Assembly: GCF_024323335.1 (NCBI RefSeq)
Contig: NC_066584.1
Location: 241,455,994 to 241,519,993, forward strand
DNA: 64,000 nt
Direction of reading: 5' to 3'
From: Lathyrus oleraceus
Lineage: Eukaryota; Streptophyta; Magnoliopsida; Fabales; Fabaceae
Made by a program: the position numbers and the translations under genes. The notes below the pieces were generated by a model. That model was not told the origin of the DNA, searched no databases, and was given only the letters and a program-made list of their open reading frames with translations. Positions 1-64,000 of this stretch are shown here, one piece after another; within the stretch, counting starts at the first letter, position 1, and the number at the start of each line of letters is the position of its first letter.

Positions 1-1
1 G

Positions 2-1357
2 GACTTCAAACAACGTCATGGGAAGCTATTGTGTATCTTATCTACTGATGTGGTTGAAGGACTTCTGAGTGTGTTAGTACAGTTCTATGATCCTCTCTAC
101 CGTTGTTTCACTTTCCCAGATTATCAGCTTGTGCCTACATTGGAGGAGGATTCTCATCTCATGGGAATACCTGTTTCTAGTAGAGTACCTTTTAGTGGAT
201 TGGAGGAGATTCCCCGATCTAATCTTATTGCTGAAGCTCTTCACATGAAGAAGTCTGAGATAGAGGCTCAATTGGTGAAGAAAGGATGACTGTTTAGGTT
301 GCCATCTGATTTCCTCATCAAGGAAGCTACTGATTTTGCTTAAGCCGGTAGTGTGGACGCTTTTGAAGCTATCTTTGTGTTGCTCATTTATGGATTAGCT
401 TTGTTCCCTAACATTGACGGTTTTGTTGATGTTAACGCCATTAGACTTTTCTTGATTGGGAATCATATGCCTACTTTATTGGGTGATTTGCACTTCTTTT
501 TGCATCTAAGGAATTCTAAAGGCGGAGGAACCATTGTCTGTTGCATTCCTCTTCTGTACAAGTGGTTTATTTTGTACTTGCCTCAGACACCTACTTTTGT
601 GGATGACAAACAATGTATACGGTGGTCTCAGAGACTTATGTCTCTCACTAATGATGATATAGTTTGGTATGATCCTTCTTTGTGCAGTTTGGATATTATT
701 GATAGTTGTGGTGAATTCTCTAATGTGCCTCTCATTGGTACACAAGGAGAAATTAACTACAACCCTGCTTTGGCTCGTCGTCAAATTGGGTTCCCCTTGA
801 AAGACAAACATAATAACACTTTGTTAGAAGGTCTTATCTATCAAGAGGGTAAATATCCCTAACATTTGAAGCAAAAGATTGTGCATGCTTGGCACAATGT
901 GCCTAGGAAAGGAAGATCCGAGCTTGGTCCGAGCAATTGTGTAGCTTTGGAAGCTTACACTACTTGGATGAAGAAGAGAGCTTTGGAGTTGAATATGCCT
1001 TATCCTTGTGAAAGACCTATGTCTATGGTTGTGGTTGAGCCATTAACTCTCCCTAACCAAGACGTAGAGGAGTTGGAAGATGCGCTCACAAAGATGAAGC
1101 AAGAGAAGGATATGTGGGAAGAGTGTTTCCATGCTTTGAGCAAGAAGCATGAAGAGTTGTAGTTGGAGTCTAAGGACAAAGACGCACTTATTAAGCTACT
1201 TGAAGACCGAGTGACAAAGAGACAGAGAGAGCCAGAGGTTTCATCTTCCTCTTGCATGCCTCAGCCTTCCGTTTCTTGGAAGAAGATTGTTGATCAGCTT
1301 GTCCTCGAGAAGACTCAGATGAAGGCTTCTTTCGAGTCCGAGATTCAACGCATTTGA
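2..1357 (+). pseudogene. Element A ORF1 (extra ORF upstream of gag), broken and lacking its start
   Basis: One reading frame is open from the window edge to 1357 apart from in-frame stops at about 287, 341, 860 and 1160. It has no retroviral-type motif. The N-terminal two thirds are globular and rich in aromatic and Leu residues (for example PLYRCFTFPDYQLVPTLEED near residues 30-50). The C-terminal part is charged and probably coiled coil (EELEDALTKMKQEKDMWEE, then LESKDKDALIKLLEDRV). Position between 5' LTR and gag fits the ORF1 of Ogre elements, whose function is unknown. It resembles a plant family I remember as DUF7745/plant-mobile-domain-like proteins, but that is recall and was not searched. 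The true start lies outside the window. Identification as ORF1 is fairly sure; no function can be assigned. Confidence 0.75.
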
Positions 1358-1726
1358 AGGATGTACGCTCCTACTGCCAGATCTTCTGACATCGTTGTTA
1401 GGGTTCCTTAGGATGACTAGTCTCCTTTTCTCTTGTATTTTTCATTTGGTTTCTGAAATTGTACTCAGTGTAATCCTTCAAATTATATAAATAAAAAGAG
1501 ATTTTTGGTCATATCAAAGTGTTGCAATTGTTATTTATATATATATATATTTGCAAATGATATAGTAAGTTCCTTGAAAACAAAAAAATAAATAAACAAG
1601 CATTACATTTCATGCATCATTTGCATAAGCAAGTGTCTCTTTCGCCAGATGTCTCATTGGTGTTTCTTCCGTGCTTCAGCCAAGCTCACTCATCGGTTCA
1701 ACACTCACGCCAATCATCTCAAAATC
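1358..1726 (+). other. Spacer between ORF1 and gag of element A
   Basis: Non-coding, AT-rich, with a short TA run at about 1536-1551. An ATG at 1649 lies in frame with gag and could add 26 residues. The ATG at 1727 is preferred because it gives MEHLEQENREQKDEIARL, which parallels the coiled-coil start of gag in element B. No further signal seen. Confidence 0.5.
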
Positions 1727-3619
1727 ATGGAACATTTGGAGCAAGAGAACAGAGAGCAGAAGGACGAGATCGCTCGACTGACTACCATGATGGAGTCAGT
1801 GTTGGCTACTCAGAGCCAATCTTCTCCAACACCTACAACGTTGAGAGGTAAGGACTTATTTGGGAAGAGTGTTGCCGAGTTATATCTGGTGCTGAATGTG
1901 AAGATTTCGTTGAAATTCAAAGTGCCTGACTTTGAAAAATACAAAGGGAACACATGTCCACTCTGCCATCTAGTTATGTATGCCCCCAAGAGGTCTACCC
2001 AAACTGACAATGATCAACTGTTAATCCACTACTTCCAATACAGTTTGACCGGTGTTGTGCTCCGTTGGTATATGGGGTTGGACAGTGCATGCATTCGCAC
2101 TTTCAACGAATTGGGAGAGGCTTTTGTCAAGCAATATAAGTACAACATGGATATGGAGCCTGATAGAGACCAGTTGAGGTCTATGTCTCAGAAAGATAAA
2201 GAGACATTCAAAGAGTACGTGCAAAGACGAAGAGAATTGGCTGCTCAGATCACTCCTTCCTTGGAGGAAAAAGAGATGACAAAGGTCTTTTTGAAGACCC
2301 TGAGTTCATTTTATTATGAACGTATGATTGCTAGTGCCTCCAGCGAATTTACCGAAATGGTAAACATGGGGATGAGGATTGAGGAAGGTGTCCGAGAAGG
2401 ACATTTGTCAAAAGATGAAGCATCGTCAAGTAAGAGGTATGGCAGTAGCTTTGGGAAGAAGAAAGAGAGCGAAACTAATGCAATAACCAGTAGGAGGCAG
2501 AGGAGGCCTCAGATCAGAAGGAATCAACCACCCCATCAACACCATCATCAAGTATCTTCAGTCATTCCAGTATTTTCCAATAATCAATCAGTACCAATTC
2601 AGCAACAACAACGTCAATAACAACAACCACGACAACGAACAAACACCTACAACAACAGCAATACCAACAACAATCATCATCAACAAAACTTAGAGTGGAA
2701 GAAGGTCTCTTTCGACCCGATTCATATGTCTTATGCGGAACTGTATCCGTCTTTGGTTCTCAAGAACCTGCTCCAACCAAGAAACCCGCCGTAAATTCCA
2801 GAACCACTTCCATGGTGGTACAAGCCTGAACTCCGTTGTTCTTTCCATCAAGGGGCACCTGGACATGATATAGAAAACTGTTATCCGCTCAAGTATGAGG
2901 TTCAAGAGCTGATGAAGAATGGAATGGTGTCCTTTGAGGACTGTGCGCCGAACGTGAAAGCAAATCCATTACCCGCTCATGGAAATTCTTCGGTTAATAT
3001 GGTGGATGGTTGTCCAGGCGAGTTTAAAGTATTTGATGTTCGTTTCATCCGGAGGTCCTTGGTGTCGATGCACAAGGACATTTGTATGGTGAGTGATTGT
3101 GAGCATGACCATGATGGTTGTGTTATTTGCAGTGTTGATTCGAGGGGTTGTGTTGTTGTAAAAAGGGACATCCAGCAACTGATGGATGAAGGCATGATTC
3201 AAATTGTTCAATCCCGTCATGTAGATGGTGATATGAATGTCATAGTTCCCATTTTCAAGAATCCAGAGAGATTGGTAATCCATTACGACAATAGTAACAG
3301 TAACAGCGTCAGCAATGGATCAGTATCGCCGTTAGTTATACGGTTAACGGATCTAGTCCCGTATTCATTTGATAAAGCTGTTCCGTATCAGTATAATGCT
3401 ACAATGATGAAAGATGGTCAAGAGGTCCCGTTGCCTACGACCAACTCTGTAGTGAGCATTGATGATGTTACTAGAGTGACCTGCAGTGGTCGTGTGTTTG
3501 GGCCGGTATTCCCAAGAGACAAAGAGGAATCAGTTGTCAGTAAGGAGGTGGAAGTTCCTGCTGTAGATACGGTTAGTGCTTCAAAAGGTAAGTCGGGTGA
3601 ATCCAGAAATTTGAATTAA
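1727..3619 (+). pseudogene. gag: Element A gag (capsid/nucleocapsid polyprotein), broken
   Basis: Gag packages the genomic RNA into cytoplasmic virus-like particles. A short N-terminal coiled coil is followed by a retrotransposon gag core around 1920-2300: a WYMGLD segment, then EAFVKQYKYNMDMEPDRDQL and a KEYVQRRRELA helix. Next come a basic stretch and a Q/N/H-rich region (2540-2690), then a zinc-knuckle-like motif CSFHQGAPGHDIENC at about 2839-2883. That motif is CX2HX5HX4C rather than the usual CX2CX4HX4C. The same motif is present in elements B and C. In-frame stops lie near 2618 and 2792. The frame ends at 3619, where a short indel separates gag from the protease frame. Start chosen by homology with element B. 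Confidence 0.85.
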
Positions 3620-4657
3620 TCAAGAAGAGCTAGTTTAATGTGGTGGAGCAACTGCTCCAAACTCCCTCAAAGATTTCAATATTGTCTCTGCTTATGAATT
3701 CAGAAGCGCAGAGAGAAACACTGCAAAGAGTTCTTGAGCAAGCATTTGTAAAACATGATGTTACGGTGGATCAGTTTGATCATATTGTAACTAACATCAC
3801 TTCCTGCAACAATCTCAGCTTTTGTGATGAAGAACTCCCTAAGGAAGGAAGGAACCATAATTTGGCTTTGCATATCTCTATGAATTGCAAAGATGATGCT
3901 TTATCCAATGTATTAGTTGACATTGGGTATTCAATGAACCTACTGCCAAAGTCAACTCTGTCAAAGCTATCATACCAAGGAGCGCCCATGAGGTATAGCG
4001 GTGTAACCGTCAAAGCTTTTGACGGTTGACGCAAAACAGTTATAGGTGAAGTGGACCTTCCAGTTAAGATAGGTCCGAGTGATTTTCAAATTACTTTTCA
4101 AGTAATAGATATTCACCCGGCCTACAGTTGTTTATTGGGAAGGCCATGGATCCATGAGGCAGGAGCTGTTACCTCCACTTTGGATCAGAAGCTCAAGTTT
4201 GTGAAGAATGGAAAGCTTGTCATTGTTGGCGAGGAAAAGGTGTTGTTGGTTAGCCACCTGTCATCTTTCTCTTATGTTAAAGCTGAGGATGAGGTTGGAA
4301 CTCCGTTCCAAGCCTTATCTATTGCTACTGAAAAGAGAATTTGGGCACATATGTCCTCATTGAAAATGCAAGGAAGATTGTGGAAGAAGGTGATGTTGAT
4401 CAGTGGGGGCGCATGGTAGAGGTCTCCGACAACAAAGGCAGAACCGGTCTGGGTTTTCAGCAAGGTTCATCAGCTGCAAGGTCTGAGGATATGCGACTTA
4501 GATTTCGTAGCGGAGGGTTCATTCATGGCAATGAACAACACTTAGCTGTTGTGCTAGAAGATGACGAAGAGGAAGACTACACCAATTTTGTGACGCATGG
4601 AAAGGCTTGCAACAATTGGACTACTGTTGATGTTCCTGTTATTTTGTATCGATCTAA
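3620..4657 (+). pseudogene. pro: Element A aspartic protease region, end of exon 1, broken
   Basis: Two blocks are recognisable from comparison with elements B and C: a linker (VVEQLLQTPSKISILSLLM) and a retropepsin-like domain. The active-site turn reads VLVDIGYSMNLLP at about 3916-3954, so the catalytic D-T/S-G is D-I-G here. Downstream landmarks are HPAYSCLLGRPWIHEAGAV and KLKFVKNGKLVIVGEEKVLL. A TGA at about 4027 and a frameshift between 4341 and 4419 break it. The reading ends with an AAG codon that straddles the splice donor at 4657/4658; unspliced, the next codon is TAA. Protease identity is sure. With DIG and the breaks, this copy is almost certainly inactive. Confidence 0.85.
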
Positions 4658-4911
4658 GTAATTGCTTTTATATGTTTTCAAAATCCTTCTCCTATGCCTA
4701 AGGGAGAAGTGAAAATTGTTGGGTATTTTCAAATTGATCATTAATAAAATTAGTTCTATTCATCCACATCTATGATGTTTGTTTTTACTTTTTGCTTTAT
4801 TCTAAAAATGGTAATCACAAAAAACATAAATAAACAATATAATTGTCCTTCTGCATAATATTTGGTCACAAATTCACTTCTCTAAAATCAAAATATCAAA
4901 TCATTATGCAG
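4658..4911 (+). other. Ogre-type spliceosomal intron between PRO and RT, element A (254 nt)
   Basis: Donor GTAATTGC at 4658; acceptor ATTATGCAG ending at 4911. Joining 4657 to 4912 preserves the frame (phase 2) and opens about 50 codons beginning LVSNPIECNDPSPYP. Reading straight through stops at TAA inside the donor. The body is AT-rich (about 4690-4900). Introns at this place are established for Ogre elements. Elements B (250 nt) and C (256 nt) show the same position, phase and GTAATT donor. Confidence 0.88.
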
Positions 4912-7900
4912 GTTGGTTTCTAATCCCATTGAATGCAATGATCCTTCTCCTTATCCAAATTTTGAGTTCCCTGTGTTTGAGGCCGAGGAGGAAAGTCGTG
5001 AAGAAGTGAATGATGAACTGTCTCGTCTTCTTAAGCATGATGAAAGAATCATTCAGCCGTTCAAAGAGTAGATTAAGCTAGTCAACTTGGGTTCCGAGGA
5101 TGATGTGAAGGAAGTCAAGATTGGGTCTCGACTGTGTCCAGATGTCAAGAAGGGGGTTAATTGATCTTCTTCGAGAGTATTCAGATGTGTTTTCTTGGTC
5201 CTATCAAGACATGCCTGGTTTAGATTCTGATATTGTGGAGCATAGATTGTCGTTGAATCCAGAATGCCCGCCAGTCAAATAGAAATTGAGAAGAACGCAT
5301 CATGATATGGCAGTAAAGATCAAAGAAGAAGTGCAGAAGCAGAATGACGTCGGTTTCCTCGTGACCGCTGAGTATCTGCAATAGGTGACCAATATTGTGC
5401 CTGTGCCAAAGAGAGATGGAAAAATCTCCATGTGTGTTGACTATAGATATTTGAATAAAGCCAGTCGGAAAGATGATTTCCCTCTGCCACACATTGATAT
5501 GTTGGTAGACAATACTGCTAAATTCAAAGTCTTTTCGTTTATGGATGGATTTTCCGGATATAATCAGATCAAGATGGCACCCGAAGATATGGAGAAGACC
5601 TTATTCATTACACCTTGGGGAACATTCTGTTATAGAGTGATGTCTTTCGGTTTAAAGAATGTTGGTGCAACTTACCAAAGAGCAATGACTACTCTTTTTC
5701 ATGATATGATGCATAAAGAGATTAAAGTTTATGTTGATGACATGATTGCTAAATCGATTGATGAAGAGGAACATGTTGAGCATTTGTTGAAGCTATTCCA
5801 GCGTTTGAGGAAGTATAAACTCTGCTTGAATCCCAATAAGTGTACTTTTGGTGTTCGTTATGGTAAGTTGTTGGGCTTTATTGTCAGCGAGAAGGGTATT
5901 GAAGTTGATCCTGCCAAGGTCAAAGCAATACAAGAAATGCCTGCACCCAAAACTAAGAAGCAAGTCAGAGGTTTTCTCGATCGCTTGAATTATATCTCAA
6001 GAATTATTTCACACATGACTGCCACGTGTGCGCCTATATTCAAGCTGCTTCAGAAAGATCAGTCTTGTGATTGGACCGAAGACTGCCAGAAAGCTTTTGA
6101 TAGTATCAAAGAGTATTTGCTTGAACCTATGATTGTGTCTCCACCTGCTGAAGGAAGACCGTTGATTATGTATTTGACTGTGCTTGAAGATAGTATGGGT
6201 TGTGTTCTTGGTCAGCAAGATGAAACTGGAAAGAAAGAATTTGCGGTTTACTACCTCAGTAAGAAATTCACCGACTGTGAGACTCGGTATTCTATGCTTG
6301 AGAAAACTTGTTGCGCATTGGCTTGGGTTGCTAAGTGTCTGCGTTAGTATATGTTGAATCATACCACTTGGCTGATATCCAAAATGGATCCAATCAAGTA
6401 TATATTTGAGAAGCCTGCGTTAACTAGGAGGATTGCCCGTTGGCAGATGTTGTTATCAGAGTATGATATTGAATACCGATCTCAGAAAGCGATCAAGGGT
6501 AGTATCTTGGCTGACCATTAGGCTCACCAACCAATTGAAGATTATCAGTAAGTGCCGTATGATTTTCCTGATGAAGAGATCTTGTACTTGAAAATGAAAG
6601 ATTGTGATGAACCATTGCTTGAAGAAGGACTAGAACCTAGTTCCTGTTGGGGCATAGTATTTGATGAAGCTGTTAATCAATATGGTAATAGCATTGGGGC
6701 AGTGATCATTACTCCTCAAGGTACGCATTTTCCCTTTACAACTAGATTGACTTTCAAGTGTACAAACAATATGGCAGAATATGAAGCTTGCATTATGGGG
6801 CTCGAAGAGGCCATTGATCTCAGAATCAAGCATTTAGATGTCTTTGGAGATTCCACTTTGGTTGTGAATCAGATCAAAGGAGAATGGGAGACGAATCAAC
6901 CCGGTTTAATACCATATAGAGATTATGCGATGAGGATTTCAACTTTCTTTACAAAAGTTGAGTTTCATCATATCCCTCGAGATGAAAACCGGATGAAAGA
7001 TGCTCTTGTAATGTTGGCATCAATGATTATAGTGAAGTATTGGAATGAGGTTCCCAATTTTTCTGTGATGCGTCTTGATAGGCCAGCTCATGTATTTGTT
7101 GTTGAAGAAGTCAAAGACGAGAAGCCGTGGTATTACGAAATCAAGTGTTTCCTCCAAAGTTAGATTTACCCGTCTGGGGCATCTTTGAAAGATAAGAAGA
7201 ATTTGAGAAGATTATCCGGCAATTTCTACTTGAATGGTGATATACTGTACAAGAGAAACTTCAACATGGTTCTGCTCAGACGCGTGGATAGACACGAAGC
7301 AGACCTGTTGATGACTGAAGTGCATGAAGGTTCCTTTGGTACTCATTCCAATGGACCTGTAATCGCGAAGAAGATGTTCCGAGTAGGTTACTATTGGCTG
7401 ATAATGGAATCTGACTGTTGCAAGTTTGTGAAGAAATGCCACAAGTGTCAAATATATGCTGATAAGATTCATGTTCCTCCGACACTATTGAATGTTATTT
7501 CTTCCCCATGGCCCTTCTCCATGTGGCGAATTGATATGATTGGGATGATTGAGCTCAAAGCTTCGAATGGACATTGTTTCATTTTGGTGGCAATTGACTA
7601 CTTCACAAAATGGGTTGAAGTGGCATCATATGCAAATGTAACCAAGCAAGTCATTGTAAGGTTTATCAAGAATCAGATCATATGCTGTTATGGTGTGCCA
7701 AGTAAGATCATTATTGATAATGGATTGAACTTGAATAATAATATGGTGGAAGCTCTTTGCAAGGACTTCAAGATTGCACATCATAATTCTTCTCCCTACA
7801 GACCTAAGATGAATGGGGTTGTTGAAGCTGCGAATAAGAACATCAAGAAGATCATTCAGAAGATGGTTATGATGTATAAGGATTGGCATGAGATTCTCCC

Positions 7901-8375
7901 ATTTGCTTTGCACGGGTATTGTACATCTATCTGCACTTCAACGGGGGAAACCCCTTTCTATCTTGTTTATGGCATGGAAGCAGTGCTTCCCGTAGAGGTT
8001 GAGATTCCTTCATTGCATGTGCTCATGGAAGCCAAGTTGACTGAGGCTGAATGGTGTCAGACCAGGTTTGATCAGTTGAATTTAATTGAAGAGAAGAGAT
8101 TGACTGCCATGTGCCATGGTCAATTATATCAGCAAAGGGTGAAGAAAGCTTTTGATAAGAAGGTCAGACCTCGTGTGTTCAGAGAAGGTGACCTTGTGCT
8201 CAAGAGGATTCTATCTTTCAAACCAGATTCTAGGGGAAAATGGACTCCTAATTATGAAGGACCATATATTGTTAAGAGAGCCTTTTCATGCGGTGCATTG
8301 ATTCTTACAACTATGGATGGTGAAGAGTTCACTCGTCATGTGAACGCAGATGAAGTCAAGAAATACTTCGCCTAA
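4912..8375 (+). pseudogene. pol: Element A pol exon 2: RT, RNase H, archaeal-type RNase H, integrase; broken
   Basis: Domains in order. A linker (4912-5150) precedes RT with FPLPHIDMLVDNT, FMDGFSGYNQIKMAPEDMEK and the catalytic YVDD at about 5731. Then RNase H (GRPLIMYLTVLEDSMGCVLG ... YSMLEKTCCALAW). A second RNase H is at about 6640-7030, with AEYEACIMGLEEAI and FGDSTLVVNQIKG; its first catalytic turn reads FDEAV instead of FDGAV. Integrase has an H/C zinc-binding region (THSNGPVIAKK ... CHKCQIYAD) and D-D-E marks WRIDMIG, IIIDNG, NGVVEAANKN. It ends with a GPY-type module (PNYEGPYIV) and stops at 8375, with no chromodomain. Breaks: TAG stops near 5069, 5281, 5382, 6345, 6520 and 7161, TAA near 6549, and a one-base shift in a G run near 5150. 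Confidence 0.92.
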
Positions 8376-8394
8376 AAAAGAAAAGGACAACTCG

Positions 8395-8555
8395 CTAAGT
8401 TAGAAACCCGAAAGGGCGACTTAGGAAAAAATGAGTGTCTCGGTGGATTGAAAACCCGAAAAGGAGATCAAGGCAAAAATTAGAGATATAAAACAGAAAG
8501 AATTTCCCGATAAGTTGAGTATCCCACCCTGGGGAAACTTATGCAAAAATTAGGG
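8395..8555 (+). repeat. Tandem stem-loop array directly after the integrase stop, element A
   Basis: Three modules. (1) CTAAGTT (8395-8401) pairs with GACTTAG (8418-8424), enclosing CCC-GAAA-GGG. (2) GAT (8446-8448) pairs with ATC (8467-8469) around CCCGAAAAGG. (3) ATAAGTT (8510-8516) pairs with AACTTAT (8536-8542), enclosing CCCA-CCC-TGGG. Modules are joined by conserved linkers of the type GGCAAAAATTAGRGAT. Elements B and C have equivalent arrays at the same place with compensating stem changes. The stems are directly visible; a role as an RNA structure is inferred. Confidence 0.7.
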
Positions 8556-10034
8556 ATTATGGCAAGTAACTGCACTCTGCCGATTTTCCAGTATTGGAAA
8601 GATTTGTTGAGCACAAGGGTTGACGTCGATGCATCATCCCTGGAAGCGGCCAAAAGCACAGCGGACATCAAGAGTTGGTAGAAGGATTAGTGGTCAATTG
8701 TATTCAATGTAACCCTTTTCCATGTAAATTACCATTTTTCAACTTTGTAAAGATCTATGGAGGCTTGTCATTTTCAGACTACCATTCTATTAAATGAAGT
8801 TGAGCTTTTTACCCAATTATTTTCACTCTTATTTACTTCAGCCAATAGTTTTAAATTTTATTATGATCATTTTTGGAATTAAAATTTTAATCAAAATCAT
8901 TTTTCTTAAACATATAAAAGCAAGAATTTTTTCAAAGCAATTACATCAACAACATTTCGAAAAGCAGCAAGTCTCCAATGTGAAGCATCATGGGTTTCCT
9001 AAGTAGTTAACCCTTCGGGTATCCCTAGTCGAGTTTGTTGATCCAGTTCCCATACGGCGTGTTTGATCCCCAGTGGAGCTTTCGTACCTTTTCCCAGCTA
9101 AGTTGATGGATTCAGTACCCTGCGGAGTTGTACTTTATCCCCGACAGAGTTTCTGTATCCCCCTGCAGAGATTGTGTATTCTTCAGCAGGTTTGATTTTG
9201 GATCTTTAGCAGAGTAAGTTGATTTCCCTAGTAGATCGCGTTGGTTTCTCCACCAGTCGTCATCCGACTCGCTCCCAGTCAGAGTTTCCTCCTGGTTTCT
9301 GAGCAGCTATTTATGTTGTCCTCTGTATGGTTGTCTCCCATTTGATATGGTGTTGACCTAAAATTCCCCGCAGACTCGATAATGTTTCCTTTCCTCAGTG
9401 GATCTGCTCCTTCCCCAGTTAGAGTTGAGTCTTTGGGATGTTGATCTTCCTGTTCTCCGGCAGTTATCTCCCTTTTTGTGGATTGACCGAGGGTTGTACC
9501 GATGATTCAAATTTTGTGACACCTTTGTATCCTTTGTGATTGTTTTGTCAGCATAATCATCATATACACATATACATATACACTCATATAATTTCATAAT
9601 TGCATAGTTGCATCATCATATTTGCTGAATCATTGTCTGAGATTCTTATTCTCTGTTATGGCGGTACTTTATCCCCATACAAGTTTGATGTCTATTCTCT
9701 CTCAATTGTAGAAGGTCGGCCCCTTAAGCAGAAAGACTTTAACCTTTCTCCTTTCCCCACTGAGTTATTTCCTCGTGGATGACTATTGTTTTAGTTTCCT
9801 TCCCAGTTGATTATCTGGATGGAACCACTCCCCTTGAGATATATCCTCATTGGGTTGAGTCTTGATTGACCGTTTCTTTCTAGCTCTTTCCTAGATAGAT
9901 GCTTTGAGAGTTTATTGCCCAGTAACTGGTAATATTCTTCTTAATTGTAGTTTATTACTTCTTGCCCAATACACGACAAAAGTACCCCTGTTTTTCTCCT
10001 CAATAGAGTTCTCAGTGGATTCATTTTTCCAGGA
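8556..10034 (+). other. Element A 3' UTR, proximal part with degenerate TCCCCAG-type motifs
   Basis: No coding sequence. 8556-8800 is homologous to 57430-57690 of element C in reverse. From about 9000 the + strand carries a loose succession of pyrimidine-rich motifs such as TCCCCAGTGGAG (9067-9078), TCCCCGACAGAGT and TCCCCAGTTAGAGT (9412-9425), spaced roughly 25-60 bp apart. Small ORFs here are shadows of this low-complexity sequence. Confidence 0.6.
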
Positions 10035-10862
10035 AGTATATCCTTGATATGTTGATCCTAATCGGTGACAGATATCTTTCTATCCCGTGCCTGAGTCTAT
10101 CCTTGATATGTTCATCCTAACCGATGACGGATATTCTCATCTTTGGTATTCTACCCAGTAAAAAGGTAGTTGTAATCCCTATTTTATTCCCCAGAGAGTT
10201 AATCCTTGATATGTTCATCCTAATCGATGACAAGTTTCCTTCTCTTTGCGGTCTTCTACCCAGTAACCGATAGTTGTAAATCCTACTTTCCCTTTTGCAT
10301 AGTTTATCCTTGATATGTTCACTTTAATCAGTGATGGATACTCTCTCTTGGTATCCTATCCAGTAACTGATAGATGTAATTCCTATTTTCCCTCCTCAAC
10401 AGAGTTTATCCTTGATATGTTCATCCTAACCGGTGACGGATTTTCTCTTTGATGGTATTCTATCCAGCATTCGATAGATGTAATTCCTACTTTTTGCTCA
10501 GTGGGTTTATCCTTGATATGTTCATCTTAACCGATGACGGATATCCTCCTTGACATCCCAGGCAAGTCTATCCTTGATATGTTCATCTTAACCGATGACG
10601 GATTTTCTTCCCTATTGAGTTTATCCTTGATATGTTCATCCTAACCGATGACAGATACTCTCATCTTTGGTTTTCTGCCCAGTAACTAGTAGTTGTAAAT
10701 CCTATTTCCTGCAGTTTTCCCCAGCAAGGCTATTCTTACCCAGTAACCGGTAATGAATACCCTCATGGCGGTTCCCAGTGAGTCATCCTTGATATGCTCA
10801 TCCTAATCGATGACGGATGTCCTCTCTGTCAGATCTTTATTATCCCCTTGCCCAATAAAAGG
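10035..10862 (+). repeat. Tandem repeat array in the 3' UTR of element A
   Basis: About nine copies of a core like ATCCTTGATATGTTCATCC followed by TAAYCGATGACGGAT, in units of roughly 50-110 bp. Longer units also carry CTACCCAGTAACCGGTAG, an imperfect inverted repeat. The same core occurs in reverse in element C (55100-55900). Arrays in the 3' UTR of Ogre-type elements are known and have been proposed as seeds of satellite DNA. Element B is inserted in the last unit. Confidence 0.85.
10858..10862. repeat. Target site duplication of element B, left copy (aaagg)
   Basis: Five bases directly outside the left LTR, matching acagg at 30976-30980 with one mismatch. Five-base duplications are usual for Ty3/gypsy insertions. 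Confidence 0.7.
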
Positions 10863-13800
10863 TGTCGCAACGCGAAAAACAACTGGCGAAAAAAGAAACA
10901 GAAGAGTCGCCACCGTTCGTTATTTATCCCAAAGGAGGGAAAGGAAACGATCGAAGAAAACCTGAAGAGAAGGAAAAGACAAGGTCTCGCAACCAAATAT
11001 AGGGTTCGGGAGTCGATTATACGAAGGGAAGGTATTAGCACCCCTACGCATCCGTAGTACTCTACGGGATCCACTCTTGTTGTTCTAATCTAAAGGGTGT
11101 AGGTAAATCTAAAGTACTATCTGCTAAAAGAAGGTCGAAAGAGAATGAAAATGACTCGCAAGGATGTCGCATCCACTGCCTACATATCTCACCTGAGTAT
11201 GAGAATCAGAGTCTTCGTAACTCGGCTACCTATGGGTTAAAGAGAAGTGTGCTCGCTAAGACATCGCGTCTTATGCCTACGTATCTCATATGGAATGAGA
11301 ATTAGAGCAAAACGTAGTTCAGCTAACTACGGGAATAAGGATCTCGATTGCAACTAGGGAAAGAGAAAGGGAAGGTCTCGATCGCAACGAGGGCGAGAGA
11401 AAAGAATCCCAACAAGGGCGAAAGCAAGCGAGGATTAGTTGTTAGTCGTCAGTCAAACTCGGCAAGACATCGCATATCGTGCCTACATATCTCATCTGGA
11501 ATGAGAATCAGAGTTGTCGTAGTTCGACTAACTAGGGGTTAAGGATTGCCATCTGAACATGGACTTACAAAAGGAAGACACCAGCTGTGTCAAAGGAAAA
11601 TGGGCAATGTGTTCAACGTCCTAGCAGTAGGTGTCGCAGCTAGCTGAATCGAGTCTTAGGCAGTTACCTCTTTGCAATAGAACGGACTGGCATGCCACAA
11701 GATCAGAGACACACGGAAGGTCTAAAAGTGGGGAAGCTCTGCCCTAGTGTTGTCATGCAATGTGGACCTACGTGTTAGGATTTACAGAGGGAAAACATCT
11801 ACCTAATGTTAGCATGCAAAGAATAAGGGACTTCTACCTATGTTATCATACAAAGGGTTCTACCTAATGGGTGCTACCTAAACGGAACAAGAGTCGACGG
11901 ATGGAGCAAGGAGAGGAGCCACAGATAAGGGTAGATGGCGATGCCTGAGGCGATCGACTTACGGGTAGATGGCGATGCATGAAGCAATCGACTTACAAAG
12001 GGATGGATGAATACGTGTTGGTTCTGTTAAGTTTTTAAAATGATTACTCGACGTTGGATCGAGCTTTTGATCTTGTTTTGAAATGATTATCGGATGTTCG
12101 TTTTAATTCTTGTATTAATAGATGAATAAAGAATGAAAGAATAAATATTATACACTTCATGGGAGAGGGGTACATTTGTTATGAATGGGGATTGTTCATG
12201 GCAATCAAACAATGAGAATATATGCCTCATACATCATACAAGTAGGCAACAGTTATCAAAAAATAGATAAGTAAACAGGTGCATAATCAGGTCAAAGAAT
12301 CAAAGAATAAAATAATAGAGCATTAAATAAGGTATGGGAAGTATGAACATGTTCAATAATCAAACAATAGTAGCATGGATGAAAGAAACAAGCATAACAG
12401 CTAATAGATGAATCAGACAAATGAAAAGAAATGCACAAAAGGGTTCACTGAATAATTTAATTAGGAAATGAGGTAAGGACCAAATAAAATCAAGATGAAA
12501 GGCCTCTAATACATGGCATATGAGATGAACAAGGGAGGATCAAAAATCTCTTCAATTTCCATAAGCAATCCCTAAGTTAAACATCAATCATAAAGAAGTC
12601 AATTGAAAATTCAAGTCAACTTAAAAAATATCAAATAAATAGCAAATTAATCAAGAAAATTATGAAAAATTAAACTAAATGAGGTGGGGTCAGGACATCA
12701 TCATCCCACAAAACGATTTTAAAAATAATGAAAATTGGTGCATGAATTAAATGAAATAAAACACAAGTCAAACTAAAAGTCAACCAACCAAACTAGGTCA
12801 AAGATAAATCCAAAATAAATAAAAAATGGGAAATAAAATTCCAAGAAAAGGTCAGGTTGACCATGTGACAGTGGTTAACCTTCATCCCAGAAATCAAAAT
12901 CTAAAAATAATTTTAAGTCATGAAAATAAAATCAATAAAAAATGTGTGTTAAAATGAACCACTTGGAATAAACAATTAAAATAAAATATCAATATTAAAT
13001 AAATACGAAAATAAAAATCAAATAAAATTAAATAAGACATCAAGAAATGTGGAAAATATTTTTGGGGATTTTTATGAATAAAGAAAATATTTTTTATTAG
13101 TTAAAATCAAAACAGAATAAAAATAATAATTAAAAAAAGAAGATGAAAATGGGAAATGGATCAGCTGATGGGCCAGGAAATGGAGGTGTGAAGAGCGAAT
13201 GGCACAGGCATATGATCCAAACACTAATAATCCAGCGTGACACATTTAAATAACATTTTAATTTAAAAATCATGTCAACATTGTATCAATTGGTCAAGTT
13301 ATTTTAAGTGACTAAAAGACAAAATAATTATGCACGACCAGGATTAAAACACACGCATTGGATCTAACGGTTCACAAGGTGACACGTATTCATCTTCTTC
13401 CACAAACCAAAACCCTAATGCCATAACCATGCAGCCACGTGAAAATGCAGTGAGTTTTTCCAATCTTCCAATCAATAATACAAGCACTATAATGCACCAA
13501 ATGACATGAAATAAAAACCAAAATTCAAGTACAAAATGTGTAGATTATCATGGTATCCTTGTTTGAGTAAAATGATGGCTTGATCATGGAGAAAAGTTGA
13601 CCATAAGATGTCAACATGGCCACGGATATGAACAACAAGCAACAGCATAAACCAATAACATAGACATTGCCTCATGTTGAGGGCTTCACAAGTACATGAT
13701 TGGCATGGTAAACATGATAAGCATGGTAAGCAAGCATAAAAATAGCATGGTGAAAAGTAATGATAATAAGCATAGTTATATTAATACACGGCCATGGAAG

Positions 13801-15621
13801 AGAAGTAAGAGGGCTATCTAGTGGATGTTAGGTCCACTGCCCCTTGATTGTGAAGACAATGGAAGTGGAGTGGTGCTTCCTTCTTGGTGCTTCAACTTCA
13901 CTTCAAGAACTTGGTGAGAAAAGGAAGCTGACTTGTGATGCTCTTGGCCTTGCTTGCAACGAAAATCCAATGCCTCCTTCTAGGTTTAGGGTTTTCAGCT
14001 TTTAAATATGATGATCAAATGTTCTAATGGGATTTGAAATAAGTGATGTCCATGAGAATAAAAGTGTGAAGTGAGGTGTAGAAAGAGGGCATGTGAAATG
14101 TGTTATTTTGGGCCAAACTTAAGTGAATGGATATCCAATGCATGGCCAAAAGAGGTAGCAAAAACATGGGATGGTTTGCAGCATAACTTGGCAAGCAAGA
14201 AATCCATTCCAAGGTGGTGACTTTGAGGCCATGTAACTTGATGATCAAGTCACCAAATGATGAAATAATGCAAACAGTAGAAAGATCTCATGGAGTATGT
14301 CATCTTTCATGTTGAGCACAAGTTGAAATGATGAATGGAAGAAGGTGAAAAATGGTCTCAAAGTTCAGGTCTCACCATGCAAAACTGATTGGGCCAGTTT
14401 GGCCTAAAATCTGCCTAGAAAATCAAGTCATAATGCCCATTTTAGGTGAATGTATCTCTCAAACCATGGATCCAAATGAGATGATTTCAAAAGGAGGTGA
14501 AAGGGGACATGGCAAGGTACAATTGTTGTGAAGAAAGCATTTTCAAATGATGTCTTGAAGTGCAAGAAAACTGGCCAAGAAGTCTTGATAAATTATGAAG
14601 ATCTTGAGACTTAGAAATTTTTCTAAGTGTCCTAAAAATATGTCTCACTTTGACTAAGCATAACTTTCTCAATCTTGATCCAAATGGAGCAAACTTTATA
14701 TATTTAGAAAGCTTGGAACAAGAGGAAAAACTTTCATGTTGGAGAAATCTTCAAATGGAGCTTTTATCTTGACTGAAAATGGGCTTAAAGAGAGTGCAAC
14801 AATCATGAAAACTTGCCCTAAATGGAAAGTCAACCATTTCCAAATTAAGTAACTTTTCCAATTCCTGATTAAATGAGGAATCCATGATCCAACCTTGATC
14901 AAATTTCCAATGTAGGATCCCCTAGGTATGGATTTTGAGATTCCACTCTCAAAATGTCAGGAGTTGACTTTTCTGGCCCCACAATTGACTTTTCCCAAAC
15001 TGTCTGATTCCCGATTCCAATGATCAATTGAAGCACCTCTGGCTCAAATAAAGAGCTGATTTTTTGTATGTAGACCCTTGGGGACATATGGAGGGCCATG
15101 GAAAAGAGTTTCACCCAAAGAATCAGAAATAAACTAATTTTATACCAAACCCTAGTTTAGGGCAAAAATGATTGGGAACTGATTCCACTGATTGCCAATG
15201 GATCTTTCTGAGATAATTGTGAATCTTCCTAGGCATGATGCCTGTCTAATCATGACATGGATGAGCCATTCTAATTCCAATCAAACATTGCCTGTTGCAA
15301 GTAGCCATGAAAACCCTAGTTCCCTGATTAAATCCAGATGAACACTCTGATAGTTCTGAATCCTTCACCGATGAACTGAGGACTATAATAAGATACCTAG
15401 AGCCCCCTGAGACCCTTGAGACTTCTATACATAGAGAATGAAGTCCAATTCTCAATCTTGCTTTGTGTGGGATCCTTCTGTTAAGGAGTGATCAATCAAA
15501 ACCTGATTCCCAAGTCACTAATGCAGTATGCAATGAGTATGACCTAGTATGATGCTAATGAAGTGTGAAACTTAATCCCATGCTTCCAGGAAAAATGAAG
15601 GGTAAATTTTGGGGTATTACA
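10863..15621 (-). repeat. Element B 3' LTR
   Basis: Direct repeat of 26215-30975. It runs on the - strand from TGTAATACCCC at 15621 to GCGACA at 10863. No gene inside; the small ORFs have exact counterparts in the other LTR and are shadows. Contains telobox-like AAACCCTAA on the + strand near 13410 and on the - strand near 13981-13995, and a TATA-like CTATGTATAG at 15425-15434. A PBS-like TGGCGACTCT lies at 10903-10912 inside the LTR 3' end. Confidence 0.92.
15425..15434 (-). promoter_or_regulatory. Possible TATA box in LTR B
   Basis: CTATGTATAG on the - strand, about 190 bp from the LTR start. The other LTR carries the related TATGTATAC at about 30778-30787. The sequence is weaker than the clear TATAAATA boxes in LTRs A, C and E, and its position is unlike theirs (about 1.1-1.5 kb into the LTR), so this is tentative. 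Confidence 0.25.
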
Positions 15622-15633
15622 GCTGTCCCTATT
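15622..15633 (-). promoter_or_regulatory. Polypurine tract of element B (plus-strand primer)
   Basis: AATAGGGACAGC directly before TGTAATACC of the 3' LTR. Elements A (AAATAGGGGCAGC) and C (AAATAGGGGTAGC) have the same tract at the same place, which fixes the LTR boundary. Confidence 0.75.
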
Positions 15634-17705
15634 CAATCAACTGGAGACCCGAAATGAAGATAGCAACGGCTTTTGCAATTTCGAGGTATCAAGGGATTGA
15701 ATACGATAAAAGCCCGGAAATTTACACTGAAGTGAAAGTGAAAAATGAAGTAATAATGCCTGTCAGGATCGACAGAGAGGTAGTCTTGAAAGAAGAACCC
15801 GTCTGGTACAGTGAGAGTCGGTCTGAACACCGAAAAAAGAATGTTAGCCTGAATACCAAAATAAATGGTAACATAGAAATAACCATGGCCCGAATGCCGC
15901 TCATCAATCTGAATACTGGAAATGACTTCGATCTGAACATCGGAAGATACTAGATTATCAAACATTAGTCTGAATACCGGAAAACTGGCCTGAATGCCAC
16001 TTCGGTCTGAATACCGGAAAACTAGCCTGAATGCCACAAGTTGCATCGACCTGAACGTCAGAAACTTCTTCGATCTGAACATCGGAAAATTGGCCTGAAT
16101 GCCACTTCGGTCTGAATACCGGGAAATTGGCCTGAGTGCCACAAGTTGCATCGACCTGAACATCGGAAACTTCTTCGATTTGAACATCGGAAAACTGGCC
16201 CGAATGCCACTTCGGTCTGAATACCGAGAAATTGGCCTGAGTGCCACAAGTTGCATCGACCTGAACGTCAGAAACTTCTTCGATCTGAACATCGGAAAAC
16301 TGGCCTGAATGCCACAAGTTGCTTCGACCTGAACGTCGGAAACTTCTTCAATCTGAACATCGGAAAGTTGGCCTGAATGCCACTTCGGTCTGAATACCGG
16401 AAACTTTCATGCCTGTCAGCATTGACAGAAATAGGGAAAATGATAATTGAGGAGGCACGTGGGCCAACGCCCCCTGCTGGGAATAATAAAGAATAAGTCA
16501 TGAACAAACTTCAGTCTGAGTACTGGAAACAAACTTCTGGCTTATCACTTGGGATACCGAGAATGTCTTATGCTTTACATGCGTATGTTTGAATTTTTCA
16601 ATGGCGTAATGCTCCATGAAAATGGAAATGCTACGCGATTTGGGAGGATGCAATGTGATATGATTCTACATGCAGGGATGTGAAATGCTAGGTTAGAGAC
16701 AACGCCAAGCCGAGGTAGGGAATTCTGTTGGGGAAGTGATCACAATCTTCTGGACCCTGGCAAGGCTGTTGGAGGTACACAACACAATGAACTCTATGGG
16801 GGAAATGACCGGCCACGCGGGGTTCTGGCAATAATAATAATAATACCGAGACTCTGACTGGGGAGAGAATGGTACTGAAAGCTTGCTGCTGAGGAAGGCG
16901 ACAGTGGTTCTGGAAACCAAAATCTGCGAGAGAGACGACTCAGTAGGGGAAGAAAACACCGATACGGTACCGAGATTCTGCTTTAAGGAAAGAGACCACG
17001 GATCTAGCGTCGAGATCATCGATTTGGCATCGAACTCTGAGGAGTAGCCGCTTGGACCAACTCCGTTGGGGAGTGTATAGCCTGAAACAAACACTTGGGG
17101 AAGTACAGTAGCGAGAACCTGCTGGGGATTGAAGAATCCAACGCTTGGACCAATTTTGCAGGGATAAGATACCAAATACCAACTGTTGAGGAAAAACATC
17201 CGCGATCATATGCTGGGAACATTAAGGATATGCCTCGAGTGTACCTGTTCTAAATAGACGATCCAAAACACTTAAAATTTACAGCAATTTTAAATATTTA
17301 TTGAGCATGTACCTGTAAAGCACTTATGTTTCATGATGCAATGTTTATCAAAAATTCGGACGTCATTTTTGCAAACAAAACAGTAAAATGGAAATGAACA
17401 CAGAGATATACTGAATAACATGATTTTATTGATTGAATGGCCTCTGAATAGGCATTTACATCAGGAAGCAATCCCTGGAAAGAGGTAATTGCACAAAAGA
17501 TAAAAATAGAAATTAATCTAATGGCAATGTGAAATGGATCTCTATCGGGTTCCAATTCTGCTATGACTCGCTCGTCTTCCAGATCCTCCAAATGATCAGC
17601 TTTCTGAAAAAGGTGATTGGACTGTTTCCTATCCTTCAAAAGTTTCCAATTATTGACACGAGATGAGATTCAGAACTACTCAGAACGCAGTCATTCGCTC
17701 AATCC
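15634..17705 (-). other. Element B 3' UTR
   Basis: Non-coding. Includes the minisatellite at 15830-16420. From about 16700 to 17230 it holds a degenerate series of CTGGGGA-type motifs on the + strand, such as ACTCTGACTGGGGA (16851-16864) and ACTCCGTTGGGGA (17060-17072). These are near-copies of this element's own PBS, so the element's sense RNA carries the complement. Also an AAT microsatellite at about 16830-16845. ORFs in this stretch follow the repeats and are not supported. Confidence 0.65.
15830..16420 (-). repeat. Minisatellite in the 3' UTR of element B
   Basis: Many copies of a short unit, read on the + strand as CTTCGATCTGAACATCGGAA or GGTCTGAATACCGGAAA, alternating with CTGGCCTGAATGCCAC. 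These build a higher-order unit of about 120 bp with ACAAGTTGCATCGACCTGAA. Individual units contain small inverted repeats (CGGTctgaaTACCG; CGATctgaaCATCG). The sequence is unrelated to the arrays of elements A and C, consistent with the hypervariable 3' UTR of this group. Confidence 0.88.
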
Positions 17706-17906
17706 CTAACTTTTGCCTGGATCGCCCTTTCGGGTTTTCAATCCACCGGGATACCCATTTTTTCCTAAGTTGCCTTTTCAGGTTTTTAACTTACCGGGTG
17801 TACAATCTTTTCATTTTTAATCCCTAACTTTTGCCTGGACCTTTTTCATTTTCTTGGTTCGCCGGGATGCCCATTTTTTGCCTGGACTATTCTTTTTATC
17901 GTCCAG
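17706..17906 (-). repeat. Tandem stem-loop array directly after the integrase stop, element B
   Basis: Four modules on the - strand. CTGGAC/GTCCAG (17901-17906 with 17882-17887). A weaker GAACC/GGTCC. TAAGTT/AACTTA (17788-17793 with 17766-17771) enclosing CCT-GAAA-AGG. GGAT/ATCC (17741-17744 with 17719-17722) enclosing CCC-GAAA-GGG. Linkers read AGGCAAAAGTTAGGGAT and CCCGGT. Corresponds to the arrays of A and C but with one more module. Confidence 0.7.
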
Positions 17907-17916
17907 CGGGTCTATT

Positions 17917-20900
17917 TTATGTGAAGTATTTTTTAACTGCGTCTGAGTTCACAGGGGAAGTGAAGTCTTCACCATCCATAGTTGCGAGCATTAAGGCTCT
18001 GTTATCAAAGATCTTGGTGACAATATATGGTCCATCATAGTTAGGAGTCCACTTTCCCCTGTGATCTGTCTGAGGAGGAAGGATCCTTTTCAACACCAAA
18101 TCTCCGACTTGGAAGCATCGAAGACGCACTTTCTGATCAAAGGCTCTCTTCATCCGACTTTGATACAACTGCCCATGACAAATGGCTGCCATTCGTTTCT
18201 CTTTGATAAGACTCAACTCAATGAACCTTGTCTGAATCCATTCAGCTTCGTCTAACTTGACATCCAGCAGGACTCTTAGAGAAGGAATCTCCACTTCAAC
18301 AGGTAGGACTGCTTCCATACCATACACAAGGGAGTAAGGGGTTTCCCTGGTCGATGTACGTACTAAAGTACGGTACCCATGCAAGGCGAAGGGTAGCATT
18401 TCATGCCAATCTATGTACGTAACGACCATCTTCTGCACAATCTTCTTTATGTTCTTATTTGCTGCCTCAACAACACCATTCATCTTAGGACGATAAGGGG
18501 AAGAATTGTGATGTTGAATGTTGAAGTTCTTGCACAAATCCTTCATCATTTTGTTATTGAGATTAGAACCATTATCAGTAATGATTCTTTCGGGAATCCC
18601 ATAACGACAAATGATTTCTTTCTTAATGAATCGGGCAACCACATGTCTGGTGTCCTTCGCAAATGACGCTGCTTCGACCCACTTAGTGAAATAGTCAATG
18701 GCAACAAGGATGAAGCGATGCCCATTGGAAGCAGTCGGCTCAATCTTTCCAATCATATCAATGCCCCACATAGCAAACGGCCACGACGAAGACATCACAT
18801 TCAGAGGATTTGGCGGCACATGCACCTTATCAGCATAAATTTGGCATTTATGACACTTCCAAGCATATTTGAAACAATCAGATTCCATGGTCATCCAGTA
18901 ATAACCCGCTCTCAACAATTTCTTAGCCATTCCATGTCCGCCGGCATGTGTACCGAAGGAGCCTTCATGAACTTCCTGCATTAACATGTCCGCTTCGTGT
19001 CTATCCACGCATCTGAGCAAAACCATGTCAAAGTTCCTCTTATACAGCACATCGTCTTTGTTCAAGAAGAAACTGCTTGCCAATCTTCTCAAAGTCTTTC
19101 TATCATTGTTGGATGCCCCTGCAGGGTACTCTTGATTCTTCAGAAAGCACTTGATTGCGTGATACCAGGGCTTGTCATCAACTACCAGTTCAGCGGCAAA
19201 CACATACGCGGCCCTATCAAGGCGCATAACATCGATCCTGGGAGCATAGTTCCACCGAGTCACTTTGATCATGGAGGATAAAGTAGCAAGAGCATCTGCC
19301 ATCTGGTTCTCATCACGAGGTATATGATACAGCTTTATTGTTGTGAAGAAAGTCAACAGTCTTCTCGTGTAATCTCTGTAGGGGACCAGATTAGGCTAGA
19401 GAGTATTCCAATCACCATTCACTTGATTGATCACTGGAGCTGAATCTCCGAAGATGTCCAGAGTCTTGATTCTCAAATCAATGGCTTGCTCAATACCCAG
19501 GATAAAAGCTTCATACTCAGCTTCATTATTGGTGCACTCGAAAGTCAGACGAGCGGTGAAAGGCATGTGGGCACCTTTCGGAGTGGTAATGACAACACCA
19601 ATTCCACTTCCTTTGGCATTGACGGCCCCATCAAACATTAAAGTCCACTTTTCATCTGGATCAGGTCCCTCTTCAACAACTAGCTCTTCACAGTCTTTCA
19701 TCTTGAGAAACATGATGTCTTCATCTGGAAAATCAAACTTCATCGACTCATAATCATCAATCGGCTGCTGAGCAAGATAGTCTGACAGAATACTCCCTTT
19801 GATGGCTTTCTGGGATGTATACTGGATGTCGTACTCTGTCAGTACCATCTGCCAACGAGCAACCCTTCCGGTGAGAGCTGGCTTCTCAAATATATACTTG
19901 ACTGGATCCATTTTGGAGATCAGTAAGGTTGTGTGAGTCAGCATGTATTGTCTCAAATGCTTAGCAGCCCATGCAAGTGCACAACATGTCTTTTCAAGCA
20001 TTGAGTATCTCCACTCGCAATCTGTGAATTTTTTACTCAGGTAGTAGATGTCATGCTCTTTCCTACCTGTCTCGTCTTATTGACCGAGAAAACAACCCAT
20101 GGAGTTATCAAGTACTGTCAAATACATAATCAGCGGTCTCCCTGGGACGGGAGGCATAAGAATAGGAGGATTCTGCAAATACTCTTTTATTTTCCCGAAA
20201 GCCCTTTGGCAATCATCATTCCACCTGATAGCCTGAACTTTTCTTAATAATTTGAATATTGGCTCACACGTGGATGTTAGGTAAGAGATGAACCTTGTAA
20301 TGTAGTTCAACCTCCCTAAGAAACCACAGACTTGTTTTTCTGTTCTTGGCTCAGGCATCTCTTGTATCGCTTTCACTTTTGCGGGATCCACCTCAATCCC
20401 TTTTTCACTAATAATAAAACCTAACAATTTTCCAGATCTCACCCCGAAAGTACACTTGTTCGGATTAAGCCTTAGCTTGAATTTCCTCAAACGCTCAAAC
20501 AGTTTCTGCAAATTCACCAAATGTTCTTCTTCCGTCTGAGATTTAGCAATCATATCATCAACATAAACCTCGATTTCATGATGAATCATATCGTGGAAAA
20601 GAGTTACCATAGCTCGTTGATATGTTGCCCCAGCATTTTTCAGACCAAACAGCATCACCTTGTAGCAGAAGGTTCCCCATGGGGTTATGAAAGTTGTCTT
20701 CTCCATGTCTTCCGGTGCCATCTTAATTTGATTATAGCCAGAAAAACCATCCATGAAGGAGAATACCGAGAACTGAGCCGTGTTATCCACCAAAACGTCG
20801 ATGTGAGGTAATGGGAAATCATCTTTAGGACTAGCTCTGTTCAGATCCCGGTAATCAACACACATCCGTACCTTTCCATCCTTCTTAGGTACTGGAACGA

Positions 20901-21391
20901 TATTTGCAACCCATGGCGGATAATTTGTAACCGCTAGAAACCCTGCATCCAACTGTTTTCTCACTTCTTCCCTTATCTTGACAGCCATCTCTGGTCTTGT
21001 TCTTCTAAGCTTCTGCTTTACCGGAGGACAATCCTCTTTGAGAGGCAAACGGTGTACCACAATGTCTGTGTCAAGCTCTGGCATGTCCCGATAAGACCAA
21101 GCGAAGATGTCAACATACTCTTGCAGCAATTCAATCAGCCCCTTCTTCACATTATCTTTCAAAGCAGCTCCTATCTTGATTTCTCTCTTGACGTCCTCGG
21201 TACCGAGATTAATCACTTCAATAGACTCTTGATGCAGTTGAATGACCCTTTCCTCCTATTTTAACAACCTGGCAAGTTCTTCAGGGAGTTCACAATCTTT
21301 ATCACCCTCTTCTTCAGCTTGAAAGATTGGATTTTCAAAGTCGAAATGAGCCATAGCAGAATTGTTATCAATAGGATCCGGTGACGTGCAT
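17917..21391 (-). pseudogene. pol: Element B pol exon 2: RT, RNase H, archaeal-type RNase H, integrase; three nonsense codons only
   Basis: A single frame from 21390 to the stop at 17917, interrupted only at 21256 (TAG), 20077 (TAA) and 19396 (TAG). RT: FPLPHIDVLVDNTAQ, FMDGFSGYNQIKM and catalytic YVDD at about 20560. RNase H: GRPLIMYLTVLDNSMGC through YSMLEKTCCALAW. Second RNase H: MFDGAVNAKGSGIGVVI, NEAEYEAFILGIEQAIDL, IFGDSAPVINQV, RDENQMADALA. Integrase: HEGSFGTH, CHKCQIYAD, WGIDMIG, IITDNGSNLNN, MNGVVEAANKN, then PNYDGPYIV. Known roles: RT and RNase H copy the RNA in the particle, integrase inserts the cDNA. This is the best preserved pol in the window. The stops at 20077 and 19396 fall where A and C have Gln. 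Confidence 0.94.
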
Positions 21392-21641
21392 CTGCATGAG
21401 TGATGGTATGTGCTTATGAGTGTGAACAATGAGTGAAAACTAAACAAAACATTGCCAAATATTTTTTTTTTTGAAAACTGCAAAAATAGAAAGACAGTGA
21501 GCAAAATATGTGAATGCAAAAAGACGTTCTTTATTTATGATAAAAAATGCAGGTATTCACATAGATGAGCCCTACAATGAGTCATTATGCCCTGGGTGGA
21601 AAGTAAGACTTGGATATGCATGAATAAACAAAGAAAATTAC
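21392..21641 (-). other. Ogre-type intron between PRO and RT, element B (250 nt)
   Basis: On the - strand the donor GTAATTTTC starts at 21641 and the acceptor CTCATGCAG ends at 21392. Splicing joins GA to A (phase 2) and continues as CTSPDPIDNNSAMAHFDF in the pol frame. Unspliced reading stops at TAA at 21640-21638, within the donor. Confidence 0.88.
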
Positions 21642-22591
21642 TCTTCAAGAAGAGTGACTTGGATAATCTCTTCAGAAGACCAATTGCGGAGAACTTCACC
21701 CGGGACCCTTGGACGCACCCAGTTGTCAATGTCGCAATCACTATCCTCATCTTCTTCATTGATTGCAGAGATCTGGCTGTACTGAATGATGCCAGCATTG
21801 GAGAAAGTAATCGGCCCTTGACGAGTCTGAGGTGTTGAAGTCGTAGAAGTCAATGCTGGCTGATACCTAATCCCGAACTTGTCTTCCTTTATAGGTAAAT
21901 CCAACAGACGTCCCCAACCGGGAGCAACACCTGAATTTACCAAGGCCTGTGCCTGCTTGAAGGACAAAATAGAGGCACCTGCTTCAACCTCTTCCACTGG
22001 AGCTGCATCATTGACTTGAACTGCCTCAAAGGCCTAACACATGGTCTCATGAATCTCACCTTCTATCTCTACATACTTGAATGCAGACAGGTGACTGACC
22101 AGAATATCCTCCTCACCACAGACAGTGATAATTCTACCATTGACCGGGAACTTGATCTTCTGATGCAAGGTCGAGGAGACTGCCCCGGCATTGTGGATCC
22201 AAGGACGACCCAGCAAGCAGCTATATGAAGGACTGATATCCATCACATAGAAGACGGTGTTGAAGGTTTGTGATCCAATCTGAATTGGCAATTCTATCTC
22301 TCTGAACACCGACCTCTTAGAACCATCGAAGGCTTTCACCACAAGATCGGAAGGCTTCAAGATCAAACCTTCTACATCTAACCTTGGCAGGGCTCTCTTG
22401 GGCAGCACATTGAGAGAGGAACCTGTATCCACCAGAACATGGGAGAGCACAGTGTCTTTACACTCCATCAAAATATGCAAAGCCTTGTTATGATCGCGTC
22501 CAGTTGGCGTCAAGTCAGAATCAGTAAAACCCAACCCGTTGCTTGCATGAATATTTGCAACGAGCCCTTCTAGTTGGTTCACTGAGATCTC
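21642..22591 (-). pseudogene. pro: Element B aspartic protease region, end of exon 1
   Basis: Retropepsin-like domain with an intact active-site turn VLVDTGSSLNVLPKRALP at about 22400-22450. It is followed by IELPIQIGSQTFNTVFYVMD and SYSCLLGRPWIHNAGAVSST. A TAG at 22034 lies after HLSAFKYVEIEGEIHE. The remaining reading (GASILSFKQAQALVNSGVAPGWGRLL ...) runs open to the splice donor. The TAG at 22592 separates this part from the gag frame, but the frame itself is continuous. The DTG here contrasts with DIG in elements A and C. Confidence 0.87.
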
Positions 22592-25079
22592 CTAAGGCAC
22601 ATATGCAGCATTAAGGACCTTCAGGAGTGCCTCCCTGTGTGCCTCCGAACACAGCAGGAGTGAGAGAATAGATATCTTGGACGGCGTCTGAATCAACTGA
22701 TCGACTACCTTGTAGTCGCTTTTATTTATAATTCTCAAGAGCTCGTCCACATCTTTCGCAAAAGCAGGCTCAGAGCCAGCCTGTGGTGCAGAGGTACCCT
22801 CATTCGCAACTTGCTTGCCTTTGGCCTTCGCCGCGGCGTCAGCACTATCAGGTTGGGTAACTGGTGGTGAGAACAGTCTACCACTTCTGGTGAATCGCCC
22901 GATTCCACCAACATTGTCCGTTGCGGGATCTTTTATCTCAACTCCAGGTTCAGACTTCTGATCCTGCGCCTCTTCTATTTTTAGTGATTGCTCCACTCTA
23001 TGATCATATGTGTATACACTCCCCCCGTAATGCCAAGGAATGGCCCTTTCGCTGGTGAAAGGTAAAGGACCAGGGGTCGCGATGGTCATAGTGGATTGAT
23101 GCGGTCGCACTGGTGGTACTGGTTGAGCTGTTGGCACACTGATCTGAGCGGTCGGGTAGAAAATTGTGATAGTGGCGACGTCACAGTCATACTCAGAAGC
23201 CTCATTCATTGAAGTACAAACATCCGAAACATCGGAATCAAGTTCAACAAATACATCAGAATCAGATACAATGTTTACATCATTGGGAATTACAAAATCG
23301 GCAGGAACAACATTTGTAAATTCTTCAGCATCTATAACATCTTCATACAAGAGAGGATCAGCATCTGCATCCTCACCAACCCCTTCAACAGACCTTTGGG
23401 CAGATAGGTCTTCAGCTTGAAGGACATCGTCGTCGAGCAAGGCCTGGATACCCTGCTGCAACTTCACATAACCCCCACTCTGTACAACACAACCCAAACA
23501 ACCGCTCCCACAGTCGGGGAAAACATCTGCCTTTAGCAAGTATTCTTTGATTTCTAACAGCGGAGTCTTCAGCTTCAACACATCCTTGACTAATTTGACT
23601 TCTCCTTCCACCATGTTAACATTTGCTCCACCATGTTGCGGCATATGATTGTTGACAACATTAGGAGCCGGTGCAAAGTTAATGGCCTTTGAATCAATGA
23701 GGTCCTGAACTACGTGCTTAAAAGCTTTGCAGTTCTCAATAGTGTGGCAAGGTGCCCCATAGTGGAACTCACACCTAGCATTGGCGTCATAACCCACTGG
23801 AAGTCTGCCAATGGGATGAGCCAAAGTGCGTAACTGCACAAGTTGCAACTGCTGAAGGTTGGGAAGCAATTGGGTGTATGACATCGGAAGAGTGTCAAAA
23901 CGCCTATCCATCATCCTCTGTCTTTGTTGATAAGCAGGTCTATTACCCTGTTGCTGTTGGTATTGATTTTGTTGATGTTGAGGTTGTTGTTGTTGCACTG
24001 GTGCTGCAGCCGGAATGGTCACAACTGCAACATAAGGTTGCTGATGGTAAGTCTGAAAGTTATTCCTGCAGTTACCCCTGCTCTGATAAGAAGATATGGC
24101 ATTTGCATCCCCTTCTCTCCTCTTCTGTCCTCCTAAGAACGACTTCTTTGACCCCGAAGATGATCCAACCCCGTTTTGGATCTTACACGTCTTCAAGTAG
24201 TTCTCCACCCTCTCACAGGTAGAGACCACATCAGCAAAATTCGAGACGTTGCAACCCACCAGACGCTCCAAATAAGATCCAGGCAGTGTGTTCATAAACA
24301 TGTTGGCCATCTCTTTTTCCAACATCGGAGGCTGAACACGGGAAGCCATCTCTCTCCAGTGTTAAGCATACTCTTTGAAGCACTCGTTGCTCTTGAGAGA
24401 CAGATTCTGGAGTTGGGTCCTGTCAGGTGCCATATCCGTATTATACTGATATTGCTTCACAAAAGCCTCAGCCAAGTCTCTCCAACAACGAATATGGGCT
24501 CTGTCCAGTCTCATATACCATTCCAAGGATGCCCCAGCTAGGCTGTCCTGGAAGAAGTACATGAGCAGCTTCTCATCATCAGAATACGCAACCATCTTGC
24601 GGAAGTAAGCTTGTACGTGAGTCTTCGGGAAAGAGTTGCCATTGTACTTGTCAAACACGGGGACTCTGAATATTGGTGGAACTCTCACACCTGGGACCAG
24701 CCCCAAGTCAGCAACATCCACACCAAGAGCATTCTTCCCTTCCACAGCTTTCAACCTCTCTTCCAGTCTCCGAAACATAAGGGTCCATACCATGGCCCAT
24801 GCCAAAGTCCTCCTGAAGCAGGGGGAACTGATCCTCCTGATCATCATGGATGGGTTGTTGATCAAGGTTGACATGCGAGATAGGGATAGGCCCCGGTCCA
24901 TTGGGTCCATTAGCCTCTCCAGCTGGAGGATCAGCCACAACCTCCGGTTGAGTAGTAGGGGGATTCCTCTGTACCAACAATCTAAGCTCATGCTGTCCCT
25001 GAGCCACTCCTTGGACCACTTCCATGAACTGATTCATGTGAATCCTCATCTCAGCGAGCTCTGCTTGTAGACCTTCCAT
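22592..25079 (-). pseudogene. gag: Element B gag, one frameshift and nonsense codons
   Basis: The start at 25079 gives MEGLQAELAEMRIHMNQF, a short coiled-coil N terminus. A Pro-rich linker follows, then a frameshift near 24800. The gag core is at about 24700-24360 (VRVPPIFRVPVFDKYNG, YFFQDSLAGASLEWYMRLD, AEAFVKQYQYNTDMAPDR). TAA at 24362 falls where element A has the Gln of KEYVQRRRE. The frame then continues as MASRVQPPMLEKEMANMFMN. A Gln-rich tract is at about 24000-23900. The zinc-knuckle-like CEFHYGAPCHTIENC (CX2HX5HX4C) is at about 23731-23775, followed by an acidic stretch rich in Asp and Val (23450-23200). The frame is open down to the TAG at 22592. Confidence 0.88.
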
Positions 25080-26194
25080 TTCTCTTTGTTGATTCCTCCG
25101 GGTACCGTACCGGTGAATGCCTGAGTCAGCTATCCTAGTAGTGGAATACCAAACAAAATGAGAACACTGCGGCGGTACTTGTTATGCAAGACATGCTAAT
25201 GAATATGCAAATGCAATGACATGTTTATCAATTCCAAAGGGTATTCTACCCCTCGATTCCAGTCTCACATTAGATGAACAGTGTAAAAAATCGAGCAGTT
25301 AGGAGAATCAGAAAACCCCGACTAGAATCAAGAAGAAGATATAAACCCCTGGGAGCAGATAAACATGTGTTAAATGATATGAATGCGAAATGATGTGATG
25401 CAATGCAGTGACATGGGAATCAGGATTGCTGTATCTGCTTGAACAACTGTCAGGTCGCACTGTCTGCAGAGAAAACCACTGAGGAACATATAAGAGATCA
25501 AAGTTCTGCTCCAACAAGAATACCGGAAAACCGGGTTGGTTGAAGGTTAAAGTTTCCTGAGTTTAGCCCGCCCGTCACTGGTAGGTTCTAAGAACAGAAG
25601 TTTGTCAGCTTCTAACCCTTCAGTCGAGAATAATACGTTTACCACTGAAGGTTTGGCATTATTACGAGACAAAAGACCTCCATTGACTCCCCTCAACAGG
25701 ACATCCTAAAAGCAAGTTCCCAGCCTCGGGGTCCTCGGGTTGAGCAGCGAGAATGCGCCCACCAGAGCTAACATAACCGCGTCTCGGAGGAGAGGCCTCG
25801 ACTGAGTTCTCGAGAAATGGTCACCAGAGTCGACAATTTCTGAAGGAACATCATGTCGTTACGGAACACCCGTAGGACAGAATATATCCAAAAGAAACCT
25901 CATCTGGGTGTGGGTCTTCATGAACGACTTAACGTAGCAACATGCTACGCAAGCCTCATGACTATCCACTCTAAAACCTGTGTGTACGCTCAAGCCTGGG
26001 TAGTGGGCTTATCTCTCATAGAACAACCCACCCCAACAAACAACCAACAAATCCAACAGATACAACAATCATATGTACAAAATGCAATAAGATAAAGTAG
26101 ATAAATGCTGAAACTAAATAACTATACAAAAGAATAAACACCCAACAAACAAGAAACTCCAAAAGCTATGAGGGAATCGCATAGGGAAACCGGG
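25080..26194 (-). other. Element B 5' UTR between PBS and gag
   Basis: No ORF1 counterpart is recognisable. ORFs here are short; one of 80 codons at 25853-26095 on the + strand has no support. Element A carries a 1.3-kb ORF1 in the equivalent place, so B either lost it or belongs to a branch without it. Confidence 0.6.
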
Positions 26195-26212
26195 TCCCCA
26201 GTAGAGTCGCCA
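26195..26212 (-). promoter_or_regulatory. Primer binding site of element B
   Basis: TGGCGACTCTACTGGGGA, two bases after the 5' LTR end. From memory, Ogre elements use a tRNA-Arg primer and have a PBS of this kind; the tRNA was not verified. Element E shows TGGCGAC at the same two-base offset. Confidence 0.75.
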
Positions 26213-26214
26213 TC

Positions 26215-29200
26215 TGCCGCAACTAGGAAAACAATAGGCGAAAAAAGAAAACAGAAGAGTCGCCACCGTTCGTTATTTATCCCAAAGAAGGGAAAGGAAA
26301 CGATCGAAGAAAACCTGAAGAGAAGGAAAAGACAAGGTCTCACAACCAAATCTAGGGGTTCGGGAGTCGATTATACGAAGGGAAGGTATTAGCACCCCTA
26401 CGCATCCGTAATACTCTACAGGATCCACTCTTGTTGTTCTAATCTAACGGGTGTAGGTAAATCTAAAGTACTATCTGCTAAAAGAAGGTCGAAAGAGAAT
26501 GAAAATGAATCGCAAGGATGTCGCGTCCACTGCCTACGTATCTCACCTGAGTATGAGAATCAGAGTCTTCGTAGCTCGGCTACCTATGGGTTAAAGAGAA
26601 GTGTGCTCGCTAAGACATCGCGTCTTATGCCTACGTATCTCATATGGAATGAGAATTAGAGCAAAACGTAGTTCAGCTAACTACGGGAATAAGGATCTCG
26701 ATTGCAACTAGGGCAAGAGAAAGGGAAGGTCTCGATCGCAACGAGGGCGAGAGAAAAGAATCGCAACAAGGGCAAAAGCAAGCGAGGATTAGTTGTTAGT
26801 CGTCAGTCAAACTCGGCAAGACATCGCATCTCGTGCCTACGTATCTCATCTGGAATGAGAATCAGAGTTGTCGTAGTTCGACTAACTAGGGGTTAAGGAT
26901 TGCCATCTGAACATGGACTTACAAAAGGAAGACACCAGTTGTGTCAAAGGAAAATGGGCAATGTGTTCAACGTTCTAGCAGTAGGTGTCACAGCTCGCTG
27001 AATCGAGTCTTAGGCAGTTACTCTTTGCAATAGAATGGACTGGCATGCCACAAGATCGGAGATGCACGGAAGGTCTAAAAGTGGGGAAGCTCTGCCCTAG
27101 TGTTGTCATGCAATGTGGACCTATGTGTTAGGATTTACAGAGGGAAAACATCTACCTAATGTTAGCATGCAAAGAATAAGGGACTTCTACCTATGTTATC
27201 ATACAAAGGGTTCTACCTAATGAGTGCTACCTAAACGGAACAAGAGTCGACGGATGGAGCAAGGAGAGGAGCCACGAATAAGGGTAGATGGCGATGCCTA
27301 AGGCGATCTACTTACGGGTAGATGGCGATGCATGAAGTAATCGACTTGCAAATGGATGGATGAATACGTGCTGGTTCTGTTAAGTTTTGAAAATGATTAC
27401 TCGACGTTGGATCGAGCTTTTGATCTTGTTTTGAAATGATCATCGGATATTCGTTTTAATTCTTGTATTAATAGATGAATAAAGAATGAAAGAATAAATA
27501 TTAAACACTTCATGGGAGAGGGGTACATTTGTTATGAATGGGGATTGTCCATGGCAATCAAACAATGAGAATATATGCCTCATACATCACACAAGTAGGC
27601 AACAGTTATCAAACAATAGATAAGTAAACAGGTGCATAATCAGGTCAAAGAATGAAAGAATGAAATAATATAGCATTAAATAAGGTATGGGAAGTATGAA
27701 CATGTTAAATAATCAAACAATAGAAGCATGGATGAAAGAAACAAGCATAACAGCTAATAGATGAATCAGACAGATGAAAAGAAATGCACAAAAGGGTTCA
27801 CTGAATAATTTAATCAGGAAATGAGGTAAGGACCAAATAAAATCAAGATGAAAGGCCTCTAATACATGGCATATGAGATGAACAAGGGATGATCAAAAGA
27901 TCTCTTCAATTGCCATAAGCAATCCCTAAGTTAAACATCGATCATAAAGAAGTCAACTCAAAATTCAATTCAATTTAAAAAATATCAAATAAATAGCAAA
28001 TTAATCAATAAAATTATGAAAAATTAAACTAAATGAGATGGGGTCAGGACATCATCATCCCCCCAAAAGATTTTAAAAATAATGAAAATTGGTGCATGAA
28101 TTAAATGAAATAAAACACAAGTCAAACTAAAAGTCAACCAACCAAACTAGGTCAAAGATAAATCCAAAATAAATAAAAAATGGGAAATAAAATTCCAAGA
28201 AAAGGTCAGGTTTACCATGGGACAGTGGTCAACCTTCATCCCAAAAATCAAAAGCTAAAAATAATTTTAAGTCATGAAAATAAAATCAATAAAAAAATGT
28301 GTGTTAAAATGAACCACTTGGAATAAACAATTAAAATAAAATATCAATATTAAATAAATACGAAAATAAAAATTAAATAAAATTAAATAAGAAATCAAGA
28401 AATGTGGAAAATGTTTTTGGGGATTTTTATGAATAAAGAAAATATTTTTTATTAGTTAAAATCAAAACAGAATAAAAATAAGAATTAAAAAAAGAAATGA
28501 AAACGGGAAATGGATCAGCTGATGGGCCAAGAAATGGAGGTGTGAATAGCGAATGGCACAGGCCATGATCCAAACACTAATAATCCAGCGTGACACATTT
28601 AAATAACGTTTTAATTTAAAAATCATGTCAACATTGTATCAATTGGTCAAGTTATTTTAAGTGACTAAAAGACAAAATAGTTATGCACGGCCAGGATTAA
28701 AACACACGCATTGAATCTAACGGTTCACAAGGTGACACGTATTCATCTTCTTCCACAAACCAAAACCCTAATGCCATAACCATGCAGCCACGTGAAAATG
28801 CAGTGAGTTTTTCCAATCGTCCAATCAATAATACAAGCACTATAATGCACCAAATGACATGAAATAAAAACCAAAATTCAAGTACAAAATGTGTAGATTA
28901 TCATGGTATCCTTGTTTGAGTAAAATGATGGCTTGATCATGGAGAAAAGTTGACCATAAGATGTCAACATGGCCACGGATATGAACAACAAGCAACAGCA
29001 TAAACCAATAACATAGACATTGCCTCATGTTGAGAGCTTCACAAGTACATGATTGGCATGGTAAACATGATGAGCATGGTAAGCAAGCATAAAAATAGCA
29101 TGGTGAAAAGTAATGATAATAAGCATAGATATATTAATACACGGCCATGGAAGAGAAGTAAGAGGGTTACCTAGTGGATGTTAGGTCCACTGCCCCTTGA

Positions 29201-30975
29201 TTGTGAAGACAATGGAAGTGAAGTGGTGCTTCCTTCTTGGTGCTTCAACTTCACTTCAAGAACTTGGTGAGAAAAGGAAGCTGACTTGTGATGCTCTTGG
29301 CCTTGCTTGCAACGAAAATCCAATGCCTCCTTCTAGGTTTAGGGTTTTCAGCTTTTAAATATGATGATCAAATGTTCTAATGGGCTTTGAAATAAGTGAT
29401 GTCCATGAGAATAAAAGTGTGAAGTGAGGTGTAGAAAGAGGGCATGTGAAATGTGTTATTTTGGGCCAAACTTAAGTGAATGGATATCCAATACATGGCC
29501 AAAAGAGGTAGCAAAAACGTGGGCTGGTTTGCAGCATAACTTGGCAAGCAAGAAATCCATTCCAAGGTGGTGACTTTGAGGCCATGTAACTTGATGATCA
29601 AGTCACCAAATGATGAAATAATGCAAACAGTAGAAAGATCTCATGGAGTATGTCATCTTTCATTTTGAGCACAAGTTAAAATGATGAATGGAAGAAGGTG
29701 AAAAATGGTCTCAAAGTTCAGGTCTCACCATGCAAAACTGATTGGGCCAGTTTGGCCTAAAATCTGCCTAGAAAATACAGTCGTGGTGCCCACTTTAGGT
29801 GAATGTATCTCTCAAACCATGGATCTAAATGAGATGATTCCAAAAGAAGGTGAAAGGGGACATGGCAAGGTACAATTGTTGTGAAGAAAGCATTTTCAAA
29901 TGATGTCTTGAAGTGCAAGAAAACTGGCCAAGAAGTCTTGATAAATTATGAAGATCTTGAGACTTAGAAAATTTTCTAAGTGTCCTAAAAATATGTCTCA
30001 CTTTGACTAAGCATAACTTTCTCAATCTTGATCCAAATGGAGCAAACTTTATATATTTAGAAAGCTTGGAACAAGAGGAACAACTTTCATGTTGGAGAAA
30101 GTTTCAAATGGAGCTTTTATCTTGATGGAAAATGGGCTTAAAGTGAGTGCAACAATCATGAAAACTTGCCCTAAATGGAAAGTCAACCATTTCCAAATTA
30201 AGTAACTTTTCCAATTCCTGATTAAATGATGAATCCATGATCCAACCTTGATCAAATTTCACATGTAGGCTCCCCTAGGTATGGATTTTGAGATTCCACT
30301 CTCAAAATGTCAGGAGTTGACTTTTCTGGGCCCACAATTGACTTTTCCCAAACTGTCTGATTCCCGATTCCAATGATCAATTGAAGCACCTCTGGCTCAA
30401 ATAAAGAGCTGATTTTTTGTATGTAGACCCTCGTGGACATATGGAGGGCCATGGAAAAGAGTTTCACCCAAAGAATCAGAAATAAACTGATTTTATACCA
30501 AACCCTAGTTTAGGGCAAAAATGATCGGGAACTGATTGCACTGATTGCCAATGGATCTTTCTGAGATAATTGTGAATCTTCCTAGGCCAAGATGCCTCTC
30601 TAATCATGACATGGATGAGCCCTTATAATTCCAACCAAACATTTCCTGTTGCAAGTAGCCATGAAAACCCTAGTTCCCTGATTAAATCCAGATGAACACT
30701 CTGATAGTTTTGAATCCTTCACCAATGAACTGAGGACTATAATAAGATACCTGGAGCCTCCTGAGATCCTTGAGGCTTGTATACATAGAGAATAAAGTCC
30801 AATTCTCAATATTGCTTTGTGTGGGCTCCTTCTGTTAAGGAGTGATCAATCAAAACCTGATTCCCAAGTCACTAATGCAGTATGCAATGAGTATGACCTA
30901 GTATGATGCTATTGAAGTGTGAAACATAATCCCATGCTTCCAGGAAAAATGAAGGGTAAATTTTGGGGTATTACA
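26215..30975 (-). repeat. Element B 5' LTR
   Basis: Direct repeat of 10863-15621. It begins on the - strand with TGTAATACCCC at 30975 and ends with TTGCGGCA at 26215. It acts as promoter and polyadenylation region in such elements. A PBS-like TGGCGACTCT is present at 26256-26265, inside the LTR and about 44 bp from the real PBS. No gene inside. Confidence 0.92.
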
Positions 30976-30980
30976 ACAGG
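30976..30980. repeat. Target site duplication of element B, right copy (acagg)
   Basis: Five bases directly after the right LTR, pairing with aaagg at 10858-10862. The following taggtgataatag continues the repeat unit of element A interrupted on the left side. Confidence 0.7.
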
Positions 30981-31171
30981 TAGGTGATAATAGATTTTTT
31001 CTCCTCCTACATTGAAGTTTATTTCTTCCCAGTTGAGTTGAGTGCGCATTTCCTTAGTAAAATCGCTTTTCCTGCGTGATCCAAGTACTTCAGTTTTATT
31101 CTAATCTACTCGTTTCCCCTGCAGATGTTTTGTTTCCCCAGATGAGTCTTTCCATTTTGTATGAAATTCCT

Positions 31172-31387
31172 CTAGTCCCCCAGCAGTTTTAAGTCGTAGC
31201 CTGGCCTACGCATAAATTTTTCCCCGCCAGATTCTTTGTCTCCCCAGTGAGTTTTCCTTATGGAATGCATTATACTCCTACGGACTTTCGGTCTCTCTGA
31301 TTTCTTTTCCTCTGTGGAAATATTTCCCCACAGATAATTTGCTTCTACATTCATACCATATGCATCATGAGGTCTCTTAGGGACCAA
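31172..31387 (-). CDS. Possible antisense ORF before the 3' LTR of element A
   Basis: Reads VPKRPHDAYGMNVEANYL, then MHSIRKTHWGDKESGG and RRPGYDLK. Element C has a similar reading on its own antisense strand at 46490-46708 (VPKRPYDAYDMNV, MHSIRKTHWEYRDSRG). Antisense extra ORFs between pol and the 3' LTR are known in some Tat elements. The similarity may only reflect DNA homology between related elements. The C copy has a stop before RRPGYDLK and other changes, so coding is doubtful. No known domain recognised. Confidence 0.25.
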   Translation of the reverse strand: MVPKRPHDAYGMNVEANYLWGNISTEEKKSERPKVRRSIMHSIRKTHWGDKESGGEKFMRRPGYDLKLLGD

Positions 31388-31475
31388 AATTTGTTTCTAT
31401 ATGTTGTTATTTAAGCCCATTCCACTGAGTCGAGCCAAAGATTTGAACCTTCACCTCCTTAGTTAGAATGTCCTT

Positions 31476-31488
31476 AAATAGGGGCAGC
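31476..31488 (+). promoter_or_regulatory. Polypurine tract of element A
   Basis: AAATAGGGGCAGC immediately before TGTAAGACC of the 3' LTR. Same tract as in elements B and C. Confidence 0.75.
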
Positions 31489-34400
31489 TGTAAGACCTCA
31501 ATTTTGACCCTAAGATCTCTCATGCAATTTCATCATAAGCATTAGCATTGGGATCATACCTTGGCATTGGGTTTCGATTGGGAGAGATCACCAAGCACCA
31601 TGTGATTGTATCATACTTGTATATTATCATTTTACTAACCAAATACCAAAAATATGTCTTTGGATTTACCTAACTCTTTTGTAGGTAGGACATGATCCCA
31701 TTGATCTATCAAAGTCCACATCTAGGGTTTGAGACTCTCATGGCAAAGAGCCACAACCAAGGATTGGTCCACAAATGGGTACAAGCATCATATATGAGTC
31801 CCAATGATTTCTACATGTCATGTTGATCAAGTATTCTTCAAGAGTTTGGAGGTGATTTGCCTTGGAAACCCTAGTGTGACTGGGTATCTTGAGTAACTTC
31901 TCCAACAAGCTATCTCACCAATTGATCAAATTTCTCAAGGGACACGTTAAATTTTGTCATCTTATGCATATATGATCTACCATGAGCCAAGAAAGTCAAT
32001 ATAATTGAAGGTTAGCAAGTTGGTTGACGGTGGTTGGCCAGATGAATTCATCTAATCAAAACTGGGTCTCCCTAGACCCTATCTCCTACCATTTTCATCA
32101 TATGAAAATTATTCTAAGAGAAACGTTACCCTAAATGACATTCCAAACAACTTTCATGTTGATACCTAGAGCTAGTTTTTCTTGGAAAATCATTTTCTAT
32201 GTTGAAACATTATAGGTCATTTTGTCTAAACCCTAATTTGAAAGTCAACTTTCCAAGCCCATAACTTGCTCAGTATTTATGATATGAAAGATTTCCAAGT
32301 TTCACAATCAAATTCAAGATGTATACTTCAACTTTGATGTTTGGAGTGAAGGATAATTCGACTTTTATGAGCATGTGATATGAGGATACATTATAGGTCA
32401 TTTTTTACCTATACCAATGAACAAGTGATTTTTCCAAACTTAAAAAATGCATAACTCTATCACTATAAATCCAAATTACATTAAATTGGTGACCACTTTA
32501 AAGGTATTTGAAATAGATACAACTTTCATAAAGACACTTTTCTCATTTGAAGCTCACATAAAAAGTTATGTAAGGTGGAATATTGAGATATATGGCTTGA
32601 CACTTAGAATTTTTTTCAACATGTTGAAATTTCCAAACTTCCACCTCCAAATTCACGATGATCCAAGTTCCAAATGAAAACATGTTCAACATCAAAGTTG
32701 TTCCCCTTGATTTAAGCTTTCCAAAGAACCTAAGCTCATGCATTTTGGACAAAGATTGCTAGGTTTGCACATGGCTTTAACAGAGCTGCATGATTGGAAG
32801 AAATCAAATGCCAAAATCACATTGCACTTTGCCTTGCCACTCAAGCATCATTTGAACTTCAGTACAGATGTAATTGGACCAAATTGGATTGCTTCATGGG
32901 CCTGTACACGTCCATGCAAGCTTGTGCATGAAATGACCAAATTTAGCAATTTTTCAAGTGCGCAAATATCGGTCCCAAATGCTATAAATACAGGGCCTTG
33001 GAGCTCAATTCAAATGGACCTTGCGCGCCAGCTTTGCTCCCCAATTGAAACCCTCACATTTCAAAGGAAAACTTGAGAATTTTCAACTTGAAAGTTGAGT
33101 TTGAATCTCACTGTTTGGAGATTCAGAAACTCCAGGATCCAAAGCTTTATACCATTGCTAAACCTCTCCTGAAAGTTTCTCAAGTGTGATCAGATCAAGG
33201 TTGAAGCAAGCAACATCAAGTTCTGCACAACATTGAAGGTAAATTTCAGAAAACTTCATCTCTTCAATTCTCACTCAATTATACTCAATTGTCTTGGATC
33301 TTTGATTGTCTAAAGTCCTACCAATGTAGGCAAGAAGATTGAGTTTCTTAGAGGTCAAATCGAAGAAACTTAGTTGACACACCTCAAAATGCAACTCCTC
33401 ATATCTTTTTATATATTTGGAGTTAGTTGAAATTGAGGTCAGATTTGTGCTCTACGCCATTTTTTCTTTCAGATCATGTCCTCCTTTTTTTATTTTGGTG
33501 ATGGTTGAGGGTGGACCAGTCCGGTGAGGTCCACCAGAGAAGAAGACCGGAGCTCTGGCTCCGGCAGTGTGTTGGCACATCTCCCAGCCACAGGATCCAT
33601 TTGATTTGTTTTAATCTTAGGCGTTGGTTTTGATTACCACTCGTGTGGCGCGCTGACTAGGTTCCATCATGGAACGCGCGTTTGTGTCCACTTGATCTGC
33701 CACCTCAATTAATGAGGGAGATCAAGTGGCTCACGCGTATTTTTAATTCATTTAATTTTCATTAATTCATATTAATTTTAATATTGATCCAAAAAATATG
33801 AGAGTTTCACCAAAAAAATTTAAATAAATTCCTCTTTCATATTCTGAATTAAAATTATGTTTTGGATCATTATTAATATTTTTCATGATTTAATTGATTT
33901 TGTGATTATTTTTAATTGTTTAAAAATACTTTTAAGTCTTTAAAAATTCTGAATTTTTTTCTCCAAGGTCCTTTGCATTGTTTGACCTATGATAAATCTC
34001 ATGGCCATTTCTTTGGGGTTTTGATGAGGTTTTAGGAATTTAACAAACCATATTTAATTTAAATGCCTTATTTTAGTTTTTTTAATTTGAATAAATTCCA
34101 AATAATTGTGTTGACCATATTGTGTGATATATCTTGTTTGTGTATATTTTGTTTGTTTGTGTGGTATTTGACCATTAATGTACATAATAAGAACAAAAAC
34201 TCTAAAAAACTTTTGTGTGGACCGTTGACTTGATCTTGGATAAATTGGACTTAGAATCTAGGCAACCTTCCTATGCTAAAGGACTTGGCCAATGCCAACA
34301 TTTGTGTAACCAAGTGCTTGCAATTTAAAACTTCATCTGATACATCTTTAAAGATCCCTTTGAGTTCATTTGCAACATGATCATTGTGAAGCTGTTATTT

Positions 34401-35352
34401 TGAACCTGTGACTTGTGGAATTCATCTGTTACACGAGCTTATTTGAAGAAGATCATGAAGTGGCTAAGCTTGGATGTGGCTATCTTTATTTGATGTCTTG
34501 CTCTTCAAGATTGATATAATTGTGCATTGTGTGTTGCTTGATTCTAAATGTCCAAGGGAATTTGGGTTTCTATATGACATTCCTGTCTATTGAATTGCTA
34601 CCCATTGGTCAGATCTTTTCAACTCTTAACTTTTAATTTTGTGCATAGGATTAGTCTCTTCATCTCCTCCCCATTTATTTAATTTAAAAACCTCTCCCTC
34701 CTTTAAAAATCTTCTTTCTTTGAGCTAGTTTTTCTCTAAACTTTGACCACTTTACAAACTAGAGACTTTGGCCTTATGCCATTGCATTTTCAAACTTCTT
34801 TTCTTAATCAAACTTGTAAATAGACTTAATTATACTTGACTTAAACTTTCAAAAGGCCAAAAAGAACTAACACATTCAAACCATTTTCAGGCCTTTGTGT
34901 CTTTCAAACTAAATTTTTGTTAAAAGCAATGCATCCACTTTGAAATTTGTATCACGAACTACGAGGTTTTGATCCCTTATTTTTATGTTGGTACGTAGGT
35001 ACAAGTCTGAAGGTCTTGTCAAACACAAAAATATAAATAATGAATTCTTTTCTCATCCCCTCATTCTATTTGTTTATAAACATCACTTTTGTACAAAATA
35101 CATATGCGCACAAGAAAAGGCTCCCTAGGAGTACCTATGACACTTTGGGTGCTAACACCTTCCCTCTGTGTAACCAACCCCCTTACCTGTAACCTCTGAC
35201 ATTTTATTAGTTTTGATTTGAAAACTTCTTACTTTTGGGTTTTGTTCGTACTTTTCCCTTTTCCCTTGGAAACAATAAAAGCGCGGCGGCGACTCTGGTT
35301 TTATTGATGTCTTACTTATCCATAGCTTGATGATCATGAATTTACCGCTACA
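31489..35352 (+). repeat. Element A 3' LTR
   Basis: Starts TGTAAGACCTC and ends CCGCTACA (3864 bp). Homologous in reverse to the LTR of element C at both ends and at the TATA box. Shorter than LTR C by about 930 bp. TATA box at 32983-32990. A PBS-like GGCGACTCT at 35288-35296 lies inside the LTR, about 56 bp from its end. No gene inside; ORFs such as 32447-32677 are unsupported. Directly followed by the RT fragment of D. Confidence 0.88.
32983..32990 (+). promoter_or_regulatory. TATA box in LTR A
   Basis: TATAAATA in the context GCTATAAATACAGGG, about 1.5 kb into the LTR. LTR C has TATAAATA at the same offset, which supports it as the LTR core promoter. Confidence 0.65.
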
Positions 35353-36150
35353 CATGTTGATATGTTGCCCATGCATTCATAAAACCAAATGGCATGACTT
35401 TGTAGTAGTAGGTTCCCCAAGGTGTAATGAAAGTTATCTTCTCCATATCATCTGGATCCATCTTTATTTGGTTGTACCCTGAAAACCCATCCATGAAGGA
35501 AACAACTGAGTGTTGAGCAGTGTTGTCAACCAGAACATCAATATGAGGAAAATGAAAGTCATCCTTCGGACTCGCTTTGTTAAGATCTCGGTAATCTACA
35601 CACATTTATAACCTTCCCGTCTTTAATTGGAATCGGGACAATGTTAGCAACCCACTGAGGAAATTCAACAATGTTTAAGAAGCCAACATCAAACTACTTT
35701 TTAATCTCTTCTCTAATCTTCAGTGGCATGTCGGGTCTGGTTCTACGAAGCTTTTATTTAACCGGAGGACGTTAGAGCTTGAGCGGTAAGCGATGTTCAA
35801 AAATATTGGTATCCAACCCAGGCATATCTTGATAAGACCAGGAGAAGACATCAACATATTCACAAAGTAGCTTGATCAACTCACTGTGTACATGCTCTTC
35901 GAGGGACACTCCTATCTTGACTTCTCTTCTAACTTCATCGGAACTCATATTGATCACTTATATCGGCTATTTGTGTGGATGGATCTCTTTCTCTTCGTGC
36001 TCAAGAAGCCATGCAAGTTCATCTGGTACTTCACAATCTTCCTCATTGTCTTCTTCAGCTTGGTTGATTGGAAATCCAGATTTAGAGCAAATTTCAGCCA
36101 AGTTCTTTTCAATGAAATTATTTGTTTTCATGTGTATGAGCTTATTTTAG
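35353..36150 (-). pseudogene. pol: Element D: fragment of pol (linker and N-terminal RT), truncated by element A
   Basis: The - strand shows LLCEYVDVFSWSYQDMPGLD at about 35810-35870 and, after breaks, CVDYRDLNKASPKDDF. FMDGFSGYNQIKMDPDDMEK and YKVMPFGFMNAWATYQ follow, ending at 35353 where LTR A begins. This is the RT before the YVDD box. In the related elements the sequence continues past YQ, so the cut is the insertion site of A. Stops and shifts at 35605-35770. An upstream acidic linker (EEDNEEDCEVPDELAWLLEHEE) at about 35990-36065 matches the start of exon 2 in A-C. The expected acceptor is not clearly preserved. Confidence 0.85.
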
Positions 36151-36403
36151 AATGAGCTTTTGAAAAGAGTGTAACAAAGAAACATAAAATTTTTCCGTTT
36201 TATTTTAGTGAAAAAAAGTAAAAATAACAACAGAAAGAAAAGGGATACTGATTTTTAATGTAAAAAACTGCCTTTCATTGATTTTATAATGTGTTTAAAA
36301 ATAATGGAAATCCTTACAACATATCCACATGCCTCGGGTAAGGGATGAGAAAAAAAATGCATTAGATCTTTTCTGAAAAGACCATATAGACTACAGTAGA
36401 TGT
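36151..36403 (-). other. Probable remnant of the element D intron
   Basis: About 250 bp of AT-rich sequence between the protease reading and the exon 2 linker, the place and size of the intron in A, B and C. Neither the GTAATT donor nor a clear GCAG acceptor is visible, so the boundaries are approximate. Confidence 0.45.
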
Positions 36404-37524
36404 CTAGTTATCTAGCTTGACCCCAGGATGACACTTGCGGATGAAACCGGAGATTGCTGGCTTGCTGGAGCTTGCACCATCCACCACTGCCACAGAAAGA
36501 TCATACTGATAGCCCATGTTGCTGAACCAAACTGGATTAAACTTCTTACGCCCCCTTCCACCTGGATGATAAGAAGTATGATGGTAACTAAGATCAAATT
36601 GATCGTGTTTTTCAGCTACTTTTAAAATTTGGCCCCAACTGGAGAGGGAGCTTCTCAAGAGTATTCTTAGCACTCTTTGTTGAGGATAACACCACAACTG
36701 TTGTCTTTATTTATTTAACGGAAGCAGAGTTGACATCCTTAAAATCCAAACAGTGGAAAAGGACCTTAGTTATCCCTTCCTCTGTCTAAATGTACCGAAA
36801 GGATGACAACTCATTGATCACAAAATTCTCCTCACCACAGACAATTACGAGCTTGTCTCCAAACATGAACTTCAACTTATGATGTAAAGTGGACGTTACT
36901 GCAGTGGCAACCTAAATCCACGGCCTCTCCAATAGGAAGCTGTAAGTGGGATAAATGTCCATAACTTTAAAAGTGATAGTGAATTGGTGTGGACCCATGC
37001 AGACTGGAAAATCCATCTCTATAATGACTTCCCTCCTTGATCTATCAAAAGCTCATATAATCAGCGCACTAGCCTGCATATTTGGTCCTTCAAACTTCAA
37101 TTGACTCAATGTGCTCTTCGGCAACACATTGAGTGAAGAGCCTGTATCAACCAGGACCCTAGAAACCAACGTATCTGCACAAGCAATAAAGACGTGCAAG
37201 GCCTTGTATCTGCCCCTAGGCTAGCAATTATGCTTCATTAAAACCTAAGTATCGACTTGCAGTGATGTTAGCCACTACATCATCAAATTGATCAACTATA
37301 ATGTCTTGCATCACGTGGACAGTGTTAAGAACTTTCAGCAGAGCCTTGCGGTGAGCCTCCAAAGTGAGTAGCAATGATAATATTAAAATATTGGAAGGAG
37401 TTTGACCCATCTGGTCAACAATCTTGAAATCACTCTTCTTAATCAGCTTGATAAACTCTTGTCCCTCTTCTGCAGTACTAAGCTTTTCAATTTGCTCTTG
37501 TTCTTTGACTACTTCTTTACCCTT
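36404..37524 (-). pseudogene. Element D: protease region and C-terminal gag fragment, truncated by LTR E
   Basis: From 37524 downward: a linker KLSTAEEGQEFIKLIKKSDF, QTPSNILILSLLL and VDQFDDVVANITASRYLGF. Then a protease turn with intact LVDTGSSLNVLPK at about 37120-37160, and RPWI-type and HHKLKFMFGDKLVIVCGEE readings with several stops. It resembles element B more than A or C (SSWGQ motif, VDVFSWSY in its pol). It begins abruptly at 37524, where LTR E begins, so E inserted into D. Confidence 0.8.
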
Positions 37525-40500
37525 TGTCATACCCCAATTTTTACCCTTAAGCATCATAGCATCTTAATCAAGCATTGCATTCATACTTTCAATTCATCAA
37601 TACCCTAATGTGTTCACAAGCATGGATCTAAGTGATTTTGGTCTTGATAACCTCTCCTTGTTTGTTTGGTCAAGCTAGGGTTGGGTATCTCACTCATTAT
37701 ATCACTCATTGTTTTGCTATTACTTTTGTTAGATTTAACTTGCTTGGTCTCTTGTCACTACGTACCTGTCTCAAAGGTATTTACTTTGCATTTACACTCA
37801 TTCATTCATTGTCCAAAAGTGATCTTTTTTATATGATCTTATCTTTCCATTATCTATAACTTTCATTCATTGTCCAAAAGTGAAAAATGCATAGATCAAG
37901 GACTTATAGTGTAAACCTCAAAGTTGCTAAAATTGTCCAAAAGTGAAAAAATGAATTTTTTATCTAAAGGCTCTTTGGGTGTTTTTCCAACTCAAACACA
38001 TCACAAATGGTTCACTTTACTTGTGTTCATCATTGTTTAAGTTTGATTCAAGCCAAAACTCAATTGGACCACCTTGTACCTTGCATTTCAAGTTATCCAT
38101 TTATGTCACATAGCCATTTTTCAAGTTGCACATTTTTTAGCTCAATTTTTTGTGACATTCCATTGTATACCAACTATGTGGTGTGTGTGCATCAATATAT
38201 GCCATGGTTGAGGGCTCAAACCATGACTTGTCTTCCAACCCGAGCCATATTGAATTTTTAGCCAAAAGCTCTTTTCTTCCAAACCAATATCCATTGCTCT
38301 AATTGGACATCAAACAGATCATGCAAAGGCCATTTACATTTGCTGTTTGCACTCATCCACGAGCTGCACCATGCCAAAATCCCACATTCCTCAATTTTGA
38401 ATTTTCACATTTTGAAGCAAATTACACAAATAGGCAAGGACATTGACAGCTAGCCACAATTTTGGATGCAAAATAGAATGGTGGAGAGTGTATTGTGTCT
38501 GTACATGCCTTTTGCAAGGTACAAAGGCCACCTCACCAAAACTTGGTTTGAAAGATTGATCAAAACTCCATTTTTCCCTCTAACCTAATTGGAATCATTC
38601 AGCAAATGGCCAATACCCTTCCCCTCTATAAATAGAGGCTACTGCACTGTTATTTCGAAGCTTAGATAGACATTGAACCTCTGCAAAATTATCATTTGAA
38701 CCTCTGAACTTTGAATCGGTGTTCAAAACTCAAGCACCTTCAAGCTTCCCCTTTGGCTTAGCAAGGATCACTGAAGTGTGGTGGAGGTGTGACAACTTGA
38801 AGCAAGCAGAATAGTGACCTGTGGAGGGAGAACCAATGCTCTAAATTCAGCCATTCGAGTGATCTTCAAGAGGTATGCAACTTGAACCAAATCGTCATGT
38901 TGTTGAAATTTGTTCCTGATGATCACTATACCATTTAATTGAATTTTCATGACTTAAGTAGTATTTAATTTTGATTTGTAGTCTAGGGTTTCATTTTAGT
39001 ACCAACTTCGATTTGCATTGTTGGTTGTTCATAAATAATTTTGGATCCCACCATCTTGCTCGCCATGAAATTCTATGCAACTTTGCTCTTTTGAGTTTTC
39101 CATTTTGAAGTTGTTTGCATTTTTTCAGAAACCGGCCACCGCCCATGGTGGTCCGGCCGTCTTCTCAGGCGACCACACGCATTCCCTCCAAAATTCAAAT
39201 TGGACCAATGGGAGTGTAACGTGGGGTCCCTCCAAATTTTGAATTTTGTTTATGTTCCTGTGCATTAATAAACACGCGTTATGGTGTGTCTTCATTGGAT
39301 CTAGTGGCTCACACTGAGCCACTTCCTTAACGAAGGAAATGAGTTGATTTACGCGCTTGCTTACCATAGGCCTTGTTCCCCTAATTTTCACTAGATTACA
39401 TTTTTATTATTTTTGTTATTTATTCTATTTATTTTGTTTATTTAATATTTCTCAAATCATTTGGAATCTAAAAAAATGTCTAACATGAAAGTTGTTGGGA
39501 TTATTTCTCTCTTCCATAATACAATTTTTGTTTATTTTTATGACCAATAGAAAATTAAAATAACATTTTTCTCTTTTTATGTATTATTTTTAATGTATTT
39601 AAATCATAGTAATTTCAGATTACATGATAAAAATCCCAAAAAATTTGTGAATGATCCTTATACAATTGGTGACACTTTTCCTTCTTTAAGATTTCTGTTT
39701 TAAAATCTTTTTCATATAGTTTTATTTTTAGGGTTTATTATCCATTTATTTCCAAAGTTTGAAAATCCTAAGTATTCCAAATTGGTTCATAAATGATACA
39801 TAGCTACATTTTTTGTTTCCTTGGATGATTGGTGACATTTTTTGTGCTGAACACTTTTTCATTTGAAGATTATTTTTTAAAGTTCAAAATTAGGGTTTTC
39901 CTTTTGCCCTTTTTACTTGATTCAAGTTACAACTTGTTCTTGATGTATGATCAATGTGAAATGATTGCATCAACGGTTTTAATATGCTATTTGGAGACTT
40001 TTCTATGTTGGAAGTTGTTTCATTTGAACCCTTTCTCATTTCGTTCTCATTTAGGTGTTGGTTTTGATGTTTACACTTGTTTTTGACTTGAGAATGGACC
40101 TTCAATTTTGATGCTTGATTTTTCTTTCCATATTGATGTTGATATGACATTTTGGGACATGTTTGTTTCTATCTACTTTTCATTTTTAGGTCCTTTTTCA
40201 TTTTCATTTGATTTCATGTTTGACTTCTTGCATGATTAATGATGTGTCTCAATTGTATTTGATTCTGATTTAATTAGTGTCATTTAATATGTTAAGTGTT
40301 TTTTCATTTTGATGTTTTTTCATTTTCATTTCCTTTTGTTTAGAAAATATGTTTAGTTTGCATGCCATTTGTGACTTGTCTTGATAACCATGTTCAAATA
40401 TACCTTTCCTTGCATGAGAAAAATATTCAAAAAATATATGTCATTATGGACTCACACTTCTCCATTTCATATTTTGAAGTTTATAAATTTTTTGATTCTA

Positions 40501-41632
40501 TGTTATAGTTTAAAATTTGTTAAGTCATTGCATTAGCATTGTTTCTCTTCTTGTTACATTCAAGAGAGTATTCTATTCAAGCATGGTGAAAAACAAAATT
40601 GCAAAGAGGAAGAGTCATTCCAAATCAAGTGAGACTAGCAAGAGACCAAGAGATGCCTTATATATTCATTTGATTAGATGCTTTCACATTCCCTTTTATT
40701 TTTCTTTAAGATTCCATGTGTGGAAGAGAAATATCACCTTAGGACTAGTTTATCTTTCTTGTTTTTCAAATTGATGTAATAAGGATACTATGGACACTAT
40801 ATTTAGATAGGGGTATGGGACTTTGTATGAGGGGTAGGTTATAGGTTGTATGCCTTAATACCTTAAACTAAAATTAACCATTCAAATTAAAGTTAATTTC
40901 TTGCATGAAAAACTTTCCACCATCCTTTGCCCATACTTAGCAAACCACCCTCTTTGCATGTCAAAACACTTTGTAAAACACCTAATAAAGGTTTTAACCT
41001 AATCAAATATTAAAAACCACGAATTTCACTTTACTTTTAACCCCTGCATTTACTTGGTCCATACACCAAGCACCCAACCAATATTATTAGCTGAGTGTCT
41101 TTTAGCCTCGCAATTAATCGGCCACAAGGGTGGACCACAAAAAGAGCAAGCAAGAACAAAATGATGTATAATGGACATTATCTTAAGTGAGAAGGCATAT
41201 TATCACTTGCTCAAATAAAATCAACAACAAACAAAACAACCTTTTAGGTGAACTACGAAGTTTTGATCCTTCATTGCACTTGGGGGGTACATAGGCATAA
41301 GATGTTCACACAAACCTTCGCAAGTATAATAAAAAAGACAACCTCACCCTTTCCTTTTCTTGTTTTAAACCCACTCACCTTTCAATACTCATAATAAGGT
41401 AAACAACATATATGATAAATGGTTCCCTTGGAGTACCAAGGATGCGAAGGGTGCCTAACACCTTCCCTTTACATAACCGACTTACTTACCTAGATCTCTT
41501 TCTTAGGGTTTTGTCGATATTTTCCATTTCCATGTCCTTGGATACAATAAAGTTCGATATCCACCCTTGCTTTAGTGATTCAATTGAGTCAAGATAACCC
41601 AATATATTGCATTCAAAAATCTCGTCGCGACA
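37525..41632 (+). repeat. Element E: 5' LTR (4.1 kb) of a third Ogre-type family
   Basis: Starts TGTCATACCCC and ends GTCGCGACA. After two bases comes TGGCGAC, the start of the PBS, after which element C begins. The presence of PBS and the lack of a matching 5-bp duplication (ccctt on the left, ggtgg on the right) argue for a 5' LTR of a full element rather than a solo LTR. The internal part should lie on the far side of C. TATA box at 38627-38634. No gene inside; small ORFs are not supported. Confidence 0.8.
38623..38638 (+). promoter_or_regulatory. TATA box within an inverted repeat, LTR E
   Basis: CCTCTAT-AA-ATAGAGG: TATAAATA with 7-bp perfect arms, about 1.1 kb into the LTR. The copia LTRs have the same arrangement with different flanks. 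Confidence 0.65.
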
Positions 41633-41634
41633 GG

Positions 41635-41641
41635 TGGCGAC
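41635..41641 (+). promoter_or_regulatory. Truncated primer binding site of element E
   Basis: TGGCGAC, two bases after the LTR end as in element B, cut after seven bases by the LTR of element C. The last five bases, gcgac, are the expected target duplication of C; the partner lies outside the window. Confidence 0.7.
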
Positions 41642-44600
41642 TGTAGCGGTAAATTCATAACCATCAAGCTATGGATGAGCTTAACGTCAATAAAACCAAA
41701 GTCGCCACTGTGCTTTTATTGTTTCCAAAGGAAAAGGGAAAAGTAAGAACAAACCCCAAAGATAAGAAGTTTTCAAATTAAAACTAATAAAATGTCAGAG
41801 ATTATAGGTAAGGGGGTTGGTTACACAGAGGGAAGGTGTTAGCATCCAAAGTATCCTAGGTACTCCTAGGGAGCCCTTTTTTCTGTGTGCATGTATTTTT
41901 GGTATAAATTATGTTTGATAAAGTAGAGTGTGGGGATGATAAAAGAATTCATTTATTATATTTTTGTGTTTGACAAGACCTTCGGTCTTATGCCTACGTA
42001 CCAGCATAAAAATGAGGGATCAAAACCTCATAGTTCGTGGTAAAAAATTCAAATAAGTTGGTGAATTTCTTTAAAAAAAAAGTTTTTTAGAAGACGGCAA
42101 AAAAAAGGCCAAACATTTAAATGAGGTTAATAGTTCTTTTTGTCTTTAGAAATTTAAGTCAATATGGTTAAGTTTATTTACAAGTTTGATTTAAAGAAAA
42201 GAAGTTCAAAATTCGCTGGCATAAGGCCAAAGTTTCTAATCATTAAAACATGTCTCAATTGAAATTACAAACAAATAAAGTTTTTGAAAAGGGGGATAGA
42301 TTTTTGAAATTAAAGAAGTGGGAGGAGATCAAGAGACTATCCTAAGCAAAAATTTAAAAGTTAAGATTTGAAAAGATATGACCAATGGGATGCAATCCAA
42401 CAGACAAGAATATCATATAGAAACCCATTTTTCTTTGGACTTTAATCAAGTAACAAGCAACAAACAATGAGCAATATCCAAACATCATGAAGATCAAGGC
42501 ATTAAATAAAGATATCCATATCCAAACAAGCACTCCAATAGCTAGCAGTCTTCATTATTTTCCCAATGTAGCAGATGAAATATTCCTTGATCAACTCAGA
42601 ACAAAACATTAGACAAAGATCATAACAAAATAACAGTTAAGCACAGAGACAGGATAACAAATGAACCAAAGAGATCCAAAGTTTTGCATCATATGGGAGT
42701 CACTGTCAAGGATAGCTAAGTCTCAGATGTTAGCATTGGCCAAGTCCTTTAGCACAGGGAAAGTTGCCTAATTCTAAGTCCAAAAGTTCATATCAAGTTC
42801 CAACAGTCCACCAAATGTTTTTTAGGGTTTTTGTTGTTATTAGGTGTTTTAAGGTCCTAAGACCATAATCAAGATAAAAACACACAAACAATATATACAG
42901 ACACAAGATATGGCTCAAGTGAGCAAAGTGAAAAAAGACTTGAACATAAACAAGTTGTACGAAATGTAAATGGCAATGAATGACAAATGACTGAAATTTA
43001 AATTGCATAAAGTAAATGACTTGATGGATAAAAGCATAATGAATAAGAGTTAGTCAATGGTTAGTCAAATGTTAGTGTTGAGTTTTAATTGATTAAGTCA
43101 TTCTTTGGAGAACACTCGACCATTCATTCACTAGTATGGATCCTTAATCCATGACATCATCCATGAGAAGGGCTCCAACTTGGATAATTCAACAAGTATG
43201 CCACTAGCTCTCATGAAACGAAAAAAGGTTAAGTCTCCAAACAATGCCATGAAGAATTGGATACTTACAATCTCACTTACTATAATGATATGCCTTGAGG
43301 GTCAAATTTAGCTCTATGTTAAGCAATCGTAATTGGACTTATGTAGAAGTCACAACTATCTGAGTTCGGGCAATAAAAATATAGATGTTAATGCATGTTA
43401 GAGATTTGGTACAAAGAATCAAACTCCTAAAACATAACACACACTAAAATAAAATGGGAGGGGCATATCTCAATCAAACTTGTATTGATTTATCTGACAC
43501 ATGGCCAATGATGAATCAATTAGTCTTTTGACATTAGAGATTTCATTGATCAAATGAGGGAATGGGTAAGGATAAGGATGAAGATGAAGAGGGAGGTGGG
43601 AGATAGAAACACAAATTGATCATGAGAGGAGTTTCATCTGATCAAAACCATCCATTCATTTTGGGAGATGAAATGTGCATTTCATCAATCCCCTAAATCC
43701 AATGGTTTTAATCCAATAAAAGTCAAATCAACCATAACCAAGGCCCAAACAGAAAGTCAAACATCACAAAGCCATAAAAATGGCTCAACATAATTTTCAA
43801 ACATTTAATGAATTAAAAATCAATTTAAAAATGAATTAAAATACATTTTAATTTGGTCAAAACCTCAAATCCCTTCAAAACACCAAATAAATTGCCAAGG
43901 GATTTATCCTAGGTCAAACAAGGTCAAAGCACCTTAGATAAAAAAATCATAATTTATAAAAAGTCAGAAGTATTTTTAAACAATTAAAAATATGCACAAA
44001 AACACTTAATTCATGAAAAATACCAAAATCAATCCAAAAAATAATTTTAATTCAGAATATGGAAGAGAAAAATATTAAATTTTTTTTGGTGAAAGTCTCA
44101 TATTTTTTGGATTAAAAATAGATTTATTATGAATTAAACAAAATAAGGTAAATAAATGGAAACTCGGAAAATAACAAAAATCAAGGGCCTTCAGATCTCC
44201 CTCATTAGTTGAGGTGGCAGATCTGATGGCCAAGCACGCGTGTTCCACAAACACCTCAGTCAACTGCACCACACACATGGCAATCAAAAGGAAAGGCCAA
44301 GATTAAAACATTTTGAATGGATCAAAGGGCTGGGAACACGCCAACACACCACCGGAGCTAGGGCTCTAATCATCTTCTCTGGTGGACCTCACCGGACTGG
44401 ATGACCACCAACCATCTCCAAAATGAAAAACAAGGACATGATTTTAAAGGAAAAATGCTCAGGAGCTCAAATTTGTCCTCAATTTCTTCCAATTCCAAGT
44501 ATATTGAAAGATACGTGGATTTGAATTTTGAGGATCATCAACTAAGTTGCTTCAATTTGACCTCAAAGTAACTCAATCTTATTTCCTACATTGGTAGGAC

Positions 44601-46439
44601 TTCAGCAAACCAACAATCAATCAAAATAGATGATAAATGAGGGAGAATCGAAGAAGAGAAGTTTTTGAAATCTCACCTTTGGGAAGCTTCAAATCAGCTT
44701 GATCTTGCTTCCAATTTGGCTTGGCTTGACTCTAGAAGCTTATAGGAAGTGAAATTGATCAAAGAGAGGCTTGGATTCTTGGAGTTTCAATCTCAAAACA
44801 GAAGGAGATTTTAAACTAGGTTTCAAGTGAAATATTCAATTGTATCCTTTAATGGAGGTTAGGGAAGCAATATTTCAAAGCTTGGGCAAGCAGGCTCCTC
44901 ATTCTGATCACCAAGGTCATGTATTTATAGAGTTTTGCATTTCTTTTCACACACTTGAAAGTTTGGCAAAAATTGGAAAAGTTAGTGCATGCTTTGCATC
45001 GGCTTGTAATAGGCCATGAGATGATTGGAATAGGTCCAAAAATGGTCATGAATGATGTTGAAAGCTTAACATGAGGCCATGCAATTGTACTTGAGAAATG
45101 ATAAAGTGATTCATCCAAATGGAACCATGAAAAGTAAGCATGTGCAAGTCATTCAAATATTGTCCAAATAAGGTCATCTTGGACTTTTTGGAAAGATGGC
45201 ATCAAGGGGAAAAACATTGTTGTTGAAAACCTTTCCATTTGAATCTTGGAGCATGATGGATTTTGAGGTGGAAGTTCGATAAATCAAACATAATTGAAAT
45301 TTTTCTAAGTACCAAGTCAAATATCCACTTCTTCCACCTTGAATAACTTTTGCTATGAGTTTTAAATGGAAATGGTTCCTTCATCCAAGTTGTAGCTATT
45401 TCAACACTATTATATTTAGTCAAAAATTGGACCTCATTTGGATTTGGCATGAAGTAGTTATGCATTTTAGAAATTGAGGAAAGTTGCTTGTTCAATGGTA
45501 ATGGCCCAAAATGACCTATAATGTTTCCTCTTGGCACATGCCCTTGCAAGTTGAAATTGACATTTATAAAAGAATAAAAGTTGGAGAGGGCATATTTAAA
45601 TTTATCATTAAAATTATATGGCTTTCATCTCATAAAGTTGAGTACGTTATGGTCCTTGGAAGTTGACCTTCTAACTAGGGCACAAACAAAATGACCTATA
45701 ATATTTCACCACAAAAATGACTTTCCAAGAAAAACTAGCTCTTGATGTCAACATGAAAGTTGTTTTGAATGTCATAAAGAGTAACTTTTCTCTTGGAATC
45801 ATTTTCATATGACAAAAAGTGTAGGAGATAGGGTCTAGTGAACCCCAGTTTTGACCAGTTAACTTTCTCTGGTCAACCTCTTTGAACCAACTTGCAAACT
45901 TGAAGTTCTCTTGATCTTTTGGGCTCATGGAGGATCATATATGTATAAGATGATGTTAAATGAAGTATCCCTTGATGGATTGGGCCAATTGTTGAAGAAA
46001 CATGCTGAAGAAGTCACATAAGATACCTAAATGAATTAGGGTTTCCAAGGCAAACAAGTTTCAAACACTTGATGATTTCTTGATCCAAATGATAAATTAA
46101 GAACATGGGGATCCATATATGATGTATAGAACCATTTTGAACCATCTCTTGATTGATCCCCTGGCACTGAGGGTCTCAAACCCTAGTTGTGAGCTTGATG
46201 AGGCATTGGTGGATGCACATACTACCTACAAAAGAAACAAAGCTATACATAGACATGTTTTTGGTATTTTGGTTAGTAATAAAAAAAATAAACTATGATA
46301 CAATCAAGTGTGCTTGGTAATCTCTCCCAATGCCAACCCAATGAATGAGGGATAAGGAGGATGCCAAGGTGTGATCCTAAAGTCAATGCAAGTGATGAGA
46401 TAGCATGAGGGATCTTAGGATCAAAATTGGGGTCTTACA
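41642..46439 (-). repeat. Element C 3' LTR
   Basis: On the - strand from TGTAAGACCCC at 46439 to CCGCTACA at 41642 (4798 bp). Collinear with LTR A except for about 0.87 kb extra around 42.9-43.85 kb. TATA box at 44932-44939. PBS-like TGGCGACTTT at 41698-41707. No gene inside. Confidence 0.88.
44932..44939 (-). promoter_or_regulatory. TATA box in LTR C
   Basis: TATAAATA in CTATAAATACATG, about 1.5 kb from the LTR start, the same offset as in LTR A. Confidence 0.65.
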
Positions 46440-46452
46440 GCTACCCCTATTT
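46440..46452 (-). promoter_or_regulatory. Polypurine tract of element C
   Basis: AAATAGGGGTAGC directly before TGTAAGACC of the 3' LTR; one base different from that of A. Confidence 0.75.
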
Positions 46453-46914
46453 AAGGACATTCTAACTGAGGATGTGAAGGTTAAAATCTTTGTATCAACT
46501 CAGTAGAATGGACTTAAATAACAACATCTACAAACAAATTTTGGTCCCTAAGAGACCTTATGATGCATATGATATGAATGTTAAAATAATCGTTATGGGG
46601 AATATATTTCCACCAAAGAAAAGAATCAGGGAGACACTGAAAATTCACATGAGCATAATGCATTCCATAAGGAAAACTCACTGGGAATACAGAGACTCTA
46701 GGGGATAAGAAGTTATGCGTAGGCCAGGCTACGACTTAAAAACTGCTGGAGAAATGAGGGATTTCTGCAAAAATAAATAAATGGAAAGACTCGGTCTGGG
46801 GAACTAGGGAAATTTGCAGGGGAAATGGGTAGATCAGAACAAGGCTGAAATACTCAAACCAAACAGAAAATGGCGATTTCACTGAGGAAATACGCACTCA
46901 AACTCAACTAGAGA
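46453..46914 (-). other. Element C 3' UTR, distal part
   Basis: Homologous to 30976-31475 of element A. Carries CTGGGGA-type motifs on the + strand. The + strand ORF 46490-46708 parallels the antisense ORF of element A but is interrupted after MHSIRKTHWEYRDSRG. No other feature seen. Confidence 0.65.
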
Positions 46915-46919
46915 GACTG
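46915..46919. repeat. Target site duplication of copia element F, left copy (gactg)
   Basis: gactg directly before TGTTGGTG; an identical gactg follows the last LTR at 55092-55096. Confidence 0.9.
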
Positions 46920-48219
46920 TGTTGGTGTAAGCCCTAGAGGCCAATACTTTTGGTACTTGTATCGAATTATTTATTAATTAATAAAAGGCTTTTTCTTTAT
47001 TATGTTTGATTAATAAAGTCCCTAGAATAGATAGTCCGTTTAATGTATCAAGTATGACTTAATCATGAGATCACATTAAACATAAGGACACTACTCTTAA
47101 AGTATCCGTAGTCGAGCTTTATTGTGAAGTGGGATAACATTAAAGCATTAAGACTATTATGTTTGTAGACTGATGATCACATCTCATGGATCATGGATAA
47201 AGAGTTATCAAGTCTTAAACATAGGTATGAATATTAAGAGTAATATTTATACCGGATTGACCCGCTATGAGAATACTATATAGAAAGTTATGCAAAGTGT
47301 CATAAGTTATTCTCATGGTGATAATGGTGTATACCACTCTTCGACCTGAAACCACTATGGATCCTAGATGTATAGTCGAGTGCTTTATTGCTGATCCAAC
47401 GTTGTCCGTAACTGGATAACCATAAAGACAGTTGATGGGTACTCCACGAAGCATGCTGAGGGACATGAGTGACCTAGATGGAATTTGCCCATCCTGGATA
47501 ACAGGATAAATGTCTATGGGCCCAATATTGAACTGGACAAGGATGACATGGTCTATACCTTGTGTTCAATATAGACATAAGGGCAAAGGGGTAATTATAC
47601 ACATAATTATTATCACAGAAGGACTTGTCAGATCACATGACATTTTCGTGGCTTGGGTAGCAGTGATGTGTTGCTAGATAGCGCTCACTGTTTATTATGT
47701 TAAATACGTGATTTAATATAATTGTCAATGCCGCGAAAACCTATAGGGTCACACACAAAGGACGGATTGATGAGAGATAGAGTAATTAAGGAACACCGTA
47801 AGGTACGGTGCACTTAAGTGGAATACGAAATATGGTAAGGTACCAAATACTTAAGTTATTTTGGGCATATTATAAGATATGGGCCAAAATACACTTAAGT
47901 GGGCTTTTTAGCTTGAAGCCCACACAAGTGGTTCTATAAATAGAACCCCTTGGGTAGAAGCGTTGTCACTCAACTCAGACTCAAGTGAAGACTTGGAATT
48001 TCGTTTCCCTCTCTCTCACTCAAAGCCTTCATTCGTACCAGCTAGCACTGAGATTGAAGGAATTCGTTCGTGTGGACTGAGTAGAGACGTTGTCATCGTT
48101 CAACGTTCGTGATCGCCACAAGAGGTAACGATTCTATCACTGATCATGCCCATTCGTAAGGATCACTAAATGGAGAAATTTTTAAATTCCGTTGTGCCTT
48201 GGATGACAATTCTCCTACA
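46920..48219 (+). repeat. Copia F LTR1 (5' LTR, 1300 bp)
   Basis: TGTTGGTGTAAGCCC to TCTCCTACA. Nearly identical to 53790-55091 and to the first 907 bp from 52503. TATA box within an inverted repeat at 47930-47947. An antisense ORF (47215-47466) recurs in all LTR copies and is a shadow. Confidence 0.92.
47930..47947 (+). promoter_or_regulatory. TATA box within an inverted repeat, copia LTR1
   Basis: GGTTCTAT-AA-ATAGAACC: TATAAATA with 8-bp perfect arms. The same 18 bases recur at 54800-54817 in LTR3. The truncated LTR2 lacks it. Confidence 0.7.
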
Positions 48220-49475
48220 GTCCGCTGAACGGTCAGCAGAACCACCGTCCGCTGACCGGGCAGCGGAACACCCGTTCCCGCTGACCGGGCAGCGGACCCC
48301 CAGCTAACTCTGCGTAGTGTCATCGGTCGTCGAAATTTAATTTGGTTTTAATTAAAAGAATTAAAATTGATAATAATAATAATTTGTTTATTATTGTCTT
48401 GTGGTGATCGGTTATGGCCTTAGTTTTCCTCTATTTTGTTTTGGGTTTTAAAATACGACCTGCGTGTCGTGCCTCTCTCTTTTAATCTCTCAATGTAACT
48501 TCTTTTCTCATCTCACTCCCTCGTATGTAAAACGAGTTTCTTTATGTAATGTAATGATTATGAAGAAAGCAAAGAAGTCAGTGCCAAGGAGGACAACCTT
48601 GAAGATCTTGCTTGGAGAAGCTTAGATCGTTATTAGGTTAGCTTAGGTTCTCTCATTGGCTTGGGAGAACAATTGCGCTAGGGGCCATAATTGTTTCATT
48701 ATGTATGTATGTATGTTGATGCATGTGGATGTATGTTGATGCATGTGAGAGGAGATTTATATGATAAATAAGCCGGTGAGATCAGAAAAATTGCAATTCC
48801 CTCAAATTAAATATTAAGTTTATGCTTTCCAAGTTTTAGCACTCATCAAGACTAGTATCGGATAATGTAGGTTTCGCCTACGCGAGGTGCATGTTCTATA
48901 TTAGTAAGGTGCGATGGGATAATTGTAATATCCAACTGTTAAAACAATGGGTCAAACTTAACTAAACAAATTATAATAATATTATATGTGTTTGTTTTCT
49001 AAGTTTTAGCACTCATCAAGACTAGTATCGGACAATGTAGGTTTTGCCTACGCGAGGTGCATTTTCTATATTGGTAAGGTGCGATGGGATAATTGTAATA
49101 TCCAACTGTTAAAACGATGGGTCAAACTTAGTTATAATAATATTATATATGTCTAGAAGCAAGAGTTGGGAATGATCCATATGATGGATTGGAATAAGGA
49201 GTTATTCACCCAACTGAAATTTTCGAGAGTTGTATGAGATACAATTGGAAGGAGTTCCTACCTAAATAACCTAGTTTTGTGTAATCCGCCTATGCGGACT
49301 TAGAACGAAGTGAAATATGGATCTCGATCCACTAGAAAATCTTCCAACGGGATTTTCCGAATCAAATGATGAGGGTCATTTGTTTTGAGTAAAATAGTGG
49401 GAGCATATTTAATTAAAGGCCTAATTAAATATGTCAATGATACTTATATTTTCATTAATCCTTATGTAGATTACC
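48220..49475 (+). other. Copia F leader with hairpin triplet and 170-bp duplication
   Basis: Directly after LTR1, 48220-48300 holds three GC-rich copies related to TCCGCTGACCGGGCAGCGGA, each able to fold (TCCGCTG/CAGCGGA). A direct tandem duplication of period 170 bp occupies about 48831-49152 (AAGTTTTAGCACTCATCAAG at 48831 and 49001). Otherwise no gene; the gag ATG is at 49476. No canonical PBS seen. Confidence 0.75.
48831..49152 (+). repeat. Tandem duplication, period 170 bp, in the copia leader
   Basis: Two copies starting at 48831 and 49001 that differ at only a few positions, for example GGATAATGTAGG versus GGACAATGTAGG. The second copy lacks part of the end. Contains GTAGGTTTCGCCTACGCGAGG, with a small inverted repeat GTAGG/CCTAC. 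Confidence 0.85.
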
Positions 49476-51737
49476 ATGACAGCAAACACCTCTAGCAACA
49501 TTTTGCGATCAATCCTTGATAAGGAAAAATTGTCTGGGACAAATTTTCTGGATTGGCACCGAAACCTGAGGATTGTCCTCAAACATGATAAAAAGTTGTA
49601 TGTCTTGGAGACACCTGTTCCTGAAGAGGAACCTTCTAGTTCTGCACCTAAGGCAGAAAGAGATGCTTATAAGAAGCATGTCGATGATGCCAATGAAATT
49701 GCTTGTCTCATGCTAGCTACCATGAACTCAGAATTGCAAAAGCAACATGAGAACATGTCAGCGTTCGATATGATCGAACACCTGAAGATGCTCTATCAAG
49801 AGCAAGCAAGGCATGAGAGGTTTGAAGTTTCAAAAGCCTTTTTTCAAGGCAAGTTAGCTGAGGGAGCCCCTGTAGGTCCCCATGTGCTCAAGATGATTGG
49901 GTATGTGGAAAACCTTGAGAGATTGGGTTTTCCCCTCGGAAAGGAACTTGCGACTGATTTGATCTTGCAATCGTTGCCAGACGGGTTCAGTCAATTTGTC
50001 CTAAATTTCAATATGAATGATATGGACAAATCGCTTCCTGAACTGCTCGCCATGTTAAGAGTTGCCGAGCAGAATCTGAAGTCAAAAGGGAAGTCCATTC
50101 TGATGATCGGAAATGGAAAGAGACAGAACAAAAGGCCCACTAAGCAGGGTGATAAAGGGAAAGGCAAGGAAGTTGCCAAACCCAAACCCACCGTTGTTGC
50201 TTTAAAGCCTAGTGGAGGCATAGCAAAAGAAGGCACATGCTTCCATTGCGGTAAGACCGGACACTGGAAGAGGAACTGCCCAAAGTACCTGGAAGATAGG
50301 AAGAATGGAGTAGAGACTTCAACTTCAGGTATTTTTGTTATTGAAATTAATTTATCTACTTTTGCATCATGGGTATTAGATACTGGATGCGGTTCTCACA
50401 TTTGTATAAATGTGCATGGACTAAAAAGGAGTAGAGATTTGGCAAAAGGTGAAGTCGACCTACGAGTTGGTAATGGAGCAAAGGTTGCTGCCTTAGCCGT
50501 AGGAACTTATGTATTGACTTTACCTAGTGGTTTAATAATTCAGTTAGAGAACTGTTATTATGTACCTGCAATTAGCAGGAATATTATTTCCGTTTCTTGT
50601 TTGGACAAGTTTGGTTTTTCATTTATAATAAAGAACAATTGTTGTTCAATTTATTTGAATGATATATTCTATGCTACTGCACAAATGAACAATGGACTAT
50701 ATGTCCTTGATCTTGAAATGCCTATTTATAACATTAATACTAAAAGGATGAAACCTAATGAGTTAAATCCAACTTACCTTTGGCATTGTCGATTAGGCCA
50801 CATAATTGAGAAACGCATTTCCAAACTCCATAAAGATGGACTGTTGGACTCTTTTGATTATGAATCATATGAGACATGCAGATCTTGTTTAATTGGAAAG
50901 ATGACAAAGTCTCCATTCACAGGAAAAGGTGAAAGAGCGAATGATCTTTTGGCCCTTATACATACTGATGTATGTGGATCACTGAACATACCAGCCAGGG
51001 GAGGTTTTCAGTACTTCATCACATTCACTGACGATTTCAGTAGATATGGTTATGTGTATTTAATGAAACACAAATCAGAGTCCTTTGAAAAGTTCAAGGA
51101 ATTCAAGAATGAAGTACAAAACCAACTAGGTAAGAATATTAAAACTCTTCGATCAGATCGAGGTGGTGAGTATTTAAGCCTAGAGTTTGATGACCATCTG
51201 AAAGAGTGTGGGATCCTATCCCAACTCACTCCTCCTGGAACACCCCAATGGAATGGTGTATCTGAGAGAAGAAATCGAACCCTGTTAGACATGGTCCGAT
51301 CCATGATGAGTCACGCCGATCTTCCAAACTTCTTTTGAGGACATGCACTATTGACAGCAGCTTACACACTTAACCGTGTTCCATCCAAAAAGGTTGAGAA
51401 GACACCATATGAGATATGGAGTGGTAAGAAACCACATATGTCTTACATGAAGATTTGGGATTGCGAAGTTTATGTGAAATGACAAATTTCAAATAAGCTT
51501 GAGCCCAAATCTGACAAATGCTTATTTGTGGGGTATTCTAAAGAAACAAGAGGGTATCACTTCTACAATCCTTCTGAGGGAAAAGTGTTTGTCGCTCGAA
51601 CTAGAGTTTTCCTAGAAAAGGATTTTATTTCCAAAGGAATCAGTGGGAGGAAAGTAGAGCTTGAAGAAATTCAAGAATCACAAGGCATTGATACACCTAT
51701 GGAGGAATTAGAGCAGGAAACACAAATAGTTGTGTAA
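49476..51737 (+). pseudogene. Copia F gag-protease-integrase polyprotein, nonsense codons at 51336 and about 51480
   Basis: Long open frame of 620 codons, then the same frame continues after two TGA codons to 51737. The gag core (SGTNFLDWHRNLRIVLKHDK; ALPDGF-like LQSLPDGFSQFVLNF) is followed by a CCHC zinc knuckle CFHCGKTGHWKRNC at about 50240-50280. Protease: WVLDTGCGSHIC at about 50370. Integrase: LWHCRLGHIIEKR, CRSCLIGKM, then D-D-E marks HTDVCG, RSDRGGEY and NGVSERRNRT. After the first stop, YTLNRVPSKKVEKTPYEIW and CLFVGYSKETRGYHFYNP are the usual integrase C-terminal blocks. The order INT before RT defines Ty1/copia. Stops at TGA suggest TGG and CGA changed. Confidence 0.93.
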
Positions 51738-52120
51738 AGAGCAACCTGCTCAAGTAGAACAAGACAAGCGTAGGTCAAGCAAGATACGTCACCTACCTGA
51801 GAGATATGGATATCTCATAACAGATCAAGGTGATGTGTTACTCATGGATCAAGATGAGCCTGTGACCTACTCATGGAATCTTCGTTTTGATGAACAGTAA
51901 AACAATATGGATTCATCAAGAACGAAGATGAGCCTTGTGTCTATAAGAAGGTTAGTGCGACCATGATCGTGTTCCTGGTATTATTTATAGATCACAAAAT
52001 GCTTGGCCTATGTTAGAGTACATAGACAAAGTGCTGAGACGCTTTAATATGAATGGTTCCAATGGTTATATGTTTTGCTTAAATGGTGGCGCTGTGAGCT
52101 AGAAAAGTTCAAAGCAAGAT
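51738..52120 (+). pseudogene. Copia F reverse transcriptase remnants
   Basis: Short out-of-frame pieces only. SKIRHLPERYGYL lies before the RT start. KNEDEPCVYKK and MIVFLVLFIDH lie at about 51918-52000, where the catalytic YVDD block is expected; it reads FIDH. Most of the usual RT length of about 250 residues is missing, by at least two deletions. This element cannot supply its own RT. Confidence 0.75.
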
Positions 52121-52488
52121 ACAGTTGTTGTTTCTACAACCGTGGCCGAGCATATTGCTGCCTCAAGTACAGCAAAGGAAGTTGTTTGGATCAAAAGTTC
52201 CTTAGTGAACTTGGCATAGTTCCTGGCATTGTGGATCCCATTGGTCTCTATTATGATAACAATGATGCTATCGCACAAGCTAAGGAACCTATATCTCACC
52301 AACGATCCAAACACATACTCAGGCGCTATCACCTCATTCGAGAGATAATAGATAGAGGAGATATGAAAATATGTAGAGTACCAACACTTGACAATATTGT
52401 TGACCCACTAACAAAGCCTATTGCGCAGCAGAAGCATGATGGCCATACTAGATCAATGGGCATTAGGGGTATGCCTGATTGGCTCTAG
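52121..52488 (+). pseudogene. Copia F RNase H, C-terminal part (first copy)
   Basis: Readings VVSTTVAEHIAASSTAKEVVWIK (split across frames), LYYDNNDAIAQAKEPISHQR, KHILRRYHLIREI and DPLTKPIAQQK end the pol ORF at 52488. The PPT-like CTAGTGGGAGAT and LTR2 follow. Frame shifts near 52200 separate the first part. The segment from about 52122 is repeated at about 53409. Confidence 0.85.
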
Positions 52489-52502
52489 TGCTAGTGGGAG
52501 AT

Positions 52503-53408
52503 TGTTGGTGTAAGCCCTAGAGGCCAATACTTTTGGTACTTGTATCAAATTATTTATTAATTAATAAAAGGCTTTTTCTTTATTATGTTTGATTAATAAA
52601 GTCCCTAGAATAGATAGTCCGTTTAATGTATCAACTATGACTTAATCATGAGATCACATTAAACATAAGGACACTATTCTTAAAGTATCCGTAGTCGAGC
52701 TTTATTGTGAAGTGGGATAACATTAAAGCATTAAGACTATTATGTTTGTAGACTGATGATCACATCTCATGGATCATGGATAAAGAGTTATCAAGTCTTA
52801 AACATAGGTATGAATATTAAGAGTAATATTTATACTGGATTGACCCGCTATGAGAATACTATATAGAAAGTTATGCAAAGTGTCATAAGTTATTCTCATG
52901 GTGATAATGATGTATACCACTCTTCGACCTGAAACCACTATGGATCCTAGATGTATAGTCGAGTGCTTTATTGCTGATCCAACGTTGTCCGTAACTGGAT
53001 AACCATAAAGACAGTTAATGGGTACTCCACGAAGCATGCTGAGGGACATGAGTGACCTAGATGAAATTTTCCCATCCTGCGTAACAGGATAAATGTCTAT
53101 GGGCCCAATATTGAATTGGACAAGGATGACACGGTCTATACCTTGTGTTCAATATAGACATAAGGGCAAAGGGGTAATTATACACATAATTATTATCACA
53201 GAAGGACTTGTCAGATCACATGACATTTTCGTGGCTTGGGTAGCAGTGATGTGTTGCTAGATACCGCTCACTGTTTATTATGTTAAATACGTGATTTAAT
53301 ATAATTGCCAACGCCGTGAAAACCTATAGGGTCACACGCAAAGGATGGATTGATGAGAGATAGAGTAATTAAGGAACACCGTAAGGTACGGTGCACTTAA
53401 GTGGAATA
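52503..53408 (+). repeat. Copia F LTR2, truncated at about 907 bp
   Basis: Begins TGTTGGTGTAAGCCC after the PPT and matches LTR1 up to GTGCACTTAAGTGGAATAC, then jumps into RNase H sequence. It lacks the TATA box and the 3' 400 bp. The junction shares ATACA between the two donor sequences. Confidence 0.92.
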
Positions 53409-53789
53409 CAATCGTGGTCTCTACAACCGTGGCCGAGTATATTGTTGCCTCAAGTGCAGCAAAGGAAGTTGTTTGGATCAAAAGTTCCTTAGTGAACTTG
53501 GCATAGTTCCTGGCATTGTGGATCCCATTGGTCTCTATTATGATAACAATGGTGCTATCGCATAAGCTAAGGAACCTAGATCTCACCAACGATCCAAACA
53601 CATACTCAGGCGCTATCACCTCATTCGAGAGATAATAGATAGAGGATATGTGAAAATATGTAGAGTACCAACACTTGACAATATTGTTGACCCACTAACA
53701 AAGCCTATTGCGCAGCAGAAGCATGATGGCCATACTAGATCAATGGGCATTAGGGGTATGCCTGATTGGCTCTAGTGCTAGTGGGAGAT
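53409..53789 (+). pseudogene. Copia F RNase H, second copy from the 1287-bp duplication
   Basis: Repeats 52122-52502 at a constant offset of 1287, including the YHLIREI block, DPLTKPIAQQK and the PPT-like GCTAGTGGGAGAT. It has its own substitutions (GGTGCTATCGCATAAGC with a TAA stop), so the duplication is not brand new. Confidence 0.9.
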
Positions 53790-55091
53790 TATTGGTGTAA
53801 GCCCTAGAGACCAATACTTTTGGTACTTGTATCGAATTATTTATTAATTAATAAAAGGCTTTTTCTTTATTATGTTTGATTAATAAAGTCCCTAGAATAG
53901 ATAGTCCGTTTAATGTATCAAGTATGACATAATCATGAGATCACATTAAACATAAGGACACTATTCTTAAAGTATCCGTAGTCGAGCTTTATTGTGAAGT
54001 TGGATAACATTAAAGCATTAAGACTATTATGCTTGTAGACTGATGATCACATCTCATGGATCATGGATAAAGAGTTATGAAGTCTTAAACATAGGTATGA
54101 ATATTAAGAGTAATATTTATACCGGATTGACCCGCTATGAGAATACTATATAGAAAGTTATGCAAAGTGTCATAAGTTATTCTCATGGTGATAATGGTGT
54201 ATACCACTCTTCGACCTGAAACCACTATGGATCCTAGATGTATAGTCGAGTGCTTTATTGTTGATCCAACATTGTCTGTAACTGGATAACCATAAAGACA
54301 GTTGATGGGTACTCCACGAAGCATGCTGAGGGACATGAGTGACCTAGATGGAATTTGCCCATCCTGCGTAACAGGATAAATGTCTATGGGCCCAATATTG
54401 AACTGGACAAGGATGACATGGTCTATACCTTATGTTCAATATAGACATAAGGGAAAAGGGGTAATTATACACATAAGTATTATCACAGAAGGACTTGTCA
54501 GATCACATGACATTTTCGTGGCTTGGGTAGCAGTGATGTGTTGCTAGATACCGCTCACTGTTTATTATGTTAAATATGTTATTTAATATAATTGCCAACA
54601 CCGCGAAAACCTATAGGGTCACACACAAAGGACGGATTGATGAGAGATAGAGTAATTAAGGAACACCGTAAGGTACAGTGCACTTAAGTGGAATACGAAA
54701 TATGGTAAGGTACCAAATACTTAAGTTATTTTGGGCATATTATAATATATGGGCCAAAATACACTTAAGTGGGCTTTTTAGCTTGAAGCCCACACAAGTG
54801 GTTCTATAAATAGAACCCCTTGGGTAGAAGCATTGTCACTCAACTCAGACTCAAGTGAAGACTTGGAATTTCATTTCCCTCTCTCTCTCACTCAAAGCCT
54901 TCATTTGTACCAGCTAGCACTGAGATTGAAGGAATCCGTTCGTGTGGACTGAGTAGAGACGTTGTCATCGTTCAACGTTCGTGATCGCCACAAGAGGTAA
55001 CGATTCTATCACTGATCATGCCCATTCGTAAGGATCACTAAATGGAGAAATTTTTAAATTCCGCTGCGCCTTGGATGGCAATTCTCCTACA
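53790..55091 (+). repeat. Copia F LTR3 (terminal 3' LTR, 1302 bp)
   Basis: Begins TATTGGTGTAAGCCC (second base changed from the TG of LTR1) and ends TCTCCTACA, followed by the target duplication. TATA box inverted repeat at 54800-54817. Confidence 0.92.
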
Positions 55092-55096
55092 GACTG
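55092..55096. repeat. Target site duplication of copia element F, right copy (gactg)
   Basis: Identical to 46915-46919. Confidence 0.9.
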
Positions 55097-55099
55097 AAC

Positions 55100-55900
55100 T
55101 TCAATACAGGAGTAAAAGGGATATATTATCTATTACCGGTTACTGGTAAAAGGATAATACACTCTGACAGAGGGACATCCATTACCGGTTAGGGTAAACA
55201 TATTAAGGACGACTCGCTGAGGAAAAAGAGGTGTATCCATTATTGATTAGGGTAAGGATAACTTACTGGGGAGAAAAGATCAAATGGGATTTATAACTAC
55301 CGGTTAGTGGATAGAAGACCAAAGATAGAGAATACCCATCACCGGTTAAAGTGAACATATCAAGGATAAACTCAAAGGAGGAATATCCATCATCGATTAG
55401 GATGAACATATCAAGGATAGACCACCTGGGGAATGAGGAAGAATATCCATTACATGTTAGGGTAAACATATCAAGGATAAACTGTAAGGGAGAAATAGGA
55501 ATTACAACTACCAGTTACTGGGTAGAAGACCAAAGATAGAGAATACCCGTCACCGGTTATGATGAACATATCAAGGATAGACTCAACATAGGAAATAGGA
55601 TTTACAACCACCGGTTATTGGGAGGAAGACCACAAAAAGAGAAAAATTGTCACTGGTTAAAGTGAACATATCAAGGATTAACTCTGAGGGGAAAAGTAGG
55701 ATTTATATCCACCATTTACTGGGTAGAAGGCTGCAAAAAGGAGAAAATCTGCCACATCTTAAAGTGAACATATCAAGGATAGACTCCCTGGGGAATAAAA
55801 GTAGGGATTACAACTACCTTTTTATTGGTAGAAAACCAAAAAGGAAGAATATCTGTCACTGGTTAGGATGAAAATATAAAGGATAGACTTACCGGGGAAA
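55100..55900 (-). repeat. Tandem repeat array in the 3' UTR of element C
   Basis: About eight copies of a core read on the + strand as TTAGGRTGAACATATCAAGG, the reverse of the element A core, in units of roughly 55-110 bp. Longer units include CTACCAGTTACTGGGTAG with inverted ends. Same position in the element as the array of A. Confidence 0.85.
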
Positions 55901-57701
55901 CGTGAAAACGAATCCGCTGGGGAAAATAGAGGAAGTAAATCACACTTTAGTGGGTATTGGGTAAACATAATTTACTCAATATAAAGAAGAAAATTACCAG
56001 TTACTGGGTAATAGACTCTCGGGGGACTAAAAGATCTATCTAGGTAAGAACTAGAAAGAAATGGTCAATCAAAGACTCAACCCAATGAGGATATAACTCA
56101 ATGGGAGTGGTTCCATCCAGATGATAAATTGGGGAGAAAACTGAAATAACAATCATCCACGAGGAAATAACTCAGTGGGGAATGATAAAGGTTAAACTCT
56201 TTCTGCCTAAGGAGCTGACACTCTACAATTAAAGGAGGACAAACACACCAAATCTGCATGGGAAAATAATATTACCAAAGTAGGGGGTCAGAAGAAAAAC
56301 CAATGCGATAAAATGCATAATAAAATATATGATGTTGTGTTTTATGCATGAGTATGCATGTGTATGATTATGATCATGTTGACAAAACAACACAAAAGAT
56401 ACAAATAACAAAGATTTGAATCATCACTACAACACTCAGCTAATCTAAACAAGATGGAAACACCAACTGGAGAAAGTGCTAAGGATGAAAATAAATCATC
56501 TAGCTATGAATAAATCAACTCTGGCTGGGGAAAGTCATGGGGAACATGCTTTCAATCAATCACGGAAAACTCTGAGGAGAGAGCATTGTTGAAGGATGAT
56601 CACCTACTCATGTCGAGGATAGAGAAGGATATGCCGAGGATCCAAAAAAATCAACACTATGGGGAATTTTAAGCCAATACCATATCAAATGGGAGACAAC
56701 CTTGCAGGGGAAAAAATTAAATGCTGCTCAGAACCAAATACTTCTAGGAATGAGGGATCTTTTATCAGAAGATGAACTCCGTCGGGGAATACAAGAGATA
56801 AAACTTTGAGTGAGGGAATCAAGCAAATTGTTAGGGATGCTGTGACAAAGACCTTCACACTCCTTAATGATCAAATTATTCTTGGAAATTGTGAAATAAA
56901 CCAATTCCAAGACAAAGATAACCGGATCTAATTCACACAAAGGAGAAACTACCGAAGTTATGCAACACAATCAGATGCAAATGGGGATCTGGAAACCAAA
57001 TAAAGGTTCCGGTTACCCAGGGTTCAATCAACTAATCATAAACTGAGGAATGCAAAGCATGAACACCTCAGTTGGGGAATATGAATTTGTAAAGGGGACC
57101 AATCATCAGCCCAACCGGCGATGAGACCCACCAACTCTACTGGAGATGAGAAAAAAACTTGGGGAGAAACTCATCAACCAAGTTGGGGACGAATGAAGAA
57201 CCGTTGGGGAAAATAATTACCAAACCCAATGCTTGGGGGAGACCAATAATGCTTCACACTTCAAGACCTACTTGTTCTTAGATTGTTGTTGACTTTCCTT
57301 ACTGAAATGGGCTATTCTTAAAGTGGTTTTTTTTATTATTTTAAGAAAAATAATTATCCATTAATTTATTTCAAAATTATCATCATAAAAATTCAATTTT
57401 ATTTAGCAAAAGTAAATAAGAATAGAAATAATTGGATAGAAGTTAAAGTTTATTTAATAGAATGGTAGTCCTTAAATGACGGGACTCCATGGATCCTATA
57501 CAAAGTTTGAGAATGGTAATCTATATGGAAAAGGGTTACATTGAATACAATGATGACTACTCTCCCTACCAACTTTTGAAATCCACTGTGCTCTTGTCTT
57601 TGGTTGAGAATGACAAACCAGAACCAAATAACTGTTCCAAACTGCTTCAAAGATCGGGACCGACCGGATGCAGTTACTTGCCATAATCCCTAATTTTTTC
57701 C
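55901..57701 (-). other. Element C 3' UTR, proximal part
   Basis: No coding sequence. The + strand carries a loose series of CTGGGGAAA-type motifs, for example ACTCTGGCTGGGGA at 56518-56531. 57430-57690 matches 8556-8800 of element A in reverse. ORFs here are short and unsupported. Confidence 0.65.
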
Positions 57702-57848
57702 TAGATTTCCCCAAGGTGGAGTACTCAATCTACCGGGATAAATTTTATGTTTTATGTCTCTAACTTTTGCCTTGATCACCCTTTCAGGTTTTCAATCCAC
57801 CGAGACGCTCATTTTTGCCTAAGCCGCCCTTTCAGGTTTTCAACTTAG
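57702..57848 (-). repeat. Tandem stem-loop array directly after the integrase stop, element C
   Basis: Three modules on the - strand. CTAAGTT/GGCTTAG (57842-57848 with 57819-57825), enclosing CCT-GAAA-GGG. GAT/ATC (57795-57797 with 57774-57776), enclosing CCTGAAAGGG. TAGATT/AATCTA (57727-57732 with 57702-57707), enclosing CCA-CCT-TGG. Compared with A, the third stem has changed on both sides and still pairs. Confidence 0.7.
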
Positions 57849-57866
57849 CGAGTTGTTATTTTCTTT

Positions 57867-60800
57867 TTAGGCAAAGTATTTCTTGACTGTATCGACATTC
57901 ATAGGACGAGTGAACTATTCACCATCCATAGTTGTAAGAATCAAAGCACCATCTAAAAAGTCTCTCCATTTGCCCCTAACATCAGGTTTGAAAGATAGAA
58001 TCTTCTTGAGCATGAGTTCACCTTCTTTGAACACACGAGGCTTGACCTTCTTATCAAAAGCTTTCTTCATTCTCTGCTGATATAATTGACCATGACACAT
58101 GGCAGTCAACCTTTTCTCCTCAATTAAATTCAGTTGATCATATCTTGTCTGACACCATTCAGCTTTAGTCAACTTGGCTTCCATCAATACACGCAATGAT
58201 GGGATCTCAACCTCCACGAGGAGTACATCTTCCATGCCATAAATGAAAGAGAAAGGGGTTGCCTCTGTTGAAGTGCGGATGGATATACGGTACCCATGCA
58301 AAGCAAATGAGAGCATCTCATGCTAATCCTTGTACGTCACAACCATCTTTTGAATGATCTTCTTAATGTTCTTATTCGCAGCTTCAACAACCCCATTCAT
58401 CTTGGGACGTAGGGAGAAGAATTATGATGCGCAATCTTGAAGTCTTTGCAAAGAGCTTCCACCATATTATTGTTCAACTTCGATCCATTATCAGTAATGA
58501 TATTACCTGGCACACCATAACAACATATAATCTGATTCTTGATAAACCGGACCACCACCTGCTTGGTCACATTCACATACGATGTCGCTTCAACCCACTT
58601 TGTGAAGTAGTCAATAGCCACCAAAATGAAAGGATGTATGTTTGATGCTTTGGAATCAATCATGCCAATCATATCAATTCCTCACATGGAGAAAGGCCAT
58701 GGGGAGGAAATGACGTTCAATAGTGTCGGAGGAACATGAATCTTATTTGTGTAAATTTGACACTTACGGTATTTCTTCACAAACTTGCAACAGTCAGATT
58801 CCATTTTCAACCAATAGTAACTTGCTCTCAGCATCTTCTTTGCCATAGCATGTTCATTGGAATGAGTACCAAAGGAACCTTCATGGACTTCAGTCATCAA
58901 CAGGTCTGCTTCGTGTCTATCCACACATCTGAGCAAAACCATATAAAAATTCCTCTTATAAAGCACATCACCATTCAGGTAGAAGTTGCCGGCTAATCTT
59001 CTCAAAGTCTTCTTATCTTTCAAAGATGCCCCAGACGGGTAAATATGACTTTGGAGGAAACATTTGATATCAAAATACCATGGCTTTTCATCTTTGACTT
59101 CTTCAACAATAAACACATGAGTTGGCCTATCAAGATGCATCATAGTTAAATTAGGAATCTCATTCCAAAATTTAACCACAATCATGGAAGCCAACATTGC
59201 AAGAGCATCTGCCATCCGGTTTTCATCTCGAGGGATATGATGAAACTCAACTTTTATAAAGAAAGTTGAAATTCTCCTTGCATAATCTCTATATGGTATC
59301 AAACCGGGTTGATTCGTCTCCCATTCATTCACCTTTGATCTGATTCACAACCAAAGTTGAATCTCCATAGACGTGAAGATATTTAATTTTGAGATCAATG
59401 GCCTCTTCAAGTCCCATAATATAAGCTTCATACTCAGCCATATTGTTTGTACACTTGAAGGTCAATCTAGCTATAAATGGGAAATATGTGCCTTTAGGAG
59501 TAATAATCACTGCCCCAATGCCATTACCATAAGAATTAACAGCTCCATCAAATATGATGCCCCAACTGGAACCAGACTCTGGCCCTTCTTCAAGCAATGG
59601 TTCATCGCAATCTTTTATCTTCAAGTATAAAATATCTTGGTTAGGAAAATCATACGACACTAACTAATAATCTTTAATAGGCTGGTGAGCCAAATGGTCA
59701 GCCAAGACACTACCTTTGATAGCTTTCTGAGATCAGTATTCAATATCATACTCAGATAACAACATCTGTCAGCGGGTAATCCTCCCAGTTAGAGCAGGCT
59801 TCTCAAAAATATACTTGATTGGATCCATTTTCGATATTAACCAAGTAGTATGATTTAATATATATTGGTGCAGACTCTTAGCAACCCAAGCCAATGTGCG
59901 ACATGTCTTCTCAAGCATAGAGTACTGAGTCTCATAATCGGTGAACTTCTTACTCAAGTAGTAAATTGCATATTCTTTCTTTCCAAATTCATCTTGCTGA
60001 CCAAGAACACAACCCGTACTCTCTTCAAGCATAGTCAAATACATGATCAAGGGTCTTCCTTCAACAGGCGGAGACAAAATAGGAGGCTTAAGCAGATACT
60101 CCTTGATATTATCAAAAGCTTTCTGGCAATCTTAGGTCCAATCACAAGATTGATCTTTCCGAAGAAGCTTGAAAATAGGCGCACGTGTGCCAGTCATATG
60201 CGATATAAATCTTGAGATATAATTCAAGCGGTCGAGAAAACCTCTGGCTTGCTTCTCAGTTTTGGGCGCATGCATCTCTTGTGTTGCTTTGACCTTGGTA
60301 GGATCAACTTCAATATCCTTCTCACTAATAATAAAGCCCAACAACTTACCAGAACGAACACCAAAAGTACACTTATTGGGATTCAAGTGGAGTTTATACT
60401 TCCTCAAATGCTGGAATAACTTCAACAAATGCTCAACATGTTCTTCTTCATCACTTGACTTAGCAATCATATCATCAACATAAACTTCAATCTCCTTGTG
60501 CATCATATCATGAAAAAGAGTGATCATAGCTCTCTGGTACATTGCACCAGCATTCTTTAAACCGAAAGGCATCACTCTATAACAGAAGGTTTCCTAGGGT
60601 GTAATGAATATGGTCTTCTCTATATCTTCAGGTGCCATCTTGATTTGATTATAACCGGAAAATCCATCCATAAATGAAAATACTTAGAATTTAGTTGTAT
60701 TGTCTACCAACATATCAATGTGTGGTAGAGGAAAATCATCTTTCGGACTAGCTTTGTTCAAATCTCTATAATCAAAACACATATGGACTTTTCCATATTT

Positions 60801-61300
60801 CTTCAGAATAGACACAATATTGGTCACCCATTGCGGATACTCAGAGGTAACAAGAAAACCAACATCCACTTATTTTTGCACTTCCTCTTTGATCTTTACT
60901 GCCATATCAGGATGAGTTCTTCTCAACTTTTGCTTGACCGGCAGGCATTCAAGCTTCAACAGCAATCTATGCTCCATAATCTCATAATCTAAACCAGACA
61001 TGTCTTGATAGAACCAAGCAAACACATCTGAATAATCTCGAAGAAGATCAATCAACCCCTTCTTAGCTCTGGACACAGTTGACACCCAATCTTGACTTCT
61101 TTCACATCATCCTCAGAACCCAAGTTGACTAATTCAATCTGCTCTTCGAATGCTGGATGGTTTTCTCCTCGCACTCAAGCAAACTGGATAACTCATCAGA
61201 TACTTCTTCGTCATTAATCTCTTCCTCAGCTTCAAACACAGGGAAATCATACTTTGGAGAGGGAGTAGGATCATTATATTCAATAGGTTTGAGAACTAAC
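57867..61300 (-). pseudogene. pol: Element C pol exon 2: RT, RNase H, archaeal-type RNase H, integrase; broken
   Basis: The linker begins LVLKPIEYNDPTPSPKYDF after the intron. RT: FPLPHIDMLVDNTTKF, GLKNAGAMYQRAM and catalytic YVDD near 60480. RNase H: GRPLIMYLTMLEESTGCVLG. Second RNase H: IFDGAVNSYGNGIGAVII, AEYEAYIMGLEEAIDLK, VYGDSTLVVNQIKGE. Integrase: HEGSFGTH, RKCQIYTN, IITDNGSKLNN. The catalytic Glu region is split by a frameshift near 58400. The C terminus reads GKWRDFLDGALIL: about 11 residues covering the GPY motif of elements A and B are missing without a shift. Frame changes near 61090, 59330 and 58400 plus several stops. Ends at the TAA at 57867. Confidence 0.9.
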
Positions 61301-61556
61301 CTGCATAATGATTTGATATTTTGATTTTAGAGGAGTGGAGTGCAAACAAATATTATGCATATGGAAAGATTATTATTTATTTATGTTTTTTGTGATTACC
61401 ATTTTCAGAAAAGCAAAAAGTAAAATTAAAACATCATAGACGTGGATGAATAAAATTGTATTTCGTTGATGATAATAAGGAAAACGCCCAATAATGTTCA
61501 CTTCTCCCTTAAGCATAGGAGAAGTATTTTTCTTAAAATAAATGAAAACAAATTAC
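61301..61556 (-). other. Ogre-type intron between PRO and RT, element C (256 nt)
   Basis: On the - strand the donor GTAATTTG is at 61556 and the acceptor ATTATGCAG ends at 61301. Splicing is phase 2 and opens about 50 codons. Unspliced reading stops at TAA at 61555-61553, within the donor. Confidence 0.88.
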
Positions 61557-62560
61557 TTAGAATGGTGAATAACAGTAGGAACATCAACAACAACCCAATT
61601 GTTGCAAGTTTGGCCATGCATCACAAAGTTGGCGCAAGCTTCATCTTCATCACCACTGCCCTCAATAATGGAAGTTGAGTGTTGGTCATTCTCATGAATG
61701 AACCCTCCACTGCAGAATATTGGTTGCATAACCTTGACATTGGAGTTGAATGGCCCTGGTTGAAATCCTAGCTCTTCCTTGTTCTTGTTCTCAGCGACCT
61801 CCACAACACGGCCCCATTTATCAACGTTACCAAACTGAATAGCCTCTTGTGCATCCTTCAAAGAAGACATGGGTGCCCCAGTTTTCTTCATTTCATTAGC
61901 AACAGATAAGGCTTGGAACAACGTTCCAACCTCCTCTTCAGCATCAACATACATGAAAGATGACAAATGGCTCACCAATAATGCTTTCTCTCCACCAACA
62001 ACGACAAGCTTGTCATTCTTCATGAATTTCAGCTTTTGGTGTAGAGTAGGCGCACAACTCCAGCTTCATGAATCCATCGCCTTCCCAACAAGCAGTTATA
62101 GGCCGAGTGGATATCCATTACCTGGAAAGTAATTTGGAAATCACTCAGACCTATCTTTACCGGAAGGTCCACTTATCCAATGACAGTTTTACGAGAACCG
62201 TCAAACGCTTTGACAACTACGCCATCGTACCTCATCGGGGTGCCTTGGTAGGAGATTCTTAACAAAGTTGACTTAGAAAACACATTCAACGATGACCCAA
62301 TGTCAACCAACACATTGGACAAAGCGTCCTCCTTGCAATTTATTGAAATATGGAGTGCCAAATTGTGATTCTTGCCTTCCTTAGGAAGCTCTTTATCACA
62401 AAAACTCAAATTGTTACAAGAAATGATATTGGCAACAATGTGGACAAATTGATCCATAGTAATGTCATGTTCAACATAGGCTTGTTCCAACACTTTTTGC
62501 AATGTTTCTCTGTACGCTTCAGAATTCATTAGCTATGATACCACAAAAATCTTTGACGGC
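61557..62560 (-). pseudogene. pro: Element C aspartic protease region, broken
   Basis: VDQFVHIVANIISCNNLSFCDKEL leads into the active-site turn NVLVDIGSSLNVFSK at about 62270-62320, with DIG in place of DTG as in element A. The frame shifts between 62173 and 62023. The C-terminal part reads KLVVVGGEKALLVSHLSSF, GFQPGPFNSNVKVMQPIFCS and a closing VPTVIHHSK up to the donor. Confidence 0.85.
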
Positions 62561-64000
62561 CTCTAAAGCAGCTGCTCCACAATGTTGAATTCACTTCTCT
62601 TAATTAATCTTAACACCTCATCATCATTATTAGCCTTCAATTTGCTGGACTCACCAGACTGACACATTGGAGCACTAATCAGATTCACTACATGAATCTC
62701 TGCCTTCTTACTTACAGAAACATCTTCCACATTCTTAGGAAAAACCAGACTAAACACACGACCCTACGGGTCACCTTCACAATATCTGCAATATTTACCA
62801 CTGAGTCTTCAACTGGTAGAGGAACCTCTTGCCCACTTTCAATCATAGTGGAATTATATTAGTATGGCACAACTTTATCGGATGCATAAGGGACATGGCC
62901 TGCTAACCGTATAACCAACGACGATACCGATCTATTGACATTATTGTTGTTGCTGCTATCAAATTGAATGACTACCCGCTCAGAGGTCTGGAACATCGAC
63001 ATAATGACATTCACATCATCTCCCATATCCCTCGACTGTTGAATCTGGATTACATTCTCATCCATCAAGTTCTGGATATCTCTTCTGAGAATCATACACC
63101 CAAGGGGCTTTACACTGCAAATGACATAACCATCATGGTCATGTTCACAGTCACTTATCAAAAAAAGATTCTTATACATTTCTACCAGATATCTTCGGAT
63201 ATGCCTCACATCAAAAACTTTGAAATTCCCTGGACAGTCGTCCACCATGTTGACATAAGTGTTACCATGAACAGGCAACTGATTGGCTTTCACATTAGGC
63301 GCTTTGTCCTCAAAGGACACCATACCACTTTTCACAAGATTTTGAACTTCGTACTTCAGCAGATAACAATTCTCTATATCATGACCAGGGGCTCCCTGGT
63401 GAATAGCACAATGAAGATCAGGCTTGAGCCACCATGGTAGTGTCTCAGAAATTTGCGGAGGATTTCTCGGCTGGATTAGATTCTTGAGTACCAGGGATGG
63501 GTACAACTTTGCATAAGTTATAAGAATAGGGTCAAAGGAGACCTTCTTCCTTTCAAAATTTTACTGGTGATGATTTTTGTTGATGTAGTTGGCTCTTTGT
63601 TGCGGTTGTTGTTGATGTTGTTGTTGTTGTTGAATTGGAACTGATTGATTATTAGAATTGTTGGAAAAAACTAGAATTACTGAAGAAACTTGGTGCTGAT
63701 GTTGACGGGGTTGAGAACTTTTCCTGACATGAGGCCTCCTCTACCTCCCCATTGATACTGAATTAGTTTCTCCGTCCTTCCTCTTGGAGAAACTCCCACC
63801 ATACTTCTTGCTAGCTGACGCCTATTATTTAGTCAAACGTCCTTCAAGGAATCCTTCTTCTAGCCTTATCCCCATGTTTACCATTTCAGTAAAATCATTG
63901 GGGGCACTTACAATCATACGTTCGTAGTAAAACGAACTCAGCATTTTCTAGAAGATCTTAGTCATCTCCTTCTCTTCAGGAGGTGGACTTATCTGAGCAG
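62561..64000 (-). pseudogene. gag: Element C gag, partial (runs off the window), broken
   Basis: The right edge begins within the gag core: a PPPEEKEMTK-type helix, FYYERMIVSAP and EMVNMGIRLEEG at about 63850-64000, with stops. A Q-rich tract is at 63590-63660. The zinc-knuckle-like CAIHQGAPGHDIENC is at about 63369-63413. Then NLVKSGMVSFEDKAPNVKAN, YVNMVDDCPGNFKVFDVRHI and acidic/Val-rich sequence to 62859. The last part (62757-62563) is in another frame. Highly similar in order to element A gag at 2280-3619. Confidence 0.87.

Follow-up and report, generated by a model that had tools for sequence, protein, structure and literature searches.

Tandem stem-loop modules directly behind the pol stop codon of Ogre/Tat-type retrotransposons: a candidate cis-acting element of the sense RNA

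Retroviral packaging signals contain GNRA-type hairpins and lie mostly in the 5′ leader, and the constitutive transport elements (CTE) of simple retroviruses are hairpins with large internal loops located downstream of pol. For plant LTR retrotransposons, little is known, to our knowledge, about how the RNA is marked, exported, stabilised and packaged. One described case is the ENE of Evade (Copia93), a fold-back RNA whose repeated U-rich internal loops clamp the poly(A) tail (PMC12501189). In Rous sarcoma virus (RSV), a polypyrimidine-rich stability element recruits the protein PTBP1 (PMC6277124). Ogre-type elements, which account for much of the DNA in some legumes (45% of the genome in Lathyrus sativus), carry hypervariable 3′ UTR repeats that are sources of satellites (PMC7004042). 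Tandem arrays have also been described in Tat-type elements, and the traits given for the Ogre/Tat lineage are an archaeal-type RNase H between RNase H and integrase and an intron between gag-pro and pol (PMC6317226).

The window, by which we mean the whole 64,000-nt stretch of Lathyrus oleraceus DNA that was analysed, contains three Ty3/gypsy elements with the integrase at the end of pol: A on the plus strand, and B and C on the minus strand. Behind each integrase stop lies an array of short modules, whose outer stem, middle stem and apical hairpin are designated P1, P2 and P3. The features are as follows:

7164–8375, plus strand: integrase end of pol, element A (stop 8373–8375; PF00665 and PF17921)
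8390–8436, plus strand: module a1; P1 ACTC/GAGT; P2 TAAGTT/GACTTA; P3 CCC-GAAA-GGG; short linker
8438–8486, plus strand: module a2; P1 TCTC/GAGA plus an outer G.U; P2 TGGATT/GATCAA with one mismatch; P3 with a C.A mismatch; long linker
8505–8556, plus strand: module a3; P1 TCCC/GGGA; P2 TAAGTT/AACTTA; different apical hairpin; long linker
17917–19395, minus strand: integrase end of pol, element B (stop 17917–17919; PF00665 and PF17921)
17869–17911, minus strand: module b1; P1 ACCC/GGGC; P2 TGGAC/GTCCA; open apical loop without the GAAA hairpin; missed by the module scan
17821–17867, minus strand: module b2; P1 TCCC/GGGA; P2 with four of six pairs; without the GAAA hairpin
17753–17799, minus strand: module b3, orthologue of a1 and c1; P1 ACCC/GGGT; P2 TAAGTT/AACTTA; P3 CCT-GAAA-AGG
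17703–17751, minus strand: module b4, orthologue of a2 and c2; P1 TCCC/GGGA; P2 TGGATT/GATCCA; P3 CCC-GAAA-GGG
57867–57869, minus strand: integrase stop, element C
57807–57853, minus strand: module c1; P1 ACTC/GAGC; P2 TAAGTT/GGCTTA; P3 CCT-GAAA-GGG
57757–57805, minus strand: module c2; P1 TCTC/GAGA plus an outer G-C; P2 TGGATT/GATCAA with one mismatch; P3 CCT-GAAA-GGG
57687–57738, minus strand: module c3, orthologue of a3; P1 TCCC/GGGA; P2 TAGATT/AATCTA, with two compensatory pairs relative to a3

The host elements have the Ogre/Tat traits that were tested: a Ty3/gypsy pol, a terminal integrase, long LTRs and a long non-coding 3′ region. The rve and H2C2 domains were detected in A and B and RT/RNase H in A, whereas element C was identified by alignment to A and B, the scanned C fragment matching no Pfam model. 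The integrase of A ends in VKKYFA, an ending shared by several of the 20 homologues examined, and PF13456 is present in many integrase homologues among the 120 matches listed. The LTRs of B measure ~4.76 kb and are 96.9% identical (10863–15621 and 26215–30975), and the non-coding 3′ stretches of the elements are 2.3–2.8 kb long. The copy of C is broken, since its integrase frame has an in-frame stop 15 codons upstream of the end (57915–57917 region). The similarity between A and C in A's 3′ UTR stops at the point where the LTRs of B start, and B may therefore have inserted into A.

Other repeats were also observed in the window. Tandem repeats of ~100 bp, the type described as satellite sources in Ogre elements (PMC7004042), occur in the 3′ UTRs of A (10029–10818), C (55170–55903) and B (15969–16406). 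A Ty1/copia-type gag-pol ORF (49470–51338) is surrounded by a ~1.3 kb repeat in several nearly identical copies (46920–55092), which look as if they were LTRs duplicated in tandem. A long inverted pair of diverged repeats (73–76%) occupies 31031–35352 and 41642–46909, and one of the two adjoins a stretch resembling the pol of A, B and C (35356–36072). In the protein database, a plant-type Tat integrase (P0026) is filed under Salmonella enterica at NCBI, presumably reflecting plant contamination of the assembly.

The arrays comprise three (A), four (B) and three (C) modules of 43–52 nt, the stem-and-linker counts that the sequence-only reading had given. That reading let the array begin about 20 bp past the integrase stop; it does begin just behind the stop, at a distance of 5–14 nt, and the first module of B is only 5 nt away. 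Each module is a nested hairpin. In the sense direction it runs through the 5′ arm of P1, two bases on the 5′ side, P2 (six positions), the apical part and, between P2 and P1 on the 3′ side, a linker of type GGCAAAAATTA or GGAAAAAAT. This linker forms the strand of a large, one-sided, A-rich internal loop, and its sequence is conserved throughout the ten modules. P1, P2 and this loop are common to the ten. P1 closes every module and is of the YCYC/GRGR type (ACTC/GAGT, TCTC/GAGA, TCCC/GGGA, ACCC/GGGT and others); it had been overlooked, while P2, P3 and the linker had been noted. P2 occurs as TAAGTT/AACTTA, TGGATT/GATCCA, TAGATT/AATCTA, TGGAC/GTCCA and other variants.

The apical part is more variable. 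P3, of the form CCY-GAAA-RGG, is present in six of the ten modules (a1, a2, b3, b4, c1 and c2; imperfect in a2); the inner stems quoted for the first shared module, CCC-GAAA-GGG in A, CCT-GAAA-AGG in B and CCT-GAAA-GGG in C, are correct. The GAAA loop, said to be kept in that module, is present in these six and absent from b1 and b2, which have an open A-rich loop, and from a3 and c3, which have a different hairpin. The first-module arms had been quoted accurately as well, CTAAGTT/GACTTAG included, and the last module does differ between A and C on both sides (TAAGTT/AACTTA in a3, TAGATT/AATCTA in c3). As for the seventh base of those arms, the position just outside P2 pairs in four of ten modules and is G.G in the other six. 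Broken pairs are found in P3 (C.A in a2), in P2 (G.A in a2 and c2, G.A at the inner end of b1, and two in b2) and in P1 (A.C in c1 and b1). Right behind the last module, GGCAAGTAACTGCA is common to A (8561–8574) and C (57669–57682), and several of the matched peptides suggest that other copies have a comparable sequence there. The 5′ arm of b3 (17753–17799) reads CGGTAAGTT, which is not conserved in A or C and which we take to be a near-perfect 5′ splice-site consensus.

The modules are concentrated beyond chance in the window. The linker pattern (up to three mismatches) has nine matches, seven of them within the arrays, against 1.21 expected, and none of 100 shuffles reached nine. A scan of both strands for P1, P2 and linker together found 13 places, corresponding to nine of the ten modules and four scattered others; in 100 shuffles the mean was 4.25 and the maximum 10. 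Arrays A, B and C each hold three scan modules within 200 nt, a distance within which 200 shuffles gave at most two. Folding energy of the whole arrays is not unusual (z −1.47, −0.58 and −0.73), and when the full region is folded to minimum energy, only some of the modules are retained. The case for structure therefore relies on the patterns of base change.

The array is also conserved between A and B, whose 3′ UTR stretches (2487 nt and 2295 nt) show no other match at E 0.001. The matching part is 98 nt long, spans modules 1–2 and is 85.7% identical. This identity (84/98) is far above that of integrase third codon positions (98/190; Fisher p 4e-9) and about equal to that of second codon positions (163/190). 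The place, anatomy and conservation of the array are direct observations. One alternative reading is that the array is an ordinary short tandem repeat of the Tat 3′ UTR with incidental inverted repeats. Tandem repeats behind pol are common in Tat elements (PMC7004042), and the window itself carries ~100-bp examples. However, Tat repeats are called hypervariable and diverge rapidly between families, which is not how the array behaves, being the sole match between the two 3′ UTRs, and its arms change in concert. We consider this origin very unlikely.

The concerted change can be followed first among the ten modules of the window. With P1 taken as four pairs, 38 of 40 cells are paired within their own module, and when each 5′ arm was set against the 3′ arms of other modules, one of 20000 re-pairings reached that value. 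For P2, 55 of 60 cells are paired (2/20000). Removal of identical rows left 30/32 for P1 (7/20000) and 44/48 for P2 (16/20000), and defining P1 as three or five pairs gave 91/20000 and 34/20000. The modules form classes, so matching within a module could by itself be inherited, and orthologous modules were therefore compared (a1-b3-c1, a2-b4-c2 and a3-c3) against a null that distributes changes of equal number and kind randomly. Excluding the position just outside P2, where A-U in a3 corresponds to G.G in c3 through changes on both sides, the orthologues contain five compensatory pairs against 1.13 or 1.34 expected (31/20000 and 64/20000 simulations), four disruptive changes against 9.6–9.8, and 68 or 67 retained pairs against 56–57 (0/20000). 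In an alignment of eight modules, restricted to P2 and P3, 95.8% of cells are paired, ten cells are changed on both sides (4.4 expected; 0/500 shuffles) and the covariation score is 0.508 against 0.361 (0/500), with its peak at slide 0. Two counts in the same alignment show no excess, namely double-change pairs (four; reached by 52/500 shuffles) and further pair types (nine; 497/500).

Other copies were sampled through the protein database, using a profile of the arrays' antisense translation. The search returned two proteins at first and later a set of 106 in which both recur; E is ≤0.001 for 82 of the set. These proteins appear to be spurious ORFs on the antisense strand of plant contigs, and two (P0152 and P0155) are recorded as Medicago truncatula. 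The array is not confined to A, B and C, the three copies on which the sequence-only reading was built: modules were decoded in related elements by way of these 106 proteins. Regular expressions located at least one module string in 99 of the 106, and many contain two or three modules. In 28 of the 106, the protein reads on into the integrase end (E 0.01; best match antisense in each), so the place of the array is conserved too. No integrase relatives were found as DNA in viral, prokaryote genome, phage or plasmid contig collections, and a strict motif scan of the viral contigs had no matches. A looser scan of the viral contigs gave three matches, two of which were inspected (L001 and L003) and look like unrelated viral DNA, and the motif scan of prokaryote genome contigs matched two bacterial contigs (L004 and L005).

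The modules sit in three antisense frames of the matched proteins (134, 29 and 23 places), which argues against a small peptide, encoded across the array on either strand, whose conservation would mimic that of a structure. It is true that antisense frames are often open and that B has one sense frame open over b3 and b4 (36 aa, 17683–17790). Yet the frames of A and C that match this sense frame have stops inside modules, and the A-B-C differences have no clear three-base rhythm (3/4/7, 4/5/2 and 4/5/7). A peptide is scarcely credible as the cause.

Within the main antisense frame, the sense bases of both pair partners can be read unambiguously at only a few codon positions. Numbering of pairs starts at the internal loop in P1, running outwards, and at the outer end in P2; in P3 it runs towards the loop. 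Ten of the 162 module strings were dropped before counting because their type was unclear, as were seven misregistered strings of the 44 with short linkers (37 kept); one of those kept, from P0185, was also misregistered and was removed in the near-neighbour test. The counting set consisted of unique modules, 76 with long and 37 with short linkers, with ambiguous cells left out. In this set, which was selected by similarity to the array and whose base identities are inferred from amino acids, P1-4 showed the clearest signal against shuffles that ignore the tree: 71 paired and 5 unpaired among long-linker modules (shuffle means 61.2 and 14.8; 0/4000) and 25 paired and 9 unpaired among short-linker modules (14.3 and 16.7; 0/4000). 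Short-linker P2-1 had 33 paired and 4 unpaired (26.8 and 10.2; 0/4000), including 22 U-A and 10 C-G. P3-3, whose sites lie inside the search words, had 57 paired and 2 unpaired in long-linker modules (55/4000) and 18 and 2 in short-linker ones (0/4000). For P2-4, long-linker modules gave 71 paired and 3 unpaired (52/4000); short-linker modules gave 9 and 1, the unpaired count being below all 4000 shuffles and the paired count not in excess (3252/4000). Long-linker P1-1 had 54 paired and 7 unpaired (19/4000). There was no pairing excess for long-linker P2-1, short-linker P1-3 or P1-5; the last (25 paired and 19 unpaired; shuffles 25.2 and 17.7) was left out of the final count, as was short-linker P1-1 (26 and 7; shuffles 22.6 and 6.8).

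Thinning of similar modules reduces these signals to different degrees. After clustering at 85% (41 long-linker and 20 short-linker modules), P1-4 holds in both classes (2/4000 and 0/4000), the short-linker signals at P3-3 (27/4000), P2-4 (56/4000) and P2-1 (143/4000) are weaker, and the long-linker signals at P3-3 (463/4000), P2-4 (766/4000) and P1-1 (346/4000) are lost. At 75%, P1-4 alone is clear (12/4000 for 18 long-linker modules; 23 or 188/4000 for 11 short-linker modules), short-linker P3-3 is weak (108/4000), and P2-4, P2-1 and P1-1 fade. The second antisense frame, which was not a query, gave 14 paired, 0 unpaired and 6 ambiguous at P2-2 (n=20; 11 A-U and 3 G-C; shuffles 4/2000 and 11/2000), and neither its other pairs nor the third frame showed a pairing excess. 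When all 5′ sites of the decoded modules were scored against all 3′ sites, the six predicted pairs ranked 1, 3, 5, 6, 26 and 112 of 195 site pairs for long linkers and 3, 5, 6, 7, 20 and 38 of 203 for short linkers. In near-neighbour comparisons, in which neighbour pairs reuse modules, the predicted pairs ranked 1, 2, 3, 6, 13 and 166 of 172 (long-linker), and the four scorable ones ranked 1, 3, 17 and 49 of 129 (short-linker).

Compensatory change above shuffles and the near-neighbour controls support a selected RNA structure, in statistics that ignore the tree and grow weaker after thinning. To this extent the compensatory changes in the window and the decoded covariation bear out the proposed selection on RNA structure; 'rather than sequence', as it had been put, is wrong, the A-rich strand being kept in ten of ten modules.

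The selected strand can be judged from the mismatches. G-U would be tolerated only under selection on the sense RNA, DNA would treat the matching A-C alike, and antisense RNA would prefer A-C. Among decoded pairs read in the sense direction, G-U/U-G outnumber A-C/C-A by 42 to 14 (p 2e-4), besides 24 other mismatches. The counts are 45 and 18 with the dropped rows included (p 9e-4), 27 and 10 after 85% clustering (p 0.008), and 13 and 8 after 75% clustering, where the difference is not significant (p 0.38). The excess of sense G-U favours, without being decisive, sense RNA as the selected molecule. The same counts speak against a DNA-level effect, in which template switching or gene conversion (quasipalindrome correction) would keep the arms matched without selection on RNA. 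Such an effect would account for arms that vary between modules and match within them, and illegitimate recombination or abnormal strand transfer has been proposed to create repeats in these elements (PMC7004042). However, it would treat G.T and A.C alike, and the linker is conserved though it is not palindromic. We regard it as highly improbable.

Our main reading, to which we give a probability of slightly over one half, is that the Ogre/Tat array acts in cis, as a structured element of the sense genomic RNA, composed of tandem modules (three or four in this window) directly behind the pol stop, with the A-rich loops as protein-binding sites. In each module, two or three short helices are stacked around a large asymmetric A-rich internal loop of conserved sequence, a1, a2 and their orthologues being capped by a GAAA (GNRA-type) tetraloop. 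The repeated loops are putative binding sites, and several in a row may constitute a multivalent platform. Given that the linker is kept in ten of ten modules while the helices drift and the apical parts are swapped, the internal loop is probably the part that is read. The structure probably helps the element's RNA to do its job. The likeliest user may be the element's own Gag, picking full-length RNA for the particle, a choice that we make tentatively; next comes an RNA-binding protein of the host that influences stability or export. It is possible, though doubtful, that the array as a whole is a genomic-RNA recognition signal of the Ogre/Tat lineage, an unnamed RNA family of copy-number-variable, multivalent A-rich-loop hairpins conserved among distant elements.

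A function in RNA stability would involve a host protein recruited to shield the very long 3′ UTR from nonsense-mediated decay (NMD) or deadenylation. The array is suitably placed for this: it directly follows the stop codon, and the RNA has more than 2 kb of non-coding sequence 3′ of that codon. There are precedents: the RSV element behind the gag stop recruits PTBP1 (PMC6277124), and in Arabidopsis Evade RNA is stabilised by a structured element in its spacer (PMC12501189). On the other hand, in turnip crinkle virus an unstructured stretch behind the stop codon was protective and a stable hairpin there abolished protection, although a readthrough structure behind another stop codon did protect (PMC6277124); by this analogy, structure alone would fit poorly as an NMD shield. 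Neither the ten modules nor the initial 200 nt of each of the three stretches (A, B and C) contain four or more U in a row, so a triple-helix ENE like that of Evade is unlikely for the array. Stability as the main role is, overall, unlikely. The array might instead be a nuclear export element, through which intron-containing or unspliced Ogre RNA leaves the nucleus as with CTEs, and its hairpins with large internal loops behind pol do resemble the CTE of simple retroviruses in general terms. However, the array is expected in spliced and unspliced RNA alike, and we know of no export-factor site in it; export therefore seems distinctly less probable than stability.

If the array is indeed a recognition signal, an unnamed RNA family would reside in elements that occupy a large part of the genome in some legumes. 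Being conserved, covarying and fixed in its place, the array gives a basis for a covariance model for annotation, can be used as bait to find its binding protein and separates the conserved start of the 3′ UTR from the hypervariable repeats. The supposition that no element of this kind had been described agrees with both searches made here. The Rfam search that had been proposed found no family at the gathering score in the whole window; at E up to 1 there was one weak antisense match in A (14.3 bits against a gathering score of 55.2) and none in B. Among the titles and abstracts listed in the literature searches, which covered open-licence papers, none describes a structured array right behind the Ogre/Tat pol stop.

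Among known systems, the retroviral packaging signals and CTEs present serial hairpin loops to proteins on the genomic RNA, as the array may do. Packaging signals differ in place, being mostly in the 5′ leader rather than behind pol. The Evade ENE, also a fold-back RNA, occupies the equivalent spacer of a plant LTR retrotransposon, between pol and the LTR that follows, but it acts through U-rich loops (PMC12501189), whereas those of the array are A-rich. With the RSV element the array shares the position of a cis-acting RNA directly past a retroelement stop codon; in place of a polypyrimidine-rich sequence (PMC6277124) it has A-rich loops in repeated hairpins. Finally, the hypervariable Tat/Ogre repeats are likewise tandem units behind pol (PMC7004042), and the array differs from them in its short covarying modules, immediately past the stop and conserved between A and B. 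What is known, therefore, is the general kind, cis-acting structured retrotransposon RNAs, together with the tandem repeats of Tat 3′ UTRs, and the apparently covarying, stop-proximal array is best called new.
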